Source of the DNA: Bryobacteraceae bacterium CoA2 C42
GTDB lineage: Bacteria; Acidobacteriota; Terriglobia; Bryobacterales; Bryobacteraceae
DNA length: 64,000 bases
NCBI GenBank assembly: GCA_019931245.1
Contig: JAINDL010000082.1
Coordinates: forward strand, 1-64,000
Reading direction: 5' to 3'
The position numbers and the translations under genes are program-made. The notes beneath the pieces were generated by a model that had not been told where the DNA came from, searched no databases, and saw only the letters and a list, made by a program, of their open reading frames with translations. Each line of letters starts with the position of its first letter. Position 1 is the stretch's first letter. This document shows positions 1-64,000 of the stretch, piece by piece.

Positions 1-135
1 AAAGTGGTAAAATACCGCCTTCTCATACACCCCCATCGCATACTCATCCAGCCGCCCCCGCAACCCGTGCGCCCCAAAAGCCCCCAACCCCACCGCCAAA
101 GCCAGCAATCCCGCACCCACCGCACTCCAGTTCAT
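1..135 (-). CDS. DUF423 family small membrane protein (3' end outside window)
   Basis: The first 45 codons of a minus-strand gene begin at the ATG at 135 and run off the left edge. The translation has a hydrophobic stretch followed by GAFGAHGL and ends in YEKAVFYHF; both are typical of the DUF423/YgdD family of small inner-membrane proteins (about 120 residues, several membrane helices, function unknown). It is divergent from the receptor gene that starts at 217, so the roughly 80 bp between them should hold both promoters. Recognition rests on the two family motifs; only about a third of the protein is visible. Confidence 0.8.
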   Translation of the reverse strand, partial: MNWSAVGAGLLALAVGLGAFGAHGLRGRLDEYAMGVYEKAVFYHF

Positions 136-216
136 CACTCGTTCTCTCCTCCTAAAACCATACACCCCACCGGAAGAAGGTGCATCCCGCTGTAACCAAA
201 CTGCATCACAGTTGCT

Positions 217-3200
217 ATGTCCGGTCTTATTGAGAAATCAACCACCCTGAAAACGCTCCTCCTCCGCGCCGCCACCGCCCTCCTGTGCGCCGCCTCCCTC
301 TCCGCCCAAACCACCGGCTCCGTCCTCGGCGCCGTCTCCGACCCCTCCGGCGCCGCCGTCGCCAACGCCAAAGTCTCCATCAAAAACCTCGCCACCGGCT
401 TCCTCAATGCCGCCTCCACCGGCCCCGACGGCCGCTTCCGCATCCCCCAGCTCCCCGCCGCCAACTACGAACTCACCGTCGAAGCCCCCGGCTTCGCCCG
501 CTACGTCCAGGGCCCCCTCACCCTCCAGCTCAACCAAAACGCCGAATTCCTCGTCAAACTCGAAGTCAAGTCCGCCACCGAAACCGTCAACGTCACCAGC
601 GAAGCCCCCCTCATCAACACCACCAACGCCGAAGTCGGCGCCAACTTCGACTCCAAACGCATCGAAGAACTCCCCCTCTCCCCCAGCCGCAACATCCTCA
701 ACGCCGCCCTCTCCGTCGCCGGCGTCGCCCAAATGTCCTCCGGCAACTCCAGCTTCACCTCCGGCGGCGTCTCCTTCTCCGTCAACGGCATGCGCCAGCG
801 CTCCAACAACTTCGTCGTCGACGGCTCCGACTCCAACAACCCCTCCGTCGGCGGCCTCCAACAGGAGATCAACAACCCCGACACCGTCGCCGAATTCCGC
901 ATCATCACCAACCAGTTCCTCCCCGAATACGGCCGCGCCGCCGGCTCCGTCGTCTCCATCGTCACCAAAAGCGGCACCAACGAAATCCACGGCACCGCCT
1001 TCTGGTACCACAACAGCAACCGCCTCAACGCCCGCTCCAACATCGAAAAGCTCTCCGGCTTCACCCGCGCCCCCTGGCGCATCGAAAACCAATTCGGCGC
1101 CACCGGCGGCGGTCCCATCGTAAAAAACAAAACCTTCTTCTTCGGCTCCCTCATGCGCTGGACCGACCGCCAGTTCGCCGCCGGCACCGCCATCCAGGGC
1201 GCCCCCACCGAAGCCGGTAAAGCCCTCCTCCGCCCCCTCGCCGCCGGCCGCCCCCAGCTCCAGGCCCTCCTCGACTTCCTCCCCGCCGCCAGCATCGCCG
1301 GCGGCACCCCCGCCTCGGTCACCGCCGCCGGCCAAACCCTTTCCATCCCCACCGGCACCCTCGCCGGCGCCCAGCCCGCCCTCCTCAACGCCTGGCAATG
1401 GTCCGCCCGCGGCGACCACCGCTTCAACGACAAACACACCCTCGGCGGCCGCGTCCTCGTCGACACCCGCACCCAAATCACCGGCCAGTCCGTCCCCCCC
1501 GGCCTCACCTCCTCCAACCCCACCGACCGTACCGCCGCCAACCTCTTCCTCAACTCCTCTCTCTCCGCCTCCGTCTTCAACGAGTTCCGCGCCTCCTTCC
1601 AGCGCGTCGTCTCCATCACCGAAGCCGCCGACGCCCGCGCCCTCGCCATCCCCTCGTTTGAGGTCTCCGCCCTCGGCCTCAGCGGCTTCAACTCCGCCAC
1701 CAGCCGCACCGCCATCGGCCTCGCCATCAACCTCCCCCAGGCCCAGGCCGTCACCAACTACCAGATCATGAACAACTTCTCCTGGTTCCGCGGCTCCCAC
1801 TCCTATAAAGCCGGCTTCGACTTCCGCCGTCTCAATCAGAACCAGGACTTCAACCCCACCATCCGCGGCCGCATCGCCTACTCCACCCTCCAGAGTGTCA
1901 TCGACGACCTCCCCATCAACGCCTCCATCAACTCCTTCCTCCCCGGCGTCGGCCGTTGGCAGGCTTACCGCTACTACGACTACTTCTTCTTCCTCCAGGA
2001 CGAGTGGCGCATCCGCCCCAACCTCACCCTCACCTACGGCATCCGTTACGAAACCCCCGGCAACGCCTTTAACTTCCTCCAGTCCGTCAACAACCGGGTC
2101 GTCTCTGCCAACAACAACAACCCCGACTTCCGTGTCGACCCCGCCCCGCCCCGCGACCGCAACAACTGGGCCCCCCGTCTCGGCTTCAACTACCGCTTCG
2201 GCTCCGCCCCCGGTCTCCTCGGCAAGCTCACCGGCAACCAGAAGCTGGTCCTCCGTGGCGGCTACTCCCGCACCTACGACCTGATCTTCAACAACATCTA
2301 CCTCAACATCTACAGCGCCTTCCCCTTCACCATCGTCAACAACTTCCCCGCCGGCCAGCCCGGCGCCTACCAGCGCATCCAGGACATCGCCCAGGGCCGC
2401 GTCGTCCCCGGCCCCACCAACCCCGCCCAGCTCCCCCGCACCATTGTCGACGCCAACTTCCGCGCCCCGGTCGTCGAGCAGTTCGCCTTCCAGTTCCAGC
2501 GCGAGCTAACCCGCAACTGGGTCCTCACCACGGGCCTGGTCTCCACCAAGGGCACCGCCCTCTTCCAGACCCTCGACGGCAACCCCACCCTGGCCACCAC
2601 CAACAACTTCGGCGGCGCCGCCAGCCCCGTCGTCCGCGTCAACCCGGCGCGCGGCCCGATTCGCCACCGCGCCAACGCCGCCTCCTCCATCTACCACTCC
2701 TGGCAGACCTCCATCGAAAAGCGTCTCTCCCAGAACTTCTCTCTGGGTGCCCACTACACCTGGAGCGCCTTCATCGACGACGCCTCGGAGATCTTCAACC
2801 CCTCCGTCGCCGGCGAGATCGCCGTCCCGCAGGACAGCTTCAACCGCCGCGCCGACCGCGGCCGTTCCACGTATGACCGTCCGCACCGTTTCACGACCAA
2901 CTTCACCTACGAACTGCCCTTCCTGCGCAAGCAGGAGAGCGCGGCCGGCCGCATCTTTGGCGGCTGGATGATTTCTTCGCTGATCAGTTTCCAGAGCGGC
3001 CCGCCCTTCACCCCGCTGAACGGTTCGGACCCTGGCCGCCGTCTTTCGGGCATTGACGCTTTGGTGGGCACCTCCATCCGCCCGAACCTGAACACGAACC
3101 TCGATCTTTCGAGCATGGACATGCGCCAGATCCGCAGCGCCGGCCAGTTCACCGGAGGAGTTTTCAATCTCTTCTCTCTGGTAAACGCGGCGAACCCGTT

Positions 3201-3447
3201 GGGGAACGTCGGCCGCAACGTCCTGCGCGCGGACGGCATTAACAACGTGGACGTCGCGGTGAAGAAGGTGGTGCGTCTCCCCTGGGAGAAGCATACGTTT
3301 GATTTGCGCTTCGACTTCTACAATCTGACGAACACGCGGGATTACGGCATCCCGCAGGCGAACGTGAACAACGCGGGTTTTGCCAACGAAGGCCTGACGG
3401 ACGGAGGCCGCCGCCGCATTCAATTCGGCCTCCGCTACGCGTTCTAG
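217..3447 (+). CDS. TonB-dependent-receptor-like outer membrane protein with carboxypeptidase-regulatory-like domain
   Basis: A 1076-residue protein. Residues 1-31 form a signal peptide with likely cleavage after SLSA. Residues about 32-115 are a carboxypeptidase-regulatory-like beta domain (GSVLGAVSDPSGAAVANAKV and on), about 120-250 a plug-like domain (VNGMRQRSNNFVVDG, VVSIVTKSGTNEIHG), and the rest is beta-barrel ending in a terminal Phe, as outer membrane proteins do. This Oar/SusC-like architecture is abundant in Solibacter-type genomes; the ligand cannot be read from sequence. No TonB box was identified. Codon use is extreme: almost every codon in the first 2.5 kb ends in C, while after about 2870 G-ending codons become common. 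No clear ribosome binding site precedes the ATG. A decayed copy of part of its 3' end lies at 6741. Confidence 0.9.
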   Translation: MSGLIEKSTTLKTLLLRAATALLCAASLSAQTTGSVLGAVSDPSGAAVANAKVSIKNLATGFLNAASTGPDGRFRIPQLPAANYELTVEAPGFARYVQGPLTLQLNQNAEFLVKLEVKSATETVNVTSEAPLINTTNAEVGANFDSKRIEELPLSPSRNILNAALSVAGVAQMSSGNSSFTSGGVSFSVNGMRQRSNNFVVDGSDSNNPSVGGLQQEINNPDTVAEFRIITNQFLPEYGRAAGSVVSIVTKSGTNEIHGTAFWYHNSNRLNARSNIEKLSGFTRAPWRIENQFGATGGGPIVKNKTFFFGSLMRWTDRQFAAGTAIQGAPTEAGKALLRPLAAGRPQLQALLDFLPAASIAGGTPASVTAAGQTLSIPTGTLAGAQPALLNAWQWSARGDHRFNDKHTLGGRVLVDTRTQITGQSVPPGLTSSNPTDRTAANLFLNSSLSASVFNEFRASFQRVVSITEAADARALAIPSFEVSALGLSGFNSATSRTAIGLAINLPQAQAVTNYQIMNNFSWFRGSHSYKAGFDFRRLNQNQDFNPTIRGRIAYSTLQSVIDDLPINASINSFLPGVGRWQAYRYYDYFFFLQDEWRIRPNLTLTYGIRYETPGNAFNFLQSVNNRVVSANNNNPDFRVDPAPPRDRNNWAPRLGFNYRFGSAPGLLGKLTGNQKLVLRGGYSRTYDLIFNNIYLNIYSAFPFTIVNNFPAGQPGAYQRIQDIAQGRVVPGPTNPAQLPRTIVDANFRAPVVEQFAFQFQRELTRNWVLTTGLVSTKGTALFQTLDGNPTLATTNNFGGAASPVVRVNPARGPIRHRANAASSIYHSWQTSIEKRLSQNFSLGAHYTWSAFIDDASEIFNPSVAGEIAVPQDSFNRRADRGRSTYDRPHRFTTNFTYELPFLRKQESAAGRIFGGWMISSLISFQSGPPFTPLNGSDPGRRLSGIDALVGTSIRPNLNTNLDLSSMDMRQIRSAGQFTGGVFNLFSLVNAANPLGNVGRNVLRADGINNVDVAVKKVVRLPWEKHTFDLRFDFYNLTNTRDYGIPQANVNNAGFANEGLTDGGRRRIQFGLRYAF

Positions 3448-3514
3448 CCCAGAACTAAATCAACCCCAACCCGAAGGCCGGCCAACCCCCAAAGGGAAAG
3501 CCGGCCTTCGCTAT

Positions 3515-3558
3515 CGAAGGCGCCGAGCCCGCTGCGAACGAACCGCTGCAACACCCAA
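3515..3558. repeat. Direct repeat, copy 1 (upstream of RHH gene)
   Basis: A 44-bp segment starting CGAAGGCGCCGAGCCCGC recurs exactly 600 bp downstream at 4115-4158 with about five mismatches. Copy 1 lies just before the RHH gene and copy 2 just after its partner, so the two-gene cassette is bracketed by the repeat. That suggests insertion or duplication as a unit. Confidence 0.7.
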
Positions 3559-3583
3559 TCGCTCCCCGCGCTATGCTGTCAGT

Positions 3584-3883
3584 ATGGCTCCCCGGCGTAA
3601 AGCCACCGCCAGCAAATCCCTCCGCAAGAGCGTGACGATTCCTGCAACGCTGGTCGTAGCGGTCCAACGCACCGCTAAGGAACAGCAACTGACGATCAAT
3701 CGGGCGCTAATTGCCCTTGCGGAACGAGGCGTGCGCGCCGACGCGGAAGCAAGGGATAGGCTACAAGCCAGCTACCATCAGTTCGTTTCCGAAGAGGAGT
3801 CGGCTCTCAAAAGCGAAGCCGGTAAAGACCTGGTTCGCGCAATCTTCGGAGAAAACGCGATTGCCGAAGATTCAGTTCGCTAA
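3584..3883 (+). CDS. Small ribbon-helix-helix-like protein, putative antitoxin
   Basis: A 99-residue basic-start protein (MAPRRKATASKSLRKS). Residues 15-50 read KSVTIPATLVVAVQRTA followed by a helix and LTINRALIALAERGV, the strand-helix-helix pattern of RHH DNA-binding antitoxins. The C-terminal half is acidic and helical, as expected of a partner-binding tail. It overlaps the next gene by 23 bp in another frame, which fits a two-gene toxin-antitoxin-like unit. The family assignment comes from the pattern, not from a named family; antitoxin function is inferred. Confidence 0.6.
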   Translation: MAPRRKATASKSLRKSVTIPATLVVAVQRTAKEQQLTINRALIALAERGVRADAEARDRLQASYHQFVSEEESALKSEAGKDLVRAIFGENAIAEDSVR

Positions 3884-4106
3884 CCTGCCCAGACCGCTGT
3901 GGCAGCATCTGCTCCAACGGGTCGACGAGCGAAAGATCTCGTTGGCTGATCTCGCCGCGCTCCAAACAGGGGCCCGGTCCGGTCCAGATGCGCCTGCCGG
4001 CGACTGGTCCAAAGATTTCGGTTCCTTCCTCCTATGCGGCACGGGGCAGCTCCCCAAAACCGTTCTGCCAAATGCAATGAAGCCCTATGGAACCCGAATA
4101 GAATAA
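3861..4106 (+). CDS. Small conserved protein with KDFGSF-LCGTG-PKT motif, putative partner of the RHH gene
   Basis: An 81-residue protein reading PRPLWQHLLQRV, KISLADLAALQ, APAGDWSKDFGSF, LCGTGQLPKTVL, MKPYG. The open frame extends upstream to an ATG at 3711 inside the RHH gene, but a TTG at 3861 gives a natural start just before the conserved part and a 23-bp overlap. I recall short acidobacterial proteins with the WYKDFGSF.LCGTG..PKT signature but know no function for them. A second, broken copy exists at 6850-7069 in which WYKNF is followed by a 10-bp deletion. Toxin-like role is only inferred from size and pairing. Confidence 0.55.
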   Translation: MPKIQFANLPRPLWQHLLQRVDERKISLADLAALQTGARSGPDAPAGDWSKDFGSFLLCGTGQLPKTVLPNAMKPYGTRIE

Positions 4107-4114
4107 GCAACACC

Positions 4115-4158
4115 CGAAGGCGTCCAGCCCGCTGCGACCGAGCCGCTGCAACACCAAA
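4115..4158. repeat. Direct repeat, copy 2
   Basis: Second copy of the 44-bp repeat at 3515, about 89% identical by eye and directly after the stop of the KDFGSF gene. Confidence 0.7.
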
Positions 4159-4274
4159 TGGATTCCCGCAGCGCGAAGGGAGCAAAACCTGAAGTCGCTA
4201 ACGGCCGAGCTATCCTGGCAAGAGTTGCCATGTTTTGTCATGCATGTTACGGTAGCCCTAAGGGAGGGCCTCCT

Positions 4275-4544
4275 ATGCAGACCATGACCATTTCGCTGCC
4301 GGACCAACGCAAGGAGTTTGTTGATGGCCAGGTCGGCTCTGGTGGTTACAGCAGTGTGAGCGAGCACGTTCGTGTACTCATTCGGGCCGACGAAAAGCGC
4401 AAGGCGCAAGATCGGCTCGAAGCGCTTCTTCTGGAAGGCATCCGGAGCGGCGAAGCCACGGAACTGACACGCCAGGACTGGAGCGATATCAGAGCGGAAG
4501 CGCTACGTCAGCTCGAAGCGCGCCAGAAGCGGAAATCCACCTGA
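4275..4544 (+). CDS. parD: ParD-like type II antitoxin
   Basis: An 89-residue protein beginning MQTMTISLPDQRKEFVDGQV, then GGYSSVSEHVRVLIRADEKR and LEALLLEGIRSGEATELTRQDW. This is the standard ParD layout: N-terminal RHH DNA-binding segment and a C-terminal ParE-wrapping helix. The start at 4275 is chosen over an upstream in-frame ATG (4158) because the family begins here and an AGGGAGGG ribosome binding site precedes it. Its cognate toxin immediately downstream is broken, so this is probably an orphan antitoxin, possibly still autoregulating. Confidence 0.85.
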   Translation: MQTMTISLPDQRKEFVDGQVGSGGYSSVSEHVRVLIRADEKRKAQDRLEALLLEGIRSGEATELTRQDWSDIRAEALRQLEARQKRKST

Positions 4545-4652
4545 ATGGCCGCCGTGCGTAAGCGGGAATCGGCCAGGCGTGATCTCATCGCGCAATGGGT
4601 TTGGTAAGCCGAGAACGCTGGGATCGATACAGCCGACCGATTCTTAAAAGCG
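4545..4652 (+). pseudogene. parE: ParE toxin remnant with in-frame stop and lost 3' end
   Basis: Begins 1 bp after the ParD stop. It reads MAAVRKRESARRDLIAQWVW, then TAA at 4605-4607 where ParE proteins usually have Tyr, then resumes in the same frame as AENAGIDTADRFLKA up to 4652. There the hairpin repeat array begins and the rest of the toxin (about 60 residues) is missing. The surviving part matches the N-terminal helical hairpin of the RelE/ParE family. Both the nonsense codon and the truncation make it inactive. Confidence 0.75.
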
Positions 4653-4765
4653 CACAGGCCGCAGCGAGTCCGTTGTGCGCGGTTCAAAATGAGCGCACAG
4701 GCCGCGCAGCGAGTCCGTTGTGCGCGGTTCAAAAAAAGCGCACAGGCCGAAGCGAGTCGTTGACG
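4649..4765. repeat. Three tandem 43-45-bp hairpin-forming repeats
   Basis: Units start at 4649, 4692 and 4737 with AGCGCACAGGCCG. The first two contain GCGCACA and, about 17 bases later, its reverse complement TGTGCGC, so each can form a 7-bp-stem hairpin followed by GGTTCAAAA. The third unit is degenerate after about 20 bases. The array replaces the lost end of the ParE gene. The remaining bases to 4911 hold no gene that I can see. Confidence 0.75.
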
Positions 4766-4911
4766 CAAGTTTTTGCCTGCGTTCGTGTGCGCGGCTAGGG
4801 CACGGATGCCCAAAATGCGCATAGCCGCCACGAAGGGCGTTTTGTATTGAGCCGCTTGCACCGATTCCTCGATTGTACGGTGCTGAGAAGCTGGATGGAG
4901 GCCAGCGGCAG

Positions 4912-5324
4912 CTAAAGAGGAAGGACCTTTAGCCCTGGGATCATTTTGAAGTGGCGGACGTTGCGGGTTCCGATGGCGTAGTCGAGATGCAGCGCCGTGA
5001 TTCCGATCAACAGATCGGCGGTCGCGATGACCAAGCCCACCTTCTTCATGTCGGCGTCGATCTTGGCGGCCAGCCCGCCCATCTCACGCGGGACGGTTCG
5101 ACCGGCAGGATGGCCAGCACTTCATCGAGATAACGGCGGCGCTTGGCGGCGGCTTCGGGTGTGTTGGCGCGGTGCCAGCCATGCTCCAGTTCCATCACGG
5201 AGATGGAAGAGAGCAAGAACTCGGTTTCGGAGTGCTCGGCGGCAAGCGACGCGAGAAGCTGGCTGACTGGGCGCTTTTCCCGCTCCGCCGCGATGAGCAC
5301 GCTGGAGTCGAGGACTAGTCCCAT
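4912..5324 (-). pseudogene. vapC: VapC-type PIN-domain toxin, frameshifted
   Basis: From the ATG at 5324 the frame reads MGLVLDSSVLIAAEREKRPV, then VMELEHGWHRA and LDEVLAILPVEP. The homology then continues in a different frame as EMGGLAAKIDADMKKVG, VIATADLLIGITALHLDYAI and GTRNVRHFKMIPGLKVL, ending at the TAG at 4912-4914. The acidic residues expected of a PIN nuclease (D in LDSSV, E in VMELEHG, D in TADLLIG) are all present but split over two frames. One missing base near 5100 explains it, as a real mutation or a sequencing error. The start overlaps the end of the Phd-type antitoxin gene, the usual operon order. Confidence 0.75.
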
Positions 5325-5617
5325 GCAGGCGGCTCGAACGAGTCGCGGCGCGAGTCGATGCCCGCTTGCACGTCCTTGGCGAAGTCCTCATCCGGGATGG
5401 GCGCGTCGCCGAGTTTGGCCTCGTAAGCCTTCGCCATGGCGATGCACTCGCTCAGCTTGCGGCCAGGGCGGGCGGCAACGGACGATTTCAGCACGGCGAT
5501 GGGCCGGTGATCTTGCTCGATCACGACCTCGCCCCCTTGCTGCACTTTGGCCAGCACGGCATGAAGATCGCGAGCCACTTCGGCTTCGCTCATGTGGACG
5601 GTTGCCATTGCTTCCAT
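5315..5617 (-). CDS. Phd/YefM-type antitoxin
   Basis: A 100-residue protein. Residues about 4-55 (MATVHMSEAEVARDLHAVL, GGEVVIEQDHRPIAVLK) form the Phd/YefM DNA-binding fold, and the C-terminal part (DEDFAKDVQAGIDSRRDSFEPPAWD) is the acidic toxin-binding tail. The gene overlaps the VapC start by 10 bp. A second in-frame ATG at 5608 is an alternative start. The first ATG (5617) overlaps by TAATG the stop of an upstream frame encoded by the 245-bp direct repeat. Since the partner is frameshifted, it may now act alone. Confidence 0.8.
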   Translation of the reverse strand: MEAMATVHMSEAEVARDLHAVLAKVQQGGEVVIEQDHRPIAVLKSSVAARPGRKLSECIAMAKAYEAKLGDAPIPDEDFAKDVQAGIDSRRDSFEPPAWD

Positions 5618-5849
5618 TATGCCTCTTGCTCCTCGTCTTCGTCTGGTTCGGCGGCCAGGGCGTTCAGCAGTTCCTCACGGGCGGCTTCATCGGGTTTTCC
5701 ATCGCCGTCTTTCTTCGGCAGTGGCGCCGGATGCATGGCCGCTCGGACCTTGCGGCGTCCAGGCGGGCTTTGTTTGATGGTGGCGATCCTGCTTTCGATT
5801 GCCCTTCTTGGTTTGGTCTGGGACTCTTCATCACCAACTGGCCCACCAG
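5605..5849. repeat. 245-bp direct repeat, copy A
   Basis: Nearly identical (roughly 97% by eye, no indels) to 6098-6342, exactly 493 bp away, sharing both ends (CCATTGCTTCCATTATG at left, ACTCTTCATCA.CAACTGGC at right). The minus strand has a coding-looking frame ending in ALAAEPDEDEEQ and TAA at 5617-5619, preceded by REELLN and PLPKKDGDG. This looks like the acidic C-terminus of a gene lying upstream of the Phd-type antitoxin. No transposase or terminal inverted repeat is visible. Confidence 0.85.
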
Positions 5850-6097
5850 CCAAGCAAGTCAAGCGCGCGCTGGAAGAGCTGATCGAGCGCGGGGAAGTCC
5901 GCTTTGAGGGCAACAACCGCTGGCGGCGGTACTGGGCTGCGGCATGAGCAGCCTATCGGACAACCTGCGTTCTATCGCCGATAGATGGGCGATAGCAGCT
6001 GGGCGATGCGTCGCAATCCGCCTGACGAATCAAGGATTTCTATCGACCCAAGGCGAAGAAAGCCGGGAGATAGACCGCGGCCCTCTTGCCGCAACAA
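5850..6097 (+). other. Segment between direct repeats with two overlapping gene remnants
   Basis: The plus strand at about 5851-5947 reads KQVKRALEELIERGEVRFEG and NNRWRRYWAAA before a stop, typical of the last helix and wing of a winged-helix DNA-binding protein whose 5' part is missing where repeat A begins. Its TGA overlaps an ATG at 5944 (ATGA), opening a frame MSSLSDNLRSIADRWAIAA that runs into repeat B and loses any sensible sequence. Both look like broken pieces of a former two-gene unit. Confidence 0.4.
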
Positions 6098-6342
6098 CCA
6101 TTGCTTCCATTATGGCTCTTGCTCCTCGTCTTCGTCTGGTTCGGCGGCCAGGGCGTTCAGCAGTTCCTCACGGGCGGCTTCATCGGGTTTTCCATCGCCG
6201 TCTTTCTTCGGCAGTGGCGCCGGATGCATGGCCGCTCGGAGCTTGCGGCGTCCAGGCGGGCTTCGTTTGATGGTGGCGATCCTGCTTTCGATTGCCCTTC
6301 TTGGCTTGGTCTAGGACTCTTCATCATCAACTGGCCAGCCAG
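6098..6342. repeat. 245-bp direct repeat, copy B
   Basis: Second copy of the 5605-5849 element. It keeps the minus-strand acidic frame (ending EQEP then TAA) and the first few bases of the antitoxin start region, but no antitoxin follows it. Confidence 0.85.
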
Positions 6343-6740
6343 TTTAGTGTATCGCCGCACAACCTGGAGCGACTTCTCCAGGAAGGGTTCTTCAAGTAAC
6401 CGCGCCGAATGAGGAGTCCGCATCTACCAAGGGCCCTGAAAAACGGGTTTCTTTAGTTTCCGCCATGAAAAACCCTTCCCGCGCGTGAATTCCCGTTCCC
6501 CAACTCGTGTATCGTGAAAACCTACGCCTTACGGGGCCATAGTCGCGAAACCTCCATCCTGGTTCCGAAGACCCGAGTGGCTGGAGAGCGGGGCCGCCGA
6601 CCGAAGGCGGAACGAGGCCCCGTGCGGGTGTCGACGCCTCGCATGCGGACGGAGTAACGCAGATCCCGCAGAACGGAAGCCATCGGCGGCAGGACCGCTG
6701 CAACCACCGCGCCGGCCGCAGCCGCCCCTTCTCCGGCATT
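6343..6740. other. Non-coding, degraded stretch
   Basis: No frame here has coding character on either strand and I see no recognisable RNA. It separates repeat B from the decayed receptor fragment and is probably old gene debris. Confidence 0.5.
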
Positions 6741-6845
6741 GCCGCTCCGCCCCAACCGGAACACGAACCTCGATCTCCCGTGCATGGACATGCGCCAGAT
6801 CCTCAGCGCCGGCCAGTAGACGGGGGAGTCTTCAACTGATTCTCC
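6741..6845 (+). pseudogene. Decayed fragment of TonB-type receptor 3' region
   Basis: About 100 bp closely match 3079-3174 of the receptor gene: AACACGAACCTCGATCT, CATGGACATGCGCCAGATCC and CAGCGCCGGCCAGT recur in order. In the copy the frame is interrupted by TAG (GGCCAGTAG) and TGA. It is followed at once by the decayed copy of the KDFGSF gene, so receptor tail and small gene were duplicated together and the roughly 700 bp between them were lost. Confidence 0.75.
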
Positions 6846-6849
6846 CCAA

Positions 6850-7069
6850 TAACCTGCCCAGACCGCTTTACCAGCGTCAACTCCCACGGGTCGACGGGCG
6901 AAAGATCTCCTTGGCTGACCTCTCCGCGCTACAAATATTGGCCCAGTCCAGTCCCGATGCGCCTGCCGGTGACTGGTACAAAAATTTCTCCTATGCGGCA
7001 CTGGGCAGCGCCCCAAAACCATTCTGCTAACCGGAATGAAGCCCTACGGACTCCGAATAGACTAAGACC
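6850..7069 (+). pseudogene. Decayed second copy of the KDFGSF small gene
   Basis: Homologous to 3880-4106. The readable part is NLPRPLYQRQLPRVDGRKIS, LADLSALQILAQSSPDAPAG, DWYKNF; then a 10-bp deletion relative to the intact copy shifts the frame and it ends in TAA within 15 codons. The distal bases (ATGAAGCCCTA.GGA..CCGAATAGA) are again shared. The copy preserves W-Y-K where the intact gene has W-S-K. Confidence 0.7.
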
Positions 7070-7454
7070 ACAACCTAGGCTCGAGCCAACAACATCTCCG
7101 CTCAAAGCAACCACTAGGCATGCCACCCGGTGCCTAGCCTTTCTATTTATTGAATATAGCCCCCATTTTACCCTCCAATAAGCTGCTCGAAGCCCCAGTG
7201 ATGTCCGCCTCCCTCGGCTAAATCCCCTCCGTCGAAACCCATCAACCCCGCGACATTGGCTACCTAGGGCTTTCGCTGTAGTTCCATCTGCTGCGAATTT
7301 GAGATACCCTGGAAACCAGAATCAGCATACAAACCGATTACCAACTTTTCTCCCTCTAACAATCGCTCATACCGGAAACGCAGAAACTGCGTTGAATCAA
7401 ATCATCGCAACCCCCTAGACTATCCATCGAAGTTCCCTTCACGCTCGCCCCGCC
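7070..7454. other. Intergenic region upstream of the defence locus
   Basis: A comparatively AT-rich 385-bp stretch without a coding frame, lying directly before the helicase gene and presumably carrying its regulatory sequences. Apart from the promoter-like pair listed separately I see no clear operator or RNA. Confidence 0.5.
7392..7421 (+). promoter_or_regulatory. Possible sigma70-type promoter of the helicase operon
   Basis: TTGAAT at 7392-7397 and TAGACT at 7416-7421 are separated by 18 bp and sit 33 bp before the helicase ATG. Fit to the consensus is partial, and no other good candidate is obvious in this interval. Confidence 0.3.
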
Positions 7455-10400
7455 ATGCCGCTTGAACAACTAACCCCCGGCGCCACCGTCCGCGGCATCC
7501 TGCCCGACACCACCGTCACGGTCGTCAACGTCCAGTGGCACGGTGCCGACGCCCTCACCCTCACCTATCGCGACCCCGCCGGCCGCGTCGCCGAAGAGAT
7601 CCTCTTCCGCCACGACGAACCCCGCCTGGTCCTCATCGACCACGGCCGCCCGTGGAGCTTCGACGGGGATGGCTCCCTCTTCCGTCTCGTCGCCGAAGCC
7701 CAACGCCTCCGCCTCGCCCATCTCTTCGATCCCGTCCTCGCCGTACACACCTCCCTCGTCGAACCCCTCCCCCACCAAATCACCGCCGTCTATGAAGCCA
7801 TGCTGCCCCGCCAGCCGCTTCGCTTCCTCCTCGCCGACGACCCCGGCGCCGGCAAGACCATCATGGCCGGCCTCCTCATCAAGGAACTAATCGCCCGCGG
7901 CGACCTCAAACGCTGCCTCATCGTCTGCCCCGGCAGCCTCGCCGAACAGTGGCAGGATGAACTCCACAAACGCTTCCACCTTCCTTTCGAGATCCTCACC
8001 AATGACAAATTCGAATCCTCCCGCACCGGCAACTGGTTTCTCGAAAACGACCTCGCTATCGCCCGCCTCGACAAACTCTCTCGCAACGAAAACGTCCGCC
8101 AAAAACTAAGCGCTCCCGAAAATCGATACGACCTGGTCGTCTGCGACGAAGCGCACAAGCTCGCCGCCACCTTCTTCGGCGGCGAGGTCAAATACACCAA
8201 ACGATACCAACTGGGCCAACTCGTCTCCGGGCTCACTCGCAACTTTCTGCTCATGACCGCCACGCCCCACAACGGCAAAGAAGAGGACTTCCAACTCTTT
8301 CTCGCCCTCCTCGATGGCGACCGCTTCGAAGGCCGGTTCCGCGACGGCGTCCACCAGATCGACACCACCGACCTGATGCGCCGCATGGTCAAGGAAAACA
8401 TTCTCAAATTCGACGGAACCAAACTCTTTCCCGATCGCATCGCCTACACCGTTCCCTACAAACTCTCTCCCCTTGAGGCACGGCTCTACAAGGAAGTCAC
8501 CGGCTATGTGCGCGAAGAATTCAATCGCGCCGAGGCTCTTGTCAATGACAAACGCGCCGGAACCGTCGGCTTCGCCCTCACCATCCTGCAGCGGCGCCTC
8601 GCCTCCTCGCCCGAAGCGATCTACCAGTCCCTGCACCGGCGCCGCGAACGCCTCGAAAAGCGACTCCGCGAAATGGAACTCCTGCATCGCGGAGCCGCCA
8701 CTCCCGCCCCTCTCATCACCGGCCCCCTGCTCACTCCCGACGACGTCGAAGACCTCGAAGACGCCCCCGAAATCGAAGTCGAAGCCACCGAGCAGGAGGT
8801 CCTCGACCAAGCCACCGCCGCCAGCACCATCGCCGAATTGAAGATCGAGATCCAGACCCTTCTCGGGCTCGAAAACCTCGCCGCCGAGGTGCGCCGTAGC
8901 GGCACGGACACCAAATGGCGCGAACTCTCTCACTTGCTCGGCGAACTCTTCACGCCCTCCTTCGTCGGCTCCCCGCCAGCCGCACCCCTGCCCCCCAGCG
9001 CCCGCCACATCAGCAAGCCGCTACCTTCGCCCCGCCAAAAGCTCGTTCTCTTCACCGAGCACCGCGATACCCTCAACTATCTCGAACGCCAAATCGGCTC
9101 GCTCCTCGGCCGCCCGCAGGCGCTCGTAACCATCCACGGCGGCATGGGGCGCGAGGAACGAAGAAAAGCGCAGGAAAGCTTCCTTCATGACCCCGATGTC
9201 CAAGTCCTCCTCGCCACCGATGCCGCCGGCGAAGGCATCAACCTCCAGCGCGCCCACCTCATGGTCAACTATGATCTGCCCTGGAACCCCAACCGCCTTG
9301 AACAGCGTTTCGGCCGTATCCACCGCATCGGACAAACCGAAGTCTGCCATCTCTGGAACCTCGTCGCCGACGAGACCCGCGAAGGCGACGTCTACCGCCG
9401 CCTGCTCGAAAAACTCGAAGAAGCCCGTGCCGCCCTCGGCGGTCAGGTCTTCGACGTTCTCGGCAAACTCCAGTTCGACGGTCGGCCCCTGCGCGACCTG
9501 ATGATCGAAGCCATCCGCTACGGAGACCTCCCCGAAACCCGCGCCAAGCTCACCCGCGCCCTCGAAGGCGTCAACCGAGAGCAGCTCCAGGCCCTCATTG
9601 ACGACGGCTTCCTCGCCCACGACGTAATGGACTCCAGTCGGGTCGCCCGCATTCGCGAGGAAATGGAGCGGGCCGAAGCTCGCCGCCTCCAACCGCACTA
9701 CGTCGAATCGTTCTTCCTCGAAGCCTTCCGCCGCCTCGGCGGCACGATTCGCGAACGGGAGCCCCGGCGCTACGAACTCACTCACGTACCCGCACCCGTG
9801 CGCCACCGAGATCGCCAAATCGGCGCCGGCGACCCCGTCCTTCCCAAGTACGAACGCATCGCCTTCGAAAAACCGCTCATCGCCCCCCAGGGCCAACCGC
9901 TCGCGGCATTTGTCTGCCCCGGCCACCCGTTGCTCGACGCTGTACTCGACCTCACCCTCGAACGCCAGCGCGACCTCATGAAACGGGGCTCCCTCCTGGT
10001 CGATGACCGCTCCCCCGGCCTCACGCCCCGCCTGCTCTTCGTCCTGGAACACGCCATCACCGACGCCAGCCTCACCCCCGCCGGCGAGCGCCGCACCATC
10101 TCGCGTCGCATGCTCTATGTCGAAATGGACCCCGACGGGAAAGCCCGGCCCCTGCACTACGCCCCCTATCTCGACTATCGCCCTTTGGCTCCCGGCGAGC
10201 CCGACGCCGCAACGCTGCTCGCCCGGCCCGAACTCGCCTGGATCACTCGGGATCTCGAATCCCGGGCGCTTCACCACGCCATCGCCAGCGTCGTGCCCGC
10301 CCATGTCCAGGAGGTGCGCGATCGAAGGCTCGGCTGGATCGCAAAAACCCGCTCCGCCGTCAAGGATCGGCTCACCAAAGAAATCGCCCATTGGGACTAC

Positions 10401-11024
10401 CGCGCCGAGCAACTCCGCCTGCAGGAGCAGGCCGGCAAAGCGGGGGCTCGCCTCAACTCGGGCGAGGCCCGCCGCCGCGCCGACGAAATGCAGTCGCGGC
10501 TCGAACGCCGCCTTGCCGAACTCGACCGCGAAGCGCAGATCGCCGCTCTCCCCCCGGTCGTCGTTGGCGGGGTCGCCATCGTACCCGCCGGACTTCTAGC
10601 GCAAATGGCCGGTCACCAACCAATCGCCCTGAGCGGACCCGTCGACACCCAGGCCAGCGCCGCCCGCGCCCGCGCCATCGTGATGGAGATCGAACGAAGC
10701 CTCGGCTTTGAACCCGTCGACCGCGAACTCGACAAACTCGGCTACGACATCGAAAGCCGCGTGCCCAGCACCGGCAAGCTCCGGTTCCTCGAGGTGAAGG
10801 GCCGGATAGCCGGCGCCGATACCCTCACCGTCACCTACAACGAAATCCGGTACTGCCGCAACAACCCGCAAGACTTTATCCTCGCCATGGTCGAATTCCG
10901 CGACGATGGCACCCACCGCGTGCGCTACCTGCGCGAGCCCTTCCACCGGGAACCGGACTTTAACGCCACCAGCGTCAACTACCATTTCGCCGCGCTGCTC
11001 GACCGCGCCGGGGACCCGTCATGA
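7455..11024 (+). CDS. SNF2-family helicase with C-terminal DUF3883-like domain (defence)
   Basis: An 1189-residue superfamily 2 ATPase. Visible motifs: PLPHQ (104-108), Walker A DDPGAGKT (128-135), DEAH (231-234), TATPHNG (268-274), then ATDAAGEGINLQ and EQRFGRIHRIGQ of the second RecA-like domain. An insertion rich in acidic residues lies between the two domains. The last ~110 residues (GYDIESRV, LRFLEVKGRI, YNEIRYCRNN, ILAMVE) match the DUF3883 pattern, a nuclease-like fold common in defence genes; the E-V-K resembles a PD-(D/E)xK core. Helicases of this build accompany methyltransferases in BREX type 3 (BrxHII) and class 1 DISARM (DrmD). It is the first gene of the locus; the next gene begins 37 bp downstream. 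Confidence 0.88.
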   Translation: MPLEQLTPGATVRGILPDTTVTVVNVQWHGADALTLTYRDPAGRVAEEILFRHDEPRLVLIDHGRPWSFDGDGSLFRLVAEAQRLRLAHLFDPVLAVHTSLVEPLPHQITAVYEAMLPRQPLRFLLADDPGAGKTIMAGLLIKELIARGDLKRCLIVCPGSLAEQWQDELHKRFHLPFEILTNDKFESSRTGNWFLENDLAIARLDKLSRNENVRQKLSAPENRYDLVVCDEAHKLAATFFGGEVKYTKRYQLGQLVSGLTRNFLLMTATPHNGKEEDFQLFLALLDGDRFEGRFRDGVHQIDTTDLMRRMVKENILKFDGTKLFPDRIAYTVPYKLSPLEARLYKEVTGYVREEFNRAEALVNDKRAGTVGFALTILQRRLASSPEAIYQSLHRRRERLEKRLREMELLHRGAATPAPLITGPLLTPDDVEDLEDAPEIEVEATEQEVLDQATAASTIAELKIEIQTLLGLENLAAEVRRSGTDTKWRELSHLLGELFTPSFVGSPPAAPLPPSARHISKPLPSPRQKLVLFTEHRDTLNYLERQIGSLLGRPQALVTIHGGMGREERRKAQESFLHDPDVQVLLATDAAGEGINLQRAHLMVNYDLPWNPNRLEQRFGRIHRIGQTEVCHLWNLVADETREGDVYRRLLEKLEEARAALGGQVFDVLGKLQFDGRPLRDLMIEAIRYGDLPETRAKLTRALEGVNREQLQALIDDGFLAHDVMDSSRVARIREEMERAEARRLQPHYVESFFLEAFRRLGGTIREREPRRYELTHVPAPVRHRDRQIGAGDPVLPKYERIAFEKPLIAPQGQPLAAFVCPGHPLLDAVLDLTLERQRDLMKRGSLLVDDRSPGLTPRLLFVLEHAITDASLTPAGERRTISRRMLYVEMDPDGKARPLHYAPYLDYRPLAPGEPDAATLLARPELAWITRDLESRALHHAIASVVPAHVQEVRDRRLGWIAKTRSAVKDRLTKEIAHWDYRAEQLRLQEQAGKAGARLNSGEARRRADEMQSRLERRLAELDREAQIAALPPVVVGGVAIVPAGLLAQMAGHQPIALSGPVDTQASAARARAIVMEIERSLGFEPVDRELDKLGYDIESRVPSTGKLRFLEVKGRIAGADTLTVTYNEIRYCRNNPQDFILAMVEFRDDGTHRVRYLREPFHREPDFNATSVNYHFAALLDRAGDPS

Positions 11025-11061
11025 ATGCGGCCGCCTTCTCCGCCGTCCCTCAGGTCTTCCC

Positions 11062-11783
11062 ATGCCTGCACTGAAAACCATCCGAAAAACCTTCGACAAG
11101 AACCTGGAGTCAGCCAGACTCCTGTTCGAGGTTGCTACAAAGTTTTCCGATCCCTCGCCCGAAAATCAGCCCGTAGAACCGCCGGTATCGGCCGGCGAGG
11201 CGCGGCGCATCGCGGCGCTTGCCTTTCTGATCATGGTGCGTGCCTGCCAAGAATTCGTGGAGCAGACCCTTATCCGTTACCTTGCTGGGGCAAGCGCTCC
11301 CTCGGGATACCGGCCGACTCTGCTGCACCCCGTAGCCGCCTCGCTCGCGGAGGCTCACCAGCGCGCTGCCGCCCCACCCGACGGACTCGGCGGCGGGCAA
11401 GGCTATCTCTCTGTTTCGAATTGGAACGCCGTACAAAAGTGCGCGCGCCAACGCTTCTCGGAAGGCCATCCGTTTACCCGCCTCACCGGCTCGCAGCAGC
11501 AGCACCTCGCCGCTGCCATCAGGATTCGAAACCGCATTGCCCACTCGTCGCTGAAATGCCGTCGCGAATTCCTCGATGTTGTCAACAAGCATGACCCCGA
11601 CCCAGGCCAACGGCCTCGCGGTTACACCGTGGGCCACCTGCTCCTGAAGATCGGAAATCGCGGGTTCGGAAAAGCCGCCGCTCAGCAGCGATTCTTTCTG
11701 CACTACCATGACCAGTTGGTTGCCATGGCAGACACAATCTGCCCAGCAGCAGCGACCCCGCTGCACAGCCCCGGAGATCCCTC

Positions 11784-11787
<4 letters not shown>
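11062..11787 (+). CDS. HEPN-like protein in defence operon
   Basis: A 241-residue mostly helical protein. Residues 151-163 contain [10 protein letters not shown], where R156 and H161 make the R-x4-H motif of HEPN RNases, and residues 47-72 ([19 protein letters not shown]) resemble the first long HEPN helix. The start at 11062 is preferred because the open frame further upstream lies inside the helicase gene. The gene ends in GTGA, a 4-bp overlap with the GTG start of the methyltransferase, implying translational coupling. HEPN proteins next to defence genes often act as RNA-cutting effectors or their structural relatives; activity here is inference. Confidence 0.6.
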
Positions 11788-14678
<2,891 letters not shown>

Positions 14679-14681
14679 AAG

Positions 14682-17600
14682 ATGGCAATCACTAACCAGG
14701 AACGAATTGGAAAAGCGCTGGAACTGCTCCAGCGTGGTCTCGCTCCCTTCATCAGTCGAGAGATTCATTCCGCCCTTGAATCGGGCCTTCTCCGCCAGGA
14801 AACGTTGCAGCGCTACGTCGATGACCCCATGCTGAACAAGAAACCCATCGGCGAATGGGACGCGGGCGCCCTGCTCAAGGTGACGTGGGACACCTGGAAT
14901 GAGGTCTTCCGTCGCACCTTGGGGCATGCCGAGCGCAGCCTCGTCAGTGAGTTGCGCGAAGTGCGCAACCGGTGGGCCCACCAGCAAGGGTTCCCGAGCC
15001 GTGATGTGGAGCGTGCGATGGACTCCATGGTGCGCCTGCTCAACGCCGTCTCGGCTCCCGCCGAATCCGCCGAAGTGGATCGCATGATGATGGAACTCCG
15101 GCGCCTGACCATCGACGAGCAGATACGCGGGGAAAAGCGCCGAGCCGGCGGCTCGCTCATCGAAGCGGGTCTCACTGGGGCTCTCAAGCCTTGGCGCGAG
15201 ATCGTCGCCCCCCACCCGGACGTTGCCACCGGGCGCTACCAGCAGGCCGAATTCGCCGCCGATCTGTGGCAGGTCCATCTGGGCGAGGGCAGCGACGAGT
15301 ATAAAAAGCCAACCGAATTCTTCCGGCGCACCTTCCTTACGGAAAGCCTCAAGCGCCTCCTGACCAGCGCGGTCGAACGCCTCTCCGGTAAGGGCGGCGA
15401 CCCCGTAGTGCAACTCCAAACCAACTTCGGCGGCGGCAAAACCCATTCCATGTTGGCGCTCTACCATCTCTTCGGCGGGGTAAATCCCGGCGAACTCCCC
15501 GGCGTTGAGGAGATCATGGTGGCGGCCGGCGTGACCAGTCTGCCAACTGCCCGTCGCGTAGTGCTGGTCGGCAACAAGATCTCGCCCGGCAACCCCGTGA
15601 CCAAGGCCGATGGCACCGTCGTCAGAACGCTCTGGGGAGAACTCGCTTGGCAACTCGGCGGCAAAAGCGCCTATGCCCGGATCGCCAAGGACGACGAACA
15701 CGCCACCAGCCCGGGCGATCTCCTCCGCGAACTGATGCGAGAACACGGGCCCAGCCTCATCTTGATCGACGAATGGGTCGCCTACGCGCGACAACTCCAC
15801 GACCAGAGCGACCTCCCCGCGGGCGGTTTCGAGACCCAGTTCAGCTTCGCGCAAGCGCTCACGGAGTCCGCCAAACTCGCCGGTAACTGCCTCCTGGTTG
15901 TCTCGCTTCCGGCCTCCGATACCGCCGGCTCGCCCCACGCCAAAGTTGACGATGTCGAGGTCGGCGGAATCCGTGGACGGGAAGCGCTCGACCGCCTCCG
16001 CAATGTCGTCGGCCGCGTGGAATCCGCCTGGCGTCCTGCCTCCGCCGAAGAGGGATTTGAAATCGTTCGCCGGCGCCTGTTCGAGCCGCTCTCCGGCCCC
16101 GAAGCCTACAAACAGCGCGACGTCATTGCCCGCGCCTTCTCCGACTTGTACCAAACCCAATCGGCCGAGTTCCCGCCGGAATGCCGCACCGCCGACTACG
16201 AAAAGCGCATCGCCGCCGCCTTCCCCATCCACCCGGAGATCTTCGACCGGCTTTACGAAGACTGGTCAACACTGGTCAAGTTCCAGCGCACCCGCGGCGT
16301 CCTCCGGTTAATGGCCGCCGTGATTCACAGTTTGTGGGAAAAAGGCGACCGCAGCCCGCTCATCCTTCCCGCCACGATTCCCATCGACGATACCCGCGTC
16401 CAGTTTGAACTGACACGATACCTGTCGGACAACTGGGTCCCGATTATCGAAAAAGACGTGGACGGACCCGCCTCGTTGCCGCTAAAGATTGACGGCGAAA
16501 TCCCCAATCTGGGCAAGTTGCACGCCACGCGTCGAGTCGCCCGCACCGTCTACCTCGGCTCCGCCCCAACCGCCGGCACGTCGAATCGCGGAATAGAAGA
16601 CCGCCGCGTCAAGCTCGGCTGCGTGATGCCGGGCGAATCCCCTCCCATCTTCGGCGACGCCCTGCGCCGCCTCGCCGCCAAAGCCACTTACCTTTACCAG
16701 GACGGGCCCCGCGTTTGGTACGCTACCCAACCAACCGTAACAAAACTGGCCGATGACCGCGCCGAGCAGTTGAAGCGCGATCCCGATAAAGTCGCCGCCG
16801 AAATCGAAGCGCGGATCAAAGCGGATCTCAAGAGAGGTGGTGGCGACTTCCCTCGCATCCACACCCTGCCGCGCGCCGCCGCCGACGTGCCCGACGATCT
16901 CGATACCCGTCTCGTAGTTCTCTCTCCGGAGTCCGCCTTCAGCAAAGACGAGGGGAACGCCGCCGAAAAAGCGGCGCGCGCCATCCTGGAGTCACGCGGA
17001 AATGCTCCCAGGATCTATCGGAACACCCTTGTCTTTCTCGCTGCCGACAAGGTCCGCCTCCCGGACCTCGAAGAAGCCATCCGCAAGCATCTCGCGTGGA
17101 ACACGATCCTTTCGGAAAGCGCCGCCATCGACCTCACGGTCAACCAAAAAAAGCAAGCGGAGACCCAGCAGCAAGCTGCCGATGCCGCTGTAATCGCTCG
17201 ACTACCAGAAACCTACCAGTGGCTTCTCGCCCCCGAGCAAAAGAGCCCCACCGGACCGGTCGTCTGGAACTCCCTGCGACTGTCCGGTGCCGATCCCTTG
17301 GCCGTCCGAGCTAGCAAGAAACTAAAGAGTGACGACCTCCTCGTAGCCAGCCTCGGATCCACGATCCTGCGCAAGCACCTCGACGAGATACCGTTATGGC
17401 GTGGCGACCATGTGCCGGTGCGGCAGTTAGTGGAAGACTTCGCCAGCTATCTCTACCTGCCCCGCGTGGCGGGGCCGGACGTCTTGTTGCGAGCCATCAG
17501 TGACGGCATCAACCTGCTCCATTGGGACCCGGACAGCTTTGCGTATGCCGAAAGTTTTGACGAAAGTGCATCGCGCTATCGCGCCTTGCGCGCGAACAAA

Positions 17601-18038
17601 TTGATCATGATTGGCCAGCACGATGCGGGCCTGCTGGTAAAGCCAGAGCGGGCGCGGGCGCAATTTGAAGCCGAAACACCGGCGCCCGCGCCGCTGCCGC
17701 CGGCGCCGGATCCCGAACGGCCCCCGTTGCCCGTTCCATTGCCGTCGCGGCCTGCCCCTGCCCCGGGCGCACCTGCCGAACCACCGCCGGCGCCCCTGCG
17801 CCGCCTTCGCCGTTTCTACGGAAGCGTAGCTCTCGCACCTGAGCGAGTCGGCCGGGATGCTGGAAAGATCGCCGAAGAGGTGATTGCTTACCTCGCCGGC
17901 CAGCCTGGCGCGCAGGTCCGCGTTACCTTGGAAATCGACGTCACCCTGCCCGAAGGCGCCAGCGAGCAAACCGTGCGAATCATTACCGAAAACAGCCGCA
18001 CCCTCAAGTTCACTACCTTCGGCTTCGAAGAGTCCTGA
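14682..18038 (+). CDS. Swt1-HEPN / DUF499 AAA-like ATPase (defence)
   Basis: An 1118-residue protein. Residues 1-150 are helical and carry VRNRWAHQ with R95 and H100 in R-x4-H spacing, as in Swt1-type HEPN domains commonly fused to DUF499. The ATPase part has Walker A NFGGGKTHS (248-256) and Walker B LILIDEW (D363, E364). The C-terminus has a proline-rich linker (about 990-1045) and a small beta domain ending EES. DUF499 ATPases are related to BrxC/PglY of BREX, and the DUF1156-DUF499 pairing has been predicted as defence. It starts 3 bp after the methyltransferase, so the two are almost certainly co-translated. Confidence 0.88.
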   Translation: MAITNQERIGKALELLQRGLAPFISREIHSALESGLLRQETLQRYVDDPMLNKKPIGEWDAGALLKVTWDTWNEVFRRTLGHAERSLVSELREVRNRWAHQQGFPSRDVERAMDSMVRLLNAVSAPAESAEVDRMMMELRRLTIDEQIRGEKRRAGGSLIEAGLTGALKPWREIVAPHPDVATGRYQQAEFAADLWQVHLGEGSDEYKKPTEFFRRTFLTESLKRLLTSAVERLSGKGGDPVVQLQTNFGGGKTHSMLALYHLFGGVNPGELPGVEEIMVAAGVTSLPTARRVVLVGNKISPGNPVTKADGTVVRTLWGELAWQLGGKSAYARIAKDDEHATSPGDLLRELMREHGPSLILIDEWVAYARQLHDQSDLPAGGFETQFSFAQALTESAKLAGNCLLVVSLPASDTAGSPHAKVDDVEVGGIRGREALDRLRNVVGRVESAWRPASAEEGFEIVRRRLFEPLSGPEAYKQRDVIARAFSDLYQTQSAEFPPECRTADYEKRIAAAFPIHPEIFDRLYEDWSTLVKFQRTRGVLRLMAAVIHSLWEKGDRSPLILPATIPIDDTRVQFELTRYLSDNWVPIIEKDVDGPASLPLKIDGEIPNLGKLHATRRVARTVYLGSAPTAGTSNRGIEDRRVKLGCVMPGESPPIFGDALRRLAAKATYLYQDGPRVWYATQPTVTKLADDRAEQLKRDPDKVAAEIEARIKADLKRGGGDFPRIHTLPRAAADVPDDLDTRLVVLSPESAFSKDEGNAAEKAARAILESRGNAPRIYRNTLVFLAADKVRLPDLEEAIRKHLAWNTILSESAAIDLTVNQKKQAETQQQAADAAVIARLPETYQWLLAPEQKSPTGPVVWNSLRLSGADPLAVRASKKLKSDDLLVASLGSTILRKHLDEIPLWRGDHVPVRQLVEDFASYLYLPRVAGPDVLLRAISDGINLLHWDPDSFAYAESFDESASRYRALRANKLIMIGQHDAGLLVKPERARAQFEAETPAPAPLPPAPDPERPPLPVPLPSRPAPAPGAPAEPPPAPLRRLRRFYGSVALAPERVGRDAGKIAEEVIAYLAGQPGAQVRVTLEIDVTLPEGASEQTVRIITENSRTLKFTTFGFEES

Positions 18039-18062
18039 CGAACTATCTGCAAGGTGACCTCA

Positions 18063-18623
18063 ATGCAAGAGATTGACGACGACGACTACCTCCCGCCTCG
18101 CCGATTTGACCCCGACCCCCATCAGCGCCGGCTGTTTACCCTTTCGCTAGGGCAAGACGAATTGACCGCTACTTTTGTTGTCAGTCTCGACGAGATGACT
18201 GCTTGGCACAGCAAGCAATGGCTTTCGTTTGACCCATCCTTGATGACCGAGTTTCACGAAGAACATAAGTTGGAGGTAGATTTCATCAAAGGCGTTGCTC
18301 GTTCCGGCCTGAGTGATGCCTACATTACGCGACTTTTATCCGCCGGCCTCGAAAAGCCCTACTGCTACGATCCGCGCCACACCGCCTTCTCTTTCGCCCG
18401 ATACAGATGGGTAGGAGTTCCGCTCCCCCATTGGGATCCCAGTGTTGTGGTCGACGAGTACGTCGATGATCTTGCCCGTTCAGAGTCCTGGGAGGAGCTC
18501 AAAGACTTGCAGCAAAGAATCTCCCTTGCGCTGGCGGCAAGAGAACCGCAAAGTGACGCAACGATTACTCTTTCGCAGACAACGAGCCCCGTCTACAACA
18601 GAAACTCCACCCAACCTGAGTGA
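18063..18623 (+). CDS. Hypothetical protein of the defence cluster
   Basis: A 186-residue acidic protein with no domain I recognise. It opens MQEIDDDDYLPPRRFDPDPH and contains LFTLSLGQDELTATFVVSLD, HSKQWLSFDPSLM and ARYRWVGVPLPHWDPS. The ATG at 18063 is preferred over a GTG at 18054 because AAGGTG lies just before it. It starts 24 bp after the DUF499 gene on the same strand, so it probably belongs to the operon and could be a small specificity or regulatory subunit. The last 25 residues are low in structure (SQTTSPVYNRNSTQPE). Confidence 0.7.
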   Translation: MQEIDDDDYLPPRRFDPDPHQRRLFTLSLGQDELTATFVVSLDEMTAWHSKQWLSFDPSLMTEFHEEHKLEVDFIKGVARSGLSDAYITRLLSAGLEKPYCYDPRHTAFSFARYRWVGVPLPHWDPSVVVDEYVDDLARSESWEELKDLQQRISLALAAREPQSDATITLSQTTSPVYNRNSTQPE

Positions 18624-18695
18624 GTCAATACTTCCTAAGGAGCCACGATAGACTATTCGCTGCTACCAGGCGGCGACGATGATATCGATCATACT

Positions 18696-19133
18696 ATGCC
18701 ATCGGAAATCAAGTTGTTATATCAGCTGATTCGCCTCCACGTGAACATTGCGGTGGCGCAGCGAGCCTCTCTCCGCCCCTCCAATTTGAAGGGTCGCGGT
18801 CACGACCCACGAGTCACGCTCGACACGCGGATGGCGGGTATCCTGCGCGGCGAGGACATCCCAAACATAGACATTCCTGGCTTGAGTGGCGGCCGCTACT
18901 TCCCCAGGGAAGTCTTTGCGGCCGCCCACGAGAGCCTGAAAAACGCCATCGGCTCTCCGGTGCTAAGTGTCGACTCAAAAGTCTTACTGAGGATATCCGC
19001 CGAGGCGTTACAAGGCCAGAAAAAAGAGCTGGAGACTGCCTTGACAAAGGCGGCAAAACACCTAGCCAGCCTCCGCGCCAACCAACTCTCTGAACCTGCT
19101 GACGCCGCACGGCCCGGAAACAAAGAATCGTAA
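18696..19133 (+). CDS. Hypothetical protein of the defence cluster (start uncertain)
   Basis: A 145-residue protein from ATG 18696: MPSEIKLLYQLIRLHVNIAV, IDIPGLSGGRYFPREVF and a helical C-terminus. No family recognised. The ATG lacks a ribosome binding site. The same frame stays open upstream to 18639, with TAAGGAG at 18636-18642 placed correctly for an ATA codon at 18648, which would add DYSLLPGGDDDIDHT. Translation may therefore start at a rare ATA, or an ATG may have mutated. The gene follows the previous one by 72 bp in the same direction. Confidence 0.6.
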   Translation: MPSEIKLLYQLIRLHVNIAVAQRASLRPSNLKGRGHDPRVTLDTRMAGILRGEDIPNIDIPGLSGGRYFPREVFAAAHESLKNAIGSPVLSVDSKVLLRISAEALQGQKKELETALTKAAKHLASLRANQLSEPADAARPGNKES

Positions 19134-19284
19134 GAATACGCGGCAGAAAGGCCATTCCCGGTGCCAGCGGCCTGGACGACGTTACTTGTTGCCCCAGCGC
19201 ACCGCCATTCCAATCCTGAAACTTCTTCCTGTTCTCAGTGCATGCATCCTGCCTACTACTACTTGCTAAGAGGAGAGCTTATCG

Positions 19285-21510
19285 ATGACGTCACCACATC
19301 CATTCAGTCCAGACCAACCAATCGCCTCAACAAAACAAGATAAGCTCGGTCGCGCGGGCTTTGCGAATAGCATTGCCAACGCAATTATCAATTGGAAGAG
19401 TAACGATTCAAGTTTGACCATCGCCTTATGGGGAGATTGGGGCACCGGCAAGACATCGCTAAAGAACATGGTTCTCGAAAGCCTCAGCTCGCCTCAACAC
19501 CAATCGGCCCCTATACCTATCGTCGACTTCAGTCCCTGGCAGCTTAATAATGAAGATGCGTTAACAAGAGTATTTTTTGACGAGATTGCGCACGCCTTAG
19601 GCAAGGAACGCACGGGCGTCACAGACGGTGATGCCAAGCGCAGCGCGGCACGGCTACGAAAGTTCGGAACGTACTTCCAACTTGGCTCACCGATAGTCCT
19701 GTCAGCCCTTTCACTTTTTTCACCGTACGCGTCGCAGAATAATCTCGACCCCAATGTAATAGCAGCTATCGCGCCAGCGATCGGCCAAGTGGCATCGGCA
19801 GGAAGCGCAATACTTGAGCAAGGGGCAAAAGGCGTCGAAGCCCAAGCGGCCCAAGCTTCTGTCACGCTGAGCGAGCTGAAATCCGAAGTCTCCTCCGCCT
19901 TAAAAACCCTTCCTGGGCCCATTCTAGTTGTAATAGATGACGTCGATCGATTAACCAAAGAAGAGATTCGCCGTATTTTTCAGCTAATCAAAGCCTGTGC
20001 AGATTTCCCCAATCTCATATACATGCTGTTGGGGAGGCGGGACTACATCCTCAATGCACTTGAGTCACTAGCGCCCGGACATTCCAACGAATTCCTTGAA
20101 AAACTGGTTCAAATCGAGCTTCATGTTCCCCATCTACAGCCCCACCATCTAGAAGATCTCGTAATGGCTGGCCTCACTGACATCTTGAAGGATCAGTCTG
20201 TCAAAGATACTTTCGACGAACAACGCTGGACTGCTATGTGGTCTGGTGGCCTTTCCGGTCTCTTCACTAATCTGCGCCAAGTGAACCGCTATCTTTCCAC
20301 TCTTCGCTTCCATACTGCAGTGTTTAAAAGACAGAATGTGTTTGAAGTGAACGCAACGGACCTCTTCGCACTGGAAGCGATTCGCGTCTTCATGCCCTCG
20401 GCCTACGTGGTCCTTCGCAAACACAAACAGCATATAACGGATTATCCCCACACCCTCTCCCAAAATGCCAGTCGCGAAGCCGAAGACGCACTAGCAACAA
20501 TGTCCCAAGCATTCCCGGAGAAGTCTCCCCAGAAAACTCTTCTGCGGGTAATTATGGAACAACTGTTTCCAGTGTTCGGAAGAGCTTCTGTGGAAAGACC
20601 GCAGGACCCTGATTGGTATCGCACGCTACGAATCGCCTCGCACAAAATGTTTGACCTGTATTTCGTCTTCGAAGCACCTTCTGGATCGTTGTCGGAAGAG
20701 CGTTTTCAAAAGATAATCAATGACATCAATCAGTTACAACGCGCCGGGCATATATTACAAGCCCTGAACAGAACAGGGGATTTAGATATTTTTCTTGAAA
20801 AACTGCTTAGTAAGAAACCGCTCCCGGGCATTGCGAATCGGACCAACTTCATTTCCGCCTTAGTGAAAGTTGGAGCCGACCAAGACTCCGCCCAGCCGAT
20901 GATCCCTGCCCGACGGCCCCTGGTCCGCGATGTGGTCGGAAAATACATCGCGACTTTATCCGAAAATGAACTTTTGCAGTCCATCGACACGGTTTTCAGC
21001 TCAACGCTCACCACGCTGACCAAATTGGAGATTTGGCATTACGCCTCACCAAAACCTGATAACGATCTAATTAGCGAACAGGATCTGATTAGAGAACAGA
21101 TAAATATGAAGCTATGCCAATTCCTTGCAAGTGCAGCTGCAACGGACGAGCTCGTAGATTATCAGGCATTGTTTGACCTACCACTAGTGGTTTGGCTATA
21201 TAGAGATCGGGTGAACGCTGCGGCATGGTTACACGAGAAGATCAGATGGAATATTTACTCCATCAAAAGGTTCTTCTCCTATCTTGTTAAGCCAGAGTAT
21301 TCAGATCACTTGGTGTATACCGAAGTCCTGCACCCGCTGGATGATGTCATTTCGATAGACCAGGTTACGGAAAAATTCAATGAGCTGCCACGAATCGAAC
21401 AACACAAATACCGCCATCATTTCGACTATTTCATCGAATTGGCAAGCCGGAAGCAGGGGGCGCATCTCAAGAACTCCGGCGCAACAGACGGCGGTCGAGA
21501 GGCAATGTAG
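19285..21510 (+). CDS. KAP family P-loop NTPase
   Basis: A 741-residue protein. Walker A is GDWGTGKTS (50-58), and the KAP-type VDFSPWQLNN follows about 25 residues later. Walker B is ILVVIDDVDRL (213-223, with D218 and D219). Between them are two hydrophobic stretches (SPIVLSALSLF and VIAAIAPAIGQVASAG), consistent with the membrane-linked insertion known in KAP NTPases. AGAGGAGAG precedes the ATG. KAP proteins occur in phage-exclusion contexts such as PifA. Base composition is visibly more AT-rich and codon use less C-biased than in the helicase gene, suggesting a different origin. It may be a module separate from the upstream methyltransferase unit. Confidence 0.82.
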   Translation: MTSPHPFSPDQPIASTKQDKLGRAGFANSIANAIINWKSNDSSLTIALWGDWGTGKTSLKNMVLESLSSPQHQSAPIPIVDFSPWQLNNEDALTRVFFDEIAHALGKERTGVTDGDAKRSAARLRKFGTYFQLGSPIVLSALSLFSPYASQNNLDPNVIAAIAPAIGQVASAGSAILEQGAKGVEAQAAQASVTLSELKSEVSSALKTLPGPILVVIDDVDRLTKEEIRRIFQLIKACADFPNLIYMLLGRRDYILNALESLAPGHSNEFLEKLVQIELHVPHLQPHHLEDLVMAGLTDILKDQSVKDTFDEQRWTAMWSGGLSGLFTNLRQVNRYLSTLRFHTAVFKRQNVFEVNATDLFALEAIRVFMPSAYVVLRKHKQHITDYPHTLSQNASREAEDALATMSQAFPEKSPQKTLLRVIMEQLFPVFGRASVERPQDPDWYRTLRIASHKMFDLYFVFEAPSGSLSEERFQKIINDINQLQRAGHILQALNRTGDLDIFLEKLLSKKPLPGIANRTNFISALVKVGADQDSAQPMIPARRPLVRDVVGKYIATLSENELLQSIDTVFSSTLTTLTKLEIWHYASPKPDNDLISEQDLIREQINMKLCQFLASAAATDELVDYQALFDLPLVVWLYRDRVNAAAWLHEKIRWNIYSIKRFFSYLVKPEYSDHLVYTEVLHPLDDVISIDQVTEKFNELPRIEQHKYRHHFDYFIELASRKQGAHLKNSGATDGGREAM

Positions 21511-21617
21511 TAACCTTTACGCGCCTTGGTTGTTTCGCTGCGCTCGGAGCAACAAATATAGGTATATACTCGTGACAAGCAGACAGCCAAAGACCACTGC
21601 GCAAGGAGACCTGCAAT

Positions 21618-22262
21618 ATGTCCACCTACGATACCTTTCCCCCATGGAAACGGTTCTTGTCCAAGCGGCAATTCAGTACCGATAATCCCTTCGAAACTCA
21701 ACCGCTCGGCCCTACGCCGGCGTTTCTCTACTCCCAAGCCACGGCGCCGCTCCCGTCGGCCGCAATGGGCGGCATCTGGACGGCGTACCCAACGGTTCAG
21801 AATCTTGCCGCCCACCTTCGCTTTGGCCTACTCCCGCATGAATTCTCCATCTGGCTCTGCCGCACAGAATGGGATCCCAATCCCCGGGAGCCGAAGCTGG
21901 CCGAAGCCATTTTCGAAGGGGCTACCCTCGCGAAAAACGACTACATCGCAGATATTCCGCTCATGCAAGGTATCATTGCCGAGCTGGACCTCGCCATGAA
22001 AGCAACCACTAGGTCGATGGCAACCGCGAAAGTGCGAAAGGCCTGCTCCATGTTCAACAAGCGTTGGGAATCAACCAGAACGTGGGACTTTCTCCACCGG
22101 CCGCTTCCCACTAAGACCGCCCTTCTCAAGGACATCAGATCGAGAGGCTATATACCGGAAGGCGACACCGACGCGCTCATCGCACTTCTGAAACGGCCAC
22201 TGAATACCGCTAAAGAGCAACGCACGCTGCAACAACTGCTGAAGGATTTCCTGGTCTACTAA
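21618..22262 (+). CDS. Hypothetical protein downstream of KAP NTPase
   Basis: A 214-residue protein with a good ribosome binding site (AAGGAG) before the ATG. It contains PTVQNLAAHLRFGLLPHEFS, IWLCRTEWDPN and a helical C-terminal half (LAEAIFEGATLAKNDYIADI, then VRKACSMFNKRWES, LLKDIRSRGYIPEGDTDALI). No family recognised. It lies 107 bp after the KAP gene on the same strand and is the last intact gene of the defence cluster; a role with KAP is only suggested by position. Confidence 0.65.
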   Translation: MSTYDTFPPWKRFLSKRQFSTDNPFETQPLGPTPAFLYSQATAPLPSAAMGGIWTAYPTVQNLAAHLRFGLLPHEFSIWLCRTEWDPNPREPKLAEAIFEGATLAKNDYIADIPLMQGIIAELDLAMKATTRSMATAKVRKACSMFNKRWESTRTWDFLHRPLPTKTALLKDIRSRGYIPEGDTDALIALLKRPLNTAKEQRTLQQLLKDFLVY

Positions 22263-22967
22263 CCCGGTACAGAAACGACCCTCGCGCCGCCGGGTTGCGC
22301 CAAACGAAAACGCTCATCTTGCCGCCCGAGCAATCGCCGCAACCCGGCTTCAACGCTGATGTCTGCCCACACCGACCGTCTATCCCATCGCCAAGCGCGA
22401 ACGCTCCCGCCGGATCGTACCCAAGAATGTCCGTTTCCTCCTCCCGCGTCAGCGCGCTGCCCATCCTCCACCGCCCGCCCCACTCTGCTCTTCGTTACGC
22501 GCCATCGCAAATAACTCCTCCGCCGCCCAGCCAACCTACCCCCGCCGCGGCGCCCCGGGGCCTCGAGCCCCGGGCCACCGCCCTACCCCAACCCGCCTCC
22601 CCAGCCCCTCCCCAACCAGCCGTTCACGTTCCGCGAAGGCTTCTGCCTCCGAGGCTCGTACCGGCTTTCCTCGGGCGCTCCGGTACCAGCGGCATGCAAT
22701 CCCCCTAACAGAAACCTCGGTCTGCGGTTTCGTTCAACGCCCCATCTCTCCACCTTTTGGCGGTCAACGGCCCGCCCCAATCCAGCATTTTCGCGCCAAA
22801 ATGCTGGAGAGATCTTTGTCATTCACAACCAATTACGAAAAATTGTCAACTCCCCCCATCCCACTCATTCCAATACACATAACCCTGAATTTTCACCCTC
22901 CGCCCACCCCGCCCGGAACCGGGTTACCCCTCGCCCATCCCGCACAATCTCCCATGAGAGTCGTCTC
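22263..22967. other. Intergenic region without convincing genes
   Basis: About 700 bp with short overlapping open frames that lack coding character. It contains a GC-rich palindromic stretch (CCCGGGG at 22554 and CCCCGGG at 22568) and the hairpin listed next. I see no transposase remnant or RNA gene. Confidence 0.5.
22782..22807. terminator. Perfect 10-bp-stem hairpin, possible terminator
   Basis: CCAGCATTTT at 22782-22791, a 6-base loop, then AAAATGCTGG at 22798-22807. The stem is perfect and AT-rich at the loop side, with no T-run after it on either strand. It could be a bidirectional terminator between the defence cluster and the terminase genes, or a regulatory or recombination site. Confidence 0.4.
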
Positions 22968-23549
22968 ATGGAAAACCACGAACCACCAGCTCAAAAAAAA
23001 TCCCGCGCGGAACAGGCCCGTCTCAACGGCGCCAAGTCCAAAGGCCCCGTCACCGAGGCCGGTCGCACCCGCTCCTGGCAAGGTCCCCGCAAGCACGGCC
23101 GCTATGCCCGCTCGGAAGCCAAAAGCGTCTCGTTCCTCCTCCGCAACGAAGATCCCGAACAGTTCGCACTCTTCCGCCAGGGTTGGCTCGCCCTGTTCAA
23201 TCCCCAGTGCGACGCCGAACAGGAGTTCCTCGACGGCTTCATCTCGAACGAATGGCGGCTCATCCGCTCCCAGGCCGCGGAAACCGCCCTGCTCAACGAA
23301 GAAATGCGCCAGCGCAAAGCCGCCGTCGATCCCGGCATCCAGCACCTGTCGGCCGGCGTACGGGAACAAACCCGTCTCGGCTTGGCCGTCGCCGGGGCCT
23401 ATACCAATTCGCGAGCCGCCGAAGCCCTCGATCGCAAAATCAACCACCTGCAAAACGCTCGGCTCTCCACCTTGCAGGCGTGGGCCCTCGTGCGCGCGCA
23501 CGTCACGCGCGCGCAAGGAAGAACCCAGGAAAGCGTTGATTCGAAATAA
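22968..23549 (+). CDS. Hypothetical protein associated with terminase genes
   Basis: A 193-residue protein beginning MENHEPPAQKKSRAEQARLN followed by GAKSKGPVTEAGR and ARKHG-like PRKHGRYAR, then a helical body (LFRQGWLALFNPQCDAEQEF, EEMRQRKAAVDPG, AAEALDRKINHLQNARLSTL). Proteins with an NGAKSKGPVT..G..R..N..KHG start are frequent in acidobacteria, often near terminase-like genes; this is recollection, and the function is unknown. The basic N-terminus could bind DNA, and a small-terminase-like role is possible. It lies 92 bp before the terminase ATPase gene. Confidence 0.7.
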   Translation: MENHEPPAQKKSRAEQARLNGAKSKGPVTEAGRTRSWQGPRKHGRYARSEAKSVSFLLRNEDPEQFALFRQGWLALFNPQCDAEQEFLDGFISNEWRLIRSQAAETALLNEEMRQRKAAVDPGIQHLSAGVREQTRLGLAVAGAYTNSRAAEALDRKINHLQNARLSTLQAWALVRAHVTRAQGRTQESVDSK

Positions 23550-23583
23550 CTTCCCGGTTCGGTTCTCCCGTTTACCGATCCCG

Positions 23584-23617
23584 CTAGAACCCAACTAGAA
23601 CCCAACTAGAACCCCAA
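23584..23617. repeat. Three tandem 11-bp repeats before the terminase gene
   Basis: CTAGAACCCAA occurs at 23584 and 23595, then a 12-bp variant with one extra C at 23606. The array sits 24 bp upstream of the terminase ATPase start and could be an operator or merely replication slippage. Confidence 0.6.
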
Positions 23618-23641
23618 CACAACCCAATTGGAACCAAAACC

Positions 23642-24454
23642 ATGTCTCAATGGAGCTTCTTCGAACTCGCGGCCGATCCGGCCGCAGCCGTCTCCGGCGC
23701 CCTCATCCGGGCGCCGGATCCGGAGCCTGCTATCTCGGCCGATCCGGCCGACCTGGCCCGCCAACTCGTCAGCTTTCCGCTCGATCCCGTGCAACTGGAA
23801 ATCCTGCGGTCCCCGGCGCAGTATATCGCCCTGTGCTGCCACCGCCAGTGGGGCAAAACGCAATGCTCCGCGCTCAAAGCGGTCCATCTGGCGCTCCGGC
23901 AGCCCGGCGCGGAAATCATCCTGGTCGCCCCGTCGCTGCGGCAGTCCGGGGCCCTCTTGCGCGCCATGTTCGGCTTCCTGAACACGCTGAAAATCGACGT
24001 CAAGTCCGACGGGCTCAACCGGCTCTCCATGCTGCTGCCCAACGGCTCGCGCATCGTGGCCATACCCAATTCGAGCGATACCGTCCGCGGTTTCTCGAAC
24101 GTCAGCCTCGTCATCATCGACGAAGCCGCCTACGTCCGCGACGAAACCTATCGCGCCGTCTTTCCGTTTCTGGCCGCGTCCAACGGCAAACTGCTCCTGC
24201 TCAGCACCCCGTATGGCCAGCATGGCTTCTTCTATCGCGCCGTCCACGAGCCGGAAAACAACTTCGTCCGCTATCTCGTCCGCGCCTCGGAATCCGGCCG
24301 GTTAACCCCCGATTTTCTCGCCATGGCCCGGCTCGAACTCGGCGACTCCTACGCCCAGGAGTTCGAATGCAGCTTCACCATGGGCGACGAGCAAATCTTC
24401 GATCGCAGCCTCATCGACCAGGCGCTCGATCCCATCATTCAGGCGTTTCGCTAA
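23642..24454 (+). CDS. Terminase large subunit-like, ATPase domain
   Basis: A 270-residue protein with FPLDPVQLEILRSPAQYIAL, then CCHRQWGKTQCSALK as the terminase-type Walker A variant (R-Q-W-G-K-T), VSLVIIDEAAYVRDE as Walker B with catalytic Glu, and KLLLLSTPYGQHGFFYRA as the C motif. It ends near QEFECSF..GDEQIFDRSLID, where the nuclease domain would begin in a full-length terminase; that domain is encoded by the next gene, 20 bp further on. No other phage gene is near, so it is a remnant or a domesticated motor. Confidence 0.85.
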   Translation: MSQWSFFELAADPAAAVSGALIRAPDPEPAISADPADLARQLVSFPLDPVQLEILRSPAQYIALCCHRQWGKTQCSALKAVHLALRQPGAEIILVAPSLRQSGALLRAMFGFLNTLKIDVKSDGLNRLSMLLPNGSRIVAIPNSSDTVRGFSNVSLVIIDEAAYVRDETYRAVFPFLAASNGKLLLLSTPYGQHGFFYRAVHEPENNFVRYLVRASESGRLTPDFLAMARLELGDSYAQEFECSFTMGDEQIFDRSLIDQALDPIIQAFR

Positions 24455-24474
24455 CCGCAAACTCAACAAACATC

Positions 24475-25176
24475 ATGCTGCGACCCCAAACTACCGATTG
24501 CACCCAGCACTACTTCCTCGGGCTCGACCTCGGCAAGCGCGTCGATCGCTCCGCGCTCGCCGTTCTCGAGCTCCACTGGCAGGACCACGGCTTCGACCGC
24601 GTCTGGCACGCACCCCTTCGCCGGCCCGTCGTCCGGCTCATTCGCGCCGACCGTTTTCCGCTCGGCATGCCCTACCTCGATCTGCCGCCCATTCTCGCCG
24701 ATGTGCTCCGCCGGCTCGACCGTCTGCCGCTGCTGCCGGGCAACGCCCCCAAAGCCTACCGGCAGGACCTCGTCGTCGATGCGGCCAACGCGGGCGCCTT
24801 TCTGCTCGAAATCCTCCAAAAACAGCGGCTGCCGGCCGCGCTGGTGCCCGTCTCCATCACGGGCGGCGAGCAGGAAAACCGCCTCGCCGGCGGCATCTGG
24901 TCCGTCCCGCGGCCCATCCTGTTTTCCAATCTCCGCATGCTCTTCGAAGCCGGCACCCTGCGCATCGCCCAGGACCTGCCAGGCTATCGTACCCTCGTCG
25001 AAGAGCTGCTTTCGGCCAAGGCGTCCGGCCCGCAGCGCGCTCACGACGACATCGCCATCGCCGTAGCCCTCGCCGCTTGGCGCGCTGCGCGCGAAATCCC
25101 GGAGTTGCGCCAACCGCATACCCAACGGGCTGCTGCCTCTAAGTTTCTGGTCAATCCAGGCCAGCGAATCATCTGA
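24475..25176 (+). CDS. Terminase large subunit-like, nuclease domain (separate gene)
   Basis: A 233-residue RNase H-fold protein: YFLGLDLGKRVDRSALAVLE supplies the first catalytic Asp, DLVVDAANAGAFLLEIL the middle strand, and AHDDIAIAVALAAWRA the C-terminal acidic pair, as in terminase nuclease domains. The start at ATG 24475 is chosen although the frame is open much further upstream (overlapping the ATPase gene in another frame). The ATPase gene stops cleanly at 24454 in a different frame, so the split is either natural or an old frameshift now stabilised. Confidence 0.78.
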   Translation: MLRPQTTDCTQHYFLGLDLGKRVDRSALAVLELHWQDHGFDRVWHAPLRRPVVRLIRADRFPLGMPYLDLPPILADVLRRLDRLPLLPGNAPKAYRQDLVVDAANAGAFLLEILQKQRLPAALVPVSITGGEQENRLAGGIWSVPRPILFSNLRMLFEAGTLRIAQDLPGYRTLVEELLSAKASGPQRAHDDIAIAVALAAWRAAREIPELRQPHTQRAAASKFLVNPGQRII

Positions 25177-25186
25177 AGGAGTTACC

Positions 25187-28100
25187 ATGCGTCCGCTTCT
25201 TCTGGCCTTCACCGCCGTCACGTTACTCTCCGCGCAGTCCACCGATGGACTCATCTCCGGCGCCGTCCGGGATCCCAGCGGCGCCATCGTCCCCGGCGCC
25301 CGGCTCGAAATCAGCAACGCCAACACCGGCGTCACCACCCGCGCGGAAAGCAACGCCCAGGGTATCTACTCCTTCCCTGCCCTCGCGGTCGGCCAGTACC
25401 GCATCGCGGCCTCCCATCCCGGCTTCCAAACCAGCGTCCTCGCCAACGTCCGCCTCGACGTCGGCGCGCGCCTCGCCCTGGACTTCACCCTCGAAGTCGC
25501 CGCCGCCGGCCAAAGCGTCGAAGTCGTCGCCGAAGCCAGGCTCGATCTCGCCTTCGCCACCTCCTCGGTCGGCGGCGTCCTCACCGAGAAAAAGATCCTC
25601 GACCTGCCGCTCACCAGCCGCAACGCCATCCTGTTCGCCACCACGCAAGCCGGCACCTTCGGCGACTACTTCAGCGGCGCCCGCATCGGCACCCTCAATA
25701 TCCAGGTCGACGGCGTCAACATCCAGGACGCCCGCATCAACCAGGGCCGTTCCACCCCGTTCTTCCTCTCCACGGACCGCGTCGCCGAGTTCCGCGTCGT
25801 CACCTCGCCCGCCGACGCCGAATACGGCCGCGGCAGCGGACAAATCCAGATGATCACGCGCTCCGGCACCAACGATCTCCACGGCAGCCTCTTCGAGTTC
25901 CATCGCAATACCGTCCTCAACGCCAATACCTGGTTCAACAACTTCCAGGGCAGCAACGCCAGCGGCGCGCCCATCGCGCCCCGCAACTTCCTCATCCGCA
26001 ACCAGTACGGCGCCCGCGCCGGCGGTCCCGTCGTCCTCCCCAAACTCTACAACGGCAAAAACCGGACCTTCTTCCACTTCCTCTGGGAAGCCGAACGCAT
26101 CGCCCAGCGCAATCGCGTCACCCGCACCGTCTATACCGATTCCGCCCGCCGCGGCCTCTACCGCTTCTTCCCGGGCGCCCAAAACGCCAACGCCACCGCC
26201 AATATCCCCGTCGTCGATTTCCAGGGCAACCCGGCCGCCCCACGGACCGCCACCGGCCCCTTAAGCAGCGTCAACGTCTACGCGGTCGACCCCCTGCGCA
26301 GCCGCCCCGACCCCAGCGGCGCCGTCCAGCAGATGCTCGGCCTCATGCCCCTGCCCAACGTCTTCAACGTGGGCGACGGCCTCAACACCGCCGGCTACGC
26401 CTGGATCCAACCCGCCAACTCGCGCCGCGACCAGTACAACCTCAAACTCGATCACAACTTCAACGACCGCCATCGCCTCAGCTTCAGTTGGAATCGCGAA
26501 GACAGCCTCAGCATCAACGGCTTCCAAAGCCAGCGCTTCCCCAACTCGCCCGGCGGCAACGTCGACTCCCCCGATAGCGTCTACAGCCTCAAACTCTTCT
26601 CCGTCCTGCGCCCGAACCTCCTCAACGAGTTCACCGCCGGCGTACTCCGTAGCCGCTCCCGCAGCCTCGCGCCCTGGGAAGTCCCCGGCGGTCTCGCCGC
26701 CCTGCCCAAAGTCAACGGCCAGCCCTACCTCCTCGACCTGCTCACGGTCACCGATCCCATCCTCGTCGATAACGACCCCCAGGGCCGCATCTCGCCCAAC
26801 TACCAGTGGAGCGATACCATCTCCTGGCTCCAAGGCAAACACAACATCCGCGCCGGCGGCGGCGTCTGGTTCGTCTCCTCGAACGGCTTCAACTCCTTCG
26901 ACGTCATGCCCCGCGTCGTCCTCGGCAACGGCATCCAACCCGTGCAGAACATGGGCGCCGTCGCCGGCCTCGGCGTCAATCGAGGCGGCGCCGAAAACCT
27001 GCTCAACAACCTGGCCGGGTCCATCAGCACCGTCTCCCAGGCCGTCAATGCGCCCGGCGGGTCCAACCCTCAGTTCCTGCCCGGCGAGTATAAGCAGCGC
27101 ACCTGGAAAAATCAGGAGTACTTCCTCTTCTTCAAAGACGACTACCGCCTGTCGAAAAACACGACCCTCAACCTTGGCCTCCGCTACGAGTACTTCAGCG
27201 TTCCCTACGACCCCAACGGCAAGACCGCCGGCCTCGCCGGCGGCGGCGGCTCCCTCTTCGGCATCTCCGGCCGCGACTACTCGGCCATGTTCCGCCCCGG
27301 CGCCACCGGCGGCGCCCTCACGCAGGTCGAACTCATCGGCCCCGGCTCGGCCAATCCCTCGCGCCAGCTCTTCCGCCCGGACCGCAACAACCTCTCGCCG
27401 CACATCGGCCTCAGTTGGGCCCCGTCCTGGCTCGGCGCCAATAAGACCATCCTGCGCCTCGGCTACAGCATGGGCTATGAACGCACGGCCCTCCGCCTCA
27501 TCGACGTCGTCAGCGGCGACCAGCCCGGCCTGCGTGAACTCGTCGTCCAGCGCCCCGGCGCCTATACGCCCCTCGGCGCGCTATCGCTCCCGCTCCGGCC
27601 CAACGGCCGGCCTCTCGATACCGTCCCCTTCACCGACCGCGCCCAAACCGTCCGCGGCTTTGAAGACAACCTCCGCACCCCCTACGTGCAGAACTTCAAC
27701 GTCAGCCTCCAACGCGCGCTGCCCGCCAGCCTCCTGCTCGACGTCCGCTACGTCGGCAACAAAGGCACGCGCCTCATGCGCACCACCAACCTGAACGAAG
27801 TGAACGTCTTTGAAAACGGCTTGCTCCAGGCGTTCCTCGCCGCCCAGCGCGGCGGCGAATCCCCTCTGCTCGACCGTATCTTCCAGCCGCTCCGCGGCAA
27901 CGCCTCCGGCGCGGCCTTCGCCCGGACCAACGCCACGCTCCAATCGCATCTCGCCAATAACAACGTCGGCTCCTTCGCCAACTTCATCAATACGCAAAAC
28001 GTCGGCGGCCGCAACGGCGGCCTGCTCCCGCTCGCCGGCCTGCCCGAAAACTTCTTCGTCGTCAACCCTCAGTTCTCCGGCGCCCAACTCGTCGGCAACT

Positions 28101-28936
28101 ACGCCAACTCCAGCTATCACTCCTTCCAGGTCGATCTGTCGAAGCGCTTTGCAAGCGGCATCTCCATGCAGATGAACTACACCTGGGCCAAGGCCCTCGG
28201 CGAAGAGGAAGGCGCCGGCCAGAGCCTGCTCGACAGCTACCGCACCAACCGCAACCGCCGCCTCGACAAGCGCCAACTCTCCTTCGGCGCGCCCCACGTC
28301 TTCCGCTCCAACTGGATCTGGAACCTGCCCATCGGACCCAAGCGCCGGCTGCTCGGCAACACCCGCGGCTGGGCCGGCCGCCTGCTCGAAAACTGGCAGG
28401 TCGGAGCACTCTATAACGCCTTCTCAGGCACCCCCATGAGCTGGGAGAGCGAGATCGCCTCCTTCAGCCAGGTCTCGGACGATACCAGCGTCGACGCCAT
28501 CGCCGGCGTCGCGCGGCAGGGCCAGGTCACCAAACGCGGCAACGGCGTCTTCTTCTACCCCGGCTACACCGTCGGGCCGGACCCGCAGGTCCGCCAGCTG
28601 ACCACCACGGGCGGCGTCCAACAGCGCAGCACACTCCTGGCCGTCTTCGATGCAAGCGGCCGGCCCATCGCCACCAACCCCGCGCCGGGCACCCTGGGCG
28701 CCCTGCAACCGCGCTTCTTCTACGGCCCCGGCTACTTCGCCTTCGACCTCAACCTGCTGAAGACCTTCACCATCCGCGAAGGCATCCAGTTCCAACTCGG
28801 CGTCACCGCCGACAACATCACCAACACGCCAGCCTTTGAAGACCCCGACATTGTGATCAACTCGCCGACCTTCGGCCAGATCAGCAGCGCCGGCGGCAAC
28901 CGCATCGTCATCCTCAGCGGCCGCCTGACCTTCTAG
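25187..28936 (+). CDS. TonB-dependent-receptor-like outer membrane protein
   Basis: A 1249-residue protein. The signal peptide MRPLLLAFTAVTLLSA is followed by a carboxypeptidase-regulatory-like domain (about 20-115), a plug-like domain (LNIQVDGVNIQDARINQG, QIQMITRSGTNDLHG) and a long barrel ending in GRLTF. AAGGAG precedes the ATG. It begins 10 bp after the terminase nuclease gene in the same direction, but the functions are unrelated. It shares its stop region with the convergent esterase gene. Codons end mostly in C, as in the receptor at 217. Confidence 0.9.
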   Translation: MRPLLLAFTAVTLLSAQSTDGLISGAVRDPSGAIVPGARLEISNANTGVTTRAESNAQGIYSFPALAVGQYRIAASHPGFQTSVLANVRLDVGARLALDFTLEVAAAGQSVEVVAEARLDLAFATSSVGGVLTEKKILDLPLTSRNAILFATTQAGTFGDYFSGARIGTLNIQVDGVNIQDARINQGRSTPFFLSTDRVAEFRVVTSPADAEYGRGSGQIQMITRSGTNDLHGSLFEFHRNTVLNANTWFNNFQGSNASGAPIAPRNFLIRNQYGARAGGPVVLPKLYNGKNRTFFHFLWEAERIAQRNRVTRTVYTDSARRGLYRFFPGAQNANATANIPVVDFQGNPAAPRTATGPLSSVNVYAVDPLRSRPDPSGAVQQMLGLMPLPNVFNVGDGLNTAGYAWIQPANSRRDQYNLKLDHNFNDRHRLSFSWNREDSLSINGFQSQRFPNSPGGNVDSPDSVYSLKLFSVLRPNLLNEFTAGVLRSRSRSLAPWEVPGGLAALPKVNGQPYLLDLLTVTDPILVDNDPQGRISPNYQWSDTISWLQGKHNIRAGGGVWFVSSNGFNSFDVMPRVVLGNGIQPVQNMGAVAGLGVNRGGAENLLNNLAGSISTVSQAVNAPGGSNPQFLPGEYKQRTWKNQEYFLFFKDDYRLSKNTTLNLGLRYEYFSVPYDPNGKTAGLAGGGGSLFGISGRDYSAMFRPGATGGALTQVELIGPGSANPSRQLFRPDRNNLSPHIGLSWAPSWLGANKTILRLGYSMGYERTALRLIDVVSGDQPGLRELVVQRPGAYTPLGALSLPLRPNGRPLDTVPFTDRAQTVRGFEDNLRTPYVQNFNVSLQRALPASLLLDVRYVGNKGTRLMRTTNLNEVNVFENGLLQAFLAAQRGGESPLLDRIFQPLRGNASGAAFARTNATLQSHLANNNVGSFANFINTQNVGGRNGGLLPLAGLPENFFVVNPQFSGAQLVGNYANSSYHSFQVDLSKRFASGISMQMNYTWAKALGEEEGAGQSLLDSYRTNRNRRLDKRQLSFGAPHVFRSNWIWNLPIGPKRRLLGNTRGWAGRLLENWQVGALYNAFSGTPMSWESEIASFSQVSDDTSVDAIAGVARQGQVTKRGNGVFFYPGYTVGPDPQVRQLTTTGGVQQRSTLLAVFDASGRPIATNPAPGTLGALQPRFFYGPGYFAFDLNLLKTFTIREGIQFQLGVTADNITNTPAFEDPDIVINSPTFGQISSAGGNRIVILSGRLTF

Positions 28937-29808
28937 AAGTGAAACCGGAAACCGTGCGCCCCGCTCCGGGCATAGTAAGCCTTCGTATCGTGGCTCACGC
29001 CCAGCAGAATCTCATACTCATGCGGAATCCCCCGCGCCCGCAACCACGGGTGCAGCGCCTCGGAGTCCTCAAACGCGACATCCTTACTGCCAATCACCAG
29101 CCGGATCCGCAGTTCGCCCAACCGGGCCGAATTGTGATGCGCCAGCTCAAACACATCGTCTTCGGCCGACCACCACTGCTGCAGCTTCGCAATCCACGCC
29201 TGCTGCTCGACCGAGATGCCGGGGAAGTAACCATCAAGCGGAAGCCGCTTATACGATCCCGCGTAAGCGACCACGGAGTGAAACAGCTCCGGATACTTGA
29301 AGGCCAGCTTTAGCGCGCCGTTGGCGCCCATCGACATGCCTTCCAGACTCCGGCCGGCCGGCGTGGCAATGGTGCGGAACGTCGCGTCGATATGCGGAAT
29401 CAGTTCGCGGATAATCATCGTCTCCGGCATCACGTTCTGCGGCTTCCAGTCGCGATACTCGGTCCGGCGGCCCCCGTTCGGAAACACAAGGATCGCCGGC
29501 TCAGTGAGCCCGGCGGCGATCGCCTTCTGATACTCCTCAGCCACCCAGAGCGTCGAGGACTCGTTACCGCCCGCCCCGTGCAGCCAGTAGATCACCGGAT
29601 AGCGCTTCCCGGAGCTCTCATAGTCCGGCGGCAGATAGATGTTGTAACCCACATCGCGCTGCATCGAGGCGCTGCGCAACACCCGGTGCTGTACACCCGC
29701 GGGCTTCGCCGCCGGCGGATTCACCCAGTTGATCTCAAACACAAGAGGCTGCCGCTCGGCAAGCAGCGGCAGGGCCAGAAGAGGAAGAAAAGCAAAAAGG
29801 GGCTTCAC
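28933..29808 (-). CDS. Secreted esterase of the alpha/beta-hydrolase (esterase D) type
   Basis: A 291-residue protein when started at GTG 29808, giving signal peptide VKPLFAFLPLLALPLLA; the open frame extends to 30153 but that extension lies partly inside the peroxidase gene and is not protein-like. Motifs: RYPVIYWLHGAGG (oxyanion loop), EGMSMGANGALKLA with nucleophile Ser in G-x-S-x-G, and GVSHDTKAYY for the His. This is the Putative_esterase family that acts on small acyl or ferulate esters. It converges on the receptor gene, with a 4-bp overlap of stops. Confidence 0.82.
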   Translation of the reverse strand: MKPLFAFLPLLALPLLAERQPLVFEINWVNPPAAKPAGVQHRVLRSASMQRDVGYNIYLPPDYESSGKRYPVIYWLHGAGGNESSTLWVAEEYQKAIAAGLTEPAILVFPNGGRRTEYRDWKPQNVMPETMIIRELIPHIDATFRTIATPAGRSLEGMSMGANGALKLAFKYPELFHSVVAYAGSYKRLPLDGYFPGISVEQQAWIAKLQQWWSAEDDVFELAHHNSARLGELRIRLVIGSKDVAFEDSEALHPWLRARGIPHEYEILLGVSHDTKAYYARSGAHGFRFHF

Positions 29809-29871
29809 GGCCCCTGAGTATATCCCAAGCACCGGTGTCCCTTTTCCCTCCCGAAACACGCTTATCCCGGC

Positions 29872-31461
29872 ATGTCCCCTGCAACCACCACACACACCCG
29901 CCACTCGCGCGACCAATACTACGTAGTTGGCGAAGGCATCTTCCGCATGAACCCGGACGGCACGGCCAGCCTTACCGAATCGGTGACCGCGCCGCCGAAC
30001 GAGTTCTCTTTCTCCCGCATCGGGCCGCGGGGAACGGCCCTCGATAATGCGCTGGCTGAAGCGGTCGCTGTCGCGATGACGGGCGTCCCCCAACAGGTGG
30101 AGGACACCTCGCTCCCGGCCGGATACACCTATCTCGGCCAGTTCGTCGATCACGACCTCACCCGCATGACCAGCACCAACGGCAACCTGGTATCCCAGCG
30201 TTCCCCGCTACTGGACCTCGACGTTCTCTACGGCGATGGACCGGGCGGCCAGCAGCATGGCAGCTTCTACAACGGCATCCGCCTGCGGCTGGGCACTACC
30301 CAGGCGTCGCCGACGAACAATGTACCGAACGCCGGTAATGATCTCGAAGGCTTTGATCTGCCCCGTAACGCGGCCGGCGCCACACCGGCCGAAAAACAGT
30401 TGGCGCTGATTCCGGACCTGCGCAACGACGAGAATCTAATCGTGGCGCAGACACACCTGGCGTTTATGCGTTTCCACAACCGGGTAGCGGACACGTTCGG
30501 CCCGCGCGCGACCTTCAAAAACGTTCGGGCCAAGGTGGTGAAGCACTACCAGTGGATGCTGCGGACGGACTTTCTGCCGCGGATCGTTGAAGGCTCGATC
30601 GTCGAAGACGTGTTCCAGCATGGCCGTCGGTTCTTCGAGCGTCAAGCGAGCCGGACGCAAGCGCCGACGATGCCGCTTGAGTTCTCCGTGGCGGCCTTCC
30701 GGCTGGGCCACAGCATGATCCGCGACAACTACCAGTGGAACCGGGTGTTCAAGAGTCCGGGGCCGGATGTATTGGCTCCGGGGTCGCTGGGACTGCTGTT
30801 CAGCTTCTCGGGCACGAGCGGTACCCTGCAGCCGCCGCATCACCGGCTACCGACAAACTGGGTGGCGGACTTCCGGCGGCTGTTCCGTTTCAGTGCCGCC
30901 GGACGGCCGGACCTCGCGGTTCCCGATAGCGAGTTCAACCCGGCCATGCGAATCGACGCCAGCATGGTCGATCCTCTGCGGAACCTGCCGGCCGGCTCTT
31001 TCGGACCGCCCAACGTGCCGGCGCCGCCGGCCATTGAGCGGAACCTCGCCTTCCGCAATCTCCGGCGCGCCAACATGGTAGAACTCGCCAGCGGGCAGCA
31101 GATGGCGAATATGATGGGATTTCCCGCTTTGAGCGCGGAGCAGATTCTGCGAGGAGCGGGCGGGGCAACGCCCGACTTCAGCACCTTGACAATCGCGCAA
31201 AAGACGGAGTTGACGACGAATACGCCGCTGTGGCTGTACATCCTGCGGGAGGCGGAGATCAACGGCGGGAAGCTGACGGGAGTGGGCGGACGGATCGTGG
31301 CGGAGGTCTTCCACCGGGCCATCGAGGCCAGCCGCGACTCCATTTTGCGGGACAAGCGCTTCCGCCCCACGCTCGGGCCGAATCGGAGCACCTTCCGGAT
31401 GACCGACCTGCTGCTGTTCGCCTTCGAGGGCCGGGCCGACTGGCTCAACCCGCTGGGCTGA
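29872..31461 (+). CDS. Animal-type heme peroxidase family protein
   Basis: A 529-residue protein. YLGQFVDHDLTRM (88-100) carries the distal His (H94) and the calcium-site Asp of the animal heme peroxidase family; RNDENLIVAQTHLAFMRFHN and AFRLGHSMIRDNYQWN (proximal His) follow. No signal peptide is apparent, so the protein may be cytoplasmic or exported another way. Bacterial members of this family oxidise halides or small organics, but the substrate is unknown. The neighbouring LamG-like gene starts 50 bp downstream on the same strand. Confidence 0.88.
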   Translation: MSPATTTHTRHSRDQYYVVGEGIFRMNPDGTASLTESVTAPPNEFSFSRIGPRGTALDNALAEAVAVAMTGVPQQVEDTSLPAGYTYLGQFVDHDLTRMTSTNGNLVSQRSPLLDLDVLYGDGPGGQQHGSFYNGIRLRLGTTQASPTNNVPNAGNDLEGFDLPRNAAGATPAEKQLALIPDLRNDENLIVAQTHLAFMRFHNRVADTFGPRATFKNVRAKVVKHYQWMLRTDFLPRIVEGSIVEDVFQHGRRFFERQASRTQAPTMPLEFSVAAFRLGHSMIRDNYQWNRVFKSPGPDVLAPGSLGLLFSFSGTSGTLQPPHHRLPTNWVADFRRLFRFSAAGRPDLAVPDSEFNPAMRIDASMVDPLRNLPAGSFGPPNVPAPPAIERNLAFRNLRRANMVELASGQQMANMMGFPALSAEQILRGAGGATPDFSTLTIAQKTELTTNTPLWLYILREAEINGGKLTGVGGRIVAEVFHRAIEASRDSILRDKRFRPTLGPNRSTFRMTDLLLFAFEGRADWLNPLG

Positions 31462-31511
31462 GGCCGGGGTTCGCCCGGCGTCGCGCAACTTCGCTACGCT
31501 GGAAGACACCC

Positions 31512-32105
31512 ATGCGCAGGATCCTGTTTCCCTTTCTTTTGGCCGGCTCGCTGTGGGCCGGCGATCCGATCGAAGCCTTCGGCAAGAAGTGGTCGGTCCC
31601 GATCGCGGCCGACTGGGAGTTCGCCGATAACATCCTGAGCTTGAAGGTCGGCCGGCCCCAGACGGCGCCGCGCCGGCCCAAGCAGTTCGCTCTGCTCGAA
31701 GAGGGCCCCTTCGATAAAGTCACCATCGAGGTCGAAGCCCGCCGCATCCAAGGCTCGCTGATCCTCGTGTACGCCTGGCGCGACGACGCCCACTTCAACT
31801 ACGCTCACCTGTCGGTGGACGCGCCGGCCAAGCAGCCGGTCCACAACGGGATTTTTCACGTCTACGGCGGGGACCGCGTCCGCATCAGCCCGGAGGAGGG
31901 GCCGGGCAGTCTGCCCGACACGAACTGGCACAAGGTGAAGCTGGTCTGGTCCGGAAAAAGCGGCGAGGTTAAGGTGACCGTGGACGGTCAGACGACGGGG
32001 GCGCTGCGCGGGGTGGATCTCAGCATCAAGTCGGGCAAGATCGGGCTAGGATCCTTCTTCGATACCGCCCAGTTCCGCAACCTGAAAGTGATTCACGGGT
32101 CCTGA
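31512..32105 (+). CDS. Secreted concanavalin-like (LamG/DUF1080-type) protein
   Basis: A 197-residue protein: signal peptide MRRILFPFLLAGSLWA, then an all-beta domain with DKVTIEVEARRIQGSLILVY, DDAHFNYAHLSVD, NWHKVKLVWSGKSGEVKVTV and KSGKIGLGSFFDTAQFRNLK, the usual jelly-roll pattern of LamG or DUF1080 proteins. It probably binds or acts on glycans. The start at 31512 is chosen for the signal peptide. Its 3' end overlaps the convergent thiD gene by 60 bp. Confidence 0.7.
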   Translation: MRRILFPFLLAGSLWAGDPIEAFGKKWSVPIAADWEFADNILSLKVGRPQTAPRRPKQFALLEEGPFDKVTIEVEARRIQGSLILVYAWRDDAHFNYAHLSVDAPAKQPVHNGIFHVYGGDRVRISPEEGPGSLPDTNWHKVKLVWSGKSGEVKVTVDGQTTGALRGVDLSIKSGKIGLGSFFDTAQFRNLKVIHGS

Positions 32106-32831
32106 GCCGTGGCCTAAGCCCGGGTTAGTCCGGATGGCGCCACTTATATATTGCTTGGCCCGACTTACTGCCCCAGGTAAGTCGAGGCCATGGGCGAGCA
32201 GCGCGGTAATCGCCGCCGAGTAAGTGCAGCCGGTGCCGTGCGTGTGGGGCGTAACATAACGCTCGCCAGGATACCAGCGGGCTTCGCCCGCGGTCCAGAG
32301 CAGGTCGGCGGCCTCGCCGGCCAGATGACCGCCCTTGAGCAGGACGGCCCGGGCGGGGATGCGGCGGGCGGCTTCGAGCATGGCGGCGCGGTCGCCGATA
32401 GCGAGGCCGGTGAGCGCTTCGGCCTCGGGCAGGTTCGGGGTGACGAGGGCCGCCACCGGGAACAGGTCGTCGCGGAGGGCGTCGACGGCGGCGGGGGCCA
32501 GGAGCGGGGCGCCGTGTTTGGACACCATCACGGGGTCAACGACCAGAGGCCCGCGGACGGCGCGGGCGACGGCGCGGATGATTTCGGCGTTGCCGAGGGC
32601 GCCGGTTTTGGTGGCGGCCACGGGCAGGTCCGAGTACACGGCCTCGATCTGCTGGATCACGAGATGCGGATCGAGGCAGTCGACTCGGGAGACGCCGGTC
32701 GAGTTTTGGACGGTGAGAAGGGTCAGGGCCGCCGCGCCGTAGACGCGGTGTTGGTGGAAGGTTTTGAGATCCGCCTGGATGCCGGCTCCGCCGCTGGGGT
32801 CGGAGCCGGCTATGGTGAACGCAACTCGCAT
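32046..32831 (-). CDS. thiD: Hydroxymethylpyrimidine/phosphomethylpyrimidine kinase
   Basis: A 261-residue ribokinase-fold enzyme of thiamine synthesis that phosphorylates HMP and HMP-P. Motifs: FTIAGSDPSGGAGIQADLKT at the N-terminus, VVDPVMVSKHG, LVTPNLPEAEALTG, VLLKGGHL and HGTGCTYSAAITALLAHG (anion hole and catalytic Asp region; here the usual Asp position is not obvious and should be checked by alignment). The last 20 residues are translated from the antisense of the neighbouring LamG-like gene, so the normal end at NHF has been extended. No thiamine riboswitch is apparent in the 12 bp before the next gene, so it may be transcribed with the genes upstream of it. Confidence 0.9.
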   Translation of the reverse strand: MRVAFTIAGSDPSGGAGIQADLKTFHQHRVYGAAALTLLTVQNSTGVSRVDCLDPHLVIQQIEAVYSDLPVAATKTGALGNAEIIRAVARAVRGPLVVDPVMVSKHGAPLLAPAAVDALRDDLFPVAALVTPNLPEAEALTGLAIGDRAAMLEAARRIPARAVLLKGGHLAGEAADLLWTAGEARWYPGERYVTPHTHGTGCTYSAAITALLAHGLDLPGAVSRAKQYISGAIRTNPGLGHGSGPVNHFQVAELGGIEEGS

Positions 32832-32843
32832 GAGGACACAACG

Positions 32844-34115
32844 TCAGGGAAGATTCAGTTTACCAACCTCGGTGCGGCCGACGGCATTGGCGATGGCGAC
32901 CGTCACGGAGTTCACGAGGCTGGCGTCGCCGGCGACGGGGAAGACGGCGCGGAGACGGAACAGGCCGCCGAGCGGATTGGCCTGGAAGTAGTTTCGCCAC
33001 TCATTTTCGGGAGAGACGGTGAAGGCGGCGCCGAGGGGATTGCCGGCTTTGTCGGCGAACTGGAAGCTGAGCGAAGAGGCGCCGCGCGAGTTATCGAAGC
33101 CGCTGAGGGCGACGACGAGGGTGGAGCCTTCGCGGCTCGCCTCGGCTTCTTCGACCACGACGGGCTGGAACTGGGTAATGAACTCGCGCTGGACCTGGCG
33201 GCCCGGGGTTTTGACGATCAGGCGGATGGTCCCGGCGACGGTGCCGGTTTGAAGCACGATATCGTCGCTATCGCCGAAGCGGGCGAGGCGGGCGCCGGCG
33301 GGCACCGAGAAGTTGGCGAGGCGGCCGGTGGTGAGGCGGACGGCGGGGTCGTCGCCGCTGAACTCGAGTTCGAGGGTTCCGGCGGCGAGGGAGGCGGCGG
33401 GTTCGGCGAACTCGACGCGGAGCCGGACCTGCTGGCCGCTGGTGACGGTGGCCGCGTCGGTGAGGATGCGGGCTTCGGACAGGCGCGGGAGGGTGCCGGT
33501 GACGCGGAGTTGGAAGGTGCGGCCGGCCACGGAAAGGGTGCCGGTGCGGAGGCCGGGGGTGGAGGGGGTGGCGGTGAGGCGGAGGGCGAGTTCGGCGCCG
33601 GGGTCGAGGAGGACGGGGAGGGGGATGGGGGTGGCGAAGGCGAAGTCGGTGGAGAGGGTGGGGATGGTGAGCGGCCGGGGGGTGCGGTTCTGGAGGAGGA
33701 CCGTGGTGGTGGCCGGCGAGCCCACTTCGACCGAGCCAAGGTCGATGATGCCACCCTGAAACAGCGTTTGGCCCTGATGGACGACGGCGGCGACGGCGAG
33801 GCCGACGCCGCGGAGGATGACGCTCGAGTTACCGGCCGACAGGTTGGCGCTGTAGCTGCCCTCGGCTTCGGGCAGGAAGCGGACGGTGAAGTCGCCGGAG
33901 GATTGGATATCGCGCACGGCGAAGCCGACGCCGGCGACGGCGAGATTGGCGCCGGCGGGGGCGCGGAAGCGGACATCGACAGGGTCGCCCGGGCTGGTGG
34001 ACCCCATCGCGTAGGTCGCGCCGACGGGCCGGAAGCCTTCGGGGGTTTCGACGAGGATTTGCGCGGCGGCGGCGAGGGCGGTGCAAAGGAGGAGGCTACT
34101 GATTTTGCGCATCAT
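32844..34115 (-). CDS. Secreted protein of unknown function with Ig-like repeats
   Basis: A 423-residue protein with signal peptide MMRKISSLLLCTALAAAA. It continues ILVETPEGFRPVGATYAMGS and several beta-sandwich-like segments (SPATTTVLLQNRTPRPLTIP, TPSTPGLRTGTLSVAGRTFQ, which look like choice-of-anchor or Ig-like modules). The start at 34115 replaces an upstream in-frame ATG at 34247 that falls inside a tandem duplication. It is downstream of, and overlaps, the end of a duplicated copy of the preceding gene. Probably cell-surface; partner unknown. Confidence 0.72.
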   Translation of the reverse strand: MMRKISSLLLCTALAAAAQILVETPEGFRPVGATYAMGSTSPGDPVDVRFRAPAGANLAVAGVGFAVRDIQSSGDFTVRFLPEAEGSYSANLSAGNSSVILRGVGLAVAAVVHQGQTLFQGGIIDLGSVEVGSPATTTVLLQNRTPRPLTIPTLSTDFAFATPIPLPVLLDPGAELALRLTATPSTPGLRTGTLSVAGRTFQLRVTGTLPRLSEARILTDAATVTSGQQVRLRVEFAEPAASLAAGTLELEFSGDDPAVRLTTGRLANFSVPAGARLARFGDSDDIVLQTGTVAGTIRLIVKTPGRQVQREFITQFQPVVVEEAEASREGSTLVVALSGFDNSRGASSLSFQFADKAGNPLGAAFTVSPENEWRNYFQANPLGGLFRLRAVFPVAGDASLVNSVTVAIANAVGRTEVGKLNLP

Positions 34116-34460
34116 CGACCTCCGGAAGAACGAAGCGGGCCTGGGGGCCGGGGGTGGGGCGGACGGCGTAACCGCGGCCGCGGAGGCGGAGGTGGGGCGA
34201 GGCGGGGGCGGCTGCGGTGCAAAGGAGGAGGCTACTGATATCGACACGGTCGCCCGGACTGGTGGACCCCATCGCGTAGGTCGCGCCGACGGGCCGGAAG
34301 CCTTCGGGGGTTTCGACGAGGATCTGCGCGGCGGCGGCGAGGGCGGTGCAAAGGAGGAGGCTACTGATTTTGCGCATCATCGACCTCCGGAAGAACGAAG
34401 CGGGCCTCGCGGCCGGGGGTGGTGCGGACGGCGTAACTGCGGCCGCGGAGGCGGACGTGG
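33974..34460. repeat. Tandem duplication of a gene junction (265-bp period)
   Basis: The segment from ATCGAC.GGTCGCCCGG at 33974 to about 34193 recurs at 34239 to about 34458 with constant spacing of 265 bp and roughly 95% identity. Each unit contains the end of one minus-strand gene (EVDDAQNQ stop) overlapping the start of the next (MMRKISS). A third partial copy of GCAAAGGAGGAGGCTACTGAT at about 34219-34239 marks the junction between units. Confidence 0.85.
34096..34380 (-). pseudogene. Chimeric short ORF created by the duplication
   Basis: Starts at the duplicated ATG 34380 and reads the first ~45 residues of the 32844-34115 protein (MMRKISSLLLCTALAAAA, then ILVETPEGFRPVG up to MGSTSPGD). 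It then switches after DISSLLLCTA to the C-terminal residues of the gene at 34361 (LRGRGYAVRPTPG, EVDDAQNQ). About 94 residues with a signal peptide. It has a start, a stop and the neighbours' signals, so it could be expressed, but it looks like a by-product. Confidence 0.6.
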
Positions 34461-34873
34461 TACCAGTCGGGGGCGAGGGCTTCGGCGTCGGGTTCGGGGA
34501 GGGTGAATGCGGCTTCGTCGACGGCGACGTTGCGGAGGGAGGCGCCGTCCCATTGAAAGGCGACATTCTGTTCGGTCAGCCAGGCGGTGGTGGGGCTGAA
34601 GCGGGCGGGGCCGGCGGGGAGGCGGGCGACGGTGTCGCCGGCGGCGTCGAGGCGTTCGGTGCCGGCTTCGGTGCGGAGCCAGCCGCCGTCGCCGTACCAG
34701 GCGAAGGCGAGGACACCCGCGCGGACGGGGGCGCCGGGGACGAAGCTGCCGGCGATGCCGTAGAGCGGGCGGACGCGGTTCTGCGGGTCGCGCCAGAAGC
34801 CGAGACGGGGGGCGTCGATCTGGCCGAGGGCGAACGAACCGAGAGAGAAGAAGACGAGGAGGAGGTTTCTCAT
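34361..34873 (-). CDS. Secreted hypothetical protein
   Basis: A 170-residue protein with signal peptide MRNLLLVFFSLGSFALG, then IDAPRLGFWRDPQNRVRPLY and GIAGSFVPGAPV, a pattern I associate with small secreted acidobacterial proteins of unknown function. Its ATG overlaps the upstream gene by ATGA and its stop overlaps the duplicated start of the next frame. It is likely translationally coupled with the Ig-like protein gene at 34870. Confidence 0.65.
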   Translation of the reverse strand: MRNLLLVFFSLGSFALGQIDAPRLGFWRDPQNRVRPLYGIAGSFVPGAPVRAGVLAFAWYGDGGWLRTEAGTERLDAAGDTVARLPAGPARFSPTTAWLTEQNVAFQWDGASLRNVAVDEAAFTLPEPDAEALAPDWYHVRLRGRSYAVRTTPGREARFVLPEVDDAQNQ

Positions 34874-35529
34874 GGCTTTCCGATGGCGATGCTGGGAGGA
34901 CCGATGGCGACGGAGGGTAGGGTGGCCGCGGCGGGGGGCGGGGCGCCGGGGGCGGCGGGGGCGCGAGCACCGCGGTTGGCCGCAGCGGCGACTCCACCCG
35001 CGGCGGCGCCGCCGATGAGAGCCGCCAGAGCGGCCCATTTGCGGCGGCCGGGGCCGATCTTAATCTGAGGCAAGACGGTCTGCGCCGGTTCCTGGGTTCG
35101 CTTTGCGGCGGCGGCAGGTTCGGCGAGGTACTGCGCGGAGACGGTACCGGAGCGGGCCTGCCCCTTGTTGGCGGTGATGCGGATTTGCAAGGGGCCGGGG
35201 GAACGATTCCAGGCGATGCCCCGGACCGCGACGCGGCCGTCCGGGCCGGAGATGGCAAGTTCCGTACGCAAGCCGGTTGCGAAAAGGCCGCTGGGCCCTT
35301 CATCAGGGAGACGGAAACTGACCGAGGCGTCCGGCACGGGCCGGCCACTTTCGTCAGTAACGCGAACGACAAGGGGCTGGGAGGCTCGGGCGCCGGTCGT
35401 GTGAACCGCCCCTTCTCCTTCAATGACCCGGATCTGCAACAGAGCCGGGTCCTGGCCAAACAAGGCCGTATGGGCTGCAAGGCAGGACGTCAGCACGCCT
35501 GCCACAGCGCGACGCCGTGGATACCGCAT
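34870..35529 (-). CDS. Secreted Ig-like (invasin-type) domain protein with C-terminal membrane segment
   Basis: A 219-residue protein: N-terminal signal (GVLTSCLAAHTALFG), an Ig-like domain about 30-135 (RVTDESGRPVPDASVSFRLP, SGPDGRVAVRGIAW), a linker, then a hydrophobic segment RKWAALAALIGGAAAGGVAA and an Ala/Pro-rich tail. It is probably anchored at the cell envelope. It overlaps the next gene by ATGA. The upstream neighbour on the same strand is the PP2C phosphatase gene, whose stop lies 23 bp away. Confidence 0.68.
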   Translation of the reverse strand: MRYPRRRAVAGVLTSCLAAHTALFGQDPALLQIRVIEGEGAVHTTGARASQPLVVRVTDESGRPVPDASVSFRLPDEGPSGLFATGLRTELAISGPDGRVAVRGIAWNRSPGPLQIRITANKGQARSGTVSAQYLAEPAAAAKRTQEPAQTVLPQIKIGPGRRKWAALAALIGGAAAGGVAAAANRGARAPAAPGAPPPAAATLPSVAIGPPSIAIGKP

Positions 35530-35552
35530 TACCGTGAAAGACTGATTTCGGC

Positions 35553-36308
35553 CTAGTTCTGATCAGCGGCAGCCGGAGCGAGAGGAGCTTCGCCGAGGGA
35601 GACCACCCGGAGAAGTACAGCCGTGACGTTGTCCGGCGCACCCGCTTTTTTGGCTGCTTCGATCAGAGTCTTACCTTTGTCTTCTAGTGCGGTTTCGGTC
35701 CGGAAAACTCTCTCAATTTCTTCGTCGGAGATGACGCCGTGGAGACCGTCGCTGCAGAGGAGCAGTTGCATGTCCGCAGCGAGTTCGACGCGGTAGGAGT
35801 GGACGCGCAGCTGTTCGCTGACGCCGATGGCCATGGTGAGGACATGGCGCATGGGGTGGACTTTGAGCTGGGCCTCTTCGATGCCGAGCTTGCGGCCGAC
35901 CTCCTGGACCCAGGTCTGGTCTTCGGTCAAGGGAGTTAAGGTATGGTCATGAAAGACATAGGCGCGGCTATCGCCGACGCTGGCGAGGAAGATTTCGCGG
36001 CCGGCGTCGAGGGCGGCGACGAGCGTGGTGCCCATGCCTTCGAGGGAGCTATCGCGGCTGGCCTCTTCGAGCACACGACGGTTGGCTTCGGCGAAGGCGC
36101 TGGGCAACAGTTCGGTATCGCATTTGCCGGCGCGCCAGACGAATTCACCGACGGTTTCGGCGGCCAGTTGGGAGGCACACTCGCCGGCGGCGGCTCCGCC
36201 CATGCCATCGGCAACGAGGAAGAGCCCGAGGGCGGGCGCCAGAAGGTAGTAATCCTCGTTGTTGCTGCGGACACAACCGGGGTCAGAGAGGCCAAAGGCT
36301 TCCAGCAT
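35553..36308 (-). CDS. PP2C-family serine/threonine protein phosphatase
   Basis: A 251-residue protein of the bacterial Stp/PrpC type that removes phosphate from Ser/Thr with two metal ions. Motifs: DPGCVRSNNEDYYLL, LFLVADGMGGAAAGE (metal-binding D-G-x-x-G), FLASVGDSRAYVF, LLLCSDGLHG and GAPDNVTAVLL. Length is typical and no membrane segment is present. It would counteract Ser/Thr kinases, though no kinase gene is in the window. Confidence 0.92.
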   Translation of the reverse strand: MLEAFGLSDPGCVRSNNEDYYLLAPALGLFLVADGMGGAAAGECASQLAAETVGEFVWRAGKCDTELLPSAFAEANRRVLEEASRDSSLEGMGTTLVAALDAGREIFLASVGDSRAYVFHDHTLTPLTEDQTWVQEVGRKLGIEEAQLKVHPMRHVLTMAIGVSEQLRVHSYRVELAADMQLLLCSDGLHGVISDEEIERVFRTETALEDKGKTLIEAAKKAGAPDNVTAVLLRVVSLGEAPLAPAAADQN

Positions 36309-36419
36309 GAACTTTTTGATTATATGTCAGAACGCTTACGCGGTAGCCTCGGCGTACTGGCACGTGGCTCCTTGTGGGTCAACGCGAAAACGGGGACGAA
36401 AATCCCTCAAAGAACATTT

Positions 36420-38924
36420 TTAAAGAACAATGCGGATTCCCAATTGAAAGACGCGGCCGTCGTTGAGGGTGTTAGTGATCTTGCCAAAGGCCGGGCTGGT
36501 GACGTTGCGCTGGGGTTCGTCGAACTGGGGGGTGTTGGTGGCGTTGTAGGCTTCGGCGCGGAACTGGAGGGAGCCATCGCGGGGGAGCTTCCAGTTGCGT
36601 TGGAGGGCGGCGTTCCAATTGAAGATGCCGCCTTTGCGGAAGGTGCCGCGGCCGAGGTTGCCGCGGTCTTCGCCGACGGGGATGTAGCTGAAGCGGTCGC
36701 GGCGGAGGATGAGGGCGGCGGTATCGGGGTTGCCGATGGTGCGGCCGAGGATGGAGGGGTCAAGAATATTGGGCCGTTCGCCGCCGGATCCGTCGACGTT
36801 GCCGATGCCTGGGGCGTCGGAGCCGATGAAGAGGGTGAGCGGGGTGCCGGTTTTGAGGGTGCCGACGCCGCTGAGCTGGAAGGCGTGAGGGAGGTCGTAG
36901 ACGGTTTGGAGGGAGAAGGCGTGGGTGGAGTCGAAGTTGCTGAGGCCTTTGCGGTCGGCAAGCATGTTGAACATGGACTGGGGCCGGGCGTTGAGCATGT
37001 CTTTATTGGCGGCGGTGGCGGTGTAGTCCGAGCCGTTGTCGAGGCCTTTGCCAAAGGTGTAGACGGCGCTGACGAGGAGACCGCGGCGGGAGGGGAGGTC
37101 GAGGGCGGCCTGGGCGCCGTCGTACCAGGCGGTGCCGGCGTTGACGACGCGGCGGAGTTCGTTGATGGAGGGGTCGGGACGGCGCTGGTCGATGTTGCCG
37201 GTGGTGGGGGCGATGCCGGGGACGAAGACGGCGCGATTTTCGACAAAGGCGTAGGGGAGCTTGAAGCTGCGGCTGCCGATGTAGCCGAGGCGGAGCTGGG
37301 TGTTATTGGTCCAACGGCGCTCGAGGCGGAGGCTGTACTGGTGGGCGTAGGCAGAGACGAGGCCGGGGTCGAGGGTGTGGAGGGAGGGTTTGAAGTTGGT
37401 GGCGGTGGTGAGCGGGTTCAGGAGATCGGGGTTCTGGAGGAAGATGTATTGGGCGTTGGGCGGGTTGTTGCGGACCTGGCCATAGGCGACGGGGGGGACG
37501 GGGGAGAAGGAGACGGCGTACATGGCGCGAGCGGTCCAGGCGTTGGTGGCGCGCCAGGCGAGGGAGAAGCGGGGGGCGAGGTTGTTGCAGTCGCAGGGGT
37601 AGGGGATGGGTTCGCGGTTGTTGACTTCGTAGGGGGCGCCGTCGGGGCTGTAGCGAAGGCCGAGATAGAGTTGGAGGCGGGGGTGGAGCTGGGAGCGGAG
37701 GGCGACATAGGCCTGGCCGGACCAGTTGCGGAAGCCGCGGGAGACGCTGCCGAGGGTGATTTCGTAGTTGGTGGGGTCGCCGTAGCGAAGGTTTTCGATG
37801 GCGGTGCGGCCGAAGTTATTGGCGAACTGGTAGTAGCCGCGGAGGTTGTTGGCTTCGATGCCGTTGAGTTGGTAGCGGGTGGCGTCGCCGCCGAAGGTGA
37901 GGGTGTGGCGGCCCATGATTTTCTGACCGCCGAAGCCGTAGCGGAAGGAGTTTTGGGCGCGGTCGACGGGGAAGGTGCTGTCGGGTCCGAGCTCTTCGAT
38001 TTGATAGCCGAAGCGGACGCGGGGGCCGACGGCGCCGGGGGGGCTGACGAGGAGGGAGACGTTTCGTTGGACGGTGATGCCGGCCTGGAGGTTGAGGGTG
38101 GAAGAGGGGGCGCGGCGCCAGGTGAGGCGGGCGGCGTGGTTCGAGAGAGTGGTATCGGGGTTTTGGCCGGCGACGAGTTGGAAGGCGTCGATTTGCTGGT
38201 GGCCGCGGCTGTAGAAGGCGGACAGATCGTTTCCGGCGAGGCGTTTGTCGAGGCGGAGGTCGAAGTCGGTGGCGTCGATGCGCTGGGGGGAGTTGGTGTT
38301 GAGGGCGCGGGGGTCGAAGTCGAGGCGGTTGGGCGCCTCGGCGGGGTAGGCGGCGAAGATGCGGTTGATCCAGGCGCGTTTGGCGGGGTCGGGGGTGAGG
38401 GGGGAGCGTTCCGAGAGGAGGGGGACGAGAACGTTGCCGTTGACCATGCCGCGGACGGCGCGCTGGGCGAGGTTGACGGTGAGGTTGCCGAGGGGGCCGA
38501 GGGAGCCGGTGAGGCGGCCGCCGAAGGAGTTCTGGCGGCTGGGTTTGACGCCGCCGACCTGGAAGAAGGCGCGGGCGTTGAAGACGCTGTTCTGATGGCG
38601 GTGGTAGAGTTCGCCGTGCCAGGCGGCGATTTTGGCGGGCGGGGCGAGGAAGGGTTGGGCGCTGGGGGGGTTGCCCTGTTCGCCGGCGAAGGTGCTGACT
38701 TCGACGGGGGATTCGGTGAGGATCTGGACGCGATTGCCGAGGCGGACGTTGGCTTCCTTGGCGGCGTTGGTATCGATGAGATAGACGGCGACGTTTTCGT
38801 TGCGCATGGCTTCGGTGCGGAGCCGGGGGGCGGGTTTGGGGGGAGCGGGGGTGGGTTGGGGCGGGTCGGCGGCGCGAAGGGTGAGGGTTAAGGAGAGGGT
38901 GAGGAGAAAACAGACGGGACGCAT
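36420..38924 (-). CDS. Outer membrane barrel protein, TonB-receptor-like without regulatory domain
   Basis: An 834-residue protein with signal peptide MRPVCFLLTLSLTLTLRA, a proline-rich linker, then a barrel with repeated strands such as GQAYVALRSQLHPRLQLYLG and SYAHQYSLRLERRW-like segments, ending GIRIVL. It lacks the N-terminal carboxypeptidase-regulatory-like domain seen in the other two receptors. Its start overlaps the stop of the TPR gene upstream (TAATG), so the pair is an operon. Function is inferred as transport or surface binding. Confidence 0.75.
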   Translation of the reverse strand: MRPVCFLLTLSLTLTLRAADPPQPTPAPPKPAPRLRTEAMRNENVAVYLIDTNAAKEANVRLGNRVQILTESPVEVSTFAGEQGNPPSAQPFLAPPAKIAAWHGELYHRHQNSVFNARAFFQVGGVKPSRQNSFGGRLTGSLGPLGNLTVNLAQRAVRGMVNGNVLVPLLSERSPLTPDPAKRAWINRIFAAYPAEAPNRLDFDPRALNTNSPQRIDATDFDLRLDKRLAGNDLSAFYSRGHQQIDAFQLVAGQNPDTTLSNHAARLTWRRAPSSTLNLQAGITVQRNVSLLVSPPGAVGPRVRFGYQIEELGPDSTFPVDRAQNSFRYGFGGQKIMGRHTLTFGGDATRYQLNGIEANNLRGYYQFANNFGRTAIENLRYGDPTNYEITLGSVSRGFRNWSGQAYVALRSQLHPRLQLYLGLRYSPDGAPYEVNNREPIPYPCDCNNLAPRFSLAWRATNAWTARAMYAVSFSPVPPVAYGQVRNNPPNAQYIFLQNPDLLNPLTTATNFKPSLHTLDPGLVSAYAHQYSLRLERRWTNNTQLRLGYIGSRSFKLPYAFVENRAVFVPGIAPTTGNIDQRRPDPSINELRRVVNAGTAWYDGAQAALDLPSRRGLLVSAVYTFGKGLDNGSDYTATAANKDMLNARPQSMFNMLADRKGLSNFDSTHAFSLQTVYDLPHAFQLSGVGTLKTGTPLTLFIGSDAPGIGNVDGSGGERPNILDPSILGRTIGNPDTAALILRRDRFSYIPVGEDRGNLGRGTFRKGGIFNWNAALQRNWKLPRDGSLQFRAEAYNATNTPQFDEPQRNVTSPAFGKITNTLNDGRVFQLGIRIVL

Positions 38925-40114
38925 TATTTCTTTTCGAAGATGGACTTGAGCTGGAGGAAGGCCGCTTCCTGATACTGCTCCTTGATTCGTTCGAGGCCTT
39001 CGGTGCGGGCGTCGCCGGGGCGGGCGGGTTCCTTTTTGAGGCAGCGGCCGAGGAGGGAGGCGGCCTGTTCGTCGGAGGGGACGCGGTCGAGGACGGCGCG
39101 GAAGCGTTCGGCGGCGACGTCGAAGCTGCCGGTTTTCCAGAGGGCGTAGCCGGCGTTGAAGTGGTAGTCGGGGTCGGACTGGTCGCCTTCGAGGGCTTTG
39201 AGGAAGCTATCGAGGGCGAGGGAGGGGTTGCGGCGCATCTGGGCGGCGCCGAGGTTGTTGTAGACCTCGTTCAGGGGGACGGTGGAGGCGACGAGTTGAA
39301 AGGCCTGTTCGGCGGCGGCGTAGTCGGCGATGCGGTATTTGCAGATGCCGAGGTAGAAGTTGGCTTCGCGGTAGTGGGGGTCGGTGGGGCGGACGCGCTG
39401 GAACCAGAGGGCGGCTTCGCGGAAGGCGTCCTTTTCCCAATGGTAGAGGCCGAGTTGGAAGCAGGGGGGGGAGAAGTTGGCGTCGAGGCGGGCGGCCTGG
39501 GTGAAGAAGCGGTGTTTGGCGGCGGGATCGGCGGCGAGGAGGCCGCGGATGTAGTATTCGAGGGCATCGATGCGGGTGCGGGTACGTTTGGCGAGGAAGG
39601 ATTGTTCGTCGGGGCGGGCGTCGGGGAGGAGTTCGACGAGGGTGCGGTAGCAGAGGCGGTTTTGGAGGGAGGCGAGGTCTTCGAGGAGGCCGGATTCGTT
39701 GAGTTCGTCGCTTTGGCGGAGTCGTCGGAGGTCGAGGACGCGGGCGCGGATGACGATGGTGGATTTGGCGGGGGCGGTCTGGCGGGTGACCTCGAAGCTG
39801 CCGTAGACGACGTGGTGGGCGTCGAGTTCGTCGCCGATTTTGACGACGGAGGCGCGGGTGAGGAGGGCGTAGGGGCGGATGCCGAGGCGGGTGTAGGCTT
39901 CGGTGCGGTCGCTGCGGTCGAGCACGAGGAGTCCTTCGCCCGACACCGCGTCGTGGATCGTTTCGGCGATGCTTTCGCCGATCCAGTCGAGGTTTTTGTC
40001 CCCCGGATTGTTGCGCGGGGAGAGATTCGAGAAGGGGAGAACGACGGCGGAGGCGGCGGAGAGTGCCGAAAGGGATGCGAGCAGGAGGGCTGAAACGATC
40101 AGGCTGCGCGGCAT
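38924..40114 (-). CDS. FlgO-like/TPR secreted protein
   Basis: A 396-residue protein: signal peptide MPRSLIVSALLLASLSALSA, an N-terminal domain AVVLPFSNLSPRNNPGDKNL, then DWIGESIAETIHDAV like the FlgO/TolB-N type domains, followed by tetratricopeptide repeats (about 195-375, including YREANFYLGICKYRIADYAA and VYNNLGAAQMRRNPSLALDS). It probably scaffolds an envelope complex with the barrel protein encoded next. AAGGGG sits directly before the ATG. Confidence 0.78.
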   Translation of the reverse strand: MPRSLIVSALLLASLSALSAASAVVLPFSNLSPRNNPGDKNLDWIGESIAETIHDAVSGEGLLVLDRSDRTEAYTRLGIRPYALLTRASVVKIGDELDAHHVVYGSFEVTRQTAPAKSTIVIRARVLDLRRLRQSDELNESGLLEDLASLQNRLCYRTLVELLPDARPDEQSFLAKRTRTRIDALEYYIRGLLAADPAAKHRFFTQAARLDANFSPPCFQLGLYHWEKDAFREAALWFQRVRPTDPHYREANFYLGICKYRIADYAAAEQAFQLVASTVPLNEVYNNLGAAQMRRNPSLALDSFLKALEGDQSDPDYHFNAGYALWKTGSFDVAAERFRAVLDRVPSDEQAASLLGRCLKKEPARPGDARTEGLERIKEQYQEAAFLQLKSIFEKK

Positions 40115-40120
40115 CCCCTT

Positions 40121-40154
40121 CAGTATAGCTTGGGGGTCAGTATAGCTTGGGGGT
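40121..40154 (-). promoter_or_regulatory. Tandem 17-bp repeat carrying two -10-like boxes
   Basis: CAGTATAGCTTGGGGGT occurs twice in a row, directly upstream of the TPR gene. On the minus strand each unit reads ACCCCCAAGCTATACTG and so presents one TATACT, a good -10 element. The duplication may double the promoter or place one box too near the start codon. Confidence 0.45.
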
Positions 40155-40167
40155 GGGAGCGGGGCGG

Positions 40168-40479
40168 CTAGTTCAGGACGAGTTTGGTATTGGTTCCGCC
40201 GATGCGGATTTCGTCGACGGTGAGTTGGCCGTCCCCAGTGAGGTAGCGGACGGAGGTGGATTTGAACTTGTCGCTGACCTGTTCGGACTTGACGGCGGCC
40301 TCGATGGTTTTCTTGCCATCGCGGATGATGATTTTATCGCCGTCGACTTTGACGCGGTAAGCGCCGGGCTTGAGCTGGGCGCCGGCGATGCGGGCGGGCT
40401 GATAGAAGGTGACGGTGAAATCGGAAACGCCGGCGAAGGCGGAGGATAACATCAGCGCAAACACAGCGACAAACTTCAT
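40168..40479 (-). CDS. Small secreted hypothetical protein
   Basis: A 103-residue protein with signal peptide MKFVAVFALMLSSAFA and a compact beta-rich body (DFTVTFYQPARIAGAQLKPG, AYRVKVDGDKIIIRDGKKTI). The AGAQLKPGAYRVKVDG pattern is seen in many small secreted acidobacterial proteins of unknown role. It lies between miaA and the TPR gene on the same strand. Confidence 0.75.
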   Translation of the reverse strand: MKFVAVFALMLSSAFAGVSDFTVTFYQPARIAGAQLKPGAYRVKVDGDKIIIRDGKKTIEAAVKSEQVSDKFKSTSVRYLTGDGQLTVDEIRIGGTNTKLVLN

Positions 40480-40558
40480 GGGTATTCTGGCTCCTGAATT
40501 GACTTTCGAGATAGATTAGTGGGCTGGCCTGACTCAAGGCGCGGCCCGTTATATCTAT

Positions 40559-41482
40559 CTATACGGACGAACGCAGGAATTGTTCCGCGGCGAGGACAGA
40601 TTTTTCGAAAATTTCCGGCTGCGTGCCGAAGCCGGGAAGCCAGACGGTGCCGGTATCCGCGCGGAACCAGGTGAGTTGGCGTTTGGCGTACTGGCGAGTT
40701 TTGGTTTGCATTTCGGCGAGGGCGGCGGGCGGGGCGAGGCGGCCGGCGAGGCAGTCGGCGGCCTGTTTGTAGCCGAGCGCGGCGAAGGGCTTGGCCGTGG
40801 GGGGATAGAGAGTGAGTAAGTGGGCGGTTTCTTCGAGCAGGCCGGACTGCCACATTCGGAGGCACCGGGCGTCGAGATTGGCGTAGAGTAAGTGGCGGGG
40901 CGGATCGAGGCCGAGTTGGAGGGTGCGGTAGCCGGTGAGGGCGTCGAGGCCCTGGGCGAAGGTGTCGGCGGCGGGCTGGCCGGTGAGGAGGCGGATTTCG
41001 AGGGCGCGGAGGGTTTTGTTGCGGTCGTGGGGGTGGATGCGGGCGGCGGCGGCGGGGTCGAGGCGGGTGAGGAGGCGGTGGAGGCGGGGGCGCTGGGCGA
41101 GGCGGGCGCGGAGGGCGGGGGAGGCGGTGGGGCCTGGGGAGAGGCCGCGGAGGAGGGCGCGGAGGTAGAAACCGGTGCCGCCGCAGAGGATGGGGAGGCG
41201 GCCGCGGGCGGTGATGGCGGGCAGGAGGGACTTGACGGCGCGGGCGAAGTCGCCGGCGGTGAAGGATTGGTCGGCGGGGCAGAGGTCGAAGAGGTGGTGC
41301 GGGGGGGATTGGCGGTCGGCGGCGGGGAGTTTGGCGGTGCCGATGTCGAAGCCGGTGAAGACCTGAAGGGAGTCGGCGTTGAGGATTTCGCCGTCGAAGC
41401 GGCGGGCGAGGGCGATGGCGAGATCGCTCTTGCCGGAGCCGGTGGGGCCGGTGATCGCGAGGAGGGGGGCGAGGGCGGACAC
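40559..41482 (-). CDS. miaA: tRNA dimethylallyltransferase
   Basis: A 307-residue enzyme that adds the dimethylallyl group to A37 of tRNAs reading UNN codons. Motifs: LLAITGPTGSGKSDLAIALA (P-loop 12-19), GEILNADSLQVFTGFDIGTA, PHHLFDL, LPILCGGTGFYLRALLRG, HDRNKTLRALEI and AKRQLTWFR. Length is typical. It is divergent from the TPR gene at 41567, with 84 bp between the two starts. Confidence 0.95.
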   Translation of the reverse strand: MSALAPLLAITGPTGSGKSDLAIALARRFDGEILNADSLQVFTGFDIGTAKLPAADRQSPPHHLFDLCPADQSFTAGDFARAVKSLLPAITARGRLPILCGGTGFYLRALLRGLSPGPTASPALRARLAQRPRLHRLLTRLDPAAAARIHPHDRNKTLRALEIRLLTGQPAADTFAQGLDALTGYRTLQLGLDPPRHLLYANLDARCLRMWQSGLLEETAHLLTLYPPTAKPFAALGYKQAADCLAGRLAPPAALAEMQTKTRQYAKRQLTWFRADTGTVWLPGFGTQPEIFEKSVLAAEQFLRSSV

Positions 41483-41566
41483 GATTCCAGTGTAGGTTCG
41501 AAACCGTTTGCCGCGCCGGGGAATCCATTCGAGCAGGTATATACTGAGAGGCAGAAAGCAGGCAGG

Positions 41567-43594
41567 ATGCGTCTTCTACAGCGATATTTCATGACCTTGG
41601 CCGGGCTATCGGTCGCCGTGTCGGCGTATGGGCAGGCCGGGCCGGGGGCCGGGCCGCGGCGGACGGAGAACCGCGGCGGGTCCTACTACAACTACGCCAT
41701 GGGTCATTTGTACGCGGACCTGGCGCAGACGTACGGCAACCGGGCGGAGTACCTGAACAAGGCGATCGAGTTTTTCAAAGCGGCGATGAAGGATGACCCG
41801 TCGGCTTCGTTTGTGGCCGAGGAGATGTCGGACCTTTATATCCAGGCTGGGCGGCTGCGGGAGGCGGTGTCGGAGTCGGAGGCGGCGATTAAGGCCAACC
41901 CGAACGACCTGACGGCGCGACGGATTCTGGGGCGGATTTTTTCGCGGCTGGTGGGCGACCCGCAGACGCGGGGATTGAACGAGGAGATGCTGAAGCGGGC
42001 GACCGAACAGTACCGGAAGATTACGGAGTTGGACGCCAGCGATGCGGAGAGCTGGATGATGCTGGGGCGGCTGCACAAGATTGCGCAGAACTCGGTGGAC
42101 GCCAAAATTGCTTACGAAAAGGCGCTGGCGCTGGATGCGGAGAACGTGGACGCGCTGAGCGGGTTGGCGCTGGTGCTGGCGGATGTGGGCGATACGGCGA
42201 AGGCGGCGGAGCTGCTCAAGAAAGTGGCCGAGAAGAGTCCGAACCTGCGGACGCTGACGGCGCTGGCGCAGGCCTACGAGCAGATGCGGGATTACGGCAT
42301 GGCGAGCGAGACGCTGCGGAAGGCGCTCGAGATGCAGCCGGAGAACCTGGACATCAAGAAGGACTTCGCGAACTCGCTGGTGATGGCGGATAAAGTGGAC
42401 GAGGCGCTGCGGACCTACGAGGAGTTGGTGAAGGAGGATCCGAAGGACGCGTTGAGCCAGCTGCGGCTGTCGCAGATTTACCGGCAGAAGGTGCAGTTTG
42501 ACAAAGCGTGGGAGGCGAGCAACGCGGCCAAGCGGATTGACGCGAACAACCTGGAGATCCGCTACAACGAAGCGAACCTTTACGAGGGCCAGGGCAAGTA
42601 CGCCGAGGCGATCACGGCGTTGAAGGACGTGCTGGCGCAGTCGCTGCGCGGGTCGAGCGCCGCGGAGAAGAACAACCGGGCGATGCTGCTGGAGCGGTTG
42701 GGGCTGCTGTACCGGAACAACGATCAGCCGGCCGAGGCGGTGGCGCAGTTTAGCGAGATGGGGTCGCTTGATAAGGATCTGGGGGCGCGGGGCGCGGCGC
42801 AGGTGGTAGACACGTGGCGGCAGGCGCGGCAGTATCCGAAGGCGATTGCGGCAGCCGATGAGGCGCTGCAGAGGTATCCGGACGACCGGATGATCCGGAT
42901 TGTGCGGGCGAGCGCGCTGGCCGAGTCGGGGCGGACGGCGGAGGCGGTGGAGGACCTGAAAAAGATGCTGGGCGGGAAGGGGGACCGGGAGACGCATCTG
43001 CAGATGGCGCAGCTTTACGACAAAGCGAAGAACTACGGGGAGATGAGCAAGAGCCTGGATGCGGCCGAGGGGCTGTCGAAGACCGATGAGGAGCGGGAGG
43101 CGGTCTGGTTCAGCCGGGGTGCGATGTTCGAGAAGCAGAAGCGGTTTGACGAGGCCGAGCGGGAGTTTCGCAAGGTGCTGGCCGTGAGCCCGAACAATCC
43201 CGGGGCGTTGAACTATCTGGGCTACATGCTGGCGGACCGGAATGTGCGGGTGGCCGAGGCCGAGAAGATGATCGCCAAGGCGCTCGAGCAGGAGCCGAAC
43301 AACGGGGCGTACCTGGACAGTCTCGGTTGGGCGCAGTACCGGCTGGGGAAATATGACGAGGCGCTGACGAGCCTGCAGCGGTCGGCGGCGCTGACGCAGA
43401 GGGACTCGACGATTCATGATCACCTGGGCGATGTATATTTCAAGCTGAATAAGCTGAAGGAGGCCATCGCCGCATGGCAGCAGTCGATCAAGGAATGGGA
43501 AGCGAGCGCACCGAGCGAACGCGAGAACGTGGACATCACGAAGGTGCAGAAGAAACTGGAGGCCGCCAAGGCCAAGGTGGCGCGCGAAAAGTAG
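41567..43594 (+). CDS. Large TPR-repeat secreted protein
   Basis: A 675-residue protein when started at ATG 41567, giving signal peptide MRLLQRYFMTLAGLSVAVSA; the longer frame upstream runs antisense through miaA and is rejected. From about 40 on it is almost entirely tetratricopeptide repeats (for example WMMLGRLHKIAQNSVDAKIA and ALNYLGYMLADRNVRVAEAE). It is likely a periplasmic or outer-membrane-associated scaffold. GCAGG precedes the ATG. The final part overlaps the possible start of the quinoprotein gene. Confidence 0.85.
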   Translation: MRLLQRYFMTLAGLSVAVSAYGQAGPGAGPRRTENRGGSYYNYAMGHLYADLAQTYGNRAEYLNKAIEFFKAAMKDDPSASFVAEEMSDLYIQAGRLREAVSESEAAIKANPNDLTARRILGRIFSRLVGDPQTRGLNEEMLKRATEQYRKITELDASDAESWMMLGRLHKIAQNSVDAKIAYEKALALDAENVDALSGLALVLADVGDTAKAAELLKKVAEKSPNLRTLTALAQAYEQMRDYGMASETLRKALEMQPENLDIKKDFANSLVMADKVDEALRTYEELVKEDPKDALSQLRLSQIYRQKVQFDKAWEASNAAKRIDANNLEIRYNEANLYEGQGKYAEAITALKDVLAQSLRGSSAAEKNNRAMLLERLGLLYRNNDQPAEAVAQFSEMGSLDKDLGARGAAQVVDTWRQARQYPKAIAAADEALQRYPDDRMIRIVRASALAESGRTAEAVEDLKKMLGGKGDRETHLQMAQLYDKAKNYGEMSKSLDAAEGLSKTDEEREAVWFSRGAMFEKQKRFDEAEREFRKVLAVSPNNPGALNYLGYMLADRNVRVAEAEKMIAKALEQEPNNGAYLDSLGWAQYRLGKYDEALTSLQRSAALTQRDSTIHDHLGDVYFKLNKLKEAIAAWQQSIKEWEASAPSERENVDITKVQKKLEAAKAKVAREK

Positions 43595-45447
43595 CTTGCC
43601 TGCTGGTGGCCGCCCTGCCTCTGCTGGCGCAGGGGCAGGGGCCGGAGTGGCGTCACTGGGGTGGGGACGCGGGCGGACGGAAGTATTCGCCGCTGCGTCA
43701 GATTCACCGGGGCAACGTCGGCAAGCTGAAGGTGGCTTGGACGTATCGGACGGGGGAGATCAGCGACGGGAGTGAGTCCCCGTCGCGGAGCGCGTTTGAG
43801 ACGACGCCGCTGTATGTGGACGGGGTGTTGTACGTGACGACGCCGTACAACCGGCTGGTGGCGCTGGAGGCGGAGACGGGGAAGGAGAAGTGGGCGTTTG
43901 ATCCGAAGCTGGACCGGACGCGGCCGCTGAATCTGTTCATCAGCCGGGGGGCGTCGTACTGGACCGACGGGCGGGCGCGGCGGATTCTTTACGGGACGCA
44001 GGGAGGCCGGCTGTATTCGATCGACGCGGCGACGGGGAAGCCGGACGCGGCGTTTGGCGAGGGGGGATCGATCGACCTGCGGAAGGGGGTGGCGGAGGCG
44101 TGGCCCGATAAGGGCTACGGGATGACGTCGCCGCCGGCGATTTACCGGGATGTGGTGATTTGCGGGGCGTGGACGGCGGACGGGGAGCCGCAGGGTCCGG
44201 CGGGGGACATTCGAGGGTTTGACGCACGGACGGGGAAGCTGCTGTGGACCTTTCACACGGTGCCGCGGGCGGGCGAGTTCGGCTACGACACGTGGCCGGC
44301 GGGGGCGGGCCAGGGCCGGGCGGCGGTGAACGCCTGGAGCGTGCTGAGCGTGGATGCGGAGCGGGGGATGGTGTTTGTGCCGCTGACTTCGCCGGCCTAC
44401 GACTACTACGGCGGCGACCGGAAGGGGGACGGACTGTTCGGCGATTCGGTGGTGGCGCTCGATGCGTTGACGGGGAAGCGGGTATGGCATTTTCAGACGA
44501 TTCACCACAACATCTGGGACTATGACCTGCCGGCGCAGCCGAACCTGGTGACGGTGCGGCACGAGGGGCGGATGGTGCCGGCGGTGGCGCAGGTGACCAA
44601 GACGGGATTTGTGTTCCTGCTGGACCGGGTGACGGGGAAGCCGCTGTTTCCGGTGGAGGAGCGGAAGGTGCCGGCGAGCGAGGTGCCGGGGGAGTGGGCG
44701 TCGCCGACGCAGCCGGTGCCGGTGAAGCCGCCGCCGTTTACGCGGCAGTCGATGAGGCCGGAGGAGTTGACGACGGTGACGCCGGAGTCGCGGAGGTTCT
44801 GCGAGGAGGTGGTGAAAGGCGCGAAGTTTGGCGGGTTGTACACGCCGATCGGGCTGGAGCGGACGATTCTGTTTCCGGGCACCAACGGGGGGACGAACTG
44901 GGGCGGGGCGTCGTTTGACCCGGCGACGCGGACGCTGTATGTGAACTCGATGGATGTGGGGATGACGTTTCAGCTGGAAAAGCGGCCGGAGGGAGCGGTG
45001 GTGCCGTACCGGGCGCGGGGGGCGCGGACGCCGAATTCGCGGTTTTGGGACAACAACCTGTATTCGTGCCAGCAGCCGCCGTGGGGGAGTTTGACGGCGA
45101 TTGATCTGGACACGGGGACGTTCCGGTGGCGGGTGGTGTTGGGCGAATACGAGGAGCTGACCAAGCGGGGGGTGCCGAAGACGGGGACGCCGAACCTGGG
45201 CGGATCGCTGGTGACGGCGGGGGGATTGTTGTTTATCGCGGCGACCAACGATGGGCGGTTCCGGGCGTTCGACAAAGACTCGGGGCAACAGCTTTGGGAG
45301 ACGCGGCTGCCGGCGAGCGGGCACGCCAATCCGATGACTTATAGCGGACCGCGGTCGAAGCGGCAGTTTGTGGTGATTGCGGCGGGCGGGGGCAACAAAT
45401 ACAGCGCGACGTTCGCCGATGCGTTGGTGGCGTTTGCGTTGGAGTAG
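43474..45447 (+). CDS. PQQ-dependent (quinoprotein) dehydrogenase
   Basis: Up to 657 residues. The enzyme body from EWRHWGGDAGGRKYSPLRQI is an eight-bladed quinoprotein propeller: AWTYRTGEI, YNRLVALEAETGKEKW, GGRLYSIDAATGKPDAAFGE, QTIHHNIWDYDLPAQPNLVT and GTPNLGGSLVTAGGLLFIAA. It oxidises an alcohol or sugar in the periplasm. The start is unsettled: ATG 43474 has AAGGAGG ten bases upstream but overlaps the TPR gene by 121 bp and gives a 40-residue polar leader before the hydrophobic KVACLLVAALPLLAQG; GTG 43606 would cut into that signal peptide. A frameshift near the start is possible. Confidence 0.82.
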   Translation: MAAVDQGMGSERTERTRERGHHEGAEETGGRQGQGGARKVACLLVAALPLLAQGQGPEWRHWGGDAGGRKYSPLRQIHRGNVGKLKVAWTYRTGEISDGSESPSRSAFETTPLYVDGVLYVTTPYNRLVALEAETGKEKWAFDPKLDRTRPLNLFISRGASYWTDGRARRILYGTQGGRLYSIDAATGKPDAAFGEGGSIDLRKGVAEAWPDKGYGMTSPPAIYRDVVICGAWTADGEPQGPAGDIRGFDARTGKLLWTFHTVPRAGEFGYDTWPAGAGQGRAAVNAWSVLSVDAERGMVFVPLTSPAYDYYGGDRKGDGLFGDSVVALDALTGKRVWHFQTIHHNIWDYDLPAQPNLVTVRHEGRMVPAVAQVTKTGFVFLLDRVTGKPLFPVEERKVPASEVPGEWASPTQPVPVKPPPFTRQSMRPEELTTVTPESRRFCEEVVKGAKFGGLYTPIGLERTILFPGTNGGTNWGGASFDPATRTLYVNSMDVGMTFQLEKRPEGAVVPYRARGARTPNSRFWDNNLYSCQQPPWGSLTAIDLDTGTFRWRVVLGEYEELTKRGVPKTGTPNLGGSLVTAGGLLFIAATNDGRFRAFDKDSGQQLWETRLPASGHANPMTYSGPRSKRQFVVIAAGGGNKYSATFADALVAFALE

Positions 45448-45463
45448 GGAGATACTGAACACT

Positions 45464-45919
45464 ATGCGGACACAGTGGAAGAGCTGGATGATGGCGCTGG
45501 GACTGGCGGCGGGCGCGGCGGGGGCGGAGCGGTATGGCAACGGGTTGACGCTGCGTGAGCCGACGCCGGTGGCGACGATTCTGGGGGCGCCGGAGCAGTA
45601 CGTGGGCAAGACGGTGCAGGTGCGCGGGAAGGTGACCGAGGTTTGCACGATGATGGGCTGCTGGATGCAGGTGGTGGACCAGAAGGACGGGATGCGGATC
45701 AAGGTGAACGATGGGGAGATTGTGTTTCCGCGGACGGCGGTGGGCAAGACGGCGACGGCCGAAGGGATTTTGAAGAAGCTGGTGCTGAGTAAGGAGCAGG
45801 CGGTGGCGCGGGCGCGGCACGAGGCCGAGGAGCAGGGGCGGAAGTTCGATCCGGCGTCGGTGAAGGGTGGTTTGGTGATCTATCAGGTGCAGGGCACCGG
45901 GGCGGTAGTGGGCGAATAA
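45464..45919 (+). CDS. DUF4920 family secreted protein
   Basis: A 151-residue protein: signal peptide, then EYVGKTVQVRGKV-like OB-fold pattern (YVGKTVQVRGKVTEVCTMMG, CWMQVVD, MRIKVNDGEIVFP), characteristic of DUF4920. The two Cys in VCTMMGCW are the family-conserved pair and could bind metal. Start at 45464 (MRTQWKSWMMALG) is preferred over the longer frame. It ends in TAATG, overlapping the phosphatase gene. Confidence 0.78.
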   Translation: MRTQWKSWMMALGLAAGAAGAERYGNGLTLREPTPVATILGAPEQYVGKTVQVRGKVTEVCTMMGCWMQVVDQKDGMRIKVNDGEIVFPRTAVGKTATAEGILKKLVLSKEQAVARARHEAEEQGRKFDPASVKGGLVIYQVQGTGAVVGE

Positions 45920-47490
45920 TGCAGCGTCGAAAACTGTTGTGGATGGCGGGAGCGGCCGCCGGGAGTGTGTTTGGCCAGGGGGCGGCGCCGGGAGCGGCGA
46001 CGGGCCGTGCGAAGTGTAGGCTGGTGCTGGCGATTACGGTGGACCAGTTCCGGTATGACTACCTGACGCGGTTCCGTGGCGAGTACACGGGCGGGATTGC
46101 GCGGATGTTGACGCAGGGGGCGGTGTTCACGAACGCGTTTTATGAGCATACGCCGACGGTGACGGCGGTGGGGCACGCGACGATTTTGAGTGGGGCGAGT
46201 CCGGCGCTGTCGGGGATTGTGGGCAACGACTGGTGGGACCGGGAGATGAACCGGGAGGTGACGAGCGTTTTTGACCCGAAGGCGAAGACGCTGGGGGCGC
46301 CGGAGCGGGCGGCGGCGTCGCCGCACCGGCTGCTGGTTTCGACGATTGGGGATGAGATCAAGATGTCGGGCAAGGGGGAGAGCCGGACGATTGGGATTTC
46401 GGTGAAGGACCGGGGGGCGATTCTGCCGGCGGGGCGGATGGCGGATGCGGCGTACTGGTTCGATAACGAATCGGGGCGGTTTGTGTCGAGCACGTGGTAC
46501 CAGAAGGCGCTGCCGGGCTGGGTGGAGGCGTTCAACGGGCGGAAGCCGGGGGAGAAGTTTCTGGGCGCGGAGTGGAAGGCGGGGGACCTGCTGCTGAAGA
46601 AGATGCCGGCCAAGGCGGACACCATGTTCTACTCGAACATGGAGGCGAGCCCGTTTGGCAATGAGCTGCTCGAGGAGTTCACCGAGGCGGCGATTGAGAA
46701 CGAGAAGTTGGGCCAGCATGCTGGGGTGGACGTGCTGGCGGTGAGTTTTTCGTGCAACGACTATGTGGGGCACGCCGAGGGGCCGGACTCTCCGCACGCG
46801 CACGATATGTGCCGGCGTACGGATGGGATGCTGGCGCGGCTGTTTGCGTTTCTCGATAAAAAGATCGGGATGCGGAACGTGCTGGTGGTGTTTACAGCCG
46901 ACCACGGCGTGGCGCCGGTGCCGGAAGTAAATACGGCGCGGAAGATGCCGGGGGCGCGGCTGAAAGACCGGGCGATTGGGGCAGCGATGGAAGAGGCGCT
47001 GAGCGCGCGGTACGGAGCCGGGAAATGGCTGGTGCAGGCCAAGTCGCCGTATGTGCCGTATCTGGACTATGAGCTGCTGTCGGCCCGGCGGATTCCGGCG
47101 CGGGAGGCGCGGCAGGTGGCGGCGGAGGCGGTGCGGAACCTTCCCGGGATTGCGCGTGTCTATACCAAAGACCAGATGACGGAAGGGATTGCGATCGGGG
47201 ACTTCGTGGCGCGGCGGGTGCATAACGGCTACTACGCGGGGCGGGGGCCGGATCTGGTGGTGGTAACCGAGCCTTATGCGATGTACGCGGCGCGGGGTAC
47301 GACGCACGGCGCGCCGTTCCACTACGATGCGCAGGTGCCGGTGATTCTGATGGGTCCCGGGGTAAAGTCTGGACGATACCACCGGGCGGCGGCGGTGAAC
47401 GATATTGCGCCGACGCTGGCGACGCTGCTTGAGGTGGCGATGCCGAGCGGCAACATGGGGCGGACGCTCGATGAGTGTTTAACGTACTGA
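45919..47490 (+). CDS. Alkaline-phosphatase-superfamily protein, PafA-like
   Basis: A 523-residue secreted enzyme with a signal peptide (MQRRKLLWMAGAAAGSVFG). AITVDQFRYDYLTRF supplies a metal-ligand Asp, HTPTVTAVGHATILSG carries the Thr nucleophile in place of the usual Ser, DVLAVSFSCNDYVGHAEGPD and VVFTADHGVAPVPE give the remaining Asp/His ligands. PafA-type enzymes hydrolyse phosphomonoesters in the periplasm. It overlaps the DUF4920 gene by 1 bp. Confidence 0.88.
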   Translation: MQRRKLLWMAGAAAGSVFGQGAAPGAATGRAKCRLVLAITVDQFRYDYLTRFRGEYTGGIARMLTQGAVFTNAFYEHTPTVTAVGHATILSGASPALSGIVGNDWWDREMNREVTSVFDPKAKTLGAPERAAASPHRLLVSTIGDEIKMSGKGESRTIGISVKDRGAILPAGRMADAAYWFDNESGRFVSSTWYQKALPGWVEAFNGRKPGEKFLGAEWKAGDLLLKKMPAKADTMFYSNMEASPFGNELLEEFTEAAIENEKLGQHAGVDVLAVSFSCNDYVGHAEGPDSPHAHDMCRRTDGMLARLFAFLDKKIGMRNVLVVFTADHGVAPVPEVNTARKMPGARLKDRAIGAAMEEALSARYGAGKWLVQAKSPYVPYLDYELLSARRIPAREARQVAAEAVRNLPGIARVYTKDQMTEGIAIGDFVARRVHNGYYAGRGPDLVVVTEPYAMYAARGTTHGAPFHYDAQVPVILMGPGVKSGRYHRAAAVNDIAPTLATLLEVAMPSGNMGRTLDECLTY

Positions 47491-47547
47491 AACGGCTGGC
47501 TGTGGTAGTCTAACAGATAGTTTAAAAAGGGAGTTCGATCAAGATTT

Positions 47548-48060
47548 ATGTTTATCCGTTCGCTGCTTTTGCCGGCGCTTCTGCTTGCCGGCGCCACCGT
47601 TGCCTCCGCGCAGATGAAGGTTGCGATTATCAACCTGCAGAGGGCGGTTCTTGAGACGGCGGAATTGACCAAGGCGCAGAAGGATCTGGAAGCGAAGTTC
47701 AAGCCGCGTCAGGAGCAGATCGAGGCGATTCAGAAAGAGCTGCAGCAGATTCAGACGCAGTTGCAGACCATGCAGGGCAAGCTGACGCCGGCGGCCGAGC
47801 AGGAGTTGACGGTGCGCGGACAGCGGCGGCAGCGGGAGTTGCAGCGGTTGACCGAAGACCTGCAGGGGGACGTGGACCGGGAGCGGCAGGATGTGCTGGG
47901 CCGCAGCGCCAAGCGGATGGAAGAGGTGGTGAAGAAGGTTTCCGAGGCGGGCGGCTACGATGTGGTGATTGACGTCTCGAACGCGGTGTTTTTCAAGCCG
48001 GCGCTGGAGATTACCAAGCAGGCGACCGAGGAGTACAACAAAGCGTATCCGGTGAAGTAA
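47548..48060 (+). CDS. OmpH/Skp family periplasmic chaperone
   Basis: A 170-residue protein: signal peptide MFIRSLLLPALLLAGATVASA, then MKVAIINLQRAVLETAELTK and a long coiled coil (EQIEAIQKELQQIQTQLQTM, REQLQRLTEDLQGD-like region), ending YDVVIDVSNAVFFKPALEIT. The layout matches OmpH/Skp holdases that escort outer-membrane proteins, which fits a genome rich in barrels. Confidence 0.88.
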   Translation: MFIRSLLLPALLLAGATVASAQMKVAIINLQRAVLETAELTKAQKDLEAKFKPRQEQIEAIQKELQQIQTQLQTMQGKLTPAAEQELTVRGQRRQRELQRLTEDLQGDVDRERQDVLGRSAKRMEEVVKKVSEAGGYDVVIDVSNAVFFKPALEITKQATEEYNKAYPVK

Positions 48061-48083
48061 GGTGTTGGTTCGGAGGGGGTCCG

Positions 48084-48515
48084 ATGGGCGGCTATCTCGA
48101 GAGTTTTGGCGTTCAGGACGCAAAGCGGGAACGGCTGAGGAAACGGGTGGCCGCGGGGGTGTTGGCGGCAGCGGTCACCGGCGGGTTGTTGTGGTTCCTG
48201 TTTCGGAACTACAAGGAAGAGTCGCGGGTGAAGGAGTTTGTCGCAGCGCTCGAACGCAGGGATTATAAGGCGGCGCACGCGTTGTGGGGGTGCACGGACG
48301 CCACGCCATGCCGGGATTATGGCATGACGCGGTTTCTTGAGGATTGGGGCGAACAGGCGGGTCCGGTGCAGCGGGGAAGCGTGAAGAACTGCGAGGGCGG
48401 CATCATCCAGACCGTGACGGTGAAGGGGAAAGAGACGCTGCTGTACGTGGACCGGGAGACGCTGCTGATTGGCTTTTCGCCATGGCCGGTGTGCACGCCG
48501 CGGGTTAAGATGTAG
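48084..48515 (+). CDS. Hypothetical single-pass membrane protein
   Basis: A 143-residue protein. Residues 15-40 hold basic residues and a transmembrane helix (RVAAGVLAAAVTGGLLWFLF), followed by a domain like KEFVAALERRDYKAAHALWG and a Cys-containing segment. The ALERRDYKAAHALW pattern recalls DUF4878/NTF2-like lumazine-binding helpers, but I do not assign it. It starts 23 bp after the OmpH gene; its 3' end overlaps the convergent DinB gene by 11 bp. Confidence 0.65.
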   Translation: MGGYLESFGVQDAKRERLRKRVAAGVLAAAVTGGLLWFLFRNYKEESRVKEFVAALERRDYKAAHALWGCTDATPCRDYGMTRFLEDWGEQAGPVQRGSVKNCEGGIIQTVTVKGKETLLYVDRETLLIGFSPWPVCTPRVKM

Positions 48516-49026
48516 CGTTGATGATGTGGGCGAGGTGATGGGCGCCGTGCCAGGCGTAGAGGGCGAGGGTCTCTTCGAGGCGGCGGGGGCCGAGCTCGGG
48601 GTGGACGAACGGGCGCTGCCACTGTTCGTCTGAGAGCGATTCCAGCAGGATGACCCATCGAAGGTGTAGGGCAGAGAGCAGGACGAGGGAGAGATCGACT
48701 TCGGCGTGGGCGGCGTCGGGGAGTTCTGCCCAGCGGGCTTCGTCGTAGGGTTTGATGATGGGGGCGTCTTCGGTGAGCGCCAGGCGGAAGCGGATGTAGC
48801 TGTTCATGTGGCTGTCTGCCACGTGATGGACGGTTTGGCGGAGGGTCCAGCCGCCGGGGCGGTAGAGGGAGTCGAGTTGGGAGGGGGTGAGAGGGGAGAC
48901 GGCGGCGCGGAGTTGCGCGGGGAAGGCGGCGAGGGCGCTGATCCAGTGGCGGCGGTCTTCCGGGGTGATGCGGGTAGGCCATTGGAAGCGGCCGATGGGG
49001 TATTGGAGGTCGGGTTGGGGAGTCAT
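48505..49026 (-). CDS. DinB/YfiT-type metal-dependent hydrolase or bacillithiol transferase
   Basis: A 173-residue four-helix-bundle protein. Opening PIGRFQWPTRITPEDRRHWI and TVHHVADSHMNSYIRFRLAL, with AWHGAHHLAHI near the end, supply the three His ligands of the DinB/YfiT superfamily. It resembles BstA/YfiT bacillithiol S-transferases. Its ATG overlaps the globin stop (ATGA), forming a three-gene unit. Confidence 0.82.
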   Translation of the reverse strand: MTPQPDLQYPIGRFQWPTRITPEDRRHWISALAAFPAQLRAAVSPLTPSQLDSLYRPGGWTLRQTVHHVADSHMNSYIRFRLALTEDAPIIKPYDEARWAELPDAAHAEVDLSLVLLSALHLRWVILLESLSDEQWQRPFVHPELGPRRLEETLALYAWHGAHHLAHIINATS

Positions 49027-49406
49027 TGTGGCTGATTGATCATGAAATTCGCAACTTGTAGAAAGAAGGGGCGAAGGATGGCTTCGGTTTCCGGAGGGAG
49101 GGCGGCGGTAGTGAAGGCGTTCTCCATGAGGGTGAGCCAGCGGTCGCGGGCGGCGGCGTTGATCGCGTAGGGAGCGTGGCGCATGCGGAGGCGGGGGTGG
49201 CCGCGTTGTTCGATGTAGCGCGGGGGGCCGCCGAAGCGGCCGATGAGGAAGTCGCGGAGACGCTGTTCGGCGCCGGGGAGATCGTCGGCGGGGTACATGG
49301 GGCCGAGGATGTCGTCGGTGGGGATCTGGGCGTAGAAGGCGGCGACGAGGCGGGCGAAGCCATCTTCACCAATCGCTTCGTAGAGCTGCATTTCGTTGAG
49401 GCTCAT
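49023..49406 (-). CDS. Truncated hemoglobin, group II-like
   Basis: A 127-residue globin when started at ATG 49406 (MSLNEMQLYEAIGEDGFARL); a longer frame upstream overlaps the DinB gene and is rejected. Motifs: PMYPADDLPGAEQRLRDFLI, FGGPPRYIEQRGHPRLRMRH with the proximal His in MRHAPYAI, and RDRWLTLMENAF with the Trp conserved in group II. It binds heme and probably O2 or NO. Both ends overlap DinB-family genes by ATGA. Confidence 0.85.
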   Translation of the reverse strand: MSLNEMQLYEAIGEDGFARLVAAFYAQIPTDDILGPMYPADDLPGAEQRLRDFLIGRFGGPPRYIEQRGHPRLRMRHAPYAINAAARDRWLTLMENAFTTAALPPETEAILRPFFLQVANFMINQPQ

Positions 49407-49894
49407 ACGGTTTGTTGGAGATAGAAGTAGAACAGGTCGGTGGCGGGAGGGACGTGACCGAGTTGGCGAAGCATGGCCATGACCTGGCCGCGGTGAAGGG
49501 TGGCGTGGTTGACGACGTGGAGGAGAATCTTCCACCGGGCGATGGTGAAGGTGTCACCGTTGAGGCGGCGGGAGGTGAGTTCGCGGTTGAGGTTGGTTTC
49601 GGCGGCGGCGTAGGCTTTGAGACCGTAGAGGACGGGGGGCCAGTGCTCTTTGAGTTGATCGAGCGTGGGTCCGGGGGCGGGATCGGCGAAGTCGATCTGG
49701 CGGCCTTCGAGACGGCTGAGCCAAGTTCTATCTGCGTAGTAGATATGTTGGAGAGTGGCCAGGACGGAGGAGTGGGAGACGTGGAGGTCGCGGGTGAGTT
49801 CTTCTGGAGAGAGGCGGGAGGCAGCGTCGAGGAGTTTGGAGGAGGCCCAGAGGCTGTAGTCGAGGTGAGTGAGGATCGAGGATTGGAGTTCCAT
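49403..49894 (-). CDS. DinB family protein
   Basis: A 163-residue member of the DinB superfamily: LTHLDYSLWASSKLLDAASR, VLATLQHIYYADRTWLSRLE and LLHVVNHATLHRGQVMAMLR carry the three His that bind a metal. Substrate is not predictable. It is the first gene of an ATGA-overlapped trio with the globin and the second DinB-like protein. Confidence 0.85.
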   Translation of the reverse strand: MELQSSILTHLDYSLWASSKLLDAASRLSPEELTRDLHVSHSSVLATLQHIYYADRTWLSRLEGRQIDFADPAPGPTLDQLKEHWPPVLYGLKAYAAAETNLNRELTSRRLNGDTFTIARWKILLHVVNHATLHRGQVMAMLRQLGHVPPATDLFYFYLQQTV

Positions 49895-49956
49895 AAAGCG
49901 GAAAGCCGGGGTGATGCGAGATCAGCCCCGGCAAAGGATGGATCATACCGAAGCGG

Positions 49957-51516
49957 CTAACGGGCGGCGAGCAGGGCGCGGAGGTGACGGGCGCGTTCCG
50001 GCGAGCGGAGTTGGCGCAGGGCCTTGGCTTCGATCTGGCGGATGCGTTCGCGGGTCACGTCGAACTCCTGCCCAATCTCTTCGAGAGTGTGCTCGCGTTC
50101 GCAGCCGATGCCGAAGCGGAGGCGGATCACCTTCTCCTCCTTCGGGGAGAGGGTTTTGAGGATGTTCGCGGTCTCATCACGCACGTTGGCTTCGATGACC
50201 GAGTCGACAGGGGAGCCGACCCAGCGGTCTTCGATGAGATCGCCGAGCGCGGACTCGCCATCGCGACCAACCGGGGTTTCGAGGGAAACGGGATCGCGGG
50301 AGATGGTTTTCAGCTTTTGGACCTTTTCGACGGGGATGTCCATCCGGCGGCTGATCTCTTCATTTGTAGGAGCTCGACCGAGTTCTTTTTCCAGTTCGCG
50401 GGTAGCGCGCAGGAATTTGTTCATCGACTCGTTCATGTGCACCGGGATGCGGATGGTGCGGGACTGGTCGGCGATGGCGCGGGTGATGGCTTGGCGGATC
50501 CACCAAGTGGCGTAGGTAGAGAACTTGTAGCCGCGGCGGTATTCGAACTTGTCGGCGGCGCGCATCAGGCCGATGTTGCCTTCCTGAATCAGATCGAGGA
50601 GATGAAGGCCGCGGTTGACGTACTTTTTGGCAACGGAGACGACGAGGCGCAGGTTGGCCTCGACGAGATCTTTTTTGGCGCGTTCGGCTTCGGATTCGCC
50701 GTGGCGGATAATGGTGATGGTGTGGCGGAGGTCGCCGAGGGAGGCTCCGGCAAGAGTTTCGAGCCGTTTGACCTCCTTCTTGAGTTCGCGGACGCGGCCG
50801 GCGTGTTCCGGCTTTTTCCGTTCCTCGAGGCGATGGAGTTCGGCTTCGAGGTGGACGATCTCGTCAACTGTTTTGTCGATCTCCTGGGCGAACTGACGCC
50901 AGCGGGAGGGGTAAAACGGGATGGCGCGGATAGCGAGGCTGGTTTCCACCTTCGAACGGGCCAGGCGCATGACCAGCTTCCGGCGGGCTTTGCGAGTGGC
51001 TGCGTCCTTGAGTTCGGCGGGTTTCAGCGGGAGGAGGCCTTCGAGTTTTTCGGCGCTTTGCTGCTGCTTTTTGTAGAGGGTGACGACATTCAGGAAGCGG
51101 TCGAGCGCCTCTTTGCGCATCTTGGCATCGGCGGGGGTGCCGTCTTCGCTCTCGCCGAGGTCGACGAAATTATCGATATCCTGCTCTTCTTTGCGCAATG
51201 CTTCAGCGAATTCGATGACGCGGTGTTGGACAACAGCGGAGCGACTGATGGCACGCAACATGCGGAGTTTTCCGCGCTCCATGCGACGGGCCAGTTCCAC
51301 CTCTCCTTCCCGGGTTAAAAGCGGGACGGCACCCATTTCGCGGAGATAGACGCGAACCGGGTCATCGGTGTAGATGGACTCTTCGGGCGCAACCTGGCCC
51401 GGAAATTCATCGCCATCGTGAACTTCTTCGGGATGGAAAAAGTTTGCTTCTTCGTCAAATGGGAGCCCAAGGGGCTCGGCAGTGTCAGCGGAATACTGGT
51501 CTTCGAAGTGATCCAT
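49957..51516 (-). CDS. rpoD: Primary RNA polymerase sigma factor (RpoD)
   Basis: A 519-residue sigma70. Region 1.2 is [20 protein letters not shown]; a charged non-conserved region follows; region 2 has [40 protein letters not shown] and [20 protein letters not shown]; region 3 continues [12 protein letters not shown]; region 4 ends [20 protein letters not shown]. It directs housekeeping transcription. The N-terminus is short (about 50 acidic residues), so classical region 1.1 is reduced or absent. No neighbouring dnaG is present. Confidence 0.95.
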
Positions 51517-51732
51517 CTAGAGTCACTCTCCCGTGGAGGGTCTGGTCATCAACTTTCGGAACGGACATGGGTCAGAAGTGCAGACGGACCCGTCAGGAGT
51601 GCCAGTTGGAATTGTATCATTGCAGTTAACCCGTTTGAAAGAGCAAAGTTGAGGTGCGTTGCCCCCACCGCCTACATTATTAAAGATGCCTGGCGGGGGA
51701 AACGGTTTCAGTTCAATTTCCAGGGGGGCGGC

Positions 51733-52200
51733 TCAGTGCTGGGAGCGGCGGGTGCGGAGCAGGTTCTGGAGTTCGCTGAGGAAGGCCTGTTCGTCCTGGA
51801 AGTCGCGATAGACGGAGGCGAAGCGGACGTAGGCGATCTTGTCGAGCTGGCGGAGTTCGTCCATGAGGATCTCTCCTACTTCCGTAGTAGATAATTCTCG
51901 TTCGGGGCTGTCGGCGATGCGGCTTTCGACGAGGTCGACGATAGCGGCGAGTTTCGAGATGGGAATGGGGCGTTTTTCGCAGGCTTTGATGAGGCCGTTG
52001 AGGACTTTCTGGCGTTCGAATTTCTCACGGCGGCCGTCTTTTTTGACGACCATGTAGGGGATTTCGTCGATTTTTTCGTAGGTCGTGAATCGGCGTTCAC
52101 AGGCGAGGCACTGGCGGCGGCGGCGGATGGCATCGCCTTCCTTGCTTTCGCGGGAGTCGATGACCTTGTCTTCAGAGTGGGCGCAAAAGGGACACTTCAT
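51733..52200 (-). CDS. nrdR: Transcriptional repressor NrdR
   Basis: A 155-residue protein. MKCPFCAHSEDKVIDSRESK and RRRRQCLACERRFTTYEKID give the zinc ribbon (C3, C6, C31, C34), followed by the ATP-cone (YMVVKKDGRREKFERQKVLN, ILMDELRQLDKIAYVRFASV, YRDFQDEQAF). NrdR represses ribonucleotide reductase genes when bound to dATP. The start at 52200 is chosen because the zinc ribbon begins there. Its ATG overlaps the upstream gene stop by ATGA. Confidence 0.95.
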   Translation of the reverse strand: MKCPFCAHSEDKVIDSRESKEGDAIRRRRQCLACERRFTTYEKIDEIPYMVVKKDGRREKFERQKVLNGLIKACEKRPIPISKLAAIVDLVESRIADSPERELSTTEVGEILMDELRQLDKIAYVRFASVYRDFQDEQAFLSELQNLLRTRRSQH

Positions 52201-53252
52201 GGCGTGATTTCGGATTCGATCTTCTTGAGGGATCCCCAGGAGAGGCCTTGGCGAGCGGCGAGGAGCAGGCCGAAGGGGATAACTATTACCCAAGTAGAAA
52301 GCCAACAGGCAATCGCAATGCCCATGGCGGGAGCGGGGCTGACGGCGAAGAGTTGGGAGATGACGAGGAATCCGACGATTTGGGTTCCGCCGCCGATTCC
52401 GGGAATTTGGACGATGCCGCCGAAGGAGACGAAGCCTAGGTAGACGATGACATCCAGGGCGGAGAGGGAGTTGGTTTGCGGGAAGGACCAGAGGATGCAG
52501 GCGCAGGCACCGAGGATGGTAGCCCATTCGAGGAGGGTATAGAGAGCGATGAGGCCGATGTCGGCCGGGCGGGCGCAGGAGGCGAGGCCGAAGGCGAAAT
52601 TGGTGAGGACGGCGCTGATTTTAGTTTGGAGGGCGGGGGGCAGGAAGGCGAGGGACTCGCGGAGGCGATTCGCGAGGGTGTCGCCGCCGCGGGCGGCGGT
52701 GATAAGGATCAGGAGGCAGGCGGCGCACAGGAGGGAGATGAGGAGGCCGCCGGTTTGGAGGACCCATTGGAGGGCGGGGCCGACGGGGCGACCGGTGGGG
52801 TCAAAGGCGGCGAGGCCGATGCCGAACAGGATGAGGACGGCGAGGAGGTCGTAGACGCGTTCTAGGAACCAGGCGGCGATTTGGGAGGGGAGGGGAACAT
52901 TTTCCGAGCGAGCGATGAGGTAGGGACGGACCAGTTCGCCGGGTCGGCCGAACAGGACGATGGCGGTGAAGCCGATGACGGTGTTGTTGAGGATGCGGCG
53001 AAGGGAGGAGCGGGTGGTGACGGGCCGGAGCATGATCTGCCAGCGGAGGGCGCGGGCGAGGTAGCTGGCGAGGACGATGGTAGCGCCGGGGAGCATCCAG
53101 CGCCAGTCGATTTCGTTATAGACTTGGGCTAGCGAGAGCCAGTCGAAGGCCGCCAGGCGGTGCCAGGAGGACCACAGGAGAACCGGCGCGAGCAGGGCGG
53201 CTGCGGCGACGACCCACCGGCGAAATTTGGGCAAGGAGAGAGAATCCGGCAA
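52197..53252 (-). CDS. LPG-synthase-type (UPF0104) multi-pass membrane protein
   Basis: A 351-residue integral membrane protein with about eight helices, including FRRWVVAAAALLAPVLLW and TGGLLISLLCAACLLILITA. The family signature is FGRPGELVRPYLIARSENVP and FLERVYDLLAVLILFGIGLA, with IPGIGGGTQIVGFL near the end. Members translocate lipids or modify them; no synthetase domain is attached. It overlaps nrdR by ATGA. Confidence 0.85.
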   Translation of the reverse strand: MPDSLSLPKFRRWVVAAAALLAPVLLWSSWHRLAAFDWLSLAQVYNEIDWRWMLPGATIVLASYLARALRWQIMLRPVTTRSSLRRILNNTVIGFTAIVLFGRPGELVRPYLIARSENVPLPSQIAAWFLERVYDLLAVLILFGIGLAAFDPTGRPVGPALQWVLQTGGLLISLLCAACLLILITAARGGDTLANRLRESLAFLPPALQTKISAVLTNFAFGLASCARPADIGLIALYTLLEWATILGACACILWSFPQTNSLSALDVIVYLGFVSFGGIVQIPGIGGGTQIVGFLVISQLFAVSPAPAMGIAIACWLSTWVIVIPFGLLLAARQGLSWGSLKKIESEITP

Positions 53253-53369
53253 AGCGGTAGCTACAATTTTAGGGCAAATGCAATTCGCGCGAACTAATTA
53301 TCCCAGATCTTCGTACTTGTTTTTGCGGGCCCGGTATCGGGCCAAAGACAGAGCACAGGACAAGGCGAA

Positions 53370-54035
53370 ATGGCACCGGCTGCTACAGTTGAGCAACGAA
53401 TTTGGGCGGCCGCTCGAGGCTTGACGCCCCCTCTCGGCGGGAACCATCGCTTGGACCAGAGTTTCGACTTCGATTTACGGTTGGTGGAGCGCTGTCTGGC
53501 CGGCGAGGAGACGGCGTGGGAGGATCTCGTTAAGACGCACTCGCGCCGGGTGTATGCGATCTGTTACCGGTTTACGGGAACCGACAGCGAAGCGCAGGAT
53601 TTGACGCAGGAGGTGTTTCTCCGGCTGTTCAAGACGCTGCGGCTGTTTCGCGCAGGCGAGGGTTCCTTTGCGGTGTGGCTCGCGCGGATGACGCGGAACC
53701 TGCTGATTGATCATTACCGGCGGACGAAGGCGAACCGGGTGACGGATTCGATTGAGGATCAGTTGCCGATGCTGGAGGCGCGGACGGCGGGACAAGGGGG
53801 CCGGGCGGACGGTTTGCTGGCGGGGCGGGAGGCGAGTGAACTGTTGCAGGCCGCGCTGCAGAAACTGTCGCCGGAGTTGCGGGAGGCGGTGATTTTGCGG
53901 GATCTCGAGGAGTTGGATTATAAAGAGATTGCGGCTGTTTTGAACGTTCCGGAGGGCACGGTGAAATCGCGGTTGAACCGGGGGCGGGCCGAACTGGCCC
54001 GGCTGCTGAAGAGGCATCAGGTGGCACTGGTATGA
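53370..54035 (+). CDS. ECF-type RNA polymerase sigma factor
   Basis: A 221-residue sigma factor. Region 2: AWEDLVKTHSRRVYAICYRF, DLTQEVFLRLFKTL and FAVWLARMTRNLLIDHYRR; region 4: LSPELREAVILRDLEELDYK and IAAVLNVPEGTVKSRLNRGR. The first ~25 residues are variable, so the start could be an internal ATG-less position slightly downstream. Its stop overlaps the anti-sigma start by ATGA, the standard regulator pair. Confidence 0.9.
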   Translation: MAPAATVEQRIWAAARGLTPPLGGNHRLDQSFDFDLRLVERCLAGEETAWEDLVKTHSRRVYAICYRFTGTDSEAQDLTQEVFLRLFKTLRLFRAGEGSFAVWLARMTRNLLIDHYRRTKANRVTDSIEDQLPMLEARTAGQGGRADGLLAGREASELLQAALQKLSPELREAVILRDLEELDYKEIAAVLNVPEGTVKSRLNRGRAELARLLKRHQVALV

Positions 54036-54652
54036 AACTGAACTGCGCCGAATTCGAAATCCTGCTCTGCGACGCCGTCGACGGCCAACTGCGCGGCGAG
54101 GCGCAGGAGGGGTTTGCAGCCCACCGCGACAGTTGCGCGGCGTGCCGCGAGTATGCGGTCGAGGTGCTGGGCGCGGCCGCGTTTCTGGAGCGGGTGGCGG
54201 CGGTGGAACCGCCCAAAGAGTTACTGACGAGGATTTTGTATGATCTGCCCGGGGGCGCGGCGCCGCGGCCAGGCGGGGCGGGCGGGCTGCGCGGCTTTCT
54301 CAACCGCTGGGTAGGTCCGGTGCTGGCGCCGAAGCTGGCGATGGGGATGGCGATGACGGTATTGTCGCTGTCCATGCTGGCGAGTGTGTTTAAAGTGCCG
54401 CTGCGTCCGTTGAGCGCGGCGGACCTGGACCCGATGAAGATTGTGGCGAACGTGGAAGACGAAGCGCACCGCGTCTGGAGCCGGGCGGTGAAGTATTACG
54501 AAAACCTGCGGCTGGTCTTTGAGATTCAGAGCCGGCTGCAGGAGTGGACCGAGCAGGAAGAGCTGGAACGGCAGAACGAATTGCGGAGGCAGACGCAGAA
54601 GCTGACCGTACCCTCCGCGGCGCCCGCCAAAGGCGCGCAGGCCAAACAGTAG
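54032..54652 (+). CDS. Zinc-finger anti-sigma factor
   Basis: A 206-residue protein: HRDSCAAC (H31, C35, C38) with an upstream Cys is the anti-sigma zinc motif; after a Gly-rich linker comes a transmembrane helix (MAMTVLSLSMLASVF) and a helical periplasmic part with coiled coil (EEQEELERQNELRRQ-like). It would sequester the ECF factor encoded just upstream, with which it overlaps by 4 bp. Confidence 0.85.
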   Translation: MKLNCAEFEILLCDAVDGQLRGEAQEGFAAHRDSCAACREYAVEVLGAAAFLERVAAVEPPKELLTRILYDLPGGAAPRPGGAGGLRGFLNRWVGPVLAPKLAMGMAMTVLSLSMLASVFKVPLRPLSAADLDPMKIVANVEDEAHRVWSRAVKYYENLRLVFEIQSRLQEWTEQEELERQNELRRQTQKLTVPSAAPAKGAQAKQ

Positions 54653-54668
54653 CAGGAGTTGGAAAACC

Positions 54669-55352
54669 ATGACTAGCGAACAGAAAGCACCACCGCCCCC
54701 GATGCCAACGGCGTTTTGCCGGATCTGCGGCAAAACGTTGGAGGCCGACGCGCAGAAGCTCGCTTTGGGTACGGTCTACTGTGCCGAGCATCTGCCCGCC
54801 GCCGAACCGACTGCGTCACCGTGGACGGTAGCGCCCACCGTGCCCCCGCCGCCTCCCGGCGCGGGGAATCAGAGCGGTTCGCCCGGTTTGGCGTTCCTGC
54901 TGGGTCTGTTGCCCGGAGTCGGCGCCATCTACAACGCACAGTATGCCAAGGGCTTGGTGCACGTTTTGATTTTCGGCACCCTGATCAGCCTGGCGAACTC
55001 GCGAAGCATCGGGGAGTTGCAGCCTATCGTTGTGATGATGATCCCGGCGTGGGGGGTCTATCAGGCGTTTGAGGCGTATCACACGGCGCGGCGCCGGCTG
55101 GCCGGCGAGCTGGTGGACGAGTTTTCCGGGCTGGTGGATGCGCGGACCGGGCAGGCCGGACTACCGATCGGGCCGTTGGTGTTGATCGGCCTGGGGACGA
55201 TCTTCCTGCTGCACAACTTTGAGCTGGTGCGGTTAGCCGAGTTGTTCAAGTTCTGGCCGGTGGGCCTGATTGGCCTGGGGGCGTATCTGCTCTATCGACG
55301 GATGCAGCCGGCGACCCCGGCGCCGAGCGAGGAGGTGCGCCGTGACCAGTAA
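54669..55352 (+). CDS. B-box zinc-finger and membrane protein, LiaF-like environment
   Basis: A 227-residue protein: N-terminal zinc-finger-like segment CRICGKTLEADAQKLALGTV with further Cys and His (YCAEHLP), a proline linker, then hydrophobic helices (LAFLLGLLPGVGAIYNAQYA, PIGPLVLIGLGTIFLLHNFE and LFKFWPVGLIGLGAYLLYRR). The last pair matches the DUF5668/LiaF-TM pattern. It lies 16 bp after the anti-sigma gene and is likely part of the regulon. Confidence 0.75.
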   Translation: MTSEQKAPPPPMPTAFCRICGKTLEADAQKLALGTVYCAEHLPAAEPTASPWTVAPTVPPPPPGAGNQSGSPGLAFLLGLLPGVGAIYNAQYAKGLVHVLIFGTLISLANSRSIGELQPIVVMMIPAWGVYQAFEAYHTARRRLAGELVDEFSGLVDARTGQAGLPIGPLVLIGLGTIFLLHNFELVRLAELFKFWPVGLIGLGAYLLYRRMQPATPAPSEEVRRDQ

Positions 55353-55530
55353 CCTTTGCCGGGCGATACGCGGGCCGATCGTTCTGATCACCATCGGGGT
55401 TTTGTTCGCGATGGATCAGGCGGGAAGCTTTGGCGTCCGGCAGTCGTGGCCGGTCCTGCTGGTGGTGCTGGGCGTGCTGAAGCTGGGCGAACGGCTGACG
55501 GCGGCGCCGCCGGCGGCGGGGGGGAACTAA
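55342..55530 (+). CDS. Small LiaF-TM-like membrane protein
   Basis: A 62-residue protein started at GTG 55342 with GAGGAGG just upstream; it overlaps the preceding gene by 11 bp. It consists of GPIVLITIGVLFAMDQAGSF and SWPVLLVVLGVLKLGERL, the two-helix LiaF-TM unit. Too short for catalysis; it may assemble with the next protein. Confidence 0.65.
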   Translation: MTSNLCRAIRGPIVLITIGVLFAMDQAGSFGVRQSWPVLLVVLGVLKLGERLTAAPPAAGGN

Positions 55531-55533
55531 ACC

Positions 55534-56958
55534 ATGCGGCGCCCCTCTCTGCTGGGACCGATCGTATTGATCGTCATTGGGCTGCTGTTCCTCCTGCGGA
55601 ACTTTCTGCCCGAGTTGCAGTTGTTCGATCTGTTGACCCGCTACTGGCCTTACGGGCTGATTGCCTGGGGCGTGGTCCGTCTGGGCGAGGTGCTGCTGGG
55701 GCGCCGGGGGGATGACCGGGGCGTCTCGGGCGGAGAGTGGGTGCTGGTGGTGCTGTTGTGCCTGGCCGGTTCGGGGCTTCATTGGGGCAGGCAGCAGAGC
55801 AGTTGGTGGAGCAACCGGATCGCGCAGGGTACCTGGGAGCTGTTTGGGGAGTCTTATGAGTTTCCGGTGAACGGTTCGCTCGAAGCGGGGAAGACACCAC
55901 GGATTCTGATTGACAACGCGCGGGGAGACACGCGGGTCACCGGGAGCGATATTGAGCAGGTGCGGATGACCGGGACCAGAAGCATCCGGGCGCTGAACCA
56001 GGAAGCGGCCAACCGGGATGACCGGGCGACGGCGGTGCAGATTGTCCGCGAGGGAGACACGATTGTCATCCGGTCGACGCTCGACCGGAGCGGGACCGGA
56101 CCGCAGGGTCGGGCGGATCTGGAGATTCAGGTGCCGCGCGGGGCGCGCGTCGAGACGCGGGGGCGGTCCGGGGATTTTGACCTCGACAATGTAGACGGCG
56201 ATGTGGAGATCAGCAGCGAGAACGCGGGGGTGCGGCTCGCAAACCTGGGGGGGAATGTGCGGATTGACCTGCTGCGGAGCGATCTGGTGCGGGCGGTGGG
56301 GGTCAAGGGGAATGTGGAGGTAAAGGGCCGGGGCGATGAGGTGGAGTTGGACAATATTGGCGGGACGGCGACGGTGAACGGGACGTTTTCGGGGGATATC
56401 GAGTTCCGGAAGATCGCCCGGCAGCTGCGGTTCGAAAGCCAGTCGACCAGTCTGCAGGTGGAAAACGTCGTGGGGACGTTGCGGCTTTCGGGCGGCGAGT
56501 TGACCGGGAGCGACGTCACGGGTCCGCTGGTGCTGCGGGCGAAATCGAAGGACGTGGAGTTGAACGGGTTTACCGGGGCGGTGTCGGTGGAGGTGGATCG
56601 GGGCGATGTGACGCTCCGGCCGGCGGGGATCGCCTTCGGGAAAGTGGCCGCGATGACCAAGGCAGGGGACGTGGAACTGGTGCTGCCGGCGGCGGCGAAG
56701 TTCGCCATCGCGGCCAGGACGCGGCGCGGCGAGGTGACCAACGACTACGGCCCGCCGCTGCGGATGACGAACGAAGAGCGGGGCGGGAGCCTGGAGGGGA
56801 GCGCCGGGGACGGTCCGCGAGTGGTGCTGGAGACGGACCGCGGCGACATCCGCGTGCGGAAGGGCGAAGGGCGGCCGGCACCGGCGATAGTGGAGAAGCC
56901 GCTGGACTCTCCAGCGCCGCCGGCCACCCCGCTTCCCTTACAGCGCAGTGTGCAGTAG
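55534..56958 (+). CDS. LiaF-TM and DUF4097-type adhesin-like protein
   Basis: A 474-residue protein with N-terminal membrane helices GPIVLIVIGLLFLLRNFLPE, YWPYGLIAWGVVRLGEVLLG and WVLVVLLCLAGSG. A right-handed beta-helix-like domain follows, with repeats such as GDFDLDNVDGDVEISSENAG, GTLRLSGGELTGSDVTGPLV and DVELNGFTGAVSVEVDRGDV (DUF4097). It probably senses or shields the envelope. It follows the small TM protein by 3 bp, completing a five-gene operon from the ECF sigma factor. Confidence 0.8.
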   Translation: MRRPSLLGPIVLIVIGLLFLLRNFLPELQLFDLLTRYWPYGLIAWGVVRLGEVLLGRRGDDRGVSGGEWVLVVLLCLAGSGLHWGRQQSSWWSNRIAQGTWELFGESYEFPVNGSLEAGKTPRILIDNARGDTRVTGSDIEQVRMTGTRSIRALNQEAANRDDRATAVQIVREGDTIVIRSTLDRSGTGPQGRADLEIQVPRGARVETRGRSGDFDLDNVDGDVEISSENAGVRLANLGGNVRIDLLRSDLVRAVGVKGNVEVKGRGDEVELDNIGGTATVNGTFSGDIEFRKIARQLRFESQSTSLQVENVVGTLRLSGGELTGSDVTGPLVLRAKSKDVELNGFTGAVSVEVDRGDVTLRPAGIAFGKVAAMTKAGDVELVLPAAAKFAIAARTRRGEVTNDYGPPLRMTNEERGGSLEGSAGDGPRVVLETDRGDIRVRKGEGRPAPAIVEKPLDSPAPPATPLPLQRSVQ

Positions 56959-56969
56959 ACTGTCGGGCG

Positions 56970-57431
56970 ATGCTGCGACGTAATCTCTTGTTTATTAGCG
57001 GAGCCGGACTGCTGGCTCAGGATAAGGTAGACCGGGCCATTGGTAAATGGCGTTATCTGCGGGAGATTTCGAGTTACGAGTCCGGGCCCGGGCCGAAGGA
57101 GTCCCAACGGCAATGGGTGCGGGACGGGGACGGGGTGCGGTTCCTGCACGATGGCACTAACATGGACGGCACGCCGTTCCATACGGAGTTCCGGGCTAAG
57201 TACGATGGCCAGCAGTATCCGTTCACGGGCGGCACGTTATACAACTCCGTGGCGTTGACCTGGCGGAGTCCGAACCGGGTGGATCAGGTGTTCGAGCTCG
57301 ACGGGAAGGTGACGGTGCGGACGACGCGGACGATTTCGCCGGACGGGAAGCGGATGTCGATTATCGCGCGGGGGACGCTGCCGACGGGCAAGCCGTTTGT
57401 GAACCGGATGGTGTACGAACGGGTGAAGTAG
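56970..57431 (+). CDS. Secreted hypothetical protein
   Basis: A 153-residue protein with a short signal-like start (MLRRNLLFISGAGLLAQ) and a beta-rich body: GKWRYLREISSYESGPGPKE, GTPFHTEFRAKYDGQQYPFT and TVRTTRTISPDGKRMSIIAR. I recall similar lipocalin-like small proteins in acidobacteria without known function. It converges on the nucleoside hydrolase gene, with stops adjacent. Confidence 0.68.
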   Translation: MLRRNLLFISGAGLLAQDKVDRAIGKWRYLREISSYESGPGPKESQRQWVRDGDGVRFLHDGTNMDGTPFHTEFRAKYDGQQYPFTGGTLYNSVALTWRSPNRVDQVFELDGKVTVRTTRTISPDGKRMSIIARGTLPTGKPFVNRMVYERVK

Positions 57432-58493
57432 TCAGGGATTGGCGGGATCGGGTTTGGCGGGATCGGGTTTGGCGGGATCGGGTTTGGCGGGATCGGGCTT
57501 GGCGGGATCGGGCTTGGCGGGATCGACCACCGGCGGACGGCGGCGGCGCGGGGCACGCGGCACGGGCTTGGCGCTCGCGAGAGTCGTCATGGTTTCAAGC
57601 AGGGCCGTCTTCTGCGCGGAGTCAACCTGCAGCAGTTGGTGCTGCCCGGCGCCGGCCTTCCAAACGAGGGTATGACGGGACGAGAGCGTAGCGAGGCCGG
57701 GGGCGGAGAGCGTGAAATACGGCTCCAGCTTGACGGCAGCGAGGACGGCGGCGACGGCGGCCGTCGGGGCATCGTAAGGCATCGACTGCGCGGCGCGGTA
57801 GGCGTCGGCGATGGGATGGGTCTCCGACCAGGCGAAGTTGGTTTCGAGCGCCGCAGCGGGGAACTTGAGGCTGGCGCCCAGTTCCGGGGTGACGATATAG
57901 AGGGGCGCGGGCCATTCGGCGAGCAGCTTTTGCGCCGCGGCGGGATCGGCGCCGAGGCGGTCCGGAGCCCAGACGAGGGCGCGAGTTTTCTGCTTGATCA
58001 GCTCTTTGGCGCCGGGCAGGCTGAGGACACCGGCGAGGTTGGTGGCGGGTCCAGCGAGGACCGTGACGCAGTTCTGGTCGTACTGCGAGGTGTAAGCGTT
58101 GCGAAGGACGGCGTGGACGTCGGCGGTGTCGTTCAACTGCAAGATGCCGTGGTTGTAAACGGGCTTGCCTTCGGGGTTTTTGCGGCCGAGGACGGCGTCG
58201 AGCAGCGGGGTGGATTCGGTGGATTTCCCGGCGATGGACATGCCTACGGGTAAGCCGCGGCCAACGGCGCCGAAATCGGCACTGACGGTGCCGGCGTAGA
58301 AACGGGCGATAACCTCGGCCATGGCGGCCGAAGCAAGGCTGTGTTTCGAGACCGTGGTGGCCACGACGCGGCACTCGTTCTTGCCATCCATTCCATAGAG
58401 GACGGCAAGGGCGAGGACGGCGTCGATGGCATTACCGAGGTCGGCGTCGAAGATGACGCCCAGGGGGGGCTTGGCCGCGCCGATGGCTTGCAT
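57432..58493 (-). CDS. Nucleoside hydrolase-like protein with DPAKP repeat tail
   Basis: A 353-residue protein. GVIFDADLGNAIDAVLALAV resembles the calcium-binding D-x-D-x-G-x-x-x-D start of nucleoside hydrolases, and VTVLAGPATNLAGVLSLPGA and NGILQLND-like segments fit. The second Asp of the family consensus (D-x-D-P-G-N-D-x-D) is replaced by other residues, so metal binding may be altered. The C-terminus is Arg-rich (PRAPRRRRPPVVDP), followed by five DPAKP units and DPANP encoded by a 15-bp tandem repeat. Third gene of the minus-strand operon. Confidence 0.72.
   Translation of the reverse strand: MQAIGAAKPPLGVIFDADLGNAIDAVLALAVLYGMDGKNECRVVATTVSKHSLASAAMAEVIARFYAGTVSADFGAVGRGLPVGMSIAGKSTESTPLLDAVLGRKNPEGKPVYNHGILQLNDTADVHAVLRNAYTSQYDQNCVTVLAGPATNLAGVLSLPGAKELIKQKTRALVWAPDRLGADPAAAQKLLAEWPAPLYIVTPELGASLKFPAAALETNFAWSETHPIADAYRAAQSMPYDAPTAAVAAVLAAVKLEPYFTLSAPGLATLSSRHTLVWKAGAGQHQLLQVDSAQKTALLETMTTLASAKPVPRAPRRRRPPVVDPAKPDPAKPDPAKPDPAKPDPAKPDPANP
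57439..57528. repeat. Six tandem 15-bp repeats at gene 3' end
   Basis: Unit TTGGCGGGATCGGGT, with GGCGGGATCG starting at 57441, 57456, 57471, 57486, 57501 and 57516. On the coding (minus) strand it encodes DPAKP repeats. A single-base T/C difference at one position separates units. Length is likely variable between strains. Confidence 0.9.
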
Positions 58494-58499
58494 GGGGGC

Positions 58500-59843
58500 T
58501 TAGCTCAGGTTCAATCCGTCGAGGCGGCCGGTGGACTCGCCGAAGTGTTCGACGTTGACGCCCATGCGGTCCATCATGGTGAGATACATGTTCGAGATGG
58601 GGGTCTCTTTGCGGTAAACGATCCGGCGGCCGGTTTTGAAGGCGCCGCCCGCTTTACCGAACATGAGCGTGGGCAGATCTTCGTGGTTGTGCCGGTTGCC
58701 GTCGGACAGGCCAGCGCCGTAGACGATCATCGAGTTATCGAGGACGTTCGAGTCGCCTTCCTTGGCGGCCTTCAGCTTTTCGAGCCAGCCGGCGAACTGC
58801 TTGACGTGATAGGTGTTGATCTGGGCGACCTTCTCGATCGAGGCCGGGTTGAACAGGTGGTGGGTGAGCGGGTGGTGGCCGTCCGAGATGCCGATTTCGC
58901 GATAGGAGCGCGAGGTGCCTTCGCGGGTGACGAGGAAGGTGACGACGCGGGTCATGTCGGCTTGGAAGGCGACGGTGATCATGTCCGTCATCAGCTTAAA
59001 GTGTTCGGCGAAGTCGGCCGGGATGCCGTAGGGCTTTTCGATGCCGGGGTCGATTTGGGCGGTATCGTTTTCGGCCTTTTCGAGCTGCTTTTCGATAGCG
59101 CGGATGGAGGACAGGTACTCGTCGAGTTTGCGGCGGTCGGTGGGGCCGAGGTTGGACTGGAGCTTGCGCGTATCGTCGGTGACGAAATCGATGATGCTGC
59201 GGCGGAACTTGCCCTGGCGGGCGCGGGCTTCGGGGCTAAGGATCTGGCCGGTGCCGAACAGGCGCTCAAACAGCGCGCGCGGGTTGAGGATGGGCGGCAT
59301 GGGCTGCGTTTCGCTGCGCCAGGCGAGGTTGTTGGTGTAGGCGCAGGAGTAGCCCGAGTCGCAGTCGCCGGCTTGGCGGCCGTCTTCGAGGCCGACTTCG
59401 AGCGAGGCGAAGCGCGTCTGGCTGCCGACTTTGTTGGCGACGATCTGGTCGCAGGTGATGCCGGCTTTAATGTCGACGGCGGTTTTCCGGGGCTGAATGC
59501 CGCTGAGATAGCCGCCGCAGCAGCGGCCGTGGTCGCCGGCGCCGTCGAGCAGGGCGCGGCCGCCGTTGTGAGTCAGGTTGCCGAGGTGCAGCATATCGCC
59601 CTCAAAGCCATCGAGCGGCTTGAGCAGGCGGGGCAGCTCACCGAGCGAGCCTTCGGGGACGTTCCAGAGCTTGTGGTCGACGATGCCGTTGGGCACGTAG
59701 ACGAAGGCCATGCGGACCGGCTTCTTGCCAGGCAGCTGGCTCGACGCGAGGGCGGGGGCCATGGCGTCCATGGCCGGGAGGGCGATGGCGGCGCCGAGGC
59801 CGCGGAGGAGGGTACGACGGGGAAGAGCTTTGCGGGTGATCAT
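58500..59843 (-). CDS. DUF1552 family secreted protein
   Basis: A 447-residue protein. The N-terminus ALPRRTLLRGLGAAIALPAM is a twin-arginine-type signal, followed by RMAFVYVPNGIVDHKLWNVP and GGRALLDGAGDHGRCCGGYL, then NSMIVYGAGLSDGNRHNHED, typical of DUF1552, which accompanies planctomycete-type cytochrome proteins in acidobacteria. Function unknown. Overlaps the upstream gene by ATGA, with 6 bp to the next. Confidence 0.9.
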   Translation of the reverse strand: MITRKALPRRTLLRGLGAAIALPAMDAMAPALASSQLPGKKPVRMAFVYVPNGIVDHKLWNVPEGSLGELPRLLKPLDGFEGDMLHLGNLTHNGGRALLDGAGDHGRCCGGYLSGIQPRKTAVDIKAGITCDQIVANKVGSQTRFASLEVGLEDGRQAGDCDSGYSCAYTNNLAWRSETQPMPPILNPRALFERLFGTGQILSPEARARQGKFRRSIIDFVTDDTRKLQSNLGPTDRRKLDEYLSSIRAIEKQLEKAENDTAQIDPGIEKPYGIPADFAEHFKLMTDMITVAFQADMTRVVTFLVTREGTSRSYREIGISDGHHPLTHHLFNPASIEKVAQINTYHVKQFAGWLEKLKAAKEGDSNVLDNSMIVYGAGLSDGNRHNHEDLPTLMFGKAGGAFKTGRRIVYRKETPISNMYLTMMDRMGVNVEHFGESTGRLDGLNLS

Positions 59844-62122
59844 CGGGTGGCTACCTGTTGGCTGGATTTTTCGCGGGGCGTTTCGCCGCGGCGCATCTGG
59901 AACGGCAAACTGTGGACAATCTCTTTGACAAGCGCCTGGAAGGGGTAGTTGGCCGGGGCGATCGCTTTGGTGATGGTTTCGACAGTCCTTCGATCATATC
60001 GCTCCAGACCGCGGCCGAGGGCGTAGGTCAACATCTTTTCGGTGACGCAGCGGGCGAAGTCGGGCAGTTCGGCCTGCAGGACGGTGCGCATCTGCGCGGG
60101 GTCCTGGAACGACTTGCCATTGGGCATGGTGCCGGAGGTGTCGAGATCGAACTTGCCGTCTTTGGTGCGCCAGGTGCCGATGCCGTCGTAGTTTTCAAGG
60201 CCAAAGCCGAGCACGTCCATGCGGTTGTGGCAGGAGGCGCAGGTGGGGTTGGTGCGGTGCTTCTCCATCTGCTGCCGGAGGGAGCCGGCGGTGGCCATCT
60301 TCTCTTCGTCGAGGGCGGGCACGTCGGGCGGCGGGGCCGGGGGCGGGGCGCCGAGAATGTTCTGCAGAATGTACTTACCGCGGATGACGGGCGAGGTGCG
60401 GGTGGGGTAGCTCGACACCGTCAGCACGCTGGCGTGGGAGAGGATGCCGCCGCGCTGGGGGGTAGCCAGTTCCACGCGGCGGAAGGCGGGGCCGGTGACC
60501 CCTTCGATGCCGTAGTGCTTGGCGAGGGTTTCGTTCAGGAACGTGAAGCGGGCGTCGAGGAACTCGGCCATCGGCCGGTTTTCGGTGAGCATGGCTTCAA
60601 AGAAGAGCCGGGTTTCGGCCTTCATGGCGTCGCGCAGTTCGGGATTCCAGGCGGGGAACTTGCCGGGGTCGGGCTTGACGCTGTCGAGATTGCGGATTTC
60701 GAGCCACTGGCCGGCGAAGTTTTCGGCGAGAGCCGAGGCCCGGGGGTCGGCGAGCATCCGCTGAATCTGCGCGTTGAGCGCGGGGCGGAGTTTGTTGGTT
60801 TCGGCCAGGCGGAGCAGCTCTTCGTCGGGCATGGAGCTCCAGAGGAAGTAGCTGAGGCGGGAGGCGAGTTCGAGATCGGTGACCGGGCGGGGGGTGACAG
60901 GGTCCGAGTCGCGCTCGACGCGGAACAGGAAATGGGGGGAGACGAGGACGGCCTGGATGGCGAGTTGGAGGCCCTGCTCGGTGGAGAGGCCTTCCTGGCG
61001 GGCGAGGGTGACGAAGCGGGTGAGCTTGGCCACTTCGTCTTTGGCGACGGGGCGGCGGTAGGCGCGGCGGGCGAGGTTAGCCAGGATGCTTTCGATGCAG
61101 GCATCGCCGGAGTTGGGGTCGCAGGTAAGGAGCTTTTTCCGGCTGGGGCGTTCGGTTTTCGCCGGAAAGGGGCCAATGAACAGGATCGAATCGAGCCACT
61201 TGTTCTTCTTGTTGTTGTAGGCGTCCTTGTCGGAGAGGTCCTTGACGAAGGGATCGTTGATAAATCCGGCGCGGAAGACGTGGTCGCCCTCGGGCAACAG
61301 GAGGCGCATCTCCTCCTCGGAGTAGGGGTTGAAGTAGACGAGCTTCGATGGCTTCGTTTCGGCGGTAATGGTGTGCAGGAGTTTGCCGTCCATCCACAGG
61401 CCGAGCTGGACGGGTGGGGCGTCGGCTGAGCGTTCGCCGGGCAGGCCGAAGCGGATGGTGTACTCGCCTTCGAAATCGACGCGGTGGCTGGCTTCGATGG
61501 TGCTGCGGTCGATGCGGCGAATGGCCTTATCGCGGTTGTGATAGAGCTTTTCGATGGGCTTGGGCAGGGGGTCGGCGCCGATGGCGCGGGCGGCGATGCG
61601 TTCGGCCGCATTGAGATACTTCTCCATCAGGATGGGCGAGATGGTGAGCACGTCGCCGATGTTGTCGAAGCCGTGGCCGGAGTCGTCGGTGGGAAAGTCG
61701 CGGTCGGCGCGGAAGTCAACGGCGAGGAGGTCGCGGATGGTATTGGTGTACTCGTTGCGGTTGAGGCGGCGGGCGGTGACGCGGCCGGGGTCGGGCTTGA
61801 CGAGCTTGTCGGCGCGGGCGAACTCGGCGGTGACGTAGGCCATCAGCTCTTCGGTCTGGGCCGGCGTTGGCCGGGGCATGCCTTTGGGCGGCATTTCGCC
61901 GGTGCGGATTTTCTGAATAATCCGCTCCCAATCGTCGCGATTGGAGGCGAGGGTAGCCGGGTTTTGGAAGGGGATGATGTTCAGGCCGCCGGCGGCGGAG
62001 CGGTCGTTGTGGCAGCCGACGCAGGATTGATTAATGACGGGCTGCACGGAGCGCTCAAAACTGGGCGTCTGCCCCAGGGCGGCGACGGCGAACAGGCTCA
62101 ACGGGAGGACGGGAAGACGCAT
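59840..62122 (-). CDS. c-type cytochrome with DUF1587/1592/1588/1585 domains
   Basis: A 760-residue protein when started at ATG 62122: signal peptide MRLPVLPLSLFAVAALG, heme motif CVGCH (34-38), then DUF1587 (RRLNRNEYTNTIRDLLAVDF), DUF1592 (RLSYFLWSSMPDEELLRLAE), DUF1588 (SHASVLTVSSYPTRTSPVIR, GKYILQ) and DUF1585 (CASCHNRMDVLGFGLENYDG, a second heme-type C-x-x-C-H). Two upstream in-frame ATGs (62149, 62170) are alternatives; 62122 is chosen for the signal peptide and GAGG spacing. It heads the operon. Confidence 0.9.
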   Translation of the reverse strand: MRLPVLPLSLFAVAALGQTPSFERSVQPVINQSCVGCHNDRSAAGGLNIIPFQNPATLASNRDDWERIIQKIRTGEMPPKGMPRPTPAQTEELMAYVTAEFARADKLVKPDPGRVTARRLNRNEYTNTIRDLLAVDFRADRDFPTDDSGHGFDNIGDVLTISPILMEKYLNAAERIAARAIGADPLPKPIEKLYHNRDKAIRRIDRSTIEASHRVDFEGEYTIRFGLPGERSADAPPVQLGLWMDGKLLHTITAETKPSKLVYFNPYSEEEMRLLLPEGDHVFRAGFINDPFVKDLSDKDAYNNKKNKWLDSILFIGPFPAKTERPSRKKLLTCDPNSGDACIESILANLARRAYRRPVAKDEVAKLTRFVTLARQEGLSTEQGLQLAIQAVLVSPHFLFRVERDSDPVTPRPVTDLELASRLSYFLWSSMPDEELLRLAETNKLRPALNAQIQRMLADPRASALAENFAGQWLEIRNLDSVKPDPGKFPAWNPELRDAMKAETRLFFEAMLTENRPMAEFLDARFTFLNETLAKHYGIEGVTGPAFRRVELATPQRGGILSHASVLTVSSYPTRTSPVIRGKYILQNILGAPPPAPPPDVPALDEEKMATAGSLRQQMEKHRTNPTCASCHNRMDVLGFGLENYDGIGTWRTKDGKFDLDTSGTMPNGKSFQDPAQMRTVLQAELPDFARCVTEKMLTYALGRGLERYDRRTVETITKAIAPANYPFQALVKEIVHSLPFQMRRGETPREKSSQQVATR

Positions 62123-62141
62123 CGTTATCCTCAGGATAACG
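62123..62141. promoter_or_regulatory. Palindrome immediately upstream of DUF1592 gene start
   Basis: CGTTATCCT and its reverse complement AGGATAACG are separated by one base and abut the ATG at 62122 on the minus strand. The ribosome binding site GAGG lies inside it, so protein binding or RNA folding here could block translation. Confidence 0.45.
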
Positions 62142-62192
62142 ATTTTCATGCGCCCGACGTTACCGCGCAAGCGGAAACACGAAGAAAAGAGG

Positions 62193-62266
62193 TGGCTGGG
62201 AGACAGGGATTCGAACCCCGATAGGCAGAGTCAGAGTCTGCAGTCCTACCATTAGACGATCTCCCA
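62193..62266 (-). tRNA. tRNA-Gln (CTG anticodon)
   Basis: On the minus strand: acceptor TGGGAGA pairs with TCTCCCA, D-loop region TAATGGTAGGA, anticodon arm GCAGA-CTCTGAC-TCTGC with anticodon CTG, T-arm GGGGTTCGAATCCC, discriminator G at 62196 and encoded CCA at 62193-62195. The mature part is 71 nt plus CCA. It lies between the cytochrome gene and the Ppx/GppA gene. No integrated element is attached. Confidence 0.95.
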
Positions 62267-62289
62267 GTGGCAGGCGAACCTCTAGTTTA

Positions 62290-63819
62290 CTACGAAGCCA
62301 GCTCCAGCGCCAAGTCGCGACCGTAGATTTGCTGAAAGAGATCGGCAACGCGCTCTCCGGCCCAGAGTTCGAGGTTGATGTCGCCCTCCTCTTCGAGAAG
62401 GATGGTGACGGTTTTCGGGGTGATCTGGACGCGGGCGGATTCGGCGTGGTGATCCGGGCTACCGGCGAGGCTATCGGCGAGGCGGACGATGGGGACGAGC
62501 CAGAGGACGGTTTTTTTGACGGCGGCAGTGAGGTCCTGGAAGAAGCCGTGGCGGGCGCTGGGCATGGACTTGCGATGGAAGCGGCACAGGAGGGCGATGG
62601 TGAGGCGCTCTTCGTTGGTAAAGGCGGGCAGGTCGCCGTTGGCGACGAGGTAGTAGCTGTGTTTGTGGTGGGCCATGTCGCTGATGTAGTGGCCGGAGTC
62701 GAGCAGGTAGGCGGCGGCCTCGAGGAGGCGGCCGGCGGCGGGGGGGAGTTGGTGGAGGGGTTGGAGGCCGACGAAGAGGGAGTTGGCGAGGCGGGCGGTT
62801 TGGCGGGCGTGCTTCATATCGACGGCGAAGCGGCGGGCCATGGCTTCGACGACGTGCCGCTGTTCGCGGTTCATGCGGGTGAGGTCGCTGCCGCTGCGGC
62901 GGTCGGCGAGGTCGGCGATGATGCCGTCGCGGACGCCGGCGGCGGAGTAGAAGACCTCGCTTTGGCCGTAGGCCTTCAGAATCCGGTGGAGGACGCTGAC
63001 GCCGGCGATGATGATTTCGGCGCGGCGGGGTCCGATGCCGGGGACTTTGCGGCGGGCGGCGAGGGAGGAGTTGGCGAGGAAGTTTTCAAGGTCGGCGATG
63101 TCGGTAGTTTGCGCGGAGAGGTGGTCGGCGCGGTCGCGTTCTTTACGGGGGACCTTGTTGAGGGCGCTGATGACGGCGGCGGCGGTGGACGAGGTGGCGA
63201 TGGCGCGGTCGAAGGGGCCGGGGCCGGTGCGTTTCAGGGCGGGGGCGAGTTTCTCGTCGATGTAGGCCGAGAGGCGTTCGCGCTGTTCGCGGGCCGGGGG
63301 ATCGGCGTCGAGGAACATTTCGGTGAGGCGGACGGCGCCGAGGGGGCGGGAGATGGCGCTTTCGAGTCTGCCTCCGTCGGAGACGATGACTTCGGCGCTG
63401 CCGCCGCCGATGTCGATGAGGAGGACGCGCTCGTCCGGGTGAGGCCAGGCGGCGTGGACGCCGGCGTGGATGAGGCGGGACTCCTCGAGGCCGGAGATGA
63501 TTTCGACGGGGGTGCCGAGAGCCTGGCCGGCGCGGTAGAGGAACTCGTCCTGGTTGCGGGCGTCGCGGACGGCGCTGGTGGCGACGGCGCGGACGCCGGT
63601 AGCGCCGAGTCGGTGGTAGGTGGCGGCGAAGCGGGTGAGGGTGCGGACGAGCAGATCCATGGCGTCGCGGGAGATGACGCCTTCGGTGAAGACGCTGGTG
63701 CCGAGGCGGGTGACCTCGCGTTCGGCGGCGAGAGTTTTTACGGGCTCACCCGGGTTGACCTCGGCTACGGCGAGGCGGGTGGAGTTGCTTCCAATATCGA
63801 TGGCGGCGTAGCGCGGCAT
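62290..63819 (-). CDS. Ppx/GppA exopolyphosphatase family protein with HD domain
   Basis: A 509-residue protein. YAAIDIGSNSTRLAVAEVNP and LLIDIGGGSAEVIVSDGGRL are the phosphate-1 and phosphate-2 loops of the actin-like ASKHA fold, with ATSAVRDARN between them. The C-terminal third (AAYLLDSGHYISDMAHHKHS, ERLTIALLCRFHRKSMP) is an HD-like helical domain. It degrades polyphosphate or pppGpp and so links to stress signalling. Start MPRYAAIDIG is normal for the family. Confidence 0.92.
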   Translation of the reverse strand: MPRYAAIDIGSNSTRLAVAEVNPGEPVKTLAAEREVTRLGTSVFTEGVISRDAMDLLVRTLTRFAATYHRLGATGVRAVATSAVRDARNQDEFLYRAGQALGTPVEIISGLEESRLIHAGVHAAWPHPDERVLLIDIGGGSAEVIVSDGGRLESAISRPLGAVRLTEMFLDADPPAREQRERLSAYIDEKLAPALKRTGPGPFDRAIATSSTAAAVISALNKVPRKERDRADHLSAQTTDIADLENFLANSSLAARRKVPGIGPRRAEIIIAGVSVLHRILKAYGQSEVFYSAAGVRDGIIADLADRRSGSDLTRMNREQRHVVEAMARRFAVDMKHARQTARLANSLFVGLQPLHQLPPAAGRLLEAAAYLLDSGHYISDMAHHKHSYYLVANGDLPAFTNEERLTIALLCRFHRKSMPSARHGFFQDLTAAVKKTVLWLVPIVRLADSLAGSPDHHAESARVQITPKTVTILLEEEGDINLELWAGERVADLFQQIYGRDLALELAS

Positions 63820-63880
63820 GGGTCTCCTTCATCATAAAGGGGTGCGGGGCGTGCGGATATAATTGTCAAAGCTTATTCCC

Positions 63881-64000
63881 ATGCAATACCTGACGCCGAA
63901 CCGATTCAAGGGCAAGTTGATTGTCGTCGAAGGCATTGATGGCTCGGGCAAGTCGACGCAGTTGGCGCTGTTGAGCCAGTGGCTGCGGGCGCAGGGTTTG
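63881..64000 (+). CDS. tmk: Thymidylate kinase (5' part only)
   Basis: Forty codons before the right edge: [20 protein letters not shown] then [32 protein letters not shown] is the P-loop of dTMP kinase, which phosphorylates dTMP to dTDP. The N-terminal [11 protein letters not shown] extension is a little longer than in many homologues. TATAAT at 63858-63863 may be its -10 element. Divergent from the Ppx/GppA gene. Confidence 0.88.

Follow-up and report, generated by a model that had tools for sequence, protein, structure and literature searches.

DNA-packaging terminases are usually read as the mark of a phage, a prophage, a phage satellite or a gene transfer agent. Phage satellites such as the PICI, cfPICI and P4-like elements carry packaging genes without virion genes, and gene transfer agents keep portal, capsid and tail genes. 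In tailed phages the large terminase subunit (TerL), for example T4 gp17, combines an ATPase and an RNase H nuclease domain; the same domains, with their motifs, are encoded by two adjacent genes, here named B and C, that we describe together with a third gene, A, in an acidobacterial chromosome. The nearest phage records are those of Thermus phage Riverbug and Meiothermus phages MMP17 and MMP7, to which B is 36-38% identical over 80% of its length. TerL is a single gene both in Riverbug, where TerS and portal follow, and in MMP17, where an unnamed gene and a Mu gp29-like gene follow, whereas at the locus studied here the ATPase and the nuclease are separate, the partner is A, and no structural gene was recognised.

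Two virus-derived protein families, PHROG 7579 and PHROG 27743, are matched separately by B and C; their members were collected from viruses, in contrast to the genes described here, which belong to a chromosome, occur in several copies and are linked to A. Phage satellites, PICMI among them, resemble the locus in having packaging genes without virion genes, and recombinase and primase genes are found close to some relatives of B and C in other phyla. Unlike these elements, the window cassette has no recognised integrase or primase beside it, and its orthologues stay in place across species. Gene transfer agents embody the same idea of a terminase kept by the cell for DNA transfer, but the two portal families that we searched for are absent from the source genome.

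Table 1 of Eichorst et al. 2018 (PMC5900883) gives Terminase LSU genes without capsid or portal genes for Solibacter usitatus (2) and Bryobacter aggregatus (1), and all three gene types for KBS 96, a third subdivision 3 genome; that study takes one virion gene as a sign that a prophage is likely active. Any kinship of those terminases with B is putative. Challacombe et al. 2011 report no intact prophage region in Solibacter, and a 2024 review treats terminase genes as a sign of phage-mobilised elements. A literature search found no paper on orphan, stand-alone or solitary terminases. The present results bear on the annotation of terminase genes in acidobacterial genomes, which the survey of PMC5900883 counted toward likely active prophages.

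Organization of the cassette and its surroundings

The window, by which we mean the whole stretch of DNA analysed, comprises 64,000 nucleotides of contig JAINDL010000082.1 of Bryobacteraceae bacterium CoA2 C42 (GCA_019931245.1). Its relevant features are as follows.

7455..18038, + strand: HmaABC defence system, farther upstream of the cassette, GC 57-68% in 1-kb bins (context)
19285..22262, + strand: PifA-like KAP NTPase gene and a 214-aa gene, a low-GC stretch 5' of A (context)
22564..22583, + strand: box 5' of the leader motif, present in 10 of 66 A loci
22820..22849, + strand: leader motif (TTCACA, then an A/T run), 148 bp ahead of A; it also precedes unrelated genes
22968..23549, + strand: gene A, constant companion of B, a helical protein of 193 aa with a KSxGPxT motif at its N terminus
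23642..24454, + strand: gene B, 270 aa, TerL ATPase
24475..25176, + strand: gene C, 233 aa, TerL RNase H-type nuclease
25187..28936, + strand: outer-membrane receptor gene, 1249 aa, OMP_b-brl_4/CarboxypepD_reg (context)

A, B and C are three co-directional open reading frames with the coordinates and layout of the initial annotation, whose basic KSKGPVT protein ahead of the terminase genes is A. The stop codon of C lies 10 bp before the ATG of the receptor gene, as had been described. This neighbour is unremarkable, because the source genome contains at least 65 OMP_b-brl_4 receptor genes of its own, and it is common only to the orthologous loci of G010 and G016. Upstream, HmaABC is complete (PADLOC HmaA, HmaB and HmaC, E 0 each), and the KAP NTPase at 19285-21510 matches PADLOC PifA (3.7e-64); the adjacent 214-aa gene (21618-22262) has no convincing family match. 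Since the gene set recurs at dozens of loci, a chance origin is excluded. Flanking gene lists are approximate, as the gene caller was a simple codon-score script, and toxin-antitoxin or AlpA-like names of unscanned genes were assigned by eye only. The genomes are mostly MAG-like assemblies, often broken at these genes.

Two halves of a packaging terminase

Gene B matches Terminase_6N in Pfam (PF03237, E 2.7e-8) and the terminase large subunit family PHROG 7579 (7.8e-39), and as a 21-row profile it matched the solved TerL ATPases 4zni (3.2e-22) and T4 gp17. The motifs RQxGK, DEAA and S-x-P are invariant across the 21 rows (R68, Q69, G71, K72, D160, E161, A162, A163, S188 and P190), giving B the Walker A, Walker B and coupling motifs of a terminase ATPase. 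Gene C matches PHROG 27743, a family of unknown function (2.3e-19), and as a 34-row profile the solved TerL nuclease 5m1f (7e-15). Its AlphaFold model is mixed alpha/beta with an RNase H-like order (mean pLDDT 85). Residues D18, D102, E177 and H190 are invariant in 20 rows of C, and G16, D18, G20, A27, D102, G107 and D192 in 34 rows that include archaea; C has the RNase H fold and catalytic acidic residues of such nucleases, in a gene of its own. Each of B and C is one catalytic half of a packaging terminase, and the domain matches and invariant motifs bear out the earlier description of Walker A, Walker B and an RNase H-like nuclease split over two genes.

The two genes occupy separate reading frames, with 20 bp between them. 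The same pair of intact genes is present in five sister species; in a sixth, G001, C likewise has a frame of its own, but its match ends early. A frameshift was rejected as the cause of the split, because relatives have intact separate genes and the split is common in the family. The tree of B, built from 105 domains, has 57 split rows, 36 fused rows and 12 without C; 31 of the 36 fused rows sit in one clade of 33, and the split form extends to archaea and Planctomycetota. This tree was midpoint-rooted and does not give the ancestral state, split or fused. At three loci (L221, L224 and L231) a single TerL ATPase gene lies close to four or five RNase H-type nuclease genes that are paralogues of one another.

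Distribution and selection

All 19 genomes of the genus that were searched contain B, with 2-20 matches each and 154 in total (E 1e-5, fragments included). Outside the genus, B matched 3 of 18 genomes from other genera of the same family, and of 24 more distant genomes 6 gave a weak single match. The window copy and its six orthologues form one group with full support in the tree. Other groups too have members from several species, as is expected from old duplications with vertical descent.

Between orthologues, dN/dS (NG86) was 0.03-0.29 for B, 0.10-0.36 for C and 0.09-0.49 for A, and below 0.5 in all 57 ortholog pairs compared; the set held seven orthologues, or six for C, from which the G001 gene was left out as its match ends early. 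A, B and C orthologues are under purifying selection. Both checks proposed by the initial annotation came out positive, the A-B-C set being conserved at many loci and under purifying selection.

Gene A, the constant partner

Gene A had no match in Pfam or NCBIfam, and its PHROG matches were only at E 0.1 and 0.32. Its predicted model is all-helical (pLDDT 78, pTM 0.62) and found no match at E 0.001 in the PDB and viral fold libraries, on which ground a known fold was rejected for A. Neither sequence and profile searches nor fold searches related A to a small terminase subunit. Its link to B is nevertheless close. In 58 genus loci with B, a chosen subset to be set against the 154 matches counted in the genus, 40 have A upstream of B and co-oriented with it; in 17 the contig breaks off no more than 1.2 kb from B, and the single locus without A is a B fragment. 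With those 17 set aside, A is 5' of B at 40 of the 41 genus loci that could be tested. Across all taxa, 80 named loci comprise 31 with A in the direction of B, 8 with A opposed to it and 41 at which no A was seen.

Genes for A alone are common. Six genomes had 16-39 A matches each, most A genes are without B and C, and A was present in 95 of 299 genomes of the class (at most 9 or 10 candidates being scored in most of these genomes). Some A-only loci are orthologous between species. At one such pair, L275 and L284, 4.2 kb around the gene are 99.5% identical, while the window-type B proteins of the two genomes are about 80% identical; this near-identity reflects either recent transfer or mixed bins.

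Phage genes near the cassette and in relatives

A PHROG scan of five neighbouring window genes recognised no structural phage gene, and the portal families PF04860 and PF06074 are both absent from the source genome. Of ten genus genomes, with 92 B matches, two had PF04860 above the cut-off, with one further fragment falling short of it, and one had PF06074; none of these portals was near any listed B copy. On G009 contig 33, which holds both a portal and a B copy, some 47 kb separate the two, and on G009 contig 43 a Mu-type portal adjoins a fused TerL, as in a normal prophage. The PF04860 portal genes at L349 (G009 contig 33) and L351 (G004 contig 52), in the same genus, are likely true prophage pieces. 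As far as the two portal families and five window neighbours go, there is neither the portal, capsid or tail gene near the terminase that marks a prophage nor the cluster of terminase with portal, capsid and tail that marks a gene transfer agent. The integrase and replication module of a phage satellite was not recognised beside the window copy, and no integrase or replication gene was recognised among nine proteins upstream of two other copies.

The initial annotation had called the locus a stand-alone terminase without a phage, and this holds for the two portal families and the five neighbours. It had named a full prophage at this site in relatives as the finding that would speak against it; no prophage was recognised in the gene lists of the seven orthologous loci (the PHROG scan covering the five window neighbours), and in five more distant members of the genus (G003, G004, G014, G015 and G018) the 16-19 kb at the syntenic site contain none of A, B and C. 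A prophage remnant was rejected in view of the purifying selection, of the missing portal and structural genes (two portal families, five window neighbours) and of these syntenic sites without the cassette, and a decaying prophage is an unlikely origin for the cassette. The suggestion of a gene-transfer remnant is not supported, given that the cassette has kept its catalytic residues and that orthologues hold their sites across species. In viral contigs B found matches at 45 loci (24-39% identity); A and C found no match there or in the phage collection.

B and C also adjoin each other in members of other phyla, with recombinase genes at a distance of 3-12 kb and primase genes in the vicinity: Zavarzinella (L257), Bradyrhizobium (L259), a deltaproteobacterium (L261 and L262), Thermoleophilia (L270) and Methanoregula (L272). 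A short gene before B in these elements has no family match; we would guess that it encodes TerS. A tape-measure-like gene is present at L263 and a head-morphogenesis-like fragment at L271, and the view that the foreign relatives are capsid-free satellites throughout was rejected on account of these phage structural pieces. A link by descent with satellite-like or phage elements, in either direction, is plausible. On present sequence evidence, the best explanation of A-B-C is a working terminase module in a chromosome without recognised phage structural genes.

Variable DNA on the 5' side of A

The new observation here is that the cassettes tend to border variable, often low-GC DNA, with the 5' end of A facing it. 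Over 5 kb, window GC is 54.7% upstream and 65.5% downstream; the low-GC part (49-55%) consists of the PifA-like KAP gene and its neighbours, the Hma genes being at 57-68%. At 19 of the 23 loci compared, GC was lower upstream than downstream (mean difference -5.3 points; Wilcoxon test, 9e-5), a test from which 12 loci with short flanks were dropped and whose p values are optimistic, as the loci are partly orthologous. Of the four loci without the asymmetry, one, L160, is not a collinear cassette. As a control, 120 other genes of the same neighbourhoods showed no bias (47.5% lower upstream, mean +0.5). In a second set of loci upstream GC was lower in 7 of 8, or in 6 of 7 new ones, L168 being the same locus as L066. 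The figure was 1 of 4 for loci with A reversed and 9 of 21 for B loci without A.

The contents of this side vary even between orthologous copies of a cassette. The G017 orthologue has DndB and an AAA gene there (GC 50-53%), and a copy on G017 contig 27 is accompanied by type I restriction genes together with a Schlafen-AlbA gene. A different cassette, in three orthologous copies, adjoins glycosyltransferase or polysaccharide genes (5 of 7 scanned proteins), in sets that differ in size and order. The earlier placement of the genes in a defence island is therefore right in part: it suits PifA-like and Hma genes in the window, DndB-AAA in G017 and type I restriction elsewhere, and does not suit the three copies beside glycosyltransferases.

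Leader and borders of the conserved segment

The leader of A keeps a TTCACA-type motif followed by an A/T run. A weight matrix scored 60 of 65 leaders, a circular figure as the matrix was fitted on the same leaders. When 20 assembled neighbourhoods (1.24 Mb, both strands) were scanned with it, 15 matches exceeded 12, of which 12 lie 5' of A and three inside cassettes before B or C. A genome-wide search with the motif pattern gave 35 matches in six genomes, and its reversed form gave 1. Only 11 of 30 motif loci inspected had A or B, and 19 had none of A, B and C; the motif also precedes unrelated genes and so is not specific to A-B-C, and an exclusive end or attachment site was rejected. The palindromic box was likewise rejected as a general end, since it is at only 10 of the 66 loci. 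In one subgroup of A a hairpin before the start codon was seen by eye.

Paralogues of A within a genome have A and a leader of about 100-280 bp in common. In nine such pairs similarity ends within 10 bp of the A stop codon, in A-B pairs of G003 near the B stop and in one A-B-C pair at the C stop. A strict mobile cassette is not supported, because in several pairs similarity continues 70-105 bp past the A stop. Orthologue pairs are usually collinear for kilobases on the downstream side, and in most the alignment stops 80-265 bp before A. The strong cases are two: against G010 and G016 the window is 94% identical downstream and homology stops at -146, the motif being at -148; L252 and L273 are 92% identical downstream, with homology ending near -172. 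For G010 and G016 homology resumes farther left over some 100 bp, beyond an extra 200 bp or so, and the difference at the motif is therefore partly an insertion of about 200 bp. L061 and L062 align to -458 and L275 and L284 to -1196, well past the leader. Both this resumption and these longer alignments speak against a clean exchange at the motif. In distant pairs the end of alignment could come from ordinary non-coding drift. Downstream genes at this locus also differ between clades.

Possible function

Here both predicted terminase activities are kept under selection, in several copies, with no packaging partners recognised nearby, which suggests that the cell has put a packaging machine to its own use. 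Our leading interpretation, to which we give a probability of roughly 0.3, is that A-B-C processes or mobilises the adjacent island, A recognising a site in or near its leader and B and C cutting and translocating DNA on the island side. A would act as a small terminase subunit that binds a site in or near its own leader, C would cut at that site, and B would translocate the DNA of the island, the putative substrate. The island might be processed or mobilised in the manner of lateral transduction, a helper phage lending the capsids. Once transfer has taken place, the conserved side of the cassette could serve as homology for recombination, by which the island would be exchanged and the cassette would stay. 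Such a module is a possible motor behind island turnover. The broader idea of a capsid-free cellular terminase as the fixed end of island exchange, with defence, restriction and surface-polysaccharide islands swapped beside it at several places per genome, we regard as distinctly unlikely.

The main competing explanation, a doubtful one that we nonetheless take seriously, is a defence nuclease: A-B-C would sense, cut or reel in invading phage DNA and would cluster with defence genes. The intact nuclease and ATPase agree with this, as do the neighbouring genes at three loci (PifA-like and Hma, DndB-AAA, type I restriction), but no PADLOC defence family matched A, B or C at E 0.01, three orthologous copies adjoin glycosyltransferases instead, and many vertically kept paralogues per genome would be atypical of defence genes. 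Dispersed, partly very similar copies within one genome, together with the recombinase and primase genes near B and C in other phyla, would suit a packaging module of a still-mobile phage satellite that uses helper phages and whose integrase and replication genes are lost or elsewhere. This is unlikely, as orthologous copies hold their position across species, no integrase or primase was recognised beside the window copy, and the phage structural pieces in two foreign relatives mean that not all of these are satellites. It is also improbable that A-B-C is a passive resident with an unrelated housekeeping job, surviving in variable regions that collect non-essential genes, its polarity being that of the promoter side. 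That view accommodates the leader motif at unrelated genes and the A-only copies that far outnumber A-B-C; against it, the 120 control genes of the same neighbourhoods have no GC asymmetry. Processing or mobilisation of the island by A-B-C remains the reading that we prefer.

Repeats and duplications

RAYT-REP pairs are a precedent for repeats made by an enzyme. A comparable role for the terminase in making repeats was rejected, as exact repeats are sparse. One A gene, at L249 (4057-5064), carries an insert that consists of a roughly 97-bp dispersed repeat in multiple copies. At L066 of G012, a tandem duplication (4354-5062, 95% identical) covers the end of B and the start of C. Within the window, a 239-bp tandem duplication at 33972-34475 (94.6% identical) results in a short partial copy of the gene at 32844-34115.
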